From: Bacillota bacterium
GTDB lineage: Bacteria; Bacillota; Clostridia; SK-Y3
Assembly (NCBI GenBank): GCA_022360955.1
Contig: JAKSBV010000277.1
Span: 1 to 50,129 of the forward strand
Reading direction: 5' to 3'
Length of the DNA: 50,129 nucleotides
Positions 1 through 50,129 of the stretch are shown here, in pieces. The notes under the pieces were generated by a model, which worked only from the letters and a program-made list of their open reading frames with translations, ran no database searches and was not told the DNA's origin. The number at the start of each line of letters is the position of its first letter. Position 1 is the stretch's first letter. A program made the translations under genes and the position numbers.

Positions 1-8
1 CTAAAAAT

Positions 9-50
9 ACATTTGGATAAGGGCGTTTTAAAAATACATGACTCGTTTTA
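9..50. repeat. Dispersed 42-bp unit, copy 1
   Basis: This unit begins ACATTTGGATAAGGGCG and ends ATGACTCGTTTTA. It matches 37912-37954 at every base except one extra A in an A run. In both places it lies just left of an inverted-repeat element of the family described at 119-212, so the two are probably parts of one composite element. Confidence 0.8.
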
Positions 51-118
51 CGAATGTCCGATGATCAATATATTCTATTTTTTTGAAATGCCTTTTGAAC
101 GGTTATGGATTGGATAAA

Positions 119-212
119 GATAGTGCACTTTACACCTACATACATTTAAACAAACAACGAATGGTTTTACGTTTTTTGTTTAAATATCAATTTAATCTTA
201 AAGTGCGATATC
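119..212. repeat. Inverted-repeat element, copy A
   Basis: This is about 94 bp starting GATAGTGCACTTT and ending AAAGTGCGATATC. The inner arms are ATTTAAACAAAC and TTTGTTTAAAT around a short loop. Related copies lie at 7150-7280, 11114-11208 and 37960-38054. Short terminal inverted repeats and an intergenic position fit a MITE-like element or a repeated regulatory hairpin; no coding capacity is seen. Confidence 0.7.
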
Positions 213-216
213 CATA

Positions 217-283
217 GCACCCAGAACAACGGTGCTTCTGCGTTTTTTGTCCAAATATATATTCAATTTTAAAGTGTGATATC
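217..283. repeat. Half-copy of the inverted-repeat element
   Basis: The segment contains CGTTTTTTGTCCAAATAT and ends AAAGTGTGATATC, which matches the right half of the copy at 37960-38054. The left arm is missing or degenerate. It directly follows the full copy at 119-212, so this intergenic region holds tandem versions of the element. Confidence 0.6.
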
Positions 284-476
284 TATGGGTAAGATTGAAT
301 GTTTCTATAATGGTTATCATTCTCACCAAACGCTTAAAAAAACATCTTAATTGGTATCATTCATATCCACTCTGCCCCCTTAATGATAAACATCCATTCT
401 AATTATAACAACACATAAATGTTTTTTCAATATCAATAATCATTATCCATTAAAATCGCAGCAAACACCCCCTCTT

Positions 477-2066
477 TTAAACAGTTGCATCTCCTTTTGC
501 CTTGTAGTTTTTAGCGCTGATGCCGGTAATTTCCTTAAATACCGTACAAAAATACGACACATTTTTAAAACCCGTTTTCTCAGCGATTTCATAGGTTTTC
601 AAACCGGTTTCATTCAATAAACATTTTGCCTTTTCTATCCTGACGTACTTTATAAATTTATTCAGCTTTTCTCCTGTTTCCTGTCTAAACAGATTACAAA
701 GGTAATTAGGGCTGTAATTATATTTTTCCGCTATTGCAGTGAGCGAGAGCGGATGCATATAATTTTTCTCTATATATTCTATAATTTTTCGTATTTCGGG
801 GTTTGCCACTCTTTGATAAGCATTGCTTTTTTCAAATATTTTTTCTACAATCTCCAGAAAAAACTCTTTTTTCTCAGCAATACGCTTCTTTTCTTTGACC
901 ATATCTACGATATTCTTATCTTTTCCGATAATATCATAGATGTCAACCTTTACATAACGGGAAAACTCAAGTATGGCCGCAGACAACTCAATCATCACTA
1001 TTTTCAGGCTGTTTTTGTCTAATCGTACTTTATAAAGCCCGTCAAACAGCCTACCAATATCTGTCTTTATTTGGTCGATATTTTTGTTAATCATCGGTCC
1101 CTTTATTCGCTTTGCATTCACGACTCCCAAATCTTTATAGGTGTCTGCCTCAATGGTTAAATCATATTGGATAATCATTTTTTCATCCTCATAAAAGACC
1201 TCCTGTATTGCCATCTCACATTGCCTGTAAAAAAGAGGAGCCTTCATGATATCGGAGCATATCTGCGATATGCCGATCGTTACATCATATCCGTTTTTGT
1301 TAGCATAACTTAAGATATCGGAGGCTATTTTATATATGTTTTGTTTAATCTTATATTGGCTGCAAACATTTTTTACATCGGCCATCACAAGCAGCTTGTC
1401 TTTTTGAATAAATGCGACGAACCCTCTATATTGCTCGGTATTTACAATTGCATGAATGGCTTTCCTAAGATCATCGGAAGAACTTTCTTTTTTATTGAAG
1501 CTTGTTTCAATATCCGTCAGCAATAATACGACAGACGATACATCAAACGCAATCCCTATCATTTCCATATTTGTCTTGATTTCATCTATGCTGTGAAAAT
1601 GACCGTTTATTAGTCTAACCGCAAAATTATCCACTTCTACTGCCTGTTTGTTTTTGACGAATATCCGCTCTGTCCGCTTTTTTCTCTGGTTATATATTTT
1701 ATTTTTTAAGGATGCAAGCATCTTCATGATATCTTCGGACTCAATATCATGCTTTAATAAGTAGTCTTTCGCACCAAACTTCAATGCATCTTTAACAAAT
1801 TCAAAATCATCATAATGGCTCAATACGATTATTTTAATCTTAGGATATCGAACCCTCACTTGTTTGATTAATTCGATGCCATTCATTTCGGGCATGCTGA
1901 TATCCGTGATGATGATATCAACGGGTACGGTGTTTAATAATTCTAATGCATGCTTTCCGTTGATGGCTTCGGAAGCCATTACAAACTCACTATTTTCCCA
2001 GTCAATCATTGTTTTCAATGCAAACCTGAACATTTTATTATCTTCTACAATCATTATATTGATCAT
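477..2066 (-). CDS. AraC-type response regulator (YesN family)
   Basis: This 529-residue protein has an N-terminal receiver domain (about 1-120) with acidic residues near VEDN and the likely phospho-acceptor Asp55 in IIITDISMP. A long middle region (about 130-410) is typical of YesN-type regulators. The C-terminal 100 residues form two AraC helix-turn-helix motifs, including the signature around YFCTVFKEITG. The gene overlaps the kinase stop by 4 bases, so the two are translationally coupled. YesMN pairs usually sense extracellular sugars and control nearby sugar ABC transporters and glycosidases, so the GH43-like gene and the sugar-binding lipoprotein upstream are the likely targets. That target assignment is inference; the family call is firm. 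Confidence 0.93.
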   Translation of the reverse strand: MINIMIVEDNKMFRFALKTMIDWENSEFVMASEAINGKHALELLNTVPVDIIITDISMPEMNGIELIKQVRVRYPKIKIIVLSHYDDFEFVKDALKFGAKDYLLKHDIESEDIMKMLASLKNKIYNQRKKRTERIFVKNKQAVEVDNFAVRLINGHFHSIDEIKTNMEMIGIAFDVSSVVLLLTDIETSFNKKESSSDDLRKAIHAIVNTEQYRGFVAFIQKDKLLVMADVKNVCSQYKIKQNIYKIASDILSYANKNGYDVTIGISQICSDIMKAPLFYRQCEMAIQEVFYEDEKMIIQYDLTIEADTYKDLGVVNAKRIKGPMINKNIDQIKTDIGRLFDGLYKVRLDKNSLKIVMIELSAAILEFSRYVKVDIYDIIGKDKNIVDMVKEKKRIAEKKEFFLEIVEKIFEKSNAYQRVANPEIRKIIEYIEKNYMHPLSLTAIAEKYNYSPNYLCNLFRQETGEKLNKFIKYVRIEKAKCLLNETGLKTYEIAEKTGFKNVSYFCTVFKEITGISAKNYKAKGDATV

Positions 2067-3841
2067 ATTTCTTCATCCCCTAACGGTTTTTCTATAACAG
2101 GTAAATGATACATCACCGTTGTCCCTTTGCCTATTTCACTTTTATATATTAAGCCGTACTTTTTCCCAAAGTACATCATAATTCTTTCATTTACATTTTT
2201 TACACCTATGCTGCTGAGTCCTGCATAACCTTTTCCCTTTTTCCCATGCAAGATTTGTTTAATCCTTTCCTCACTCATGCCTATTCCGTTATCTGTCACT
2301 TCTATTACCAGGCCATGCTCTTTCCTATAAGCTCTAATTGTAATCAAACCATTTCCCTTTGATAATTCTATGCCATGGTATAAAGCATTTTCCACGATTG
2401 GCTGCAAAATGAAATTTAACACATAATAATTTTCAACTGCCGGGGCTATTTCATATCGCACTGCAAATCTATCCTCATAACAAAACTTTTGAAGCGCCAT
2501 ATAGTATCGGATATAGTCTGTTTCTTCCTTAAGGGTCTGATAAGTACCTTTCCGCTTTACTGCAGTCTTTAAAAGCTCTATCAAGGATGTTACGATATCT
2601 TCAATCTCTTTTTGCTTCTTCATTCTTGCCAGCCACTTCACCGACCCTAACGTATTATATAGAAAATGCGGATTAATCTGCGCTTTCAGCACTAAAAATT
2701 CGGCCTTTTGTTTATCTAGCTCCGCACGGTATGCGGTATGAATAAGTTCTTTTATTCTTCTAGCCATATAATTGAATTTCAACCCAATATGCCCTATTTC
2801 ATCATAGGAAGAAGGTTTGATTCTAATATCAAAATTTCCTTTCTCTATTTCTACCATGCTTTTCTCCAAAAGCAGTATATTTTTTGTGATGCCCGATGAA
2901 ATAATGTATGCAAATATTATGGAAATAAATATGCACAATACACAGATGATCTTAATAATGGTTGATAATAATGTCATGCCACGATTAAAATTGTCCTGTG
3001 AGATTAAGCATAGTATTTTCCAATCCAAATGCGGAATATTTTCTTCCGCTAATATATAATGGTTATTTTTAAATCTTATAACCATCATCTTATCATGAGT
3101 ATCGCTATATAAATCATTGCTGCTTAGCTGTGCGTAAAACCTTTGACTAATCACCGGGCTTTCAACTAATATTTTGTCGTTATGGTCCAATAGGGTTATA
3201 TTGTCGTTTTTGATCATAGCATTATCATTTGCTATATCAATTAGATATTTTGAATCAATGATAAAGATAACCGTTCCCAGTCGATTATTAATATGGTTTT
3301 CATCAATAATGGGTCTGGACAATATGATTTCATCTGTGCCGAATGGAGATTTAATCAACAACATGCTATTATCGGAAGGCAAGCCGGCTACGATTATCTG
3401 ATTTACATGCATTTTTGCGGTGGATTGCGTTAACGGCAAGCCGGTTTTAATCCTTTCCCCCTTTTCCCACCAATAATAATTGTTATGAGGATTTTTTATA
3501 ATAACGGCCTTAATATATTCGTTGGCCACAGCGATGCTATTCAAGCTTGACCGTATTTTTTTATTTAATAGGGTTTGTTCCGTTTCGCTCACATGACCAA
3601 GGCTATCATAGAGATATGATTTTAATTGTTGGTCTTGTATGGCGTAATAGGTAAAATCGTCTATTTCTTTTATTCTATAGGCAATGTTATGCGCCATTGC
3701 AGTTACCATTTTTGCCGACAATTCCATCGTATAATCCTCAAAAATTGTTCTGCACACCGTTATGACAGAAGGCAGCAAAAGAAGAGAGATGATGAAGATC
3801 AGCGTAATAAAAGACAACAAAAACTTATTTCTAATCTTCAT
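2063..3841 (-). CDS. Sensor histidine kinase (YesM family)
   Basis: From the chosen ATG the protein is 592 residues. It has a transmembrane helix near residues 7-30, an extracellular sensor domain to about 280, a second membrane helix, a HAMP linker, the His_kinase domain with phospho-acceptor His392 in NPHFLYNTL, and an ATPase domain with VTDNGIGM and a glycine loop near SSIGVKNVNERI. The start at 3841 (MKIRNKF) is preferred because AGGGAG precedes it, although the spacing is short, and because the sequence then begins like other YesM proteins; a GTG start at 3934 is the alternative and lacks a ribosome site. It should phosphorylate the overlapping AraC-type regulator in response to an extracellular ligand, probably a sugar. 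Confidence 0.9.
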   Translation of the reverse strand: MKIRNKFLLSFITLIFIISLLLLPSVITVCRTIFEDYTMELSAKMVTAMAHNIAYRIKEIDDFTYYAIQDQQLKSYLYDSLGHVSETEQTLLNKKIRSSLNSIAVANEYIKAVIIKNPHNNYYWWEKGERIKTGLPLTQSTAKMHVNQIIVAGLPSDNSMLLIKSPFGTDEIILSRPIIDENHINNRLGTVIFIIDSKYLIDIANDNAMIKNDNITLLDHNDKILVESPVISQRFYAQLSSNDLYSDTHDKMMVIRFKNNHYILAEENIPHLDWKILCLISQDNFNRGMTLLSTIIKIICVLCIFISIIFAYIISSGITKNILLLEKSMVEIEKGNFDIRIKPSSYDEIGHIGLKFNYMARRIKELIHTAYRAELDKQKAEFLVLKAQINPHFLYNTLGSVKWLARMKKQKEIEDIVTSLIELLKTAVKRKGTYQTLKEETDYIRYYMALQKFCYEDRFAVRYEIAPAVENYYVLNFILQPIVENALYHGIELSKGNGLITIRAYRKEHGLVIEVTDNGIGMSEERIKQILHGKKGKGYAGLSSIGVKNVNERIMMYFGKKYGLIYKSEIGKGTTVMYHLPVIEKPLGDEEI

Positions 3842-4352
3842 TCTCCCTATCTTAGATATGAAAAATATGGAAATGCAGCCAATTGTACTATTCAATGCTT
3901 TAAGAATCATAATTAAAATACCTATATCTTTCACGATAAATATTTTACATATTTTTCATTTTCCATATCGCGAAATGTATACCTTCATACATTCAACGCG
4001 AAAAATTAAACCTATTTCATGTAAATTCTTTTTTGCGTTCCATCTTCGATATTGTTATTAACCGAACTGTCGTATAAGGAATGCGTCAGGGAACCCTTCC
4101 CCAACGCATCAAACCTTTTTGGGCTTCCCCATTATATATTCTTAAAGTTAAAAGTTCTGTAACCCATTTACGGTTTTAATGCTTCAACAATTATCTTTCC
4201 TCTAAAGAAATTCCGGCTTGTATTCATTCCTTCATTCCTTGCATCATTCGTTGCTTTTCATATTCAACACACCTCAAGTTAAATTTAGGGCAGCCGCTTA
4301 AAAATTACCGCTCCATGTTATCATTGGATAACCGAAACACAAGAATCATCTT
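3842..4352. other. Intergenic region with a hairpin
   Basis: No convincing gene lies between the GH43-like stop and the kinase start. An interrupted hairpin at 4081-4109 has arms ATGCGT and ACGCAT with a second GC-rich stem inside; it lacks a U run on the minus strand, so it is a weak terminator candidate for the GH43-like gene. The part 3842-3934 could be a 5' extension of the kinase gene. Confidence 0.4.
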
Positions 4353-7115
4353 TTATTCCTTTTTCGCTATCATGATCCAGCTCATTTGAACATCGGTGTT
4401 AGGCCCTTGGGCAGCTGGCTGCACTACAATTTCCAGGTCTCCCGTAACGTGAATATCGCAATAGTCATACTGTTTGTACCCGCCATCAATAACCAGCCCG
4501 GTTTGTTTTGTTTCACCATTGATAATAATATTGGCTTTTCTGCCCCCTTTTGAGTATTGGTACCATGGGTCATAAAAACCTAAATACACACTGTAGTGCC
4601 CCGGTTCCAAATCCTTAAAGGCATAGGTCAGATTCCGCTGTTCCGGATCAGACGCATATCTGAGATTGTCATAAATGTCTCCCCCGCGTCGGATTTTCGA
4701 ATTATTGTCCTTATGCCCCCATACCTCGTCAAAAGCCTGATCGGCCGCATCTTTGTTCAGCAAGGTATCCTGCATATAGGCTTTCATCCGGAGATAATCT
4801 TCCGTTAATCCTTCTCCGCAATTCACAAAATACATCACATGGCCGGGCACAACATCCATTTTGGCAAAGACCATTCTTCCATCCTCAAGAAGCCCCTCTA
4901 CAGTAACTGTACCAATCTTTTGAAATGTTGTCTCGTCAACCTGCCATTGAACACCTATTTCTTCTTGTATCGTCCCTTTTAAAACGGTGATTCTTGAAGG
5001 CAGATCGGGTATCGTCCCATATTCCACTTTTTGAGGCATTTCCGTTAAAATTTCGGTTTTCCCCATAGTATCCAGCAGTTCAACCGACCACTCGTCATAC
5101 CATTTGATTCTTATATCTCCATCCGAGGTAAACTGTATCGGCAGCCAAATATACCTTGAGTCCGATAGGTTGCCGTAATTTAAAGGATTGTTATTGGGTT
5201 TATTATTGTAGGTCTTAAAATACCAGCGGTCTCCCATGAAAATATACTTGCCGTTCACCGTATCCAGCGGGATAACAAACGTGCTTTGTGACGAAAAAGT
5301 ATTCCTGCCCGTATCCCCGACACAAGGGTCACCTTTATTCACCCAATTTCCAAGGATTGCATCAGCTACGCCATACCTGGCAGGGTTAGGTCTCCATCCT
5401 GTACAGCCCGAAGTGATCAGATAGTATTGACCGTCGTATTTAAAGAGGGCCGGCGCTTCTCTCCATTGCTTCTCAAAGATCCTGATATAGTCCTCGCCAT
5501 ACTCCGCTTTGTACTCCGTATCACGTATGGGCCTGCCTTTCTTGCCCACCTTGCCGTCTTTGTTCCAGCCTGCTACATCCAGATAATCCTCGGTGAGCTT
5601 GGATATGTATAACGTACCGTTATGCTCACTTGCATAAATAATGTAGCCTGTTTGGTCATCATCCACAAAAAGATTCATATCCCTTGCCATACCTCTATTA
5701 TTCGGAGCTCCGTCGTTTGCTCCCGGCGGACACTCATCCAGCCTGTAACTGGCAATAAATTCAAAAGGACCTGTGGGCGAATGACTGACTGCAACCCCCG
5801 CCTTTGCTCTTGCATAATTACTTGACGAGGTCTTTGTCGGCCCATCCGCATGAAACCACATCACCCATTTGTCGGTCTTTTGATTATAGATCACTTTAGG
5901 TCGTTCCATCACGGCCATATTTACGTCTAAGTCTTCAAATATCTGTCGTTTTTCTTCCTCGGTGCGATGCTTATACAATTTACTTATAAGCGGATCTTTT
6001 TCAAATTGTGCCATGGATGAAATTGCTGTCAGCGCCAATCCTTCGTCTTTCCAATTGTATAAATCCTTGGAGGAGTAGCACCGCACGCCTCTCAGCGGTC
6101 GATAACCGTGCGTTTTATCCTCTCCATACCAGTAATAAATCTCTTCGTCTTTATCATACCATATGCCTCCCCCATGGGCCTGAATAACCTTCCCCTCAAC
6201 ATCAACCCATTCTTCCCCGGGCAGGAAAGAGTTTCTTACCGGTGTTATACGCTCCATCGCAAGCTCTAACGCGTCGTAGGCATCTTGCAATTCATAAGGC
6301 TCATATTTTGAAGCATCTTTTTTCAACATGTGTCTGCCCTCCTTTAATGCTTTTTTGAAATGATGCCAGCTTTCTTTTGTATAATTGTCGTCTTCTATTG
6401 CCTCGGCTTTAAGAATCAACTGCTCCATATCTTCTTTCGTCGCATACCCCAGTTCCGTTATAACGATGTAGTTTACCAAAGCATCCGTATTGATAGAAGG
6501 TATAAAAGCAGGGTCTAGGATATCAATGTCCAATTCCGTATCGTTTCTCAGCTTCACTGCAAAGGATCTTTCCGATAAAGTACCGCTTTTTAACCATATA
6601 TTACCCTTCGCCGATACTTCTTCTTCTGCAAGAACAATTGCCCGCCTGCCTTTAAAATCCGGAGGCAGCTTGATACCGACAGTGACTTCGTAATTTCCTT
6701 CCGGCAGCTCAAACTTGTAATGAATGCCGCCAAGCCTTTCCCGGTCGTCAGGCTTTTCATAGGCTACATATCTGAAGCTTTCTTCGGGGCTATTACTTGC
6801 TGCCTCACTGGCCGCCGTAGGAGGAAGCGGTAAATATCCCCAGGTTTTTCCTGTCCCCTCATCCGCACCGTAAACTTGATCCAATCGACTATTCAAAATA
6901 TGTCCACTATCTCCTATATCCCATATATCGGATAATAATTTACTGCTTCCTGCGTTTACAAAATACCTGGTGTTTTCGGAAATCAATTCATTTACGCTTT
7001 TATCAAATTGATGGTCTACCGCCAGGGTCGGCGGGGGGCAATAGCCTCCGATTATTGCAGCTAGTAACGCTATGCTGCAAACCTTTGAAAACACTCTTTT
7101 AATGCCTTTCTTCAT
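4353..7115 (-). CDS. Secreted GH43-like multidomain glycosidase
   Basis: This 920-residue protein begins with a signal peptide (about 1-32). The visible parts are a beta-rich, malectin or CBM-like region (about 45-215), a FIVAR-like helical segment (about 220-295), a five-bladed GH43-type propeller (about 300-690) opening with AHGGGIWYDKDEEIYYWYGE, an Ig-like segment (about 705-765) and a second malectin-like domain at the C terminus. The propeller opening resembles GH43 subfamily 24, whose known members are exo-beta-1,3-galactanases. Glu553 in the EAPALF motif is the likely acid, and Gln610 in SSQSTF could be the unusual glutamine base reported for that subfamily. A good ribosome site (AAGGAGG) precedes the ATG. 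It probably acts outside the cell on plant or host galactan; the exact substrate is inference. Confidence 0.85.
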   Translation of the reverse strand: MKKGIKRVFSKVCSIALLAAIIGGYCPPPTLAVDHQFDKSVNELISENTRYFVNAGSSKLLSDIWDIGDSGHILNSRLDQVYGADEGTGKTWGYLPLPPTAASEAASNSPEESFRYVAYEKPDDRERLGGIHYKFELPEGNYEVTVGIKLPPDFKGRRAIVLAEEEVSAKGNIWLKSGTLSERSFAVKLRNDTELDIDILDPAFIPSINTDALVNYIVITELGYATKEDMEQLILKAEAIEDDNYTKESWHHFKKALKEGRHMLKKDASKYEPYELQDAYDALELAMERITPVRNSFLPGEEWVDVEGKVIQAHGGGIWYDKDEEIYYWYGEDKTHGYRPLRGVRCYSSKDLYNWKDEGLALTAISSMAQFEKDPLISKLYKHRTEEEKRQIFEDLDVNMAVMERPKVIYNQKTDKWVMWFHADGPTKTSSSNYARAKAGVAVSHSPTGPFEFIASYRLDECPPGANDGAPNNRGMARDMNLFVDDDQTGYIIYASEHNGTLYISKLTEDYLDVAGWNKDGKVGKKGRPIRDTEYKAEYGEDYIRIFEKQWREAPALFKYDGQYYLITSGCTGWRPNPARYGVADAILGNWVNKGDPCVGDTGRNTFSSQSTFVIPLDTVNGKYIFMGDRWYFKTYNNKPNNNPLNYGNLSDSRYIWLPIQFTSDGDIRIKWYDEWSVELLDTMGKTEILTEMPQKVEYGTIPDLPSRITVLKGTIQEEIGVQWQVDETTFQKIGTVTVEGLLEDGRMVFAKMDVVPGHVMYFVNCGEGLTEDYLRMKAYMQDTLLNKDAADQAFDEVWGHKDNNSKIRRGGDIYDNLRYASDPEQRNLTYAFKDLEPGHYSVYLGFYDPWYQYSKGGRKANIIINGETKQTGLVIDGGYKQYDYCDIHVTGDLEIVVQPAAQGPNTDVQMSWIMIAKKE

Positions 7116-7149
7116 AAAAATGCCTCCTTATAAAGTCAAATCGTTTATG

Positions 7150-7280
7150 GATATCACGCCTTAAAATTAAATTGGTATCTGAACAAAAAACCAGAACCAT
7201 CATTGTCCGTAAGCCAGATGAATCATGTATTTTTTGAAACAGCCATGTTCAAATATAGTTTGCAGTTGCGGTGTGATATC
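7150..7280. repeat. Inverted-repeat element, copy D
   Basis: The element starts GATATCACGCCTTAAAATTA and ends GCGGTGTGATATC, so the termini are inverted repeats. The left half matches the reverse complement of the right half of the copy at 37960-38054, including CTGAACAAAAAACCAGAACC. At 131 bp it is longer than the other copies. It sits 35 bp upstream of the GH43-like start, so it lies in that gene's promoter region. Confidence 0.65.
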
Positions 7281-7369
7281 TTTAACAATCCCTTTTAAAG
7301 TTTATTCTATTGCGCTTATACAAATGCAAGAAACTTTAAGGCATCATTTGTCTTCAACCGTCGATTTGT

Positions 7370-7954
7370 AATGATAGAGCCGTATTCTGTCGCTTTTCAC
7401 AGATGGGTCAGTACGAGGATAGCGGGCCATATGGACGGATTTGAGTGTGTTTTAATCGGTTCCATCGCTACATTTTTCAAAAAGCTGTTCACCAAACCAT
7501 AATCATAGCTTAACATATTATAGGCGAACAAACCGACCAGGACAAATGAGATGAAGTGAGGCAAAAGCATCATTGTCTGAAAAGTCTTTTTAAACCATTT
7601 TTGACCTATTCCATTAAGTAACACAGCTGCAAGCACCTGCAAAGAATTACCTATTAAAATAAATGAAAAATGATAAAGAACGGTGTTTTTGGCAAGTGTC
7701 CAAAGATTGCCGGACATAAGGAGAAATCTAACGCTATCAAATCCGACAAAAGGGCTCCTGAATATCCCTAATCTATAATTGTATCTGATAAATGCGGGGT
7801 ATATGACGGGCACGGGAAGATACGATAACATAAACAAGAAAATGCTAACGCCTAAACACAGTAGCATTGTATTTTTTTTCAACGTTTTGAACACCGCCGC
7901 TTTTTTTGTTTTAACAGGACTTTCGGATTTTATGTTGTCTGCTGGAAAGATCAT
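7370..7954 (-). pseudogene. Broken LplB-type sugar ABC permease
   Basis: The reading frame starts well (AAGGAGG ribosome site, ATG at 7954) and gives 185 residues with membrane helices near 30-50, 85-120 and 130-155, typical of the first half of an LplB or YteP-type permease, which normally has about 300 residues. It stops at TGA (7397-7399) after LVLTHL. Reading through gives KATEYGSII, matching the family pattern W-K-x-x-x-YGSII, so TGG for tryptophan has become TGA. After about 7370 the similarity is lost, so the C-terminal half is also deleted. The second permease (LplC type) is missing from the locus. The importer therefore cannot work as encoded here unless other permeases substitute. 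Confidence 0.85.
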
Positions 7955-8160
7955 TGTGTTCCTCCTTGAATTGCTCTATGGAGAAATTATATATTTTTTT
8001 GATTTGTTTTTCATTTTGAATTTTTACGCTTTATTCAAAAAAATTACGCTTTTGAAATCAATAAAAAGTTAATAACACCTGTAGACACATATATATCCTG
8101 TAAAAATCATTATACCGATTCTGCAGTCCATAGCCGAGAATTATACAGCAAAATTATCTG

Positions 8161-9471
8161 TCAATTATGGATTATTTTCGCAGTTTCTTCATCCAAATAC
8201 TTTACATAATCTTCTACGCTTTTGTTTTCGTCATGTAAAAATCTTATCAGCGTTTCAGTAAAGAGGTCATTTAGCGCTGCGTTGTCAAATTGGGGCTTAT
8301 ATAAGCTGAAATCAACTTTTTTACCCTTTTTAACAAGCTCGTTCAATTCGGCAAATGCAGGGTCAAAGTCCGCATTAATCTCTTTAACAACGGAAATCGA
8401 TTTTTTATGCTTTTGAAAAAGGCGCCCTATCTCTTTGGTAGAAAAATGCTCTAAAACCTTAATCACCGTATCCACATTCGGGGATTTTGCATTGGCCACC
8501 AGCCCTCCTGTGGTCTTTAACGGAAAATTGTTTTTTCCTTTTTCTTCACTCCACGGAAAAGCAAACATACCTATGTTTATTTCTTTATTATGGGTTCTTA
8601 CCGCATCTACGGCGGATGTCCCGTTTATGAGCATGGCTGCCTGGCCTTCCGCCAACATCTTTGTTGCTTCCGTCCACGAGGTATCAAACGAATGGGCATT
8701 AAAGTATTGACTTCTTTCTGCCAGTCTTTCAAGGACACCATTCAAACCGAAAAAATTATCGCTCCATAAATATAAACCTTTTTCAATGCCAACTCTCCAA
8801 TCCGTGTTGTTTAAATAACTGCTTTGCATCATATCCGCATAAATATCTGCTAAAATAGTCCAACTGTCTTTATAGGGTGCAGCAATGGGTATAACGCCAT
8901 GAGAAGATAATTTTTGACACGCTTGAATGAATTCCGAACGGGTTGCGGGTAGTCTGTGAATACCTGCTTTTGTGAAAATATCTCTGTTATAAACAACACC
9001 ATACCCGTTAATCTCCAAAGGCAGACACCAAATCTTTTCTTTATATTTTCCGCCTCTTAGGGCACTCGATTTTATGTTGTCATATATGAACTGCATATCT
9101 GTTAAATTCACTGCGAAACCGCAATCTATGTAAAACGAATCCGATAAGACATTGTCTAATACATATATGTCCGGTATATTTCCGGAAGCATATCTCTGCC
9201 TTAAAACCTTATTGTAATTCTCTGAACTAACGGTTTGAATATTAAATAAAGCATTGGGATTTTTTTCGGTAAAAAGGTTGGTGCTTTCAACGATCCATTG
9301 AATGCCGCCCTCTTGATTAAAATGGTGCATGAACGTAATGACTTTCTGTTCTTGGGTTTCTATATTGTATTTGTCTTTCACTTTTACTATTTTTACGTCT
9401 TCATTTTCAGGATGTTTATAACACCCAGCCAATAGAATGGTCAATACAAAAATCATTAAAATTCTCTTCAA
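8161..9471 (-). CDS. Extracellular sugar-binding lipoprotein (family 1)
   Basis: The protein is about 436 residues with a lipoprotein signal ending LTILLAGC, so it should be anchored outside the membrane. The body is a type-1 extracellular solute-binding fold: ITFMHHFNQEGGIQWIVES near the start, VYNRDIFTKAGI in the middle and AMLINGTSA later. I prefer the TTG start at 9471 because AAGGGG lies 8 bases upstream; a GTG at 9480 is possible but overlaps that site. The binding protein is intact, but the adjacent permease is broken and the second one absent, so it is an orphan of a sugar importer once regulated by the YesMN pair. It could still serve another transporter or act as a sensor partner. 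Confidence 0.88.
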   Translation of the reverse strand: MKRILMIFVLTILLAGCYKHPENEDVKIVKVKDKYNIETQEQKVITFMHHFNQEGGIQWIVESTNLFTEKNPNALFNIQTVSSENYNKVLRQRYASGNIPDIYVLDNVLSDSFYIDCGFAVNLTDMQFIYDNIKSSALRGGKYKEKIWCLPLEINGYGVVYNRDIFTKAGIHRLPATRSEFIQACQKLSSHGVIPIAAPYKDSWTILADIYADMMQSSYLNNTDWRVGIEKGLYLWSDNFFGLNGVLERLAERSQYFNAHSFDTSWTEATKMLAEGQAAMLINGTSAVDAVRTHNKEINIGMFAFPWSEEKGKNNFPLKTTGGLVANAKSPNVDTVIKVLEHFSTKEIGRLFQKHKKSISVVKEINADFDPAFAELNELVKKGKKVDFSLYKPQFDNAALNDLFTETLIRFLHDENKSVEDYVKYLDEETAKIIHN

Positions 9472-9505
9472 CGGAAGCACCCCTTAAAATGCTATATTAA
9501 CACCA

Positions 9506-9718
9506 CTACGGCCTATCCCACCGACACTTATCCATTATATACTTAACCACGCTGTCCTCTTCGTTTGTTCCAATAATTTCTGTTGCATACTCCTTTAATA
9601 CCGGTTTTGCATTGTCGACAGCAACTTTATGCTGGGCTAGTCTAAACATTTTTATATCATTTGCATTATCTCCAAAGACAGTCAGGTTCTCAGGGCTAAA
9701 CCCATGTTGTTCTAAATC
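9506..9718 (-). pseudogene. C-terminal fragment of a Cof-type HAD hydrolase
   Basis: The minus strand encodes about 70 residues with LTVFGDNANDIKMFRLA followed by HKVAVDNAKP and EEDSVVKYI, which is the conserved C-terminal part of Cof-type HAD phosphatases (the GD-x-x-ND motif). An in-frame TGA lies directly upstream at 9719-9721 and no start codon or N-terminal catalytic Asp region exists. The frame ends at TAG 9506-9508. It is the remains of a deleted gene rather than a small functional protein. Confidence 0.85.
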
Positions 9719-9759
9719 TCAAATACAACTTATCATTAACACAATGACAAAGATCATGT

Positions 9760-10242
9760 TTATTTGCTCTCCAAAAGTTTTTGAATGTCCTTTTCAATGG
9801 ACCGGGGCGTTGTAGCCGGCGCATAGCGCTTGACGACTTCCCCCTTCCGGTTGACTAAAAATTTGGTAAAGTTCCATTTGATTTTTGGCCCCATCAAGCC
9901 ACCCTGCTGTGTTTTTAGAAAAGTATACAACGGCTCTTCGTTTTCGCCGTTAACATCAATCTTTGCAAACTGCGGAAAGGTAATCCTGTATCTCAACTGG
10001 CAGAATGCTTGAATCTCTTCTTCACTTCCCGGTGCCTGGTTCCCAAACTGGTTGCAGGGGAAATCGAGAATTTCAAAGCCTTTGCTCCGATATTTCTCAT
10101 ATAGTTCTTGCAAACCATTGTATTGGGGTGTAAAACCGCAGCCGGTAGCCGTATTTACAATCAGCAAAACTTTGCCCTTATAGTTACTCAGACTTATATC
10201 ATTTTCATCCATATTTTTTACCTGATAATCATATAATCCCAT
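9760..10242 (-). CDS. Glutathione peroxidase-family protein (Cys type)
   Basis: The 160-residue protein has the full family pattern: NTATGCGFTPQY with the active-site Cys35 encoded by TGC rather than a selenocysteine UGA, DFPCNQFGNQAPGS with the Gln partner, and KWNFTKFLV with the Trp and Asn of the active-site tetrad. There is no signal peptide, so it acts in the cytoplasm. Bacterial Cys-type members usually reduce hydroperoxides with thioredoxin rather than glutathione. It has a good ribosome site (AAGGAGATGTC region) and appears to be a single gene between a HAD fragment and a flavoprotein gene. The role in oxidative defence of an anaerobe is inference. Confidence 0.95.
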   Translation of the reverse strand: MGLYDYQVKNMDENDISLSNYKGKVLLIVNTATGCGFTPQYNGLQELYEKYRSKGFEILDFPCNQFGNQAPGSEEEIQAFCQLRYRITFPQFAKIDVNGENEEPLYTFLKTQQGGLMGPKIKWNFTKFLVNRKGEVVKRYAPATTPRSIEKDIQKLLESK

Positions 10243-10298
10243 CTTGACATCTCCTTGTTACTTTATGTATTTATAATATCACAGTTACACAAACGAAT

Positions 10299-10868
10299 TC
10301 ATCTAATCTTCTTCAAAAGCCAGGCCATATTTTCCCCCAGCGTTTCCATGGTCTTTATGCCTTCTTGGTCCGACTCCACATCACCTTTCCTTCCGCCTAT
10401 CCCAAGGTTCCAATAGCTTGAACCGGCTACTATCATCTCGCCTATAAGGAAGAAGGCGTTTATCGTGTTAAACACATTCAATGACGCTGCACGCCTGACT
10501 GCTACCACTGCCGCCCCGACCTTGCGCTTTAAGAGTTTTCCTTTTCCGGTTACAAATCCGGCTCTGTCAATCAGCGCTTTCGTCTCGGCAGTCATATTGG
10601 CAAAGTATGTAGGAGAACCTATAATAATGCCGTCCGCTTCCAGCATTTTTGCAATACACTCATTGACAATATCGTCATCAAACACACATTTTTTGTTCAA
10701 GCTTTCCCTGCATTTCATGCAGGCGGTACACCCACGCAAAGGCTTACCGGTAATATTCACCATCTCACATTCAATACCGTGCGCCTCCAGTTTTTTGAAT
10801 ACTCGCCTTATCAGTAAACTCGTGTTCCCATCTTTTCTCGGACTTCCGTTAAAAGCAACGACCTTCAC
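10299..10868 (-). CDS. Flavodoxin-fold NAD(P)H reductase, Fe-S flavoprotein type
   Basis: The 189-residue protein starts with [19 protein letters not shown], the FMN phosphate-binding loop of the NADPH-dependent FMN reductase family. Cys47, Cys50, Cys53 and Cys61 form a compact C-x2-C-x2-C-x7-C motif like that of iron-sulfur flavoproteins, which carry a [4Fe-4S] cluster. The segment [20 protein letters not shown] is also typical. Such proteins move electrons between ferredoxin-like donors and flavin or quinone acceptors; the partner is not indicated here. A pair of 13-bp inverted repeats lies 35 bp upstream of the start and may regulate it. Confidence 0.88.
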
Positions 10869-10902
10869 ACTATAACCTCCCCTATTATAAGTTCTTACCT
10901 AG

Positions 10903-10952
10903 ATATATTGAACTTGACATTTTATGCAACTCTTTATTTAAGTTCAATATAT
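10903..10952. promoter_or_regulatory. Inverted repeat upstream of the flavoprotein gene
   Basis: Arms ATATATTGAACTT (10903-10915) and AAGTTCAATATAT (10940-10952) are perfect 13-bp inverted repeats separated by 24 bases. On the minus strand a TTGCAT hexamer followed by TATATC at 16 bp lies within this segment, so the inverted repeat overlaps a plausible promoter. It may be an operator or a transcript hairpin. Confidence 0.5.
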
Positions 10953-11113
10953 TTGCCTTGATTTTATAAGCTGAATCGCTCTAAAGCATTGGTGGTTTTA
11001 TAGCAATGATTTTATTCAACTTATATAGATTTTATTACATTTTTGAGAAAAGTCAATCATAGAAGGAAGCAACGGGTGTATAAATTCTGGCTGAAGAAAA
11101 TTGTTCCAACAAA

Positions 11114-11208
11114 GATAATGAACTTTATACCTTAAAATCCATTTGAACAAACAATGATGGTTCTACCTTGTTTGTTCAAATATAAATTCGATCTTAAAGT
11201 TCGGTATC
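11114..11208. repeat. Inverted-repeat element, copy B
   Basis: The 95-bp element starts GATAATGAACTTTA and ends TAAAGTTCGGTATC. The central arms are ATTTGAACAAACA and TGTTTGTTCAAAT, giving nearly complete self-complementarity with a short loop. It shares layout and inner sequence with the copies at 119-212 and 37960-38054. Confidence 0.75.
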
Positions 11209-11238
11209 CAACAACTGATATTCCAAGGCAAAAAAGTA

Positions 11239-11359
11239 GTTGAAAGCTGAGAGATGAGGGTTGAGAATGTCCCACCGTACACGACATCTTGTCGCTGATT
11301 ACTGTGCGTTCCTGCTTCGTTATATTCCGACTTCCGCCCTCTGACCTCCGGCCTCCGGT
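11239..11359. repeat. Two inverted blocks of heptad repeats
   Basis: The left block (11239-11266) reads as four 7-mers GTTGAAA, GCTGAGA, GATGAGG, GTTGAGA. The right block (11325-11359) reads as TTCCGAC, TTCCGCC, CTCTGAC, CTCCGGC, CTCCGGT. The left is purine-rich and the right pyrimidine-rich, so they can pair roughly. The same design appears in the rnf operon gaps. Confidence 0.55.
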
Positions 11360-11560
11360 ACATAAGGTCATTTCCATCATTTTCTTTGCCTACACTACAT
11401 ACGCTCGGAAGCGGCGAAACAAGGACATCAACGGAATTGCTTGCTCTCTGTGCAAAGCATATGACATTTGTCATGTGCTTTTATTCTTATCCTCACTATT
11501 ATGAATAGCCGAATATGTCTATACTGGAGATATAAGGATCATTAAGAAGGAGGATGTCAA

Positions 11561-12493
11561 ATGACGGTACGGATTACGAACCTGGTGAAGCGCTATAACG
11601 AATTGCTGGCGGTAGACCATTTAACCCTTAACATCGACCAGGGAGAAATCTTCGGTTTGCTGGGGCCCAACGGAGCGGGGAAGACCAGCGTCATCAATGC
11701 AATCATGGGGTTGATTGGAATTGACGGCGGTGAAATTAAAATCTTTGACAAAAGCCTCAATGACTTTGAAAGGGAGATCAAAAAAAGCATCGGTATTGTT
11801 CCCCAGGACATCGCGGTATTTGAAGATTTGACGGCCTATGAAAATCTTGCGTTTTTCGGGAAGCTTTACCAGCTCAGGGGCGATCTGCTCAAAAAGAGGG
11901 TGGAAGAGGCTCTGCATTTTACCGGGCTGTGGGAGAGGCGAAAGGAATTTCCTAAAAAATATTCGGGTGGAATGAAAAGAAGATTGAATATTGCCTGTGC
12001 TTTGGTGCATCAACCCAAGCTTATTATTATGGATGAACCTACGGTTGGCATTGATCCCCAGTCCAGAAAGCATATCATTGAGTCGGTAAAGACGCTGAAC
12101 CAAAAGGGTTCCACGATTATTTATACCTCCCACTACATGGAGGAGGTGGAGGAGCTCTGTACCCGCATTGCCATTATGGATCATGGTCGGATCATTGCCC
12201 TGGGGACCAAGGAGGAGCTGACGTCATTGATTGGCCTGGAGGAAAAGGTGGTATTGGGCTTGGCCTCGGTAAATTATACCCTGGTGGACAAGATAAAAAA
12301 GGTAGCCGGGGTAAAGGATTGTGTGGTTACAGACCATCAAGTCACGGTGATCTCTGAAAGAGACAAGGGGAATTTAGGCAGGATCATAGACTGCGTATCG
12401 GACAGTGAATCTGAAGTTCTGTCCATACATATGGAGAAGCCTACCTTGGAAGGGGTATTTTTGACCCTGACCGGCAGGTCTTTAAGGGATTAG
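11561..12493 (+). CDS. ABC exporter ATPase (LnrL-like)
   Basis: The 310-residue ATPase has Walker A GPNGAGKT (35-42), the signature YSGGMKRRLNIACAL, Walker B LIIMDEPTVGIDP and the switch His in YTSHYMEEVEELC. It belongs to the CcmA or DrrA-type subfamily used by ABC-2 exporters. GAAGGAGG lies just upstream of the ATG. It is followed after 13 bases by two ABC-2 permeases and then by a kinase and response regulator. The set of ATPase, two permeases, NarL-type kinase and LuxR-type regulator is the same as the Bacillus subtilis LnrJKLMN (YfiJKLMN) system that confers resistance to linearmycins. Drug export is therefore a reasonable inference; the ligand is unknown. Its codons look richer in G and C than those of the flanking genes. 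Confidence 0.9.
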   Translation: MTVRITNLVKRYNELLAVDHLTLNIDQGEIFGLLGPNGAGKTSVINAIMGLIGIDGGEIKIFDKSLNDFEREIKKSIGIVPQDIAVFEDLTAYENLAFFGKLYQLRGDLLKKRVEEALHFTGLWERRKEFPKKYSGGMKRRLNIACALVHQPKLIIMDEPTVGIDPQSRKHIIESVKTLNQKGSTIIYTSHYMEEVEELCTRIAIMDHGRIIALGTKEELTSLIGLEEKVVLGLASVNYTLVDKIKKVAGVKDCVVTDHQVTVISERDKGNLGRIIDCVSDSESEVLSIHMEKPTLEGVFLTLTGRSLRD

Positions 12494-12506
12494 GGGGTGA
12501 AGAGGA

Positions 12507-13652
12507 ATGAACTTTTTCAGTATCGCCTATTATACGATTTTGCGGAATATAAGAGATACCAAGTCTTTAATCCAAGTGCTGCTATTGCCTATAGTGACTA
12601 TATTGATTTTGGGCACTGCCCTTGACGGGGCCTTTGCTCCACCGAATATCTCTAAAACCCCGGTTTGCTATCTCAATCAGGACTCGGGGAAGACGGCGGA
12701 GCAGTTTGAGGCCTTCCTGAATGACGTGAAAATCCGTGAACTGCTCAAACTTGTTCCTGTAAAGTCATATGAGGAAGGTGTGGCACTTATCAATGATCGC
12801 AGGGCATCGGCCTTAATCATGATTCCCGACGATTTCTCCACCGGTCTTGAGACGGGACAAAAGGCACGAATTCATGTATACAGCAGCAGATACGGTAATT
12901 TTCGGTCGAGCATTGTAAGAAATGTTGTGGATAGCTTTATAAACCGTGCTAATGCTATGGAAGCAGTTTATAAAATGAATCTTGAGGATGTGCGTTTTGA
13001 TAGCGCCGAAGCCGATGTTATCCGGGAGATGCCTATCAGCACCTCCGGAAAAATTCCCAGGGCCATGGATTACTATGCGGTAACCATGCTGGTGATGATA
13101 GCAATGTACGGAACCCTGTATGGGGTCGACGGATTTGCCGAGGACTATTTTGTGAGCGTAGGGACAAGAATTAAAAGTTCCCCCATCAGGGCCTATGAAC
13201 ACTATGCCGGGAAAGCAATCGGCGTGGTTTTCACCATATTTTCACAATCCATCTTTTTGATTCTCTTCAGCAAATATGTTTTCGGCGCCAACTGGGGAAA
13301 TAATATGCTTACCATCCTGTTGATCGCTTTTTCCTTGTCGGTGTTGTCCACGGTTTTTGGGATTATGCTGTGCATACTGACCTGGGACCAGAGCTCTGCT
13401 TCAGCAATTGCCAATGTTTTAATTCCGGTCTTTACCCTGCTGTCCGGGGGATATATGAAATTTGTTATCGACAACCAGGCTTTTAACAGACTGCGCCATC
13501 TGATTCCCAATTATCTGGCTCAGACGGCTATTTTTAACAATATCTACGGCAGTAGAACCGGGCAAAGCTACATGATCGTGGCAGCGATATGGGCCATGAC
13601 ATTGGTCATGTTCTTCATTGCTTTCATAGCGGGAAGGAGACGAGTACAATGA
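12507..13652 (+). CDS. ABC-2 exporter permease (LnrM-like)
   Basis: This 381-residue protein has one N-terminal membrane helix (about 22-42), a large outside domain (about 45-190) and a cluster of five to six helices at the C terminus, the layout of ABC2_membrane_3 permeases. The motif LLSGGYMKF in the C-terminal part is typical of the family. The ribosome site GGGGTGAAGAGGA sits just before ATG 12507. It overlaps the next permease by 4 bases (ATGA), which points to coupled translation of a heterodimeric membrane pair. Confidence 0.9.
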   Translation: MNFFSIAYYTILRNIRDTKSLIQVLLLPIVTILILGTALDGAFAPPNISKTPVCYLNQDSGKTAEQFEAFLNDVKIRELLKLVPVKSYEEGVALINDRRASALIMIPDDFSTGLETGQKARIHVYSSRYGNFRSSIVRNVVDSFINRANAMEAVYKMNLEDVRFDSAEADVIREMPISTSGKIPRAMDYYAVTMLVMIAMYGTLYGVDGFAEDYFVSVGTRIKSSPIRAYEHYAGKAIGVVFTIFSQSIFLILFSKYVFGANWGNNMLTILLIAFSLSVLSTVFGIMLCILTWDQSSASAIANVLIPVFTLLSGGYMKFVIDNQAFNRLRHLIPNYLAQTAIFNNIYGSRTGQSYMIVAAIWAMTLVMFFIAFIAGRRRVQ

Positions 13653-14761
13653 TTATTTTTATCAGTAATGTTCAAAGAATGCTGCGCAAGAAGTGGAATT
13701 TAATCCCGATGTTGGTGTTTCCGGCGGCCTTGATCTTACTCGTTATGTGGCCGAATATGGAGGGAACACGTATCCTAAGGGTAGGCGTAGTGGATCATGA
13801 CGCCACCCCTCTGACCCAAAACTTGATGGATGTTTTGCAAGAAAAAGCCCATGTGCAAAAAATTAGGGATACGGATATCCAAGTGAAGCTGACAGAGGAC
13901 CTCTTTGATTATGTGATTGTAATTGACCGGGGTTTTACCGGCAAGCTCATAAAAAATGAAAATCCCATGATCAAAGGATACAGAATCCAAGAGGCCAACA
14001 CTTCCGCGCCGGTTCGAATCGGCATTGAGAGCTTCATAAACGCGGCCAGGAATATAGCCAAAGTGTCGGAGGGAGATAGCGATAAATTTTACCGGGGGAT
14101 GAAAGATTATCAAAACGGAAGTTTTGCAATGGCGTATCAAACCATAGAGGATGGAACGCGGAGAAAAAGGAATACCGTTTTCGTCATGGGTTTTCTGGTA
14201 CTGGGGATGCTGTTTTTTTCCAGCATCGCAGCAACCCTGGTATTGGAGGATAAACAGAACAATACCTTTTACAGATTGTTTTACAGCCCCCTTAGCCTTA
14301 AAAGCTATATGTTCCAGCATATATTGAGCCTGCTGCTATTGTCGCTTTTGCAGATTGGCGCCATATTTGCCATCATGCTGCTGGTGTTCAAGGCGGATTT
14401 TGGCCCTTCAGTTTTCAATATCTTTGCAGTCTTTGCTGTTTTTTCCCTGGTATCCGTATCCTTCGGATTGGCCATCAGCAGCGCCTCGAAAAACAAAAGG
14501 CAGGCCTCTGTCGTTTCAAGCCTTCTGGTCACTCCCATATGTATGCTTGGAGGGTGTTTCTGGCCCAGGGAAATTATGCCCGATATTATGATCAAAATAG
14601 CTGATTTTGTTCCCACAACCTGGATCCTGAAGGCGGTGGAGAAGATTATATTGGGAAGTTCCTTGAGGGGAGCTACTATGGAGATCCTGATTCTATTTTT
14701 GTTTGCCTTGATTTTTTTCCTGGTAGGTACGTGGCGAAGGGTGGATCTGGAAAAATTATAA
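13649..14761 (+). CDS. ABC-2 exporter permease (LnrN-like)
   Basis: I choose ATG 13649 because it overlaps the previous stop in ATGA and is preceded by GGAAGGAGACGAG; a longer frame open from 13589 lacks a ribosome site. The resulting 370-residue protein starts MIIFISNVQRMLRKKWN, has one N-terminal helix, an outside domain to about 160 and five to six C-terminal helices. GGCFWPREIMPD near 300 parallels the LLSGGYMKF segment of its partner. With the ATPase and the first permease it should form an exporter that moves a hydrophobic or membrane-active compound outward. Confidence 0.9.
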   Translation: MIIFISNVQRMLRKKWNLIPMLVFPAALILLVMWPNMEGTRILRVGVVDHDATPLTQNLMDVLQEKAHVQKIRDTDIQVKLTEDLFDYVIVIDRGFTGKLIKNENPMIKGYRIQEANTSAPVRIGIESFINAARNIAKVSEGDSDKFYRGMKDYQNGSFAMAYQTIEDGTRRKRNTVFVMGFLVLGMLFFSSIAATLVLEDKQNNTFYRLFYSPLSLKSYMFQHILSLLLLSLLQIGAIFAIMLLVFKADFGPSVFNIFAVFAVFSLVSVSFGLAISSASKNKRQASVVSSLLVTPICMLGGCFWPREIMPDIMIKIADFVPTTWILKAVEKIILGSSLRGATMEILILFLFALIFFLVGTWRRVDLEKL

Positions 14762-14971
14762 TCAATCCATCAATCATGACAGACAAATGGAAGTTTTTAA
14801 GCTATAATAAGGTTGTGAATAATAAAAAAAACTACACACCAGCATTTAAAATGAAAGCAGTAATGGAAGTGAAGTAATCGGATTAGACAGTTTCCATTAC
14901 AATGATATCGGCACTTTAGCTGATTTTATATAAAAATTTAACATTACGATAATGAATAGAGGGAGGCCGTA
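14762..14971. other. Spacer with transposase remnant and possible promoter
   Basis: This 210-bp gap splits the exporter genes from the kinase. It carries a TATAAT at 14803-14808 without a clear -35 hexamer and a short IS3-type OrfA remnant at 14815-14877. GAGGGAGG precedes the kinase ATG at 14972. The kinase and regulator may therefore have their own promoter here. Confidence 0.45.
14815..14877 (+). pseudogene. Short remnant of an IS3-type transposase OrfA
   Basis: The frame GTG to TAA gives 20 residues containing KKNYTPAFKMKAVMEV, which resembles the start of IS3 or IS150 OrfA proteins (typical pattern KKYTPEFKAKVVLEA). The frame then ends at TAA and nothing downstream resembles the rest of OrfA or OrfB. 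No terminal repeats are seen. It is probably an insertion-sequence scar; because it is so short the call is tentative. Confidence 0.5.
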
Positions 14972-16075
14972 ATGAGTCTGCTGTTCAAGGGATTCTTTCT
15001 GTTTTTTATAATTGGTGAACTTGTCCTGCATAATGGGGTTCCGCCCTTTGCGCTTGCTATCTTGCTGGTTCTTACGGCCTCCAATATATTTAGAGCAAAA
15101 TACTACAATTCCATATGGATGCTTCTGTTTGAAGCAATCCTGTTGACGGTAGCCACGGCGTTCGTTCCTGATTTTGTGATCCTGTATGGTGTGATTGTAT
15201 ACGATCTGGTTTATAAAAGAATTTATGTGGCCATCCCGGCTGTTGTAGTTGCAGCTTTCTATTTCCTGAGGCAGAATGATTTAATGATCTTTCTTTTTTT
15301 GATCGGGCTGTGCGGTTTATTTGCCTTTGTAAGTCAAAGGCTGGCGGAGCAAAAGAAATCCTTTAAGGCGGTTTACGACAGGGAGAGACAGCAGCGATAT
15401 GAGCTGGAGCAGACAAAGGAAAGACTTTTAAATTCTTCAAGGGAAGTCATTCGCCTGGTTGAAATCAAGGAGCGGAACAGGATCGCCAGGGAAATCCATG
15501 ATCATATAGGCCACAAAGTGGCGGGCATTTTGATGCAGCTTCGGGCCTCCCACAAGCTCTTTGATAAGGATGAAAAGAAATCTTCGCTTCTTTTGGAAAA
15601 CGCCATTGAGGGTCTTGCCGAGGCTTTGAACCTTCTCCGGGAGACGGTTCACAATGTCAAGCCCAGACAAGCCTTGGGGATTGACTATATTCAAGATATT
15701 GTTGACAGTTACAGCTTCTGCCCGGTGGATTTTCAATATACGGGGGATTTTAATACCCTGCCGCCCAATCATTTTGAAATTCTGTCATCCAATATCAAGG
15801 AGGCTCTGACCAACGTGGCCAAACATTCAAAAGCCACCCAAGTAGAGATTTCCGTTGATGTCAATGAACGTTATACAAGGCTGTTTATCAAGGATAACGG
15901 GCAGGGCTGTTCCAATCTCAAGAGGGGGTTGGGGTTAAGCGGCATGGAGGAAAGAATCAAAAACGTAGGTGGAAGCCTGTCGGTTGGTTCGAAAGACGGG
16001 TTTTTGATTGTCTGTGTGATTCCGGTGAATCCGTCGGGAGGAGGGCATTTATTTGAAAATTTTAATCGTGGATGA
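14972..16075 (+). CDS. NarL-type sensor histidine kinase (LnrJ-like)
   Basis: The 367-residue kinase has an N-terminal membrane domain of four to five helices (about 5-125) with almost no outside loop, a coiled linker (about 125-165), a HisKA_3 dimerisation domain with His176 in REIHDHIGH, and an ATPase domain with KEALTNVAKHS, IKDNGQG and GLGLSGMEERI. Membrane-embedded sensing is typical of kinases that respond to membrane-active drugs. Its end overlaps the regulator start by 23 bases. It very likely controls the exporter genes immediately upstream, as LnrJ does for LnrLMN. Confidence 0.92.
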   Translation: MSLLFKGFFLFFIIGELVLHNGVPPFALAILLVLTASNIFRAKYYNSIWMLLFEAILLTVATAFVPDFVILYGVIVYDLVYKRIYVAIPAVVVAAFYFLRQNDLMIFLFLIGLCGLFAFVSQRLAEQKKSFKAVYDRERQQRYELEQTKERLLNSSREVIRLVEIKERNRIAREIHDHIGHKVAGILMQLRASHKLFDKDEKKSSLLLENAIEGLAEALNLLRETVHNVKPRQALGIDYIQDIVDSYSFCPVDFQYTGDFNTLPPNHFEILSSNIKEALTNVAKHSKATQVEISVDVNERYTRLFIKDNGQGCSNLKRGLGLSGMEERIKNVGGSLSVGSKDGFLIVCVIPVNPSGGGHLFENFNRG

Positions 16076-16676
16076 TGATGCTTTGATCAGAGACAGCTTG
16101 AAAATACTACTGGAACTGGAAGAGGGATTTCAGGTGATAGGCACCGCCTGCAACGGCCAGGCGGCTTTTGATTTATGCCGAAAAGAAAGGCCCGATATTG
16201 TCCTGATGGATATCAGAATGCCGGTGATGGATGGAGTCCTGGGAACCAAGCTTATCAAAAGCCATTTTAAAGATATTAAGGTAGTCATCCTAACCACCTT
16301 TAAGGATGATGAATACATCAAGGAGGCGGTAAAAAACGGAGCAGAGGGATATATCCTAAAAAACCAATCCTCAGATAACATTATAGAGAGCTTAAAGGCA
16401 GTGGCCGGTGGGAATACGGTTTTTCAAAAGGAAGTGGCGGAAAGCCTTTCGACCATGCTGAAGGAAAAGAGCGGAAAAAGTCCTCAACAGCTTGCGCTGA
16501 CCGAGCGGGAACGCGGTATCCTCAAGCTGGTGGGAGAGGGCATGTCCAATAGGGAAATTGCCAATGCCCTATATTTGAGCGAGGGTACGGTGCGCAATTA
16601 TATCACAGGGCTCCTGGAAAAGCTGGGCTTGCGGGACAGGACCCAACTGGCTATCTTCTATGTAAAAAATTTTTAA
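16053..16676 (+). CDS. LuxR/NarL-type response regulator (LnrK-like)
   Basis: The gene uses a TTG start (16053-16055) preceded by GGGAGGAGGG inside the kinase gene, giving MKILIVDDD. The 207-residue protein has a receiver domain with phospho-acceptor Asp53 in IVLMDIRMP, Thr and Lys switch residues in VILTTFKDD and YILKNQSS, and a GerE-type helix-turn-helix (about 147-200) with SNREIANALYLSEGTVRNY. It overlaps the kinase gene, so the pair is coupled. It should activate the ABC exporter operon. Confidence 0.95.
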   Translation: MKILIVDDDALIRDSLKILLELEEGFQVIGTACNGQAAFDLCRKERPDIVLMDIRMPVMDGVLGTKLIKSHFKDIKVVILTTFKDDEYIKEAVKNGAEGYILKNQSSDNIIESLKAVAGGNTVFQKEVAESLSTMLKEKSGKSPQQLALTERERGILKLVGEGMSNREIANALYLSEGTVRNYITGLLEKLGLRDRTQLAIFYVKNF

Positions 16677-16742
16677 TGGTGTTTTGGGTAAGTATCCACA
16701 AACTGCCGGATATAAAGAGAAATTTAAAATGATCAAAGCCGG
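16677..16742 (-). pseudogene. Fragment of a second LplB-type permease gene
   Basis: Read on the minus strand this 66-bp piece encodes GFDHFKFLFISGSLWILTQN, which aligns with GFDSVRFLLMSGNLWTLAKN of the broken permease at 7370-7954. At the DNA level 51 of 66 positions match 7682-7747. There is no start or continuation on either side. It overlaps the stop codon of the neighbouring ABC ATPase gene, so a deletion appears to have joined the two genes. Confidence 0.75.
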
Positions 16743-17725
16743 CAATAAGTAAGTTTATAAATTTCTCTTATTGCTTCTTCTATGTCCGGTTCCTCTACAC
16801 TGATATCCTTTATGGCGTATTTCTTTGAAAGCTCTGAAATCAATTGGGAAGCAGTAATTTTATTTTTTTCAAAACGATACCACACACGCTGTCCCTCCGT
16901 TTTGATGATCTGGGCAGCTTCATGTGAAAAGTCGGTATTTTCTTCATTCATATCCACAACAAGCAGTCTATAGGGTGCCATTTTATCAATTAAAATATCC
17001 AGAGGACCATCTTCAATCTTCTTTCCATCATTAATAACAATTAAGCGGTTGCAGAGCTGCTGCACATCATCCAAATCATGCGTGGTTAGAATAACGGTTA
17101 TACCCAGCTCCCTATTGATTTGTCTAATAAAGTTTCTTACCGAATGCTTTGCCTCTATGTCCAGCCCAATGGTCGGTTCATCCAAAAATAATATTTTAGG
17201 GGAATGAAGCATCGCAGCCGCAAGGTCTCCTCTCATTCTTTGTCCTAAAGACAATTGCCTTACGGGTCTATTGATAATTGTATTAATTTTTAACACCTTA
17301 TCCATTAAATCAAGGTTCTTTTTATATGTTTTGTGATCGATATTATAAATCCTTTTGAGCAGTTCAAAGCTCTCTCCCAATCTTAAGTCCCAATAGAGCT
17401 GGGTCCTTTGTCCAAAAACAACCCCCAGTTGAGCAACAACCTTTTTTCTGTTTGACTGCGGAGAGATACCGTCAATCATGACACTGCCGGAAGTAGGATG
17501 GAGTATCCCGGACATCATCTTCACCGTTGTGCTCTTACCTGCACCGTTTGGTCCGATATAGCCCACAATTTCTCCTTGTTTTATATCAAAACTTATATTA
17601 TCCACTGCACGAACAATCATTTTTTCGGCATAAAATAAATTGAGAATGGCGCCGCGCAATCCCTTTTTTTTCTTTTTAACTTTAAATTCTTTGACCAATT
17701 CATTGACCTCTATGATTGCCATCAT
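16733..17725 (-). CDS. ABC exporter ATPase (COG4586 type)
   Basis: The 330-residue ATPase has Walker A GPNGAGKST (58-66), signature LSLGQRMRGDLAAAML, Walker B ILFLDEPTIGLD and the switch His in TTHDLDDV. The Lys-rich stretch near residues 12-25 and the sequence around FGQRTQLYWDL are typical of the COG4586 group, which always pairs with COG4587 and COG3694 permeases; both follow upstream here. The last residues and the stop lie inside a permease gene fragment, so the C terminus may be altered by a deletion junction. Substrates of this group are not established. Confidence 0.9.
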   Translation of the reverse strand: MMAIIEVNELVKEFKVKKKKKGLRGAILNLFYAEKMIVRAVDNISFDIKQGEIVGYIGPNGAGKSTTVKMMSGILHPTSGSVMIDGISPQSNRKKVVAQLGVVFGQRTQLYWDLRLGESFELLKRIYNIDHKTYKKNLDLMDKVLKINTIINRPVRQLSLGQRMRGDLAAAMLHSPKILFLDEPTIGLDIEAKHSVRNFIRQINRELGITVILTTHDLDDVQQLCNRLIVINDGKKIEDGPLDILIDKMAPYRLLVVDMNEENTDFSHEAAQIIKTEGQRVWYRFEKNKITASQLISELSKKYAIKDISVEEPDIEEAIREIYKLTYCRL

Positions 17726-17732
17726 TTACACC

Positions 17733-18548
17733 TCATGAACCTGAACTTTCATAATTTTTAAGTCCCATATTAAATAGTTTATTTGCCAGTACAAACATTG
17801 CACCTCCGACCAAAGGCGTCCAGCCTACAAAATCTAACGGTAGCATTATTCTATCATTTTGTCCTAAAAAATCACAAGCGGGGTAGAAGCATATAAATCC
17901 AAAAGGGATGATAAATGTAAGAACCATTTGGATGATATAAGGGTATATGGAAAGCGGGTACATCGCAGACCGCTGCATAAGATTTAAACTAAAACCAACT
18001 AACGATTCACTGCTTTTGGTCCAGAATGCAATTGAACCTGTTATGATAAAAAAGGCTCCTCTAATCAAAGCACCTCCCACAACCACAAGCAAAAGTTTGA
18101 TGATATTTATAGGCCCCAAGTGGAACCCTGCCAAATCACATCCATACAGAAAAATAATAACGCCGGGAATCAAATCAATTAACCCTATAAAATTGATATG
18201 CATTACCGCAAACTGAAAAAACACGTTGGCAGGTCTTAGCAGCATTCTATCGAATTCTCCGTGCCTAACCATTCCCCCTATATTCCATGACTGTATAAAC
18301 AGTACTACCATTAAACCATGACTTAGCAGTCCAAGTCCATATACAAAAGCCAATTGAGGGAAAGTCCAGCCATTTAAAGCCTGAAATTTTTCCACTATTA
18401 CTTTAAGCATCAAAATGCCTGCAAAATATTGAATGGGTATCATTAACAACCAGCTTACAAGAAAAGAAGGATATTCAAGCTGTCTCTGTATAGCCATACG
18501 TGCAAAACAACTGCTCACGGAGAGATGATATTTTACATTTGATGACAT
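17733..18548 (-). CDS. ABC-2 family permease (COG4587 type)
   Basis: The 271-residue membrane protein has about six helices and the features of the COG4587 permease family: a short cytoplasmic start with SCFARMAIQRQLEYPSFLV, then GGMVRHGEFDRMLLRP in the first third and a C-terminal FDP-like region with DFVGWTPLVGGAM. It ends 7 bases before the ATPase start and begins 3 bases after the other permease ends, so the three genes form one operon on the minus strand. It should form one half of the membrane channel. Confidence 0.88.
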   Translation of the reverse strand: MSSNVKYHLSVSSCFARMAIQRQLEYPSFLVSWLLMIPIQYFAGILMLKVIVEKFQALNGWTFPQLAFVYGLGLLSHGLMVVLFIQSWNIGGMVRHGEFDRMLLRPANVFFQFAVMHINFIGLIDLIPGVIIFLYGCDLAGFHLGPINIIKLLLVVVGGALIRGAFFIITGSIAFWTKSSESLVGFSLNLMQRSAMYPLSIYPYIIQMVLTFIIPFGFICFYPACDFLGQNDRIMLPLDFVGWTPLVGGAMFVLANKLFNMGLKNYESSGS

Positions 18549-18551
18549 TCT

Positions 18552-19343
18552 TTATCCCCCTTGTGTCAATACTCTTTTTTTGGCTGCATTCCATACTAAT
18601 GCGCAAACAGATAATAGAACAATAATCCATATACCTTGAATCATCATCGCTGTTAGCGCCTCATTAAGTGACATTTTGCCGATGTACATACCAAGAGGCG
18701 TTTGATATATATATTGAAATGGTAAATACTTAGAAACCGTTATGAAACTTGTCGGAAAAAACCACAACGGTACCAATCTGCCCGACAAAGCGCCAACTAT
18801 AGCATCTTTTACTCTTCCCATATTACCTAATTCCATAACCCAAAAAGCCATCATACCGACCAGTGCGCTTAATAGCCACGATATAGCGAAGCTCAAGCCA
18901 CAACTGGCAATAAACGCGAAAAAAACTATTGTAGTCCGCGGATAGGGAACTCCAAAAAATACGATACCGATTATTAACAAGGGGAATGCTTTGTTTAGCA
19001 GAGAGCTGATCACACGTCCGACATCATCAGCAAGATAACAGACGAATATGCTAATTGGTTTGAATAAATCGACAGCAACTTGCCCGTCTCTTACTCGTTC
19101 GTTAATGATATTTTGGACATTACAGCTTAATATGGTTGATAGTAAAACGGATAGAATAGAATATGTAACCATTTGCTGTTCCTTCAAACCTTCAACCGTA
19201 TCTATCCCAATATATGCACTTTTCCACAAAAACACTGTTGCAAACATCATGATTATATTTGAACCCACCGCAACAAACACTTCAAACCTATATGTAAGCA
19301 AAGTTAAGATTCTCATTTTAGCTAAGTAAATAAATGCAAACAT
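18552..19343 (-). CDS. ABC-2 family permease (COG3694 type)
   Basis: The 263-residue protein has about six membrane helices and the motif NERVRDGQVAVDLFKPIS, the counterpart of GEFDRMLLRP in its partner; this pattern marks COG3694 permeases. The gene is first in the three-gene operon and has GGGGGAAAA before the ATG. Together with the COG4587 permease and the COG4586 ATPase it makes a complete exporter with unknown cargo. Confidence 0.88.
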   Translation of the reverse strand: MFAFIYLAKMRILTLLTYRFEVFVAVGSNIIMMFATVFLWKSAYIGIDTVEGLKEQQMVTYSILSVLLSTILSCNVQNIINERVRDGQVAVDLFKPISIFVCYLADDVGRVISSLLNKAFPLLIIGIVFFGVPYPRTTIVFFAFIASCGLSFAISWLLSALVGMMAFWVMELGNMGRVKDAIVGALSGRLVPLWFFPTSFITVSKYLPFQYIYQTPLGMYIGKMSLNEALTAMMIQGIWIIVLLSVCALVWNAAKKRVLTQGG

Positions 19344-19862
19344 TTTTCCCCCTTGTGTGTAAAAAAGCCATTTATTCGCTGACCTTTGAAATGAAGACTA
19401 AAAAGATATGTTAAAATACGATGCTTTATCATTATATTTAAGCTTACTTCAATAATCCGTGTGCCAATTATATCATTATAATTATACCCAGTCAAGATTT
19501 GTATTTTTTAATCGCTTCACCCATTTTTTCATCTTCATGATACATTGTTGAATTCATGGTAAAACAGGAGACGGTTTGAATCCGCTGAAAACACAACCTT
19601 ATCAATTTTCTTCTATTTCCTTTACCATTTTATAAAAACCGCTTATCATCACCATCCCTTTAATATGCTTTAACATGTTTTTCCCGAACCGCTTGATATT
19701 GCTTGCCGGGTATGCAAGAAGCAATCCTCTTATCTTTCCGTTTTCTTCCTCAACCATAACATTTTCCTTTGAATACGAATTGCCCGGATTTTTATAAAAA
19801 AGCTTAAAAAGCTCATAGATTTTCGGTTCTTTTTCAATGCCCCTTTGCTTCCGGCTAACCCG
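19344..19862. other. Gene-poor region with a GNAT fragment
   Basis: The left part (19344-19600) is AT-rich and holds the promoter region of the exporter operon; I see no clear hexamers. The right part is occupied by a broken acetyltransferase frame at 19602-19859. Confidence 0.5.
19602..19859 (-). pseudogene. Fragment of a GNAT-type acetyltransferase
   Basis: The minus strand encodes about 85 residues including KIYELFKLFYKNPGNSYSKE, VMVEEENGKIRGLLLAYP and FGKNMLKHIKGMVMISGF. The segment EEENGKIRGLLLAYP matches the central strand pair of GNAT enzymes. An in-frame TAG lies at the upstream end within the flippase stop region and no start codon is present; the acetyl-CoA loop is missing downstream. 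It is a truncated leftover, not a working gene. The family call is moderately sure. Confidence 0.65.
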
Positions 19863-21482
19863 CTATCTCATTAGTCCGAATTTATTCAAGCATTTTAATA
19901 TAATCTTGCCTTTTGGCATCATCAAAACATCTTCTTTTTTAATCGCACCAATACCAAGGAGCATAAGTCCATAAACAGCAGCACCTGCAAAAATAGCTCC
20001 AATCGCAGCAATCGTATTGCTTTGTGTATATAGCATTAAACGATTGTATATCAAAAGAACCGATACTGCCATAGAAGCAACGGCTATTACCGGTTTTATA
20101 ACAAAATCAACAATACGAAACTCCGCCTTGGTGACACTGCGTACCTCTATTAAATTGAGTACGGCAATGATGATATAGCATACCGTCGTCCCAATCGGTG
20201 CACCATTAATATTAACAGCGGGTATCGCTAGAACAAAATAATTAATAATTACTTTGACAAATCCACCGATCAGCATATTTCTTACCGGCACCATCACCTT
20301 CCTGGAGGCCTGAAGCATCGCATTGGTCAAAAGTACAAGCGAAACAAACAATACGGCAGTTCCTAATATGCGCAGCATATTTTCCGGTCCCCTGTCCCTA
20401 TAAATTAACTCTACGATCGGTCCCGCCAGTATAAACAGCCCCGCACCGGCCGGCAGAGAAAATAGTACCGTAAGTCTAAGGGCCGATTCGGTGGTCGCTT
20501 TTGCTCTCAATCGATTATTGCCTGCTAATGCATTGGCAATCGCAGGTACAATGCTAATACTAAGCGCTACAATAATGGTGGACGGTAGATTAAATAAGGG
20601 CACGGCGTATGTCTGCAAGTATCCATATAATGAAAGTGCTTCATTTTCCGAATACCCTATAGACTGTAATCGTCTCATAATCATCATTGTATCAATTAAA
20701 CTTGTTAAGCTAAATACGGAAGCGCCAATCGTAATTGGAACCGCAATTCGAATGAGCTCGGAAAGAATATGCCTTCCGCTGCGCACTTTAATCTTGCTTT
20801 TTTCATTGGCTTTTATCTCCCTATGCACGCGTCTTTTATAAAATTGATAAATCAGGTATAGTCCGACGGCACCTAGAAACGTCCCGGATGTAACGCCTAA
20901 AATGGCTCCTGCCGCAGCATATTCCACTCCTCTGCTGAGCCAAATATACGCTAACAAATAGCCGATCACTAATTTCCCAAGTACTTCTATCACTTCAGAT
21001 ACCGCCGTAGGAATCATATTTTGCAGCCCTTGAAAATACCCTCTATACGCAGCCATGATTGCTACAAAGAATAAACTGGGTGCCATTGCCATAACCGCTA
21101 AACGTGCTTGAGAATTGCCGATAAGATTGGAGAATGTCTCTGCACCAAAAAACAATATCGCCGTTCCTGCTATCCCTATTACAATGAGCAAGCAAAATGA
21201 AACCCGAAAAATCTTATGGGCCTCTTTTCTATTATGTCCGGCCATACTTTCAGCTACCATTTTGGATACGGCAACCGGTAAGCCTGCCGTTGCAATAATA
21301 AAAAGCCATTTCCATATATCATACGCAGAACCGTATATCCCCATGCCCATTGGCCCTATTAAATAAGTCAGCGGAATTTTAAAAACGGCTCCAATAACTT
21401 TCACCATTGCATTAGCCAACATTAAAATAATGGCCCCTTGTAAAAATGTTTGCTTATGTAATTTGTTCTGTAATGTGTTCAA
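19863..21482 (-). CDS. SpoVB-like polysaccharide flippase (MATE/MVF superfamily)
   Basis: The 539-residue protein has about 14 membrane helices. Its start (FLQGAIILMLANAMVKVIGA) and segments such as VSKMVAESMAGHNRKEAHKI and AAYRGYFQGLQNMIPTAVSE are characteristic of the SpoVB or polysaccharide biosynthesis flippase family in Firmicutes. Members flip lipid-linked sugars during cell wall, spore cortex or surface polysaccharide synthesis; which one applies here is not shown by the neighbours. It appears to be a single gene. Confidence 0.9.
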   Translation of the reverse strand: MNTLQNKLHKQTFLQGAIILMLANAMVKVIGAVFKIPLTYLIGPMGMGIYGSAYDIWKWLFIIATAGLPVAVSKMVAESMAGHNRKEAHKIFRVSFCLLIVIGIAGTAILFFGAETFSNLIGNSQARLAVMAMAPSLFFVAIMAAYRGYFQGLQNMIPTAVSEVIEVLGKLVIGYLLAYIWLSRGVEYAAAGAILGVTSGTFLGAVGLYLIYQFYKRRVHREIKANEKSKIKVRSGRHILSELIRIAVPITIGASVFSLTSLIDTMMIMRRLQSIGYSENEALSLYGYLQTYAVPLFNLPSTIIVALSISIVPAIANALAGNNRLRAKATTESALRLTVLFSLPAGAGLFILAGPIVELIYRDRGPENMLRILGTAVLFVSLVLLTNAMLQASRKVMVPVRNMLIGGFVKVIINYFVLAIPAVNINGAPIGTTVCYIIIAVLNLIEVRSVTKAEFRIVDFVIKPVIAVASMAVSVLLIYNRLMLYTQSNTIAAIGAIFAGAAVYGLMLLGIGAIKKEDVLMMPKGKIILKCLNKFGLMR

Positions 21483-22040
21483 TATGCTACACTCCCTATG
21501 CTTTATATAAATTTGAAATCCTAGATATCAAAAAAAGCGTGCTTTTTAGATAAAAACTACTGAAAAGCCGCACAAATAATACATTTTATGGTATAACTAG
21601 TTTATTGACAAACAAACTAAAAATGATGCGTTATCATGGGGCAACATCTAAAAGAAATGCAAAAAGCACTTGATAGACATCCTTATTCAATTAACGGTAT
21701 TATATGTGATGTGCTGAAAGAATTCAAGTTTAATATTCTCTTAGTTGGTGCCTCACACGGCACAATGATTTAATACATAATTGTTCGCATATTGATAGCA
21801 GCCAACCCTATAGGTAGGTGGCTGCTTATTGATGGGTGTTTCATTCTATTTTATTATCTAATCTATTATTGGCAACTATCATTTTAAATACATTAGTTAC
21901 ATCTTGCTTTTTGCATTGCATAAAGAACAATCATTTTTGACCAGCCATTTCCACTTTATTGACAATAATAATCGAATATTATTATCTTTTGTTTTATAAA
22001 ATAAGTTCAATTTGCTTCCCGACTTTATTTTACCATATCA
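21483..22040. other. Gene-free region with weak hairpins
   Basis: About 560 bp separate the flippase start from the nrdJ stop. A small hairpin AAAAAGC-GT-GCTTTTT lies near 21533-21549 and another at 21798-21825 with arms GCAGCC and GGCTGC. A 45-codon frame at 21636-21773 has no ribosome site and no recognisable family. I see no strong signal otherwise. Confidence 0.4.
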
Positions 22041-24344
22041 TTACCCGCACTTCGAATATCCGCAGTCCCTGCAGATAACACAGCCCCCTTCGTGCTCCAT
22101 CGGTTTTCCGCACTCGGGACACAATTTATGATACTCGGGTTGCTGCGGATTATTGCAAGTATCCTGTATCGTACCGGCAGCACAATCGGCAGCGCAGATG
22201 ATTTTCTCTTTCTCCGCCTCTGTCAGTTTTTCACCTTTGCTTCCGTTACCGTTTTGCAGCGTTGCCACTTTTTCTATGACCCGGGCAATGGCATCAGGAC
22301 AGGATAATACTTTCAAATCCCTCTGCCGGATGGTGGAAGGACAGCGAATGCCTCTTAGCTGCTCTAAAAGGGCATCAACATCTATCCCTGTCCTCAGTGC
22401 AATAGAGACCAGTCTGCTTGTTGCCTCGGACTGTGAAGGACACCCCCCCGCTTTGCCGGTATTGGTAAACACTTCACAGATGCCCTGCTCATCATAGTTC
22501 ACCGTAATGTACAGGTTGCCGCACCCTATTTTTACTTTTTCGGTAAAACCGGTCGTGACATTCGGTCTCGGCCTTGGGATAATACGGTGTTTCGGATGGC
22601 CCTGCACTGGCTGCACAGCCTTTTCTTTGCCCTTGACTTTACCTATGTTAAGCACCTGCAAATCACGGCTGCCGTCACGATATATGGTAACCCCTTTACA
22701 GCCCAGCGTATAAGCCCGCCTAAATACTTCCGCCACCTCCTCCTTTGTTGCTTCGTTTCTAAAATTGACTGTTTTGGACACAGCATTATCCGTATAGCTT
22801 TGGAAGGCCGCCTGCATTTTAATGTGCCATTCCGGTGAAACATCATGGGCAGTCACAAATACATGCTTAATGTGTTCGGGAATCTCCTCCAATGCATCAA
22901 TATGCCCTGTCCGTGCAATTTTTTTCATGAGTGCTTCCGAATAAAAACCTTCTTTTTGCGCTGCTTGCTTAAACACCGGATTCACTTCGATGAGTTCATC
23001 ATTGTCCATGACATTCCTGATATAGGACAAGGCAAATACCGGTTCCACGCCGCTGGAAACCCCGGCTATGATACTCAGGGTGCCCGTGGGCGCAATGGTT
23101 GTGATCGTAGCATTTCTTACCCGCAGACCCTGGGATTGATAGACACTTTTGTCGTACAACGGAAAGACCCCTCTTTGCTCGGCCAGCTCAACACTTGCCT
23201 GCCTGCCCTTCTCTTGAATAAACTGCATGATTTTTTCTGCAAGCCCGGTCCCTTCGGAGGAATGGTAGGACAGCCCCAATTTATACAACAAATCTGCAAA
23301 TCCCATGACACCCAATCCGATTTTTCTAGTCGCTTTGGTGACCTCTTCAATCTTTTTCAGAGGATATTTGTTGACATCAATCACATTGTCAAGAAAATGC
23401 ACCGCATGCTTTACGGTTGTTTCCAGCTTAGCATAATCTACCTCTACCTTGCCCTTTTGCTCTTTTGTCATAGCTGAGAGATTAATAGAGCCAAGATTAC
23501 ATGATTCATAGGGAAGCAGCGGTTGTTCTCCACACGGATTAGTGCTCTCAATCTCTCCGATCTCAGGCACCACATTATCTTTATTCAAACGATCCAAGAA
23601 GATAATACCCGGTTCTCCGTTTTGCCAGGCCGCATCGACAATCTTACGGAATACTTCCCGTGCATTCAGCCTGTTTACCGCTTTTTTCAAATACGGATCT
23701 ATGAGGTCGTATTCTTTGTTATCTTCTACCGCCTGCATAAATGCTTCCGTAACCCCTATACTGATATTAAAGTTATTGATTTCTGCGTTATCCTCTTTAC
23801 AGGTGATAAAGGACATAATTTCCGGATGGTCCACTCTCAAAATACCCATATTGGCGCCTCGGCGGGTTCCCCCCTGTTTGACAGCTTCAGTCGCTGCATT
23901 AAACACTTTCATAAAACTGATGGGGCCGCTCGCCACCCCGCCGGTAGAGTTGACTGCCGAGCCTTGAGGTCTCAAACGTGAAAAGCTGAACCCTGTACCT
24001 CCTCCGCTTTTATGGATCATCGCGGCCTGTTTAATCGCTTCAAAAATCCCCTCCATACTGTCTTCAACAGGCAGCACAAAACAAGCACTTAGCTGGCCCA
24101 ACGGTCTTCCCGCATTCATAAGCGTAGGAGAATTGGGCAAAAATTCAAGTTTGGACATCATATCAAAAAAGATCTGCTCCGTCTGTTTCATCTCTGCCTT
24201 TGCATCATAATGCCCATCAGCCTGTGCAATGGTTCGGGCAACCCTTCTAAACATTCCCTCCGGTGTCTCCAGAAGCTTTCCAACCTCATCTTTAGCAAGA
24301 TATCTTTTTTCAAGCACTTTTACAGCATTTTGCGTTAAGTACAT
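22041..24344 (-). CDS. nrdJ: B12-dependent ribonucleotide reductase (class II)
   Basis: From ATG 24344 the protein is 767 residues and begins [23 protein letters not shown] lies 7 bases upstream, so I prefer this over an in-frame ATG 21 bases earlier that overlaps the ribosome site. Landmarks are [20 protein letters not shown] with the first active-site Cys, [20 protein letters not shown] with the radical Cys, [17 protein letters not shown], and a C-terminal zinc-type segment CPECGKP to [10 protein letters not shown]. Class II enzymes use adenosylcobalamin, need no oxygen and reduce ribonucleotides to deoxyribonucleotides in the cytoplasm. Two NrdR boxes in the promoter point to control by the NrdR repressor. 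Confidence 0.97.
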
Positions 24345-24389
24345 CTTACTTCCTCCCCGTTCCACATTTAGTATTTTATTTAATGCTTA

Positions 24390-24426
24390 ATACTATATAT
24401 TGTATCGTCCGCATTATATAGTGTAT
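24390..24426 (-). promoter_or_regulatory. Two NrdR boxes upstream of nrdJ
   Basis: On the minus strand 24405-24390 reads ATACAATATATAGTAT and 24426-24411 reads ATACACTATATAATGC, both close to the known NrdR box (ACAC-A/T-ATATA-T-GTGT type). Their starts are 21 bp apart, two helical turns. A TTGACA at 24447-24442 and a TACACT at 24425-24420 with 16 bp between them make a promoter whose -10 element lies in the distal box, as expected for repression. Confidence 0.8.
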
Positions 24427-24548
24427 CATATCAGAAAAATCTGTCAATATTTTTAAAGATATTTTTAATAAATTTTACATACCCTATTTTAATCCGTTTT
24501 ACACGTTATGATTTACATTTTCAAAATGTTATAGCTAATTGCTTCCAC

Positions 24549-24577
24549 TTGTAATACGGCGGTATTTATAGTATTAT
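24549..24577 (+). promoter_or_regulatory. Predicted promoter of the PucR-type gene
   Basis: TTGTAA (24549-24554) and TATTAT (24572-24577) are separated by 17 bp. They lie about 155 bp before the regulator ATG at 24733. The nearby sequence TATTATATATTGTAA is mildly like an NrdR half site but I do not call it one. Confidence 0.45.
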
Positions 24578-24732
24578 ATATTGTAAGAATCATAATACCT
24601 TAACATAAAAAATGGAAATACGCACTACATTTCGAATCTCTTTCAATTTATCTGCCGTGTTCGGTTATAACCTTTAAAATCAAAATTTTTCTACCTGCGC
24701 ATTTAAAATCTATATGACGGGAGAAATATATC

Positions 24733-26346
24733 ATGCAAGTAGTCGATTTATTAAAATTAGATAAAAAATTTAAAGATATACATGTCATAGCCGGTAAAAA
24801 AGGGTTGAGCAGGGTTATAAAAGATATCGAAATCCTGGAAATTCCTGACGGTGTGTACTGGTTGGAAGAAGGAGATTTTATCATAACAACCGGTTATATA
24901 TTTCAAAATAACCAAGCTGATCTGTACAACACAATAGAAATCATAAGCAAAAAAGGTGCCGGGATCGGTATAAAAACCGGAAGATTTATTAAAAAGATTT
25001 CTGCTGAGGTCATCGCATTGGCTGACAAACTCAACTTTCCCATACTGGAAATACCCGTACAACTGGGATATAGTGATTTCATATGGCCGATTGTCAGTAA
25101 ATTGCTGAATGATAAAAGCTATACCACCTTTGTGTTTGAGCAATTTCATGATAATCTTACGGCAATCGTTAACCGGGGATTCAGCATTGATCATATTTTA
25201 CATCTTTTAAAAAACTATATCGATCTGCCGGTTGTACTGCTTTCCAAACACTATAAGCTTATAAAGTGTATAACCGATACTTCGGATAGCACGGATAATC
25301 TTCCGATCGATACTATCATAAAAGCCATTGATGATAACACAGAACATATACGGTCGATGAATTCGCCGTTTGTGTATGAAAACGAGGGGCATACCTATCA
25401 TATTTTCCCCATTAGGTCCCCAAAGCAGCTGCTCGGTTATTTATGTACAATAGGTTGTACAAGCCCAAAGGGTTCAAATTGCTTAAACACTTTACTAATT
25501 GATGAAGTCATCCCATATGTTATTATATGGATGATTTCAAACAATAAAAATAATATTTATTATAGATCTAAAAAAGACCTCTTGCTTGATTTGATTTACG
25601 GCAATTATACCAATGACATTGATATAATCAATGAAACGAAATATTTGGGACTGGATATTGATATGAAAAGCCTTTTATGGATCATGCGTTTGAGTGAAAC
25701 TAAAACAACCTATGACCCGGACAAAAACGCAAATATTCAAACAGTGCATCATTTTCTTGTAAAGCAATACCCAGACAATATATTCTTAACAGATAAGAAC
25801 AAGATATTATGCATTCATCCTGTGCCCCATGAAGATCAGGTATTGACCTCTTGCGGCTTTGAGGATCTGCTGACAGATATGAAGGAAAAATTTCCCCAAT
25901 ATGAATTTAAAATCGGCGTAAGTACGCCCTACAAGTCTCTGCTTGACATAAAGTATGCTTACCAGGAAGCACGAACTTGCATCGAACTGGGCACTCAAAT
26001 CGGTGGTCTGGCGTCAAATCTATATTTCTATAAAGATCTGACAGCTTACCATCTTGTTTATGAGTTTGCCAGCCATCCCCTTATGATAAAATTGTATGAC
26101 AACACCATTAAAAAATTGGCAAGCTTTGATTTGAAGCATAAAAGTGAATTAATCAGAACGCTTTCAACTTTTATATATTGTGATTTTAATATACGTAAAA
26201 CGGCTGAAAATCTGTTTGTACACAGAAACACTTTATATAAAAGGCTGGAAAAAATAGATGAGATCACTACTTACAACCTCAACAGCAATGAAGGAAAACT
26301 AATATTATCGCTGGCCTTAAAGCTTCATGAAATTAAGAGCATGTAA
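24733..26346 (+). CDS. PucR-family transcriptional regulator
   Basis: The 537-residue protein has an N-terminal PucR domain (about 5-125, with HVIAGKKGLSRVIKDIEILE and GDFIITTGY), a middle CdaR or GGDEF-like region (about 280-410, with KIGVSTPYKSLLDIKYAYQE) and a C-terminal PucR-type helix-turn-helix (about 475-530, with NIRKTAENLFVHRNTLYKRL). GGGAGA precedes the ATG. The family activates catabolic genes for purines, allantoin, amino acids and similar nitrogen compounds in response to a pathway ligand. It faces, tail to tail, the eight-gene cluster that ends at 26373, and I infer that it regulates that cluster. Confidence 0.92.
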   Translation: MQVVDLLKLDKKFKDIHVIAGKKGLSRVIKDIEILEIPDGVYWLEEGDFIITTGYIFQNNQADLYNTIEIISKKGAGIGIKTGRFIKKISAEVIALADKLNFPILEIPVQLGYSDFIWPIVSKLLNDKSYTTFVFEQFHDNLTAIVNRGFSIDHILHLLKNYIDLPVVLLSKHYKLIKCITDTSDSTDNLPIDTIIKAIDDNTEHIRSMNSPFVYENEGHTYHIFPIRSPKQLLGYLCTIGCTSPKGSNCLNTLLIDEVIPYVIIWMISNNKNNIYYRSKKDLLLDLIYGNYTNDIDIINETKYLGLDIDMKSLLWIMRLSETKTTYDPDKNANIQTVHHFLVKQYPDNIFLTDKNKILCIHPVPHEDQVLTSCGFEDLLTDMKEKFPQYEFKIGVSTPYKSLLDIKYAYQEARTCIELGTQIGGLASNLYFYKDLTAYHLVYEFASHPLMIKLYDNTIKKLASFDLKHKSELIRTLSTFIYCDFNIRKTAENLFVHRNTLYKRLEKIDEITTYNLNSNEGKLILSLALKLHEIKSM

Positions 26347-26376
26347 AAAAGAGAGGGGATTCCCTCTCTTTTTTAC
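26343..26376. terminator. Bidirectional terminator between converging genes
   Basis: Arms GTAAAAAAGAGAGGG and CCCTCTCTTTTTTAC flank a GATT loop. The stem covers the stop codons of both the PucR-type gene and the aminopeptidase-like gene, and there is a U run on either strand, so one structure can end both transcripts. Confidence 0.92.
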
Positions 26377-27419
26377 AACAGCTTCTCAGTCAAATTAACA
26401 AGGCTTTCGGGATAAATAACCTTGCCCGTATCCATGATCTGCCTGCCGTCCAGCCATACCGACGAATTTAAACAAATGCCGTCCGTATGTGACGGGGCGG
26501 GAACACCTCCGGGAATATCGGGAACAAGTCTGGGACCAATATTGCCGATACCCCATTCTGTGGAGCCCCATACCCTCTCGTCTTCCACAATATCTCCCGT
26601 CAATTTTGCACCAGGGTTAAAGCTATAGGATATATGGGCCATTAAGAACATATTCTCATCATTAAACTTATTCAGCCAAGTTTCCAGCTGCTGTGCGTCT
26701 TTTCCCCCTTCAATTTTTACGATTTTGCCTTTTTCCACATGAAGCTTTATCGGGGTTTGTAAAAGTCCGATGGGAGGATAGACCGAACCGTCAAAAACGA
26801 TAACTCCATTAATGGTCTCAAATATCGGCGTCCAGCTGATTTGCCCCGGTAGCATTTCATAGGTCCCTTTAGGCACAATGCCGGAATGTACAATCATTTC
26901 TCTATCCGGATGATTGTTAAAACTTATATCCGTACCGGCCGGTGTTGTAATACGCACCTCTTTCGCTTTTCCCGTTATATCGGATATTTCATTTAAAAAT
27001 TGTTCAAGTGTGGGTATATCTACTCTGCCTATGGTACGTATCATCATATCGGCATTCATCCCTACAAGACATATATATCGGATTGTCTTATTCAACGCCA
27101 TGGTTTTATCAAAAGGCGTGGAGTATAACAGCCATTGATAATTGAATTCAATCCATACGTCCGCTTTAGACAAAGCCCCTATCAATGCCTCTTGAGGCAG
27201 CATGGGATCAGCCGCTTTTCCCACTCCCAGAGGCGAAGCCAGCCATATGACCATTGGCTTGGCACCCACATTAAATACTGCCTGTGCCGCCGCATTGACC
27301 ACTTCTTCTTTAGATCCCGTATCCGCAGTGATGATAACCGTTTCTCCTGCTTCCACCCTGAGAATATCATCGATTAACGTTTTCGCTGCCCTTCCTATTT
27401 CAAATTCATATAACCTCAT
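26373..27419 (-). CDS. M29/NicX-like metallopeptidase-fold protein 1
   Basis: The 348-residue protein belongs to the group annotated as leucyl aminopeptidase (aminopeptidase T) or NicX-like. Visible family features are DILRVEAGETVIITADTG near the start, ADVWIEFNYQWLLYSTPF, and likely metal ligands in the C-terminal third: a Glu in STEWGIGNIGP and the His and Asp of PSHTDGICL. M29 enzymes are cobalt or zinc aminopeptidases with broad specificity; NicX members open a pyridine ring with iron. The gene is last in the minus-strand cluster, beside an OPT transporter, which favours a role in hydrolysing an imported peptide-like compound. Which chemistry it performs is open. Confidence 0.8.
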   Translation of the reverse strand: MRLYEFEIGRAAKTLIDDILRVEAGETVIITADTGSKEEVVNAAAQAVFNVGAKPMVIWLASPLGVGKAADPMLPQEALIGALSKADVWIEFNYQWLLYSTPFDKTMALNKTIRYICLVGMNADMMIRTIGRVDIPTLEQFLNEISDITGKAKEVRITTPAGTDISFNNHPDREMIVHSGIVPKGTYEMLPGQISWTPIFETINGVIVFDGSVYPPIGLLQTPIKLHVEKGKIVKIEGGKDAQQLETWLNKFNDENMFLMAHISYSFNPGAKLTGDIVEDERVWGSTEWGIGNIGPRLVPDIPGGVPAPSHTDGICLNSSVWLDGRQIMDTGKVIYPESLVNLTEKLL

Positions 27420-27449
27420 AGACCCCCTCCTTTACAATTCCGGGTTATA

Positions 27450-29072
27450 TTATTTCTTGCCCAGTCTTAAAGTGGATGAGAAGAAACTATATAACGCCGC
27501 GCCCGTAATAAATCCTGCACCCAGCACATAAAGTGCGTTTTGACCCTCTTCTCCGTATTTTTTAATCACTAATTTTCTTATGATTAAACCTACCAGAACG
27601 GTAATACCGGCTATCGGGAAGTTAATCAGCAGCCCTGTAGAGAATAGTACGCCAAGCTGTCTTTGTTGTCCTCCGAGTAACTGTATGATCGCACCGGGTA
27701 TCGCCCATAGTAAAAGATTTGTTGCAACAGCCATGCTTGTTCCGGCTTCTATCGTTGCCACATAAACTCTGTTAACAGGCGGAAACAAATCTTTTGCGAA
27801 ATAAAATTGATAGAACAAAGCAACCATAATAACGGCTACAATAATACTGATGGCCTCGGATATATATTGCTGTTTTCGCCCCTGTTTTTCAAATTCCGGG
27901 TCCTGTCCCCGGCCTCTGATCACCCAGCCGGCTTTAAAATCATAGGCCATATCTGCAAAAGCCGGACCTGTTGCTGCTGTAAAACCTACCAGCAACGCCA
28001 GCGGCACGGCAGGAAATCCGAAAAGCATCCCCAGTACCAGGAAAATCAAAGCCGTTGCGAAGGCAGGGAACCAGCCGGAATGCATCGCCGCAATACCCAC
28101 AATAAGTTCGGAAACCATAGCCGCTACCGCAGCAAATATAATCCAGGCAATAAACATCCCTAGGGACATATGAGAGATCAATCCGCCGATCACGGCTAGG
28201 ATCAATGCGATCACCATATAGGCCACAAATCCTTTGCCAAGGCCTGCTTTAAGTTCATCTTTGGTTCGGGTGCAATTTAGTTTCTGTTTGGCGCTGTCCT
28301 GGGATTTCTGCATGATTTTTTGAATAATTTGAACCAAAGCCACAATGCCGGCACCTATCATCATGCCGTGAGGCAAATACATTTTGTTAAGATCTACGCC
28401 AAAAAATTGCGGTACATACCCTCTAATGATAAGACCCAATCCGAACATAAACAATGCCGCCATATTTCCGATCCAGGTAACACCGAATACATCTGTTGGG
28501 ATTTTAAAGACTTTACCTATGACTCCGCCCACGATTCCATAAACCAACAGCAATGCCTTTTTCCCCTTATTGGCTGCTGCAAACAGTGCCTCGGCAGTGG
28601 CAATCCCCGGCGGCCAGGTGCCTTGCGCGGGAAAAACTTCCGTATCAAAACTCCAGTATAATATCGTCGCGTCAGTAATACAGGCAAGGGCCGCACCAAT
28701 TAACATGGGTATGACAAGCTCATGTTTTCCCATTAGATACGGAATACCGATCGGCAGCAACAACGCATTGGCTGCGGAAAAGGTTGCCCCGGAAATAGCG
28801 GTTTGCACAAGGTTCTGTCTGTTTAAATTTTTATAGTTTCTAAAAAAATTCAGCGGAATCCTCGCTATTAATATAGCAATAAGTGCGCCTACAATAGAAG
28901 TATTGGTACTAATACCTAGTCTTGTGATCAGTTCCAAACCTATGATAGCACCCAGCGCGGCTACAATAACGTTTAGAATAATCGTACCCGGCTCTAAGGC
29001 TGAAGGATGCTTTTTCGGCAATCCGTCAGGATTTACCTTCGCTTCACCGTTCACTAAACCGTTTGTTCCCAT
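27450..29072 (-). CDS. OPT-family transporter
   Basis: The 540-residue membrane protein has about 14-16 helices. The OPT pattern is clear in LNRQNLVQTAISGATFSAAN and WSFDTEVFPAQGTWPPGIATAE, which in this family contributes to the substrate and proton path. OPT members take up small peptides, glutathione-like thiols or metal chelates with protons. GAGGAGAACAG precedes the ATG. It lies between two M29/NicX-like genes, 30 and 47 bases from them, so uptake and hydrolysis are probably coupled. The substrate cannot be read from the sequence. Confidence 0.88.
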   Translation of the reverse strand: MGTNGLVNGEAKVNPDGLPKKHPSALEPGTIILNVIVAALGAIIGLELITRLGISTNTSIVGALIAILIARIPLNFFRNYKNLNRQNLVQTAISGATFSAANALLLPIGIPYLMGKHELVIPMLIGAALACITDATILYWSFDTEVFPAQGTWPPGIATAEALFAAANKGKKALLLVYGIVGGVIGKVFKIPTDVFGVTWIGNMAALFMFGLGLIIRGYVPQFFGVDLNKMYLPHGMMIGAGIVALVQIIQKIMQKSQDSAKQKLNCTRTKDELKAGLGKGFVAYMVIALILAVIGGLISHMSLGMFIAWIIFAAVAAMVSELIVGIAAMHSGWFPAFATALIFLVLGMLFGFPAVPLALLVGFTAATGPAFADMAYDFKAGWVIRGRGQDPEFEKQGRKQQYISEAISIIVAVIMVALFYQFYFAKDLFPPVNRVYVATIEAGTSMAVATNLLLWAIPGAIIQLLGGQQRQLGVLFSTGLLINFPIAGITVLVGLIIRKLVIKKYGEEGQNALYVLGAGFITGAALYSFFSSTLRLGKK

Positions 29073-29119
29073 CTGTTCTCCTCCTTTTATGATATTATTT
29101 ATTTAAAAGCATACAGCTT

Positions 29120-30079
29120 CTAAACCGAAATCATCAAATTTCCTTCCTTTATCACCGGCACCTCATCAATATACACTGTCGGTTTTAAGGTCACACAATC
29201 AATATGTGAAGGGGCTTTAATACTGCCTCCGAAGGTTATGTTGGTGCCAAAAGCAATATGGACCGAACCATAGATTTTTTCATCTTCCAATATGACCCCG
29301 GTCAAACGTGCCATAGGATTGGTGCCAATCCCTAATTCTCCGATTGTCCGGGACAAAATATTGTCCGGGATCGCTTTGTCCACTGCTGCCCCAAGAGAAC
29401 CCTTTATATCCGCAATACGGCCTTTTTGCAATCGAAGCACCACAGGATCACGCAGCTGTCCGATGCCTACGATACTTCCATCCACCAAGAATTCCCCTTC
29501 GGCTCTATCTTCTACAGGAGCGATATAGGCCTCTCCCGAAGGCAGGTTCCCGCTTGCTCCTTTTTCTCTGTATACACCGGTGCTGGCAACGCCCCTGCGC
29601 CCTTCAAGATCCATAATCAATTCATATTTTCCGCCGGTCAAAACTCTGCATTGCTTGGCGTTAGACAATATCTCGGCAAGCTTAACCGTTATTTGTTCGA
29701 CTTCCATATAATCTGCCGATATCGGCCCTTTGCAGAACATTTCTTCCGTGATACCGGGCATGGTAGCGATTCTCGCTCCTGCCTTTACAGCCTCCAATCT
29801 GGCATTGGTGTGGGTAAGGGATTTACTGGTCGGACATAAAACTACATCTGCATTTTGCATAGCCTGACTTATCAATTCCGGCGGTTCCTGACCGCTCACT
29901 TCTCTCGGACGAATCACAGCAAGTACAGCATCGCTGCCCAATTCGATTGCCTTATGATATAGGGCCCTGCCTATATTCATTTTTTCATCATCGGTAACCA
30001 CCAGCACTTTTTCTCCCCTTTTTAAATCCAAACACTTTCTCAATACGATCTCACTGCCTCTCTCAAGGCCGTTTCCCAT
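29120..30079 (-). CDS. M29/NicX-like metallopeptidase-fold protein 2
   Basis: I choose ATG 30079 because GAGAGGTGTGGGC lies just upstream and the gene then starts 26 bases after the AroM stop; the longer frame from 30127 would overlap aroM by 23 bases without a better site. The 319-residue product begins MGNGLERGSEIVLRKCLDLK. It is a distant paralog of the protein at 26373-27419: ADVVLCPTSKSLTHTNARLE, then a Glu in GELGIGTNP and His and Asp in PSHIDCVTL. Two unlike copies around one transporter suggest either a heteromer or two successive steps. Family membership is well supported, activity is not. Confidence 0.78.
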   Translation of the reverse strand: MGNGLERGSEIVLRKCLDLKRGEKVLVVTDDEKMNIGRALYHKAIELGSDAVLAVIRPREVSGQEPPELISQAMQNADVVLCPTSKSLTHTNARLEAVKAGARIATMPGITEEMFCKGPISADYMEVEQITVKLAEILSNAKQCRVLTGGKYELIMDLEGRRGVASTGVYREKGASGNLPSGEAYIAPVEDRAEGEFLVDGSIVGIGQLRDPVVLRLQKGRIADIKGSLGAAVDKAIPDNILSRTIGELGIGTNPMARLTGVILEDEKIYGSVHIAFGTNITFGGSIKAPSHIDCVTLKPTVYIDEVPVIKEGNLMISV

Positions 30080-30104
30080 TTTGCCCACACCTCTCATCCT
30101 GTAT

Positions 30105-30779
30105 TCAAGCTTCTCCGAAAAGCTCATTGATCACCGCTGCCGCTAGAGTCCGCGGCAAGAGTACCGGTTTTCCCGTAATCTCTCTTACTTTTTGCTTCAT
30201 TTGTATGGTATAGCCCATACAATCCATAAAAATGACGGATACTTGCTTTGTCCTCAATCTCCGGGCAGCATCCTCTACCCCTTTAAACGCTTGGTAAGGA
30301 GAAGCAACTTCTACATCGACGTTTACACCGTTGTTATTCCACCAGTGGGTGATCTGATCTATTTGGTCTTTATCGGGAATAATCAACCCAACCGTGCTGC
30401 CGTCGGCTATTTTTGAAGTCACAGCATGGAGGAGCTCCTGTGGTTTTAACAATAATGTGTTATGCCGGAATGCCGGAAATTTACCGCTGCATACCATCAA
30501 TACGGCTTTTGCCCCTTGTGCTTCCAGCTTATGAATACAACTTTGCAGTAATGGCAGAATAGGCTGTTCCGCTATTTTTACCTGTCTGCCGTCACGCATA
30601 CGAGTAATTAAAATATCATCCCCTTTTTGAGGGCTGAACCGGCTGATAACCTCTTCATATGTGAACTCATCTAACGCACCGCTCTGGATAATGCTTATAT
30701 TGCCGCTGAGAACGGTTTCAATATCCGGAATCATATCATCCCGGGGTGATTGTCCTATGGTCACTACACCAATTTTCAT
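30105..30779 (-). CDS. aroM: AroM family protein
   Basis: The 224-residue protein starts MKIGVVTIGQSPRDDMIPDI and contains SGALDEFTYEEV and IFMDCMGYT, which are hallmarks of AroM (PF07302). AroM has no established function; it was named for its place in the aro regulon of Escherichia coli. Here it is in a catabolic cluster with a racemase-like protein, DUF917 and DUF1177. Its start overlaps the stop of the upstream unrecognised gene by 4 bases, so the two are coupled. Cys97 (in VLMVCSG) and Cys in FMDCMG lie where Asp/Glu racemase-like folds have catalytic cysteines, which is a suggestion only. Confidence 0.88.
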   Translation of the reverse strand: MKIGVVTIGQSPRDDMIPDIETVLSGNISIIQSGALDEFTYEEVISRFSPQKGDDILITRMRDGRQVKIAEQPILPLLQSCIHKLEAQGAKAVLMVCSGKFPAFRHNTLLLKPQELLHAVTSKIADGSTVGLIIPDKDQIDQITHWWNNNGVNVDVEVASPYQAFKGVEDAARRLRTKQVSVIFMDCMGYTIQMKQKVREITGKPVLLPRTLAAAVINELFGEA

Positions 30780-31630
30780 TGTTCTCTTCTCTCCTCTCCT
30801 AATCTGCCGCTTTTATACCCACAGCCTATGTGCCTTGCACAGCTTGCACAGGGTGCTTCACATTGAACCAAAGATTGCTTAATGCCCGACACGCCACAAT
30901 CCCTATCTTTGACGCTCTTTACAATTTCAATTAATTTTTCTATCTCTGCATCCTCACCCCGGGCCTCTAACGTTATACTGCCTTGACCGTCATCAATACC
31001 TCCGGCGCCAATTGCATAGCATTCCACATTTGCCAGATACTTTACGGCTTCTATTTCCGTAATCACTTCTCCCTGAATGGGCATTAACCCTACCGACATT
31101 CCCCAGGACAAATCTTTTCCTTTTCTGCCTGTCAGTCCTATGATTTCTTCCAAGCTGCCGGGTATGAGCTTCTCTATACCCACCGGAATCAGTATGGGAA
31201 TCCCTTCACTATACCAGGAACTGAGCGCTCGTCCTATATTTCCTCCCCCGGGGCTTCCGGCCATTAACGCTGCTCTTCCCTCACCGTCTATTGCATTGGC
31301 GCCGCAGATGATTAAATCATGCGGTCCGAGCCCCTGCATTTCTTCCGCTACACAATCGTCAATATTCTTGTATTTTCCCTTTTCAATCAAAACCGTATGG
31401 GGTCCGTCGGTGTTGATTAAATTTGCTACCGTACCCCTTCCCGTAATCCGTCCGCAAATTCTTAAAGCCTCTCCAATCAATATTTCCGCAATTTTAGAAA
31501 CTGTTGTACCGCCTTTGAGGACCACTTTACCGCTTCTGAGTGACCTATCCGTCAAAAAATGCCGTGCAACCCCATTTGCAATCATTTGTTTGCCCTCTTC
31601 TACCGTCAGCGTAAATTGGATTTTGCTCAT
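30776..31630 (-). CDS. Unrecognised protein with Cys-rich tail
   Basis: I do not recognise this 284-residue protein. It is soluble, rich in Gly and Ile, with LKGGTTVSKIAEILIG near the start, a NTDGPHTVLIEKGKYKNIDD segment, a Gly-rich stretch SPGGGNIGRALSSWYSEG around residue 130 and a hydrophobic ILIPVGIEKLIPG after it. Residues about 185-240 could be a small ferredoxin-like alpha-beta region. The C terminus holds CEAPCASCARHIGC, a C-x3-C-x2-C-x5-C pattern that could bind zinc or an iron-sulfur cluster. It lies between DUF1177 (2 bases) and AroM (4-base overlap), so it is surely translated with them. No function is proposed beyond a place in this pathway. Confidence 0.8.
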   Translation of the reverse strand: MSKIQFTLTVEEGKQMIANGVARHFLTDRSLRSGKVVLKGGTTVSKIAEILIGEALRICGRITGRGTVANLINTDGPHTVLIEKGKYKNIDDCVAEEMQGLGPHDLIICGANAIDGEGRAALMAGSPGGGNIGRALSSWYSEGIPILIPVGIEKLIPGSLEEIIGLTGRKGKDLSWGMSVGLMPIQGEVITEIEAVKYLANVECYAIGAGGIDDGQGSITLEARGEDAEIEKLIEIVKSVKDRDCGVSGIKQSLVQCEAPCASCARHIGCGYKSGRLGEERREQ

Positions 31631-31632
31631 AT

Positions 31633-32568
31633 TCAGCCTCCTCCCAGGGTCTGAAATTTGCGTAAATCCCCATAAAGCTTTACGATTTTTTCATATTCGT
31701 CTTGGTCGTAAAACACACATTTTCCTTCACCAAAGCTCTTCGCCACTTCAATGACAAAACGCCCCGCCGATTCCACATCTTCGGGATGACTCGCACCTGT
31801 CGCACAACCGGCAACGGAAGTTTCGGCCGTAATGGCCACACCCACAACCGGCGCCTCACTTGCAGCGGCAGGCTGCAGTATACTGTTGATGTGATATAAG
31901 CCGTTTCCATAGGGCGTAATATCCTGGTGGGCTACGGGGAAAACATGAGGAAGCCTGCCGGTTGTTCTGATCATGATATCCAATAAATCCTCACTAGTTT
32001 TTAATATATACCCTTCTTTGATTGTGGGAGATATGGCAAACCCCCGCGTATTGATCACTCTATTGCCTTTTGTCGTATCTATTGACAGTATGGCGTCCAT
32101 TTCCGGACAAACTTCTAATGCATTCATTGTCTGCATATCAATAGGAGAATCCATAAACGGCACCGGCTTATGCTCCCTCGTGGGCGCATCAGGACATATA
32201 TGCGTTGTGATGATCACATCACCTTGCAGTAAATCACCCCTGCTATACATATCCGTTAGTTTTAATGCGACAGCCAATGCTGCCAATGCACCGTCGCCAT
32301 CGGATACAAAACCGAGCATTTCGGGTCTTGCGCCCAAACCTCCAAGCCTTCCTATGATCCCAAGCGTAGGAGCTTTCCCACCGCCCGCCTTTCCGTCCTT
32401 TCCATAGATCACAATTTTGACAGCATCCGTTGTTCCTTTTTGACCCTCCACAGTTTTAACTTCTACGTTTTGCGCCCCTCGCGCCTTTAATAGCGATGCA
32501 GCCTCTTCACCGCCTGCATCCGGTTTATCCAATAGTTCAAACATTTCCAATACCTGTTTTAATATCAT
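31633..32568 (-). CDS. DUF1177 protein
   Basis: The 311-residue protein matches what I know of DUF1177: LEMFELLDKPDAGGEEAASL at the start, GRLGGLGARPEMLGFVSDGD, then ITTHICPDAPTREHKPVPFM and a C-terminal SHPEDVESAGRFVIEVAKSF. Conserved His, Asp and Glu residues in the THICPDAPT and SDGDG regions could bind a metal, as in peptidase or amidohydrolase folds, but this is inference. GGAGGATCAC precedes the ATG. The family has no known activity and is usually found with DUF917 and transporter genes. Confidence 0.82.
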   Translation of the reverse strand: MILKQVLEMFELLDKPDAGGEEAASLLKARGAQNVEVKTVEGQKGTTDAVKIVIYGKDGKAGGGKAPTLGIIGRLGGLGARPEMLGFVSDGDGALAALAVALKLTDMYSRGDLLQGDVIITTHICPDAPTREHKPVPFMDSPIDMQTMNALEVCPEMDAILSIDTTKGNRVINTRGFAISPTIKEGYILKTSEDLLDIMIRTTGRLPHVFPVAHQDITPYGNGLYHINSILQPAAASEAPVVGVAITAETSVAGCATGASHPEDVESAGRFVIEVAKSFGEGKCVFYDQDEYEKIVKLYGDLRKFQTLGGG

Positions 32569-32579
32569 TGTGATCCTCC

Positions 32580-33674
32580 TTAAACACCAAAGTGGTAACG
32601 AACCAACGGCTTATCTATAATCTTTTCAACTTCCTCAAAGAGTTCCTGATCATACATGCCTCTCCCTAATTTCAGAAACTTTTTAGGCACTTTGAGAAGT
32701 ACAACGGCATCCCCTTCACCGATACATGCACTGGTTTTAATCTCCCCCGTATTCCGGTCCAGGGCGGCAATAAGATCGGGAAAGCTGGCCAGCCTGTCTC
32801 CATTCCTTTCTATGGTCATATATTCATTCCAAAAAGAAGCCTCAACCTGTTGCGCACCATCGGTGATGTTGATTTTTCCCACATCAAAACCATCTCTGAT
32901 TTCTAAGGCGCAATGGTTAACAGTACCGGCTATTGCTACTTCAATATCCATGTGCTTCGATAATGCATCTAGGATTGCCCTACAGCTCCCTTCATTTTCC
33001 AAAAATATTTTCCCTATTTCAATAGCCTGTTTTAATGCACCCGGTGCAGCATTTTGTCTTAAATATCCGGCTTTGACACTATTTCTTAATACCGTAACCA
33101 AACCGCCGGCTTCTACCGCTGCACGCCTGACAAGGACCGAGGCCGCTTCAAGTCTGCCGTACACAGCCATCTCGGTATACTTACCCGTCTCTTCTTTACC
33201 GCCGACCGCTGCCTGACAGCTTTTATAAGCCGGCTCCATACTTAACCCCATGCTTCCCATCCGACCGGTGGGATGCGCTCTCCCGTTACAGGGTGCATCT
33301 ATGAGCGGGATGCCGGTAATCGCTGAGAGAACCCAGCCATTTGTCGTCGAATGCCCGCCATTTTCATTAGTAATAACGCCCCCGATAGACTGGTGGGAAA
33401 ACCCTTTGTACAGCTCTAAAGCCCTTTCACAATGCTCGACGGTTACGTAACCCTCTTGCGAAGCAGGCGAACCAACGGCAGAAGCTGTCACCACATTGGC
33501 ATCCTCCGGAACACAGTCAAGGGATACGATATTGATTTCTCCCAATTCCAGCGCTTCCAAGGCTGTGGCAAGCCCTGTATCCACAGACCCGCCTCCGCCT
33601 CCGCCCAAAAATGCTCCCCCCAATACCGCCGCTTTTGCCAGCTCAGGAGTAACTTTTATCCTATAACTCTCCAT
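32580..33674 (-). CDS. DUF917 protein (S-methyl-thiohydantoin desulfurase family)
   Basis: I choose ATG 33674 (MESYRIKVTPEL) because TTGGAGGGGAAT lies before it; an upstream in-frame ATG at 33713 is unsupported. The 364-residue protein has the Gly-rich start AAVLGGAFLGGGGGGSVDTG, and NENGGHSTTNGWVLSAITGI with PLIDAPCNGRAHPTGRMGSM, the core of DUF917. As I recall, this Pfam family is now named for S-methyl-thiohydantoin desulfurase and is related to hydantoinase-type (HyuA) proteins. With a hydantoin-racemase-like gene next to it, a cyclic amide or thiohydantoin substrate is possible. The name of the family is firm, the substrate is inference. Confidence 0.85.
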   Translation of the reverse strand: MESYRIKVTPELAKAAVLGGAFLGGGGGGSVDTGLATALEALELGEINIVSLDCVPEDANVVTASAVGSPASQEGYVTVEHCERALELYKGFSHQSIGGVITNENGGHSTTNGWVLSAITGIPLIDAPCNGRAHPTGRMGSMGLSMEPAYKSCQAAVGGKEETGKYTEMAVYGRLEAASVLVRRAAVEAGGLVTVLRNSVKAGYLRQNAAPGALKQAIEIGKIFLENEGSCRAILDALSKHMDIEVAIAGTVNHCALEIRDGFDVGKINITDGAQQVEASFWNEYMTIERNGDRLASFPDLIAALDRNTGEIKTSACIGEGDAVVLLKVPKKFLKLGRGMYDQELFEEVEKIIDKPLVRYHFGV

Positions 33675-33712
33675 ATTCCCCTCCAACATTTCTTCCAAAT
33701 CCCCCCACCCCA

Positions 33713-33800
33713 CTACTAACCTTTACCATCCGGCAAATATCCTACACACTACCCACCTACAAACCTTTACCGCCCAACAAACATCCTACCCACTACCAAC
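33713..33800. repeat. 44-bp direct tandem repeat in the cluster
   Basis: Two copies, 33713-33756 and 33757-33800, both read CTAC-T/A-AACCTTTACC at the start and ATCCTAC-x-CACTACC near the end. The plus strand is C-rich and the following 33801-33820 repeats CCACTACC words. On the transcribed strand it is G-rich, with several GGGTAGTGGG-like words. It lies in the 139-bp gap between the racemase-like gene and DUF917. Confidence 0.75.
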
Positions 33801-33813
33801 CACCCACTACCCA

Positions 33814-34461
33814 CTAACAAACCACTTTGCCCAGCATCACAATCCCTTCCGCTAAAACCGGGTCAACCACCGGTATTGAAATCTTTTCTTGCAAAAGGGC
33901 GGCAATACCGGCCGTGGACATACCGGTGCATGCCAATGCTATTGCCTGTGCTCCCTGCTCTTTCAATTGCATCCCGGCTTTAATCACCGCTTGTTGACCC
34001 TGCCGGGTCTGCAGATCCTTCGTCGTGTTGACCCCTTCGGGTCTTATATAGTTCACAGCTTTATCTCCCAAAATACAGTTATAGTTTGCAGGTGCTTTCT
34101 CTTCAATCCCAATGATGCCGATTTTATCACCAAAATTAAGGCTATAGGCCGCTGTTGCCGTACCGGCCCCTGTGACCGGAATAGAAAGCATTTTTTTTAA
34201 CTGCGCTACTGCCGGGTCTCCTGCACAACTGATAATAAGACCATCTATTGAACCGGCCCATGCTGTGGCGAGTCTTATGATTTTAGGCTCGGCAAGCTTT
34301 AAGGTTTGTTCATCATAAATCCCATCATATTGTTCTGGTATACACCGGGTTTCGGTCCGGAATTGCGGAAAGTACTTCTCTAATAAACGACCGTGCAAGT
34401 TCAATGCTTTTTGGTCGTCAGTTGTCAAGACTCTCAAAACACCTATCTTATATTTATTCAT
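33814..34461 (-). CDS. Asp/Glu/hydantoin racemase-like protein
   Basis: The 215-residue protein begins MNKYKIGVLRVLTTDDQ. It has the two catalytic cysteines of the Asp/Glu racemase superfamily, in LIISCAGDPAV (about residue 80) and AIALACTGMS (about residue 177), and an ATAAYSLNFGDKIGIIG segment like that of hydantoin racemases. The enzyme should interconvert stereoisomers of an amino acid or a hydantoin by deprotonation at the alpha carbon. It is first in the cluster, with its promoter presumably within 34462-34620. The precise substrate is not visible. Confidence 0.85.
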   Translation of the reverse strand: MNKYKIGVLRVLTTDDQKALNLHGRLLEKYFPQFRTETRCIPEQYDGIYDEQTLKLAEPKIIRLATAWAGSIDGLIISCAGDPAVAQLKKMLSIPVTGAGTATAAYSLNFGDKIGIIGIEEKAPANYNCILGDKAVNYIRPEGVNTTKDLQTRQGQQAVIKAGMQLKEQGAQAIALACTGMSTAGIAALLQEKISIPVVDPVLAEGIVMLGKVVC

Positions 34462-34687
34462 AGCAATCTCCCCTATCAGTATTGTAAATGATGTGTTTTA
34501 AAATGGAATTGATGTTTTCTTTGAATATTTATAAAAGTCATTTTGCAATATATGGTTAAGCAAAATTCATTCTATAATAAGTATTCTGTAAAAAAAGAAA
34601 ATATTCCTCTGTGCAAATACACACTGTTTTCACCCCTAAAATGTACATAGTGTATCGTTAAATTTTTCTGCTAAAATCTGAATTTTT

Positions 34688-34696
34688 TGATATAAT
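34688..34696 (+). promoter_or_regulatory. Extended -10 promoter of pepD
   Basis: TGATATAAT combines a TATAAT hexamer (34691-34696) with the TG of an extended -10. No good -35 is present at 17 bp (CTGCTA), which fits an extended -10 promoter that may need an activator. The transcript would have a leader of about 190 bases. Confidence 0.5.
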
Positions 34697-34828
34697 TTAT
34701 AAGAGGGCATAAAAAATGCTCCCATTCAAATGTTAAATTTTTTACAATCAAATGCTTAGCTTTTGAGTATCAATTGATGGAATAGGATTGGCATTTCTAA
34801 GTTTAAGGTTTTTGATCCATTCATAAAT

Positions 34829-34862
34829 GTTCCGATATGTTTTGCAAAGCATATAGAGGAAC
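34829..34862 (+). promoter_or_regulatory. Palindrome in the pepD leader
   Basis: The segment GTTCCGATATG - TTTTGCAAAG - CATATAGAGGAAC is a dyad with GTTCC/GGAAC and ATATG/CATAT arms around a TTTGCAAA core. It ends about 7 bases before the pepD ribosome site. It could be an operator or an RNA stem that limits ribosome access. Confidence 0.5.
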
Positions 34863-34891
34863 AATATTTATTACGGAAAGGGTGTATATTA

Positions 34892-36358
34892 ATGGAGAAT
34901 GTATTAGGCCAACTGGAGCCGCAATCGGTGTTCAAGTACTTCGAAGACATGTCCCGCATCCCCAGAGGTTCGGGAAAGGAAAAGGAAATCAGCGACTATC
35001 TGGTTCAGTTTGCAAAAGATCATCGTTTGGAAGTGATTCAGGATGAAATCTATAACGTCATCATCAAAAAACCGGCGACACCCGGATATGAAACAGCACC
35101 TCCTGTCATTATTCAGGGGCATATGGATATGGTGTGCGAAAAGAATAGGGACACGGTTCATGATTTTGCAAAAGATCCGCTGAAATTGCAAATCAAAGGA
35201 GATATGATATACGCAACGAACACGACCCTCGGTGCCGACAACGGGATTGCCGTCGCCTATGCCCTTGCGATACTGGCCTCGGACACCATTCCCCATCCTT
35301 CTCTTGAAGCATTGATAACCGTCCAAGAAGAAATCGGCTTAAAAGGTGCCGCTGCTTTAGATGCAAGCCATCTTGACGGGAAATACCTTATTAATCTCGA
35401 CTCGGAAGAAGAGGGGAAACTGCTGGTCAGCTGCGCAGGGGGAGTGCGTACGACGCAAAGCATTCCTGTCACTTGGGAAGCACCATGCGGTGAAAATCTT
35501 GCGGCTTACCGGATCAGTATCACAGGGCTTAAAGGCGGCCATTCCGGCATGGACATTCACAGGGGGAGAGGAAATGCCAATAAGCTGATGGGCCGATTCT
35601 TAAATGCGCTGACTTCGGCATTTGCGTTTTCAATAAAAGAGATAAACGGGGGCGCTAAAATGAATGCGATCCCTCGCGAAGCAGAGGCCGTCATCTTAAC
35701 GAATGCCGATAACAGCAGCGAATTACAAAATAGAATCGAAACATGGCAAAAGACCTTTGAAAATGAGCTAAGAACCTCAGATCCCGGAGTGATGCTGACG
35801 TTTCAAAGGCTGCAAATGCCTGTTGCAAAAGTATTGTCTAAAGAAACAGAGCATAAGGTCATTGCTTCTTTAGTCCTGATCCCAAACGGTGTACAAAGTA
35901 TGAGCATGGATATCGAAGGGCTGGTTGAAAGTTCGACAAACCTGGGTGTTGTGAAGACGACAGATAAAGATGTATTGTTCGAAAGTGCCGTCAGAAGTTC
36001 CGTCAAAAGTTTGAAATATACTATATTGCACCAAAGCAAAATGGTTGCTGATATTTTAGGCGTACGGCTCACTACAGATTCCGATTACCCCGAGTGGCAA
36101 TATAACCCGGACTCCAAAATGCAGGCAATCTGCGAACGGGTCTATAAAGAGAAATACGGCGCAGCGCCCGAGATAATTGCTCTTCACGCGGGCGTGGAGT
36201 GCGGCCTGCTCAAAGAAAAGAAAAACGATCTGGATATGATCTCCTTTGGACCGAACATGTATGACGTACATACACCCAACGAGCATTTGAGCATATCTTC
36301 CACGAAGCATACATGGGAATACCTGCTGGCGGTTTTAAAAGAAATGAAACATGCATAA
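34892..36358 (+). CDS. pepD: Aminoacyl-histidine dipeptidase (peptidase D)
   Basis: The 488-residue M20-type enzyme has the metal-site residues in IIQGHMDMVCEKN (His, Asp), DNGIAVAYAL (bridging Asp), EEIGLKGAAALD (catalytic Glu and ligand Glu), LDSEEEGKLLVSCAGG and HAGVECGLL near the end (His). KGGHSGMDIHRGRGNANKLM is also a PepD hallmark. It hydrolyses dipeptides, classically Xaa-His such as carnosine, and other small peptides, in the cytoplasm with two zinc ions. GGAAAGGGTG precedes the ATG. It diverges from the eight-gene cluster, so it may act on the same imported peptides. Confidence 0.96.
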   Translation: MENVLGQLEPQSVFKYFEDMSRIPRGSGKEKEISDYLVQFAKDHRLEVIQDEIYNVIIKKPATPGYETAPPVIIQGHMDMVCEKNRDTVHDFAKDPLKLQIKGDMIYATNTTLGADNGIAVAYALAILASDTIPHPSLEALITVQEEIGLKGAAALDASHLDGKYLINLDSEEEGKLLVSCAGGVRTTQSIPVTWEAPCGENLAAYRISITGLKGGHSGMDIHRGRGNANKLMGRFLNALTSAFAFSIKEINGGAKMNAIPREAEAVILTNADNSSELQNRIETWQKTFENELRTSDPGVMLTFQRLQMPVAKVLSKETEHKVIASLVLIPNGVQSMSMDIEGLVESSTNLGVVKTTDKDVLFESAVRSSVKSLKYTILHQSKMVADILGVRLTTDSDYPEWQYNPDSKMQAICERVYKEKYGAAPEIIALHAGVECGLLKEKKNDLDMISFGPNMYDVHTPNEHLSISSTKHTWEYLLAVLKEMKHA

Positions 36359-36400
36359 TCTAAATCGCTGTGCTGTTATATTCCACTAAAAAAAGCTAGA

Positions 36401-36467
36401 GCGTACACACAATTTTGTGGTACGCCTAAACGCGGGCTGAAATGGGGGTGGCTGAAACGCCACCCTC
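36401..36467 (+). terminator. Two hairpins after pepD
   Basis: The first hairpin (36401-36425) pairs GCGTAC with GTACGC around an A/T loop. The second (36444-36467) pairs GGGTGGC with GCCACCC around TGAAAC. Neither is followed by a real U run, so they are weak terminator candidates for pepD; the second may also serve the converging gene. Confidence 0.4.
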
Positions 36468-36479
36468 AACAGGCCATCC

Positions 36480-37703
36480 TTATTGCTTGCTGAACTCAAA
36501 TTTATATTTATATAAGATACCCTTTTTACTTGTCAAATATAGTTCAGAGTCTAGCACACTAAATCTTCCTGCTATTAAAAAATCTACTTTGTTTTCTTTG
36601 TGATTACTTCCATCTAAGGCCATAGATGATATTGAATCATCTGTTGTGAAAAAAAGCAAATCATTATATAGCTGCATGTCATGGAGCTTAGTCTCCGACT
36701 TGAATTCCATACTTACCTCACCCGTATTAGCATCTAATCCATAAATATAATATGATTTATAATCCATGGCTTTATGACCATAAAAATAAATCTTTTCGTT
36801 TTTACATATCAGATGACTCGCTATTTGGATATCAAAATCTTTTTTCCATTCTATCTTCTTTTCCAAAGGATCTATAACATATATTGTACTTTTATCTCTA
36901 TTAACACCGGATATATATATTTTACCCCTTGCTGTGTGCATACTGCCTCCATAACCTATATCAATATCGGAAATCTGCCATTTCTCTTTTCCGGTTTGTT
37001 TGTCTACGGCATAAAATGTTTCTCCATCAGAAAAATATAAAGTGTCTTCAATCAAGCTAACATTACCATGGGCCATGATATTACCGCCATCTTTGGGCAT
37101 AAATTTCCAAACCTCTTTTCCTGTTGCTTTATCATATGCCTTAGGCCTGCTTTCTTCTGGCAATAGATATATATTCTTATCATCTGCAACCGGTTTTGTC
37201 CATAAATATCTAAACACTTTATTTTTCCAAAGTATCTCTCCGGTTTTTTTAGCAATTACATGAACATATCCTCCCGGATTGCCTGGACCGCCAAAGACTA
37301 AAATATCATCATCTATATACATAGGGGGAATAGGTCCCTCCATTTCAGTATACCAATTTTGTCCTCCGCTTTGTCTATCCAAGCTGCACAATCCTCCTGT
37401 GGTACTTACGTAAATAGACTTATCATCAATAACTGGTCTTGCATATGAAGAGAAAGCAGGATTGTATTGCCAGCATTTTTCTAAAACATACCCTTCAATT
37501 CTTTCGTCTTTAGTTTCGTTTTGTAATAAATTTATTTTTCTTTCTTTCTCATCTAATAATTCAGTTGATTTTAGACTAATGGTTTTCTCTTCATGCTTCT
37601 CAATTGCTCCGGTCTGATTTTTAACACAACCTATAAAAAGGACTGTCACCAAACAGATGATCAGAAATAATATGGTTTTAAATCTATTCATTTTAAATAA
37701 CAT
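36480..37703 (-). CDS. PQQ-like beta-propeller lipoprotein
   Basis: The 407-residue protein has a lipoprotein signal ending VTVLFIGC (Cys26) and then repeated propeller blades of the PQQ type, seen as Trp-containing repeats such as ATGKEVWKF, QTGKEKWQI and LEKKIEWKKD with D-x-x-TG-x turns. It should be anchored on the outer face of the membrane. AGGAGGGAACTAA supports the first ATG (37703). A consensus promoter (TTGACA-16-TATAAT) lies upstream. The family includes assembly factors and quinoprotein-like folds; no cofactor residues are evident, and the gene stands alone, so its role is unknown. Confidence 0.85.
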   Translation of the reverse strand: MLFKMNRFKTILFLIICLVTVLFIGCVKNQTGAIEKHEEKTISLKSTELLDEKERKINLLQNETKDERIEGYVLEKCWQYNPAFSSYARPVIDDKSIYVSTTGGLCSLDRQSGGQNWYTEMEGPIPPMYIDDDILVFGGPGNPGGYVHVIAKKTGEILWKNKVFRYLWTKPVADDKNIYLLPEESRPKAYDKATGKEVWKFMPKDGGNIMAHGNVSLIEDTLYFSDGETFYAVDKQTGKEKWQISDIDIGYGGSMHTARGKIYISGVNRDKSTIYVIDPLEKKIEWKKDFDIQIASHLICKNEKIYFYGHKAMDYKSYYIYGLDANTGEVSMEFKSETKLHDMQLYNDLLFFTTDDSISSMALDGSNHKENKVDFLIAGRFSVLDSELYLTSKKGILYKYKFEFSKQ

Positions 37704-37793
37704 TTAGTTCCCTCCTATTGTATGTTTTTATACCGGTCTGCTCAATACACCATTAGACTAGACTCAAAGTTAAAGTGAAGCATACTATTTATT

Positions 37794-37821
37794 ATTATAC
37801 TTAACTTCATAATATTGTCAA
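37794..37821 (-). promoter_or_regulatory. Consensus promoter of the propeller lipoprotein
   Basis: On the minus strand TTGACA (37821-37816) and TATAAT (37799-37794) are both perfect hexamers, separated by 16 bp. They lie about 90 bp before the ATG at 37703. Confidence 0.8.
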
Positions 37822-37911
37822 ATTGCTAGCTTATATCAAAGAAATATATTTTAATCACTAACCCTTTTCTTAGGCTTTTGATTCTGCTATACTAAAGACA
37901 GCACACTTTAA

Positions 37912-37954
37912 CATTTGGATAAGGGCGTTTTAAAAAATACATGACTCGTTTTAC
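37912..37954. repeat. Dispersed 42-bp unit, copy 2
   Basis: This copy is identical to 9-50 except for one additional A in an A run. It lies 5 bp left of the inverted-repeat element at 37960, whereas copy 1 lies about 70 bp left of its element. Confidence 0.8.
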
Positions 37955-37959
37955 TAAAG

Positions 37960-38054
37960 ATAACCAACTTTAAACCTTAAAATACTATTTAAACAAACAA
38001 CGAGGGTTCTTCGTTTTTTGTCCAAATATAAATTCGCTTTTGAAGTGTGATATC
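37960..38054. repeat. Inverted-repeat element, copy C
   Basis: The 95-bp element starts GATAACCAACTTTAAACC and ends TTGAAGTGTGATATC. The inner arms TTTAAACAAACAACGA and TCGTTTTTTGTCCAAA are complementary with few mismatches, around the loop GGGTTCT. It belongs to the family at 119-212, 7150-7280 and 11114-11208. Confidence 0.75.
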
Positions 38055-38089
38055 TATAAATCATTGAATAAAATGCAAAGGATGATCAT

Positions 38090-38371
38090 ATGTTTAGGGT
38101 ATGGGGAAAAATTGTAAAAAATAATAAAATGGTTCAATCATATACTGCCCAATATGACAAAAGCGACTTGTCCGAAAGAGAAATGCTGGACCTATGCATG
38201 GAAGAAATATGCAGAGAATTTGATATCCAGAAGCCCTTGTGGCTTTCGCTTCATGAAAAAGATCTTGCCAGATACGGTAAAGTAACATTTAACGCTGATG
38301 CATTTATGGAGGAAATTGATTTCGACACTTTCAGAATAGAAGTACTGGTAGAAAAAGATTTGAAACGATAG
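38090..38371 (+). CDS. Small conserved hypothetical protein
   Basis: This 93-residue acidic protein starts MFRVWGKIVKNNKMVQSY and contains CMEEICREFDIQKPLWLS and FMEEIDFDTFRIEVLVEKD. No membrane segment or signal is visible. The composition and length match small proteins of Clostridia with no known role. AAGGATGATCAT before the ATG is a modest ribosome site. A perfect terminator follows directly, which supports that it is an expressed single gene. Confidence 0.75.
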   Translation: MFRVWGKIVKNNKMVQSYTAQYDKSDLSEREMLDLCMEEICREFDIQKPLWLSLHEKDLARYGKVTFNADAFMEEIDFDTFRIEVLVEKDLKR

Positions 38372-38376
38372 AACCA

Positions 38377-38410
38377 CAAAAGCGGTGAGATGGCCATCTC
38401 ACCGCTTTTG
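38377..38410. terminator. Bidirectional terminator between 38371 and gdhA
   Basis: The sequence CAAAAGCGGTGAGATGG and its exact complement form a 34-bp perfect palindrome with A runs on the left and T runs on the right. It can end the small plus-strand gene and the converging gdhA. Confidence 0.9.
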
Positions 38411-38436
38411 ATTTTCACATCTAAAAAACGCTCAAT

Positions 38437-39783
<1,347 letters not shown>

Positions 39784-39899
39784 TTAATTTACCCCCTATT
39801 GAATATTTTTATTGGCTGTAGAGTTCACCCGCTTCCCCAAACGAGTTCGTCAATATTCACTCTGATAGCCGCAGAGCAAATATACCAAAAACTAATATC

Positions 39900-39928
39900 A
39901 TTATATTTTACTTCGAATATTTTTGCAA
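39900..39928 (-). promoter_or_regulatory. Predicted promoter of gdhA
   Basis: On the minus strand TTGCAA (39928-39923) and TATAAT (39905-39900) are separated by 17 bp, about 120 bp before the ATG. Confidence 0.65.
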
Positions 39929-40062
39929 CAATTTTTTAAAAAAATTTCAAAATTGCTCTTTGGTCCTAAATGTCAATTAACCAAAATTTTCTTGTACATA
40001 GCTGTTTTAGCCGCTTTGAGACAGGTATATTGTATACATGTTTAACGCCCCTGCATGATTCA

Positions 40063-40099
40063 CTTGCAAAATTGCAATATTTGCAAGAAATCTTGCAAA
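40063..40099. promoter_or_regulatory. Three alternating CTTGCAAA sites
   Basis: CTTGCAAA at 40063-40070, TTTGCAAG at 40080-40087 and CTTGCAAA at 40092-40099 form two overlapping dyads with spacers of 9 and 4 bases. The gdhA promoter -35 region is about 135 bp away. They could be binding sites for a dimeric regulator or a folding RNA element. Confidence 0.4.
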
Positions 40100-40103
40100 C
40101 AAG

Positions 40104-40170
40104 ATGCCAAATAAAGGACTGTTCTTTGTTCAATAAAAAATTAACAGAAAACAGTCCCTTGTGTTGGCAT
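40104..40170. repeat. Interrupted inverted repeat with AAGGACTGTT arms
   Basis: ATGCCAA at 40104-40110 pairs with TTGGCAT at 40164-40170, and AAGGACTGTT (40114-40123) pairs with AACAGTCCCTT (40150-40160). The inner arm shares its core with the terminator at 44231-44283. Confidence 0.6.
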
Positions 40171-40190
40171 TACAGGTCAAATTTGTATAT

Positions 40191-40241
40191 AAAAAGAAGG
40201 CACTCTGTTTGATTGGGGATCAAACAGAGTGCCTTCTTTTT
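40191..40241. terminator. Terminator of the nfnAB operon
   Basis: AAAAAGAAGGCACTCTGTTTG and its complement flank GATTGGGGAT as a near-perfect 20-bp stem with a U run on the minus strand. It ends about 5 bp beyond the nfnB stop at 40246. Confidence 0.93.
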
Positions 40242-40245
40242 ATCC

Positions 40246-41637
40246 CTATTCGTTTTTTAAATATTTATCAATGGCTTCCGCCGCATCTTTTCCGGCACCC
40301 ATTGCAAGAATAACCGTAGCCGCACCGGTTACTGCGTCACCTCCGGCATAGACACCTTCTATGCTGGTTGCGCCTGTGCTTTCTTCTGTAATAATCCCTC
40401 CCCATCGGTGGGTATCCAATCCTTCGGTGGTGGATTTAATCAATGGATTAGGGGATTGTCCGATTGCAACAATTACCGTTTCAACGGGAATCACATACTC
40501 GGACCCTTGTTTGGCAACCGGTCTTCTTCTGCCCGATTCGTCCGGCTCACCCAGCTCCATCTCAATGCATTCCATTCCTTTGACCCATCCGTCCTCGGTA
40601 CCGAGAATACGTGTAGGGTTGGTTAACAGCTTAAAGATAATGCCTTCTTCTTTTGCATGATGTACTTCTTCCAGCCTTGCCGGCAATTCTGTCTCCGAAC
40701 GCCTGTAAACAATATATACTTCTTCCGCTCCCAATCTTTTGGCACTTCGCGCCGCGTCCATCGCCACATTTCCGCCGCCGATCACGGCTACTCTTTTCCC
40801 TACTCTCACCGGGGTATCAGTCTGCGGGAATGTATAGGCTTTCATCAGATTGATCCGGGTTAAAAATTCATTGGCAGAATAAACACCGTTTAAGTTTTCA
40901 CCGGGAATATTCATGAATCTGGGTAGCCCGGCGCCTGAACCTATAAAAACAGCTTCAAAGCCTTCTTCCCTTAGTTCCTCGATGGAATATACCTTCCCGA
41001 TCACCATATTGGTCTGAATACCGACGCCCATTTCTTTCAAGGTATTGATTTCTTTTGTTACGATTTCCTTAGGCAGCCGGAATTCGGGAATACCATACAT
41101 TAATACACCGCCAGGGGTATGGAATGCCTCAAAAATGGTTACATCATATCCCTTTTTGGCCAGGTCCCCTGCACAGGTAAGCCCTGCAGGACCCGCCCCT
41201 ATCACCGCTACTTTCTTTCCGTTGGACGCCGCTTTCTCTATGTGATCCTCTACATGGGCCATATGCCAATCGGCTACAAATCTTTCAAGTCTGCCGATGC
41301 CTACCGATTCACCCTTTTTTGTTCTTACACAAAGCTCTTCACATTGGGTTTCCTGGGGACAGACTCTACCGCAAATGGCCGGAAGGGCATTGGTTTCTTT
41401 CACCTTTTGGTAGGCGCCTTCAAAATCTCCCTCAGCCACCAATTTTATAAATTCAGGTATCTGCACATTCACAGGACATCCCTTTATACATGGCTTATGC
41501 TTGCACTGCAGACATCTTTCCGCTTCTTCTTTGGCCATTTCTTCCGTATAGCCCAATGTAACTTCTTCGAAGTTCTGATTCCTGATCTTAGGATCCTGTT
41601 CAGGCATTTTAACTTTTTCAAGGGACATATTAGGCAT
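40246..41637 (-). CDS. nfnB: NfnB-like large subunit, NADPH:ferredoxin oxidoreductase
   Basis: I choose ATG 41637 (MPNMSLEKVKMPEQD) because AGGGGGTGC precedes it and family members start the same way; it overlaps the nfnA stop by 8 bases. The 463-residue protein has two [4Fe-4S] motifs near the start (CLQCKHKPCIKGCP and CGRVCPQETQCEELC), an FAD site VAVIGAGPAGLTCAGDLAKK and an NADPH site VAVIGGGNVAMDAARSAKRL. It resembles the small subunit of glutamate synthase, but no large subunit is present and the next gene encodes an NfnA-type protein. The pair therefore fits the electron-bifurcating NfnAB transhydrogenase (NADPH with NADH and ferredoxin). Glutamate synthase small subunit is the alternative name. 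Confidence 0.88.
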   Translation of the reverse strand: MPNMSLEKVKMPEQDPKIRNQNFEEVTLGYTEEMAKEEAERCLQCKHKPCIKGCPVNVQIPEFIKLVAEGDFEGAYQKVKETNALPAICGRVCPQETQCEELCVRTKKGESVGIGRLERFVADWHMAHVEDHIEKAASNGKKVAVIGAGPAGLTCAGDLAKKGYDVTIFEAFHTPGGVLMYGIPEFRLPKEIVTKEINTLKEMGVGIQTNMVIGKVYSIEELREEGFEAVFIGSGAGLPRFMNIPGENLNGVYSANEFLTRINLMKAYTFPQTDTPVRVGKRVAVIGGGNVAMDAARSAKRLGAEEVYIVYRRSETELPARLEEVHHAKEEGIIFKLLTNPTRILGTEDGWVKGMECIEMELGEPDESGRRRPVAKQGSEYVIPVETVIVAIGQSPNPLIKSTTEGLDTHRWGGIITEESTGATSIEGVYAGGDAVTGAATVILAMGAGKDAAEAIDKYLKNE

Positions 41638-42475
41638 TCTCAGCACCCCCTAACTTACATGCATGCTCTTCAAGAGAATGCTGCTCATGATCTTTATACA
41701 TACTCTGCCTTCTTATCGCTTCATCAAAATCCACCAAATGTCCGTCAAAATCAGGACCGTCTACACATGCAAACTTTGTTTCTCCGCCTACCGTTACACG
41801 ACACCCGCCGCACATGCCCGTACCGTCAATCATCACAGGATTCATACTGACAATGGTCTTAATAGCATGGGGCTTGGTCAGTTTGGCGACAAATTTCATC
41901 ATAATCAACGGGCCGATGGCAATCACCAAATCATATTGATTGCCTGCCTCTATCAATTTTTGAAGCATGTCCGTCACAAATCCCTTATTTCCATTAGATC
42001 CGTCATCGGTCATGACATACAATTCATCACTGACTGCTTTGACTTCATCCTCTAAAACAACGAGATCTTTATTTCTAAATCCGATAATAGAGTGTACCTC
42101 CGCCCCCAATTGATGCAGCTTCTTGGCCTGCGGATATGCAATGGCCGTACCCAGGCCGCCGCCTATTACCGCTACTTTTTTATAGGCCTCCAGATGGGAC
42201 GCTACCCCTAACGGTCCGACAAAGTCTAAGATGTTATCGCCTTCACACATCGTGCCAAGCAGTTTCGTTGTCTTTCCCACTTCTTGAAAGATAATGGTAA
42301 CTGTCCCCTTATCCCTATCGTAATCTGCAATTGTCAGCGGAATTCTTTCTCCTCCGTCGTATACCCTCAGAATGATAAACTGTCCTGGCTCAGCTTTCCT
42401 GGCAACTACAGGTGCCTCAATCTCCATCAGCTTCACTTGAGGATTTAATACCCTTTTGTGCACTATTTTATACAT
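41630..42475 (-). CDS. nfnA: NfnA-like subunit (FAD, [2Fe-2S])
   Basis: The 281-residue protein has an N-terminal FAD-binding barrel with GERIPLTIADYDRDKGT, a nucleotide-binding segment VAVIGGGLGTAIAYPQAKKL and a C-terminal [2Fe-2S] loop MIDGTGMCGGCRVTVG plus a third Cys in KFACVDGPDF. This is the layout of NfnA, sulfide dehydrogenase beta subunits and DHODH electron-transfer subunits. The adjacent NfnB-like gene overlaps by 8 bases and makes NfnA the best call; together they move electrons between ferredoxin, NADH and NADPH. The promoter TTGAAA-17-TATAGT lies about 130 bp upstream. Dihydroorotate dehydrogenase chain is excluded by the absence of pyrimidine genes. Confidence 0.88.
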   Translation of the reverse strand: MYKIVHKRVLNPQVKLMEIEAPVVARKAEPGQFIILRVYDGGERIPLTIADYDRDKGTVTIIFQEVGKTTKLLGTMCEGDNILDFVGPLGVASHLEAYKKVAVIGGGLGTAIAYPQAKKLHQLGAEVHSIIGFRNKDLVVLEDEVKAVSDELYVMTDDGSNGNKGFVTDMLQKLIEAGNQYDLVIAIGPLIMMKFVAKLTKPHAIKTIVSMNPVMIDGTGMCGGCRVTVGGETKFACVDGPDFDGHLVDFDEAIRRQSMYKDHEQHSLEEHACKLGGAENA

Positions 42476-42607
42476 TGCAATCCTCCCCTAGCCATTTTCG
42501 CAAGCAACTCCTCAAAAACTTGCACATTATTTATTTTAGCACTTGTCAGCACTCTACGGCTAACCGGCTATTTATCTATAAATGCCTGATTTTTCACAGC
42601 TAAATAT

Positions 42608-42636
42608 ACTATATCGTATAATTTTGATTTTTTCAA
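42608..42636 (-). promoter_or_regulatory. Predicted promoter of nfnAB
   Basis: On the minus strand TTGAAA (42636-42631) and TATAGT (42613-42608) are separated by 17 bp, each with one mismatch or fewer to consensus. Confidence 0.75.
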
Positions 42637-42723
42637 GCAGTGCTTTTTTTCAAAGGGAAAATATCATATTTTTCTGCATAATCGTTTTTGGGTTTAATAT
42701 TAAATAGATATGGTTAAATAGCA

Positions 42724-42781
42724 CCGGTCACCCAAGTGATATGCTTTTTGCCGGCAAAAAGCATATCACTTGGGTGACCGG
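42724..42781. terminator. 58-bp perfect palindrome after the DUF4015 gene
   Basis: CCGGTCACCCAAGTGATATG continues to the centre TTTTTGCCGGCAAAAA and returns exactly, with no mismatch and no loop. It starts 9 bp beyond the DUF4015 stop. A long stem is present, but the U run sits in the centre rather than after the stem, so it is not a standard terminator. Its complete symmetry is unusual. Confidence 0.6.
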
Positions 42782-42789
42782 CTATAGGG

Positions 42790-44067
42790 TCATTCTTTCA
42801 ATAATCCTGCTTCCGTATAGTTGTTATTGGCATCCCACAAAAGCCACTCCTCCAAGCCGGCATCGTAGGTTGCCTGAATCTGCGCTCTGATCTGGGGACC
42901 GCCGTACACCTGATAATTTCCTTTCCCGAGATAAGACGCCGTAAAAGATTGCAGCCACGGGCGTATCTTCGCATTAGCGTTGCTGTTGTCAATTCTTTCT
43001 TTGGCAAGCACCAATGTATTATAGACAACCCCATAAGGGTCCAAATCCGGATATTTGTATAACACGCCATTGATTTTTTGCCCCACCCCATTCTGAGCTA
43101 CATTGGCATAATGGGATGGATATACCATAGGGCAGACATAGTCAATGTGTTCGGAGACCATCTCCCAATCCTGCCCGATGCCTTCCGCATCTCCCGGTAC
43201 AACGGGCATAATACCGAAAATATCGGCTGTTACGTCCACGCCCATAGGTTCCAATTCTTTCTTCGCATAGGCCAGAAATTCCGCAATCGCTTCGGCTTTT
43301 GTTTTCTCAACCTCACCGTAATCAATCAAATTGACCTTTCCATCGGTGGGAAACCGTACATAATCGAATTGGATGTCTCTAAATCCCAACCGTGCAGCTT
43401 CCTTAGACAATTCGATCAAAAGATCCCAGGCTTTCGGATTATATGCATTTAACCAAGTCTTATTCTTATTATCTCTCCACAGACTGCCGTCTTTTTTCTT
43501 AAGGGCAAGCTCCGGATATTTTTCTCCCAGTATCGGATCTTTAAAACACACAATTCTGGCGATCGGATAGATATTGTTCTCTTTTAACGTATCCATCAAT
43601 TGTGTCATATCTCCTACCATATTGACAATGGAATTTGCTTCTTGTGTCCAAGGCACCTCAGATTTATACGTCACTTTTCCCGCATCTTCTTTTACATCAA
43701 TGACCATCGCATTCAATTCGGTCTCATTCACCAGTTTCAGCAGTTTGTTAAACTTGCCTTTAGTACCGGCAACCCATCCCGATACATGGATGCCTTTGAC
43801 CTTTACAGGCTCCTGAAACAGCTTCAGATTTGCACGGGGCTGCTCCATATAATGCTCAAGCTTCATGGGCACTTCACTTCCCTCTTTTTCCTTATCCCCA
43901 TGATCGCCATGCACATCCGGACCATTTTTCCCATCTTTTACATAATCAAGCTCAGAACCTATGCGACCGGCACTCAGATAAGAAAACAATCCAATGCCTA
44001 TCGCCAATCCGATTAAAATGAAAACCGTTTTATGCTGTTTTATAAACGCTAGTATAGAATTAATCAT
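42790..44067 (-). CDS. DUF4015 glycoside hydrolase-like protein
   Basis: The 425-residue protein has one N-terminal membrane anchor (about 13-32), an acidic linker to about 90, and a TIM-barrel-like domain that matches COG1306/DUF4015: KGIHVSGWVAGTKGKFNKLL, LNAMVIDVKEDAGKVTYKSE, ARLGFRDIQFDYVRFPTDGK and HIDYVCPMVYPSHYANV. Acidic residues in IQFDYVRFP and DVKED resemble active-site acids of related barrel glycosidases, though no substrate is known. It should sit outside the membrane and act near the cell wall. It is transcribed toward nfnA and separated from rnfB by a terminator, so its link to energy genes is positional only. Confidence 0.88.
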   Translation of the reverse strand: MINSILAFIKQHKTVFILIGLAIGIGLFSYLSAGRIGSELDYVKDGKNGPDVHGDHGDKEKEGSEVPMKLEHYMEQPRANLKLFQEPVKVKGIHVSGWVAGTKGKFNKLLKLVNETELNAMVIDVKEDAGKVTYKSEVPWTQEANSIVNMVGDMTQLMDTLKENNIYPIARIVCFKDPILGEKYPELALKKKDGSLWRDNKNKTWLNAYNPKAWDLLIELSKEAARLGFRDIQFDYVRFPTDGKVNLIDYGEVEKTKAEAIAEFLAYAKKELEPMGVDVTADIFGIMPVVPGDAEGIGQDWEMVSEHIDYVCPMVYPSHYANVAQNGVGQKINGVLYKYPDLDPYGVVYNTLVLAKERIDNSNANAKIRPWLQSFTASYLGKGNYQVYGGPQIRAQIQATYDAGLEEWLLWDANNNYTEAGLLKE

Positions 44068-44230
44068 AACTCCCCCTGTAATCCATTATCTTATAATATA
44101 GTATAGCTTAGATAGAGATATTTAACACCTATCAATGTTTTCTAATTTCTATAAAGTTATTCGACATAAAAGGACGAATTCCTGCAATTTTTACTAAAAA
44201 ATTGATATGAATTTATTTCCAAAAACCAAA

Positions 44231-44283
44231 ATAAGGACTGTCGCACTAGTAATTATTTAACCCCTAGTGCGACAGTCCCTTAT
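44231..44283. terminator. Terminator of the rnf operon
   Basis: ATAAGGACTGTCGCACTAG and its complement form a stem of about 18 bp around a 14-base AT-rich loop. It lies 12 bp beyond the rnfB stop. The arm core AAGGACTGT is shared with the inverted repeat at 40104-40170. Confidence 0.85.
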
Positions 44284-44294
44284 TCTCAGCTGTT

Positions 44295-45269
44295 TTATCT
44301 CATTTCGATACACTTTTTAGGACATTTGACGGCACACAATGCACAACCTACACAATTCTCTTCAACAATCTTATGCTTGCCTTTAAGCTCCCCTTCAACA
44401 GCATCAAACTTACACTGTTTTTTACAAATCGTACAACCTATGCATTTGTCTTCATGGATATATGCTTTTTTGACTTCCGCTTTACCGTTAATGATGTTCT
44501 TAGGGCACTTTACAACACATTGATTGCAATTTACACACTTTTCGTAATCAATAATGGCTATATTATCCACTACATGCACCGCATCAAATTTACACGCCTT
44601 CTCACACAGCTTACATCCGATGCAACCTGTGCCACAAACAGCCCGGACCTCTTTTCCTTTGTCTTTCGATTTACACATGACCCATGTGGTACGGCTTTCC
44701 GGTATGAGTTCTATAACATTTTTGGGACAAGCCGTTACGCATTGACCGCAAGCAGTACACTTATCGGCATCTATCACCGCAATGCCGTCTTCCATCTTAA
44801 TGGCGTCAAACGGACAAGCTTTTGCACAGGTCCCCAAACCCAGACAGCCATATGCACAGCTTTTCGAGCCTCCTCCTAACTTGGAAGCCGCTATGCAGTC
44901 GGTAACACCATAATAGGCATATTTTTCTTTTGTTTGTTCATCCGTACCGTTGCAAAGTACTCTTGCTATCTTTCTCTCCGCGTTATCTACAGCGACACCC
45001 ATCACTTCCGCAATGGCCGCCGAAGTGCCCGCCCCTCCAACCGGGCATCCGTCTACAGGCGCCTTTCCTTCTACCACAGCAGCAGCAAAGGCCCCACATC
45101 CGGCAAAGCCGCATCCGCCACAATTAGCACCGGGTAAAGTATCGTTCACCAAAGGGATTCTTTCATCCACTTCTACTGCAAATTTTTGTGAAGCATACGC
45201 AAGCAGCGAACCGAATACCAGCCCTAAGCCACTCAAACTTAGCACCGGCGCAAGAATTTTATCTACCAT
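44295..45269 (-). CDS. rnfB: Rnf complex subunit B
   Basis: I prefer ATG 45269 (MVDKILAPVLSLSG) with GAGGTG 9 bases upstream; GTG 45281 is the alternative. The 324-residue protein has one N-terminal membrane helix, an Fe-S domain with CGGCGFAGC, and then a series of ferredoxin motifs: CLGLGTCAKACP, CTACGQCVTACP, CIGCKLCEKACK, CVNCNQCVVKCP, CIGCTICKKQCK and CVGCALCAVKCP. I count six such motifs plus the N-terminal cluster, as in clostridial RnfB. It is the entry point for electrons from reduced ferredoxin on the inner face of the membrane. It is last in the rnf operon, after a 190-bp gap with repeats. Confidence 0.96.
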   Translation of the reverse strand: MVDKILAPVLSLSGLGLVFGSLLAYASQKFAVEVDERIPLVNDTLPGANCGGCGFAGCGAFAAAVVEGKAPVDGCPVGGAGTSAAIAEVMGVAVDNAERKIARVLCNGTDEQTKEKYAYYGVTDCIAASKLGGGSKSCAYGCLGLGTCAKACPFDAIKMEDGIAVIDADKCTACGQCVTACPKNVIELIPESRTTWVMCKSKDKGKEVRAVCGTGCIGCKLCEKACKFDAVHVVDNIAIIDYEKCVNCNQCVVKCPKNIINGKAEVKKAYIHEDKCIGCTICKKQCKFDAVEGELKGKHKIVEENCVGCALCAVKCPKKCIEMR

Positions 45270-45290
45270 TTCCAATTTCACCTCACGTTT

Positions 45291-45458
45291 AGTGGGGAGT
45301 GGGGAGCCGGGAGCCGGGAGTCATTTGAACTCTCACTCTTACGCACTCTACACTGTACCCCTTTTCATTTTCCACATTTATAATAAGCATTGTAAACAGT
45401 CGGGACAAAGCATGAGGCTGCAGCTCTTCGCTCCTCACACCCTACTCCCTGCTATCCT
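45291..45458. repeat. Inverted heptad-repeat blocks between rnfA and rnfB
   Basis: The left block 45291-45318 reads AGTGGGG twice and AGCCGGG twice. The right block 45424-45458 reads CTCTTCG, CTCCTCA, CACCCTA, CTCCCTG, CTATCCT. The left is purine-rich and the right its rough complement, so the 180-bp gap may fold as one large stem-loop in the rnf transcript. Confidence 0.65.
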
Positions 45459-45461
45459 TAC

Positions 45462-46040
45462 TTAAAACTTCAACCCCTGGAATCCCAAAAACGCAATGGA
45501 GAGCAGCGCTGCGGTAATTAACGCAATGGGAAATCCTTGCAGTGGTTTCGGAATATCGGCAATCTCCAATCTTTCTCTCACCCCGGCAAATAAAACAATG
45601 GCAAGGGTAAACCCTATAGCGGCCCCTACACCATAGACCAGTGATTTGATAAGATTAAACTCTTTTTGTATATTGAGCAATGCTACCCCCAGCACGGCAC
45701 AATTGGTTGTAATAAGGGGCAAATACACGCCTAAAGCCTGATACAGTGTGGGGCTGGCCTTTTGTACGAACATTTCCACAAACTGTACCAATGCGGCAAT
45801 AACCAATATAAAAGCAATGGTCTGTAAATATTGGATATGAAAATGCTCCAATATAAAGGTCTGAACCAACCAGGTAATGAGTGAAGCCAGCACCATGACA
45901 AATGTAACGGCCATCCCCATTCCCAGCGCTGTCTCAACCTTTCTGGACACCCCTAGAAAAGGACAGATCCCCAAGAACTTTACCAGCACGAAGTTTTCAA
46001 TTAAAATGGCACCCAATGCGATTACAATTAGTTCTTTCAT
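45462..46040 (-). CDS. rnfA: Rnf complex subunit A
   Basis: The 192-residue integral membrane protein has six helices and the RnfA hallmarks [20 protein letters not shown] and [14 protein letters not shown], each with one conserved Cys (in GICPFLG and TNCAVLG) of the membrane [2Fe-2S] cluster that RnfA and RnfE share. Its ATG shares one base with the rnfE stop. It helps carry electrons across the membrane and couple them to ion pumping. Confidence 0.96.
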
Positions 46041-46645
46041 CAGGCTTCACCTCCCTTTCTTCTTTGTGCAAACCAATTCATAATGCCCAAAATAATCCCA
46101 AGTCCCAAAAAAGCGCCGGGAGGAAGAATCATGATCAGTGCCGGCTGAAAACTCGCTCCAAACAGCGGGAGGCCCCAAAATGTTCCGTTCCCCAATACTT
46201 CTCTCAAACCTGCTAAAATGACCAGGGCAATTGTAAATCCCAAACCCATTCCCAAACCGTCAAAGAATGATTTGGTGGTGCTGTTTTTGGAAGCAAAGGC
46301 TTCCGCTCTGGCCAAAATAATACAGTTTACAACAATTAACGGAATAAAAAGTCCTAAAGACTTCGATAACTCGGGAAAATACGCTTTAAGCATCATATCT
46401 ATCAATGTCACAAAGCCGGCGATGATGACAATAAATGCCGGAATTCTGACTTTGGAAGGTATAAACTTTCTCAAAAGAGAAATAACTACGTTCGATCCAA
46501 GCAATACGGCTGTCGCCGAAAGTCCCATACCAATTCCGTTTTCGACCGTAGTCGTAACGGCAAGGATAGGACACATTCCCAGAAGCTGAATGAATACGGG
46601 ATTATCCTTTATAATACCTTTATTGAATTCTTTCATCAAACTCAC
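46040..46645 (-). CDS. rnfE: Rnf complex subunit E
   Basis: The 201-residue membrane protein has six helices and is a pseudo-twin of Rnf[19 protein letters not shown] and [17 protein letters not shown] carry the paired conserved Cys residues. It uses a GTG start at 46645, supported by GGGGGGAGG seven bases before. It lies between rnfG and rnfA with almost no spacing. Confidence 0.95.
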
Positions 46646-46664
46646 TTCTTTTCCTCCCCCCTGC

Positions 46665-47252
46665 TTACTTATCTAGTTGCTCATGATATATTTTTGCAGC
46701 TGCATTCACTCCTTGTGTGATCGCTTTGGATGTAACGGTAGCACCGCTGATAGACAAAATTTCATTGTCCTTCGGCGTACCGCTCTTAATCACTGTCAAC
46801 GGATTTGCAGTAGATTTTTCATGATACTGGTCCTTAAACTGAGGTTCCAGGGCTTTTGATCCCAATCCGGGCGTTTCCTGATGATTCACAATGTGAATAC
46901 CCGTCACTTTCCCTTCACTGTCAATGCCTACAATCATATCAATAGCACCGCTGAAACCTGTAGGAGCTACCCCTATGGAATACCCGACGGTATCGTCACC
47001 GGCTTTGCCTGCAAAAACACTGTCAATCATTTTATATTCTCCCGTTCCTACACCTTCAACCTCCACAGCTTCAAAAACCTCAGCGGAAGGAAGCACCGCT
47101 TTCCGGGCCTCATCCTGCGCCTTTGCATCTAATGCGGCGATTCTGCCTTCCGTCGACATATTCGCCACTGCCAGTACCAATGCCACTGTAAATGTAATTG
47201 CACATAAAACGGCACCCAGCTTCAAGATTTCCAAGATTTCATTTTTACGCAC
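46665..47252 (-). CDS. rnfG: Rnf complex subunit G
   Basis: The 195-residue protein has one N-terminal helix (about 12-32) and an outside FMN-binding domain. Thr172 in SISGATVTSKA is the site of covalent FMN attachment by a phosphoester bond (the S-G-A-T motif), and HQETPGLGSKAL is also conserved. It uses a GTG start at 47252, supported by GGGGAGGTGAAGG, and overlaps the rnfD stop by 8 bases. It passes electrons on the outer face of the membrane. Confidence 0.95.
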   Translation of the reverse strand: MRKNEILEILKLGAVLCAITFTVALVLAVANMSTEGRIAALDAKAQDEARKAVLPSAEVFEAVEVEGVGTGEYKMIDSVFAGKAGDDTVGYSIGVAPTGFSGAIDMIVGIDSEGKVTGIHIVNHQETPGLGSKALEPQFKDQYHEKSTANPLTVIKSGTPKDNEILSISGATVTSKAITQGVNAAAKIYHEQLDK

Positions 47253-48231
47253 CGGCCTTCACCTCCCCGAATTTCACAGGAATGGTATATCTATCGATCA
47301 ATGGGGCCGCCACATTCATGAGTAGTATGGAATAGGATACTCCTTCCGGATATCCGCCGTATAATCTTATAACGGACGTAATAACCCCGCATCCAATACC
47401 CATCACAATATGGCCTTTCGGCGTCACAGGAGAGGAGGCATAGTCTGTGGCCATGAAGAACGCCCCCAGCATCAGACCTCCGGAAAGCACATGATAAAGG
47501 GCATCCCCCGTGAAGAAACCGCTCTTCCCGAAAATAAATGTCAAAACTGCTACCGTAGTGATAAAAGTCACAGGGATTCTCCAGTTGATAATTCGTCTAT
47601 ATAAAAGGTAGCCTGCCCCTAACAGAAGTGCAAGGGCCGACGTTTCCCCTATACAACCGCCGATGTTCCCCAGAAACAAATCCATATACCGGGGGAGTTC
47701 CTGTCCTGCCGCCGCTTCCGCCCCTTGTATCAGTCCTAAAGGAGTCGCGGCACTCACCGCGTCTACATTCCCGAAGAAAGGCATCTTGGTAAACGGCTCA
47801 ACCCATTTGGTCATGGATGTGGGCCAGGATGCAAGTAAAAATGCTCTCGCTGCCAGAGCGGGATTCATAAAGTTCTGCCCCAAACCGCCAAACAACTGCT
47901 TTACAATAATGATAGCAAAAAAACTGCCCACTACAGGTATCCACAACGGTACGGCAGCAGGAAGATTAAATGCAAGCAATATGCCGGTTACCGCTGCACT
48001 CCAGTCGTTAACGGTCACCGGTTTTTTGCACATCTTTTGCCATAAATATTCCCAAACGACACAGCTTAGTATGGTCACTACCGTCACAATCAATGCCCTA
48101 AAGCCAAAATACAGCGTTCCTGCAATCAGTGCCGGCGTAAGCGCCAGAAACACGTCAAGCATGATTCTATTCACTGTTTCTTCCGACCTCACATGAGGAG
48201 AGGATGAAACAATCAGTCTATTGTTTAACAT
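47245..48231 (-). CDS. rnfD: Rnf complex subunit D
   Basis: The 328-residue protein has about nine membrane helices. It starts MLNNRLIVSSSPHVRSEETV, and Thr163 in VDAVSAATPLG is the expected covalent FMN site; ATDYASSPVTPKGHIVMGIG is a second hallmark. GGGGGGTTACAA precedes the ATG. RnfD is the likely site of ion translocation coupled to electron flow. A gap of 191 bp with heptad repeats separates it from rnfC. Confidence 0.96.
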   Translation of the reverse strand: MLNNRLIVSSSPHVRSEETVNRIMLDVFLALTPALIAGTLYFGFRALIVTVVTILSCVVWEYLWQKMCKKPVTVNDWSAAVTGILLAFNLPAAVPLWIPVVGSFFAIIIVKQLFGGLGQNFMNPALAARAFLLASWPTSMTKWVEPFTKMPFFGNVDAVSAATPLGLIQGAEAAAGQELPRYMDLFLGNIGGCIGETSALALLLGAGYLLYRRIINWRIPVTFITTVAVLTFIFGKSGFFTGDALYHVLSGGLMLGAFFMATDYASSPVTPKGHIVMGIGCGVITSVIRLYGGYPEGVSYSILLMNVAAPLIDRYTIPVKFGEVKAGA

Positions 48232-48251
48232 TTGTAACCCCCCGCTTTTTG

Positions 48252-48416
48252 TAATGAATAATTAATAATGAAGAATTAATAATTGGAAAAACCGCGTTCA
48301 CATTTGTAAATGGATTTTTATACTGAACCCTCTACGCCTCTATATATAATACCAAACAAAATGATTAACGATCATTTTGTTACACTCATTATTCATTATT
48401 AATTATTAATTGTTCA
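48252..48416. repeat. Inverted heptad-repeat blocks between rnfC and rnfD
   Basis: The left block 48252-48286 reads TAATGAA, TAATTAA, TAATGAA, GAATTAA, TAATTGG. The right block 48389-48416 reads TTATTCA, TTATTAA, TTATTAA, TTGTTCA and is roughly its complement. Inside, 48355-48381 is an 11-bp perfect stem (AACAAAATGAT with ATCATTTTGTT around TAACG). It interrupts the rnf operon. Confidence 0.65.
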
Positions 48417-48422
48417 TTGCTT

Positions 48423-49754
48423 TTAACTCTTCGCCGCTGCTCTTTTGTTTGCGATGATCGTCTGCTTTGCTACTCTGATGGTCTGAACCAAATGCCGCTT
48501 CGCAGGACATACATAGGAACAGCTTCCGCATTCTATACAATCTGCGGCATGATATGCTTCCGCTTTATCCAAATCATCTTTGACCGCATAGGCATTCAGG
48601 TAAAGGGGCAACAAATTCATCGGACATGCGTCCAGACATTTGCCACACCTTATGCATGGACCCTCAGGCTGCAATGTCACTTCTTTTTCAGTAAAGGCCA
48701 AGAGTCCCGACGTCCCTTTCACAACCGGAACATCTATTGAGAACTGGGCAATACCCATCATCGGGCCACCCATTACAATTTTGAACGGATCTTCTCTAAA
48801 GCCCCCGGACTTCTCAAATAAAGCTTTAAAGGGAGTCCCTATCCGTACCGAATAGTTTCTCGGTTCTTTCACCGCAGAACCGGATACGGTAACAATACGC
48901 CTTATCAAGGGCATACCCGTCTTAACAGCTCTTGCGATTGCGGTACACGTATCGATGTTATTTACGATGGCACCAACATCCGCGGGAAGCGCTCCGGAAG
49001 GAACCTCTTCTCCGGTAACAACCTGAATCAGTTGTTTTTCGGCACCTTGAGGATATTTTGTTTGAAGACGAACCACCTCAATGCCTTTTTCCTTCGCAGC
49101 GTGCTGCTCCATCACTTTAATAGCATCGGATTTATTCACTTCAATACCGATATACCCTTTGTCCAATCCCAAAACCTTCATAATAATCTTTAAGCCCGCA
49201 ATAACATCTTCCGGCTCCTCCAACATCACCCGGTGATCCGACGTCAAATAGGGCTCACATTCGGCACCATTAATGATCACATGGTTAATCTTTTTGTCCG
49301 GCGGCGGCGACAATTTTACAGAGGTAGGAAATCCGGCTCCCCCCATCCCTACAATCCCTGCTTCACGCACAATTTCAACGATTTCTTTCGGTTCCAGAGC
49401 AGACAGGTCTCCTTTGGGCGCTATGCTTTCGTGAACCGTATCCAACCCGTCATTTTCTATAATCACGGACATCACTTTAGAACCGCTGGGGTGAAGCACC
49501 GGTTCAATAGCAATGACCTTTCCGGATACACTTGCGTGAATAGGCGCACTGATAAAGGCTTTGGAGTCCGCTATCTTTTGTCCCATTTTCACCTGTTCTC
49601 CTACTGTAACCAAGGGTTCACAGGGTGCCCCGATATGCTGCTGCATTGGAAAAATTAATGTTTGCGGTGCATCCAAGGTTACTATATCAACACTTGCCGT
49701 AGCTGTCTTGTTGTCATGAGGATGAATACCACCTTTAAATGTTAAAATTTTCAC
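48423..49754 (-). CDS. rnfC: Rnf complex subunit C
   Basis: I prefer GTG 49754 (MKILTFKGGIHPHDNK) because AGGTGAGG lies just upstream; GTG 49766 overlaps that site. The 443-residue protein has a lipoyl-like N-terminal domain, an FMN and NADH region with GIVGMGGAGFPTSVKLSPPP and NGAECEPYLTSDHRVM, a SLBB segment and a C-terminal pair of [4Fe-4S] motifs (CIRCGKCLDACP and CIECGSCSYVCP). It transfers electrons between the complex and NAD. It is first in the operon, downstream of a promoter at 49794-49822. Confidence 0.97.
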   Translation of the reverse strand: MKILTFKGGIHPHDNKTATASVDIVTLDAPQTLIFPMQQHIGAPCEPLVTVGEQVKMGQKIADSKAFISAPIHASVSGKVIAIEPVLHPSGSKVMSVIIENDGLDTVHESIAPKGDLSALEPKEIVEIVREAGIVGMGGAGFPTSVKLSPPPDKKINHVIINGAECEPYLTSDHRVMLEEPEDVIAGLKIIMKVLGLDKGYIGIEVNKSDAIKVMEQHAAKEKGIEVVRLQTKYPQGAEKQLIQVVTGEEVPSGALPADVGAIVNNIDTCTAIARAVKTGMPLIRRIVTVSGSAVKEPRNYSVRIGTPFKALFEKSGGFREDPFKIVMGGPMMGIAQFSIDVPVVKGTSGLLAFTEKEVTLQPEGPCIRCGKCLDACPMNLLPLYLNAYAVKDDLDKAEAYHAADCIECGSCSYVCPAKRHLVQTIRVAKQTIIANKRAAAKS

Positions 49755-49793
49755 TTTTGACCTCACCTCTTTCTATTTGTCTAAGACATGTTT

Positions 49794-49822
49794 ATTATAC
49801 AATGAATGTATACAGAATACAA
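49794..49822 (-). promoter_or_regulatory. Predicted promoter of the rnf operon
   Basis: On the minus strand TTGTAT (49822-49817) and a perfect TATAAT (49799-49794) are separated by 17 bp, about 40 bp before the rnfC start. The -35 is weak. Confidence 0.65.
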
Positions 49823-50129
49823 TTGAAGTTAAATATTTCACAAATTTTTCTTTATTATTACATCCCTCAATCGTTTTGTACACACGCATTCTACGCCCTA
49901 CATCCAATGACTTTATAAGAAATTCGACCGCGCAATATTGTAAATAAAGTTCTTAAAATACATTTTTATCGCAAGGCAGAGGCTTGCCAATATTTATATT
50001 TTTTTACAGATAAAAATAGCCCCTTTAACAGGGCACACAAAACAACACTCCGCCCGGACCACGAAACGCCGGTATACAATCAGACTTTATATATAGAGAT
50101 TAAACAGTAAAGTCTGAAATATAATCGTA
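49823..50129. other. Right-edge intergenic region with hairpins
   Basis: No gene is visible. A GCAAG-GCAGAGG-CTTGC hairpin followed by a T-rich run lies near 49971-50010, a GCCC/GGGC pair near 50018-50034 and an inverted repeat AGACTTT/AAAGTCT at about 50082-50117. The first could end a gene reading rightward, but none is present in the window. Confidence 0.4.

What the first reader, a model, noticed from the sequence alone, without database searches (positions are those of the whole stretch)
24733..36358. Putative catabolic system: PucR regulator, racemase-like, DUF917, DUF1177, unknown protein, AroM, two M29/NicX-like proteins, OPT transporter, PepD
Eight minus-strand genes from 34461 down to 26373 are packed with spacings from 4-base overlaps to 139 bp and include four with no established activity (DUF1177, AroM, DUF917 in this setting, and an unrecognised protein). 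Gene content suggests import by an OPT carrier, then ring or amide chemistry on a hydantoin-like or peptide-like compound, with stereoinversion by the racemase-like enzyme and final hydrolysis by peptidases. A PucR-type regulator, typical for ureide and purine degradation, faces the cluster and pepD diverges from it. I know of no described pathway with this full set.
Basis: partly seen in the sequence, partly recalled or inferred. Interest (0 to 1): 0.82.

Follow-up and report, generated by a model that had tools for sequence, protein, structure and literature searches.

The report
Widespread cyclic-peptide salvage gene cluster (predicted)

Summary
In detail: eight minus-strand genes (26373-34461) flanked by a PucR-type regulator and PepD. 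The gene order is not a local oddity. Rac-DUF917-DUF1177-(unknown)-AroM-M29-OPT recurs across Bacillota families, in Synergistota and in a Thermococcus. DUF1177 and AroM co-occur in 36 genomes where about 5 would be expected (p about 1e-36), yet DUF1177 was not found in the 14 same-class genomes of that sample, nor DUF917 in five same-family genomes: a mobile catabolic cassette. Two forms exist: OPT with DUF917 (15 of 15 loci) or Opp transporter without DUF917 (0 of 9).

Best mechanism (inferred, about 0.45): salvage of cyclic diamides, most likely 2,5-diketopiperazines. Rac has the hydantoin-racemase CxxDP/CTG dyad but not the allantoin-binding threonines; its relative NozR isomerises a diketopiperazine. 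Peptidases in these clusters are dipeptidases, and no N-carbamoylase was found in this genome. Two sister loci carry cyclodipeptide-oxidase-like genes.

A 2024 paper reported hydantoin racemase, DUF917, AroM, OPT and peptidases around such oxidases, so the idea is not wholly new. New here: DUF1177 as constant partner with a zinc-aminopeptidase-like fold lacking the usual ligands; the unnamed family; the two cassettes; the spread. Substrate unproven.

The parts
24733..26346 (+). PucR-type regulator (PucR N-domain, GGDEF-like, HTH_30)
   Evidence: PF07905 E 4e-28, PF13556 2e-18, PF17853 5e-13; PucR present in 13 of 15 OPT-type loci of the phylum sample
26373..27419 (-). M29b: M29/NicX-fold metalloprotein with H262, H311, D313; not a canonical M29 aminopeptidase
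   Evidence: Best solved relative NicX E 8e-10, aligned over nearly the full length; H265, H318 and D320 of NicX are kept, S302 and R293 are not; 73% identical copy in Thermococcus L136
27450..29072 (-). OPT-family transporter, probable importer
   Evidence: PF03169 E 3.5e-23; OPT and DUF917 together in 15 of 15 OPT loci
29120..30127 (-). M29a: probable M29 metallo-aminopeptidase (E199, E264, H290, H308, D310)
   Evidence: PF02073 E 3.6e-14; E199/E264/H290 align with E250/E316/H345 of aminopeptidase T 2ayi; the PSHID motif aligns with the H318/D320 motif of NicX
30105..30779 (-). [quoted passage not shown]
   Evidence: PF07302 E 2.5e-79; conserved Cys pair; genome co-occurrence with DUF1177
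30776..31630 (-). Unnamed family, 284 aa, weakly ISOCOT/DeoR-sensor-like, with a C-terminal Cys/His-rich tail
   Evidence: No Pfam/NCBIfam match; best relevant Pfam hint among 35 relatives is DeoRC E 0.003; AF2 pLDDT 91.6; Foldseek only weak eIF2B/ribose-1,5-bisphosphate isomerase matches E 4e-3; matches in 107 of 398 genomes of the phylum
31633..32568 (-). DUF1177: divergent zinc-aminopeptidase-like (M17/M28/M20 type) fold, canonical metal ligands apparently not conserved
   Evidence: PF06675 E 2.6e-135; AF2 pLDDT 87.7; Foldseek PDB E 1.2e-8, probability 1.00 to M17/M28/M20 enzymes; invariant residues of A4
32580..33713 (-). DUF917 / S-Me-THD-like protein: candidate ring-opening cyclic amidohydrolase
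   Evidence: PF06032 and PF20906 about 1e-21; thiohydantoin desulfurase models below cut-off; direct upstream neighbour of DUF1177 in 18 of 43 loci
33814..34461 (-). Rac: hydantoin-type racemase, Cys79 (SCAGDP) and Cys178 (ACTGM)
   Evidence: PF01177 E 1.1e-20; 2eq5 P. horikoshii hydantoin racemase E 9e-64; C79, D82, P83, C178 invariant in 22 cluster homologues
34892..36358 (+). PepD, Xaa-His-type dipeptidase (M20), divergent from Rac
   Evidence: TIGR01893 623.9 bits, cut-off 343.75; PepD lies inside the same cluster in L083

Best explanation
A laterally spread catabolic operon that salvages small cyclic or stereochemically awkward peptide-like diamides, most likely 2,5-diketopiperazines (cyclic dipeptides). 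Inferred steps: the OPT carrier imports the compound; Rac, perhaps with AroM, inverts the alpha-carbon by a two-cysteine mechanism so that D or mixed isomers reach the configuration the hydrolases accept; DUF917 opens the ring amide by hydrolysis; the linear dipeptide is cut by M29a and PepD, possibly also DUF1177, and the amino acids enter fermentation. PucR switches the operon on. DUF1177, M29b and the unnamed protein have no assigned step; DUF1177 is a divergent peptidase-fold protein and could be the ring-opening or an accessory amidase. Shown here: gene content, conserved order, co-occurrence, folds and active-site residues. Inferred: substrate, direction, every reaction. That it is one catabolic unit for peptide-like amides I hold at about 0.85; the diketopiperazine substrate class at about 0.45.
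For: Conserved order across families, phyla and domains (near-complete sets in L083 Tissierellia and L136 Thermococcus). DUF1177/AroM genome co-occurrence 36 observed, about 5 expected, p 1e-36. OPT-DUF917 linkage p 5e-9. Rac belongs to the hydantoin/allantoin subgroup (CxxDP motif, 2eq5 E 9e-64), lacks the allantoin-contacting T118/T119 of KpAllR, with Gly-Ile at those columns in the window (PMC12661438), and NozR of this family isomerises cyclo-Trp-Trp with a Cys dyad. Peptidases sampled in sister clusters are dipeptidases or aminopeptidases: PepV over cut-off, PepE over cut-off, PepD here over cut-off. No TIGR01879 N-carbamoylase above cut-off in this genome, which a hydantoin would call for. 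Cyclodipeptide-oxidase-like genes (nitroreductase + DUF6092, matching AlbA and AlbB) sit beside the cassette in L185 and, fused, in L127. Anaerobic context (Rnf, GDH, B12-dependent RNR).
Against: No substrate, transcript or enzyme data exist. Whether OPT carriers take diketopiperazines is unknown to me. Two sister clusters (L109, L131) carry a cytosine/purine-type permease and/or a carbon-nitrogen hydrolase instead, which fits a ureido or hydantoin compound better. Only two loci of those examined had a cyclodipeptide-oxidase pair, and this genome has no DUF6092 match. DUF917 ring-opening of a six-membered ring is unproven. An N-carbamoylase of another family cannot be excluded.
Confidence: 0.45

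Rival explanations
1. Hydantoin (or thiohydantoin) catabolism: Rac is a hydantoin racemase, DUF917 opens the five-membered ring to an N-carbamoyl amino acid, and a peptidase-like protein (DUF1177 or M29) acts as N-carbamoylase.
For: Rac 2eq5-like; DUF917 family has thiohydantoin-acting members in NCBIfam; cytosine/purine-type permease plus carbon-nitrogen hydrolase next to DUF1177-AroM in L131, and the same gene types by clustering in L109.
Against: No TIGR01879 N-carbamoylase over cut-off in the genome; the peptidases sampled in sister clusters are dipeptidases or DapE-like; peptide transporters rather than hydantoin permeases dominate; DUF917 here scores well below the thiohydantoin models.
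Confidence: 0.2
2. Use of linear peptides with D-, beta- or iso-residues (for example wall-derived or aged peptides): OPT or Opp imports, two epimerases fix D residues, peptidases finish.
For: OPT and Opp carriers interchangeable; PepD, PepE, PepV, M29, M20.
Against: Two-cysteine racemases of the CxxDP subgroup are known on cyclic diamides, where the alpha-proton is acidic (PMC12661438, PMC10156859), not on internal residues of linear peptides; DUF917 would have no obvious role.
Confidence: 0.2
3. Allantoin/purine-derived ureide degradation under PucR control.
For: PucR-type regulator; Rac related to allantoin racemases.
Against: Allantoin-contact threonines replaced; PucR replaced by IclR in sister clusters; PucR-type regulators control many unrelated pathways (own knowledge; the HMM hits include AdeR, CdaR and PmfR).
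Confidence: 0.05
4. Biosynthesis or tailoring of a cyclic-peptide-like metabolite rather than catabolism.
For: PMC11055893 offers this for oxidase-like clusters; NozR and OpaE are biosynthetic.
Against: No cyclodipeptide synthase or NRPS among the cluster genes, an importer-type carrier, several peptidases, no oxidase partner (DUF6092) found in this genome.
Confidence: 0.1

Closest known systems
Non-CDPS cyclodipeptide-oxidase-like gene clusters (PMC11055893)
   Same: PF01177 racemase, DUF917, AroM, OPT or ABC peptide transporter, peptidases; oxidases reported in Clostridium, Blautia and Thermococcus
   Different: No CDO pair in the window (DUF6092 absent from its genome); DUF1177, M29b and the unnamed family are not described there
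NozR, diketopiperazine D/L isomerase (PMC10156859)
   Same: PF01177, cysteine dyad, cyclic diamide chemistry
   Different: Biosynthetic context; the window protein's closest solved relative is P. horikoshii 2eq5
Hydantoin utilisation (hydantoin racemase, hydantoinase, N-carbamoylase, Mhp1 carrier)
   Same: PF01177 racemase and a predicted ring hydrolase
   Different: No classical hydantoinase in the cluster, no HyuC-type N-carbamoylase over cut-off in the genome, OPT instead of Mhp1
Thiohydantoin desulfurases (NF058529, NF058532)
   Same: Same superfamily as the DUF917 protein
   Different: 273 of 440 and 260 of 450 bits: not members
M17/M28/M20 zinc aminopeptidases
   Same: Fold of DUF1177 (Foldseek probability 1.00)
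   Different: Position of the first His ligand appears as Arg74 and the Glu-Glu pair as Pro-Asp; no sequence-profile support

Membership tests
Hydantoin/allantoin-type PF01177 racemase (Rac) | two catalytic cysteines | tested here: met
   C79 and C178 invariant in 22 homologues
Allantoin racemase (Rac) | allantoin-contact Thr118/Thr119 of KpAllR | tested here: not met
   aligned positions are Gly-Ile in the window (residues from PMC12661438): not filed as an allantoin racemase
Asp/Glu racemase superfamily (AroM) | cysteine pair in matching motifs | tested here: met
   C97 and C187 conserved across the aligned AroM homologues; weak PF01177 match E 0.013
Thiohydantoin or S-methyl thiohydantoin desulfurase (DUF917) | NCBIfam equivalog cut-offs 440 / 450 bits | tested here: not met
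   272.8 and 260.2 bits
M29 aminopeptidase (M29a) | Pfam cut-off and five metal ligands | tested here: met
   52.8 bits over 27; E199, E264, H290 align with 2ayi; H308 and D310 by the shared HxD motif only
NicX 2,5-dihydroxypyridine dioxygenase (M29b) | Fe ligands H265, S302, H318, D320 | tested here: not met
   both His and the Asp align, S302 does not; anaerobic genome context
Zinc aminopeptidase clan (DUF1177) | shared fold | tested here: met
   Foldseek E 1.2e-8, probability 1.00, TM about 0.5
Zinc aminopeptidase clan (DUF1177) | canonical H/D/E-E/D/H metal ligands | tested here: inconclusive
   D90/D92 and D164 kept, first His and the Glu pair appear lost; read from motif positions and one weak profile alignment, not from a superposition
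Non-CDPS CDO-like cluster | CDOA+CDOB pair in the cluster | tested here: not met
   no DUF6092 in the genome; present in sister loci L185 and L127
Hydantoin utilisation pathway | N-carbamoylase present | tested here: not met
   TIGR01879 not over cut-off in the genome; other amidase families not tested
Diketopiperazine catabolic pathway | ring opening and growth on cyclic dipeptides | not testable with these tools
   needs enzyme assays and growth tests

The most novel reading that the evidence does not exclude
A general, laterally moving diketopiperazine catabolic pathway shared by bacteria and archaea, with stereoinversion before ring opening, in which DUF1177 is a new amidase family on a zinc-aminopeptidase fold with a changed active site, AroM is a cyclic-diamide epimerase, and the unnamed family adds a further step.
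Probability: 0.3. Interest if true: 0.72.

Novelty: new variant of a known kind. Interest (0 to 1): 0.55.

Why it matters
Cyclic dipeptides are common products of heated food, microbes and protein breakdown, and I know of no well-defined bacterial route that uses them. If this cassette is that route, it would give functions to DUF1177, AroM (an E. coli gene of unknown role) and an unnamed family, and explain why these families travel together in gut anaerobes, soil bacilli, a Klebsiella plasmid and archaea.

Tried and rejected
Purine/ureide reading: rejected on racemase residues and regulator swaps. M29b as a dioxygenase: ligand set incomplete and the genome looks anaerobic. DUF1177 as a plain M42/M20 peptidase: profile comparison gave no significant match, only the fold does. 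The unnamed protein as a cyclodipeptide oxidase: no nitroreductase match. Short relatives of the unnamed family (about 265 aa, roughly 30-37% identity) lie next to unrelated genes (UvrB, pyruvate-formate-lyase-like, tRNA nucleotidyltransferase), so their context gave no clue. Promoter and terminator scans gave no more sites than shuffles. Literature searches for a cyclic dipeptide hydrolase cluster returned nothing; DUF1177 appears in one unrelated paper.
Full report
Observation. The window is one contig of a 4.64 Mb genome. The eight minus-strand genes have gaps of 100, 11, 2, -4, -23, 47 and 30 bp, with plausible ribosome sites upstream of most of them, so a single transcript is likely. PepD diverges across 430 bp; PucR converges on the end of the operon.

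Conservation. I searched the unnamed protein in 398 genomes of the phylum, fetched its neighbourhoods and mapped the window genes onto them: DUF917-DUF1177-unknown-AroM-M29a recurs in order in several families. A scan of public genomes with a DUF1177 alignment gave 80 loci, among them Bacillota, Actinomycetota, Synergistota, Halomonadaceae, Bathyarchaeota and Thermococcus; AroM lay in the same fetched locus (up to 10 kb on each side) in 57 of them. L083 (Tissierellia) has PucR-OPT-M29b-M29b-PepD-Rac-DUF917-DUF1177-AroM-unknown, and L136 (Thermococcus) has Rac-DUF917-DUF1177-AroM-M29a-OPT-M29b with 73% identity in M29b and 65% in OPT. Plasmid copies exist in Klebsiella (OPT-DUF1177-AroM-PepE-Rac), Paenibacillus and the haloarchaeon Salinigranum. 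The 80 loci are the closest matches and overlap in part with the phylum sample, so for counts I rely on that sample.

Counts. DUF1177 is in 46 of 398 genomes and strong AroM matches in 41 (my count of matches at E below 1e-10); 36 have both (Fisher p 1.3e-36; genomes are related, so this p value overstates independence, but 37 genera hold DUF1177). Of 43 loci with a DUF1177 reading frame, 15 have OPT and all 15 also have DUF917; 9 have an Opp-type binding protein without OPT and none of these has DUF917 (OPT x DUF917 p 5e-9). So two interchangeable cassettes share DUF1177, often AroM and often Rac. In the phylum sample no DUF1177 was found in the 14 same-class genomes shown, and DUF917 was in none of five same-family genomes: patchy, probably laterally acquired.

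Parts. Rac is closest to a P. horikoshii hydantoin racemase (2eq5, E 9e-64). C79, D82, P83 and C178 are invariant in 22 cluster members. In the profile alignment to KpAllR the two substrate-binding threonines (T118, T119; PMC12661438) are Gly-Ile in the window. The same family contains NozR, which isomerises cyclo-Trp-Trp through a cysteine pair (PMC10156859), and OpaE, which acts on a fused cyclic peptide (PMC12661438). AroM keeps two cysteines. M29a keeps the M29 ligands as far as they could be aligned (which residues are ligands in aminopeptidase T is from my own knowledge); M29b resembles NicX but lacks one of its four iron ligands. DUF917 belongs to the superfamily of thiohydantoin desulfurases but is below their cut-offs; the only solved relative found is a hypothetical protein, 2o3i.

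DUF1177. AlphaFold gave pLDDT 87.7, and Foldseek matched M17, M28 and M20 zinc peptidases at E about 1e-8 with probability 1.00. TM-scores are about 0.5 and rmsd is high, so this is a fold-level relation. No solved protein matches by sequence, and profile comparison to M42 and M20 alignments was not significant. From motif positions, D90/D92 and D164 fit the bridging and later Asp ligands, whereas the first His appears as R74 and the Glu pair as P126-D127. I therefore call it a divergent peptidase-fold protein of unknown chemistry.

The unnamed family. Confident AlphaFold model (pLDDT 91.6), weak Foldseek matches to eIF2B and ribose-1,5-bisphosphate isomerase and weak DeoR-sensor hits: probably ISOCOT-like. 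By my count, about 15 of 19 long-form relatives sit beside Rac, DUF917 or DUF1177, while the short form, with one weak exception (L065), does not. Its C-terminal Cys/His tail (window CEAPCASCARHIGCGY) is shared by the long form.

Substrate logic. A hydantoin would give an N-carbamoyl amino acid; no TIGR01879 N-carbamoylase was found over cut-off in this genome. A diketopiperazine would give a dipeptide; the clusters carry PepD, PepV and PepE, or M29. Cyclodipeptide-oxidase-like genes are adjacent in L185 (nitroreductase, then DUF6092) and fused in L127 from a Blautia; the fused protein matches albonoursin synthase AlbA (E 2e-22) and AlbB (E 4e-5), the separate DUF6092 protein matches AlbB only weakly (E 0.02). 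This joins the window cassette to the clusters noted in PMC11055893. L131, with a cytosine/purine-type permease and a carbon-nitrogen hydrolase, and L109 with the same gene types speak for a wider substrate range and are the main evidence against a single substrate class.

Verdict. Interest 0.55.

Noticed in passing
window 44295-49766 (-): Rnf complex (RnfC, D, G, A and B by HMM; the 46040-46645 gene between G and A is probably RnfE), followed by an Nfn-like pair (40246-42475) and NADP glutamate dehydrogenase (38437-39783): an anaerobic energy-metabolism block.
   Followed up: partly
window 22041-24365 (-): B12-dependent ribonucleotide reductase (NF006417, 1234 bits over 961).
   Followed up: yes
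L074, L075, L078, L079: Clostridioides difficile strains carry DUF1177 next to an M20 peptidase and two probable membrane proteins, without AroM nearby.
   Followed up: no
L102, L120, L123, L139: Bathyarchaeota keep DUF1177 in a different conserved neighbourhood that includes a methionine-aminopeptidase-like gene (my reading of the sequence).
   Followed up: no
L032: A long-form relative of the unnamed protein lies in a run with an amidase-like protein, a YhfS-like aminotransferase and a class I tRNA synthetase domain protein.
   Followed up: no
L034, L040, L049: A second cluster type has the unnamed family with Rac, DUF917 and M29-like genes and an Opp transporter but no DUF1177 in the stretch.
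   Followed up: partly
L132:13422-14852: DUF5058 and a second predicted membrane protein, then an M20 peptidase, follow the Blautia caecimuris cassette.
   Followed up: no
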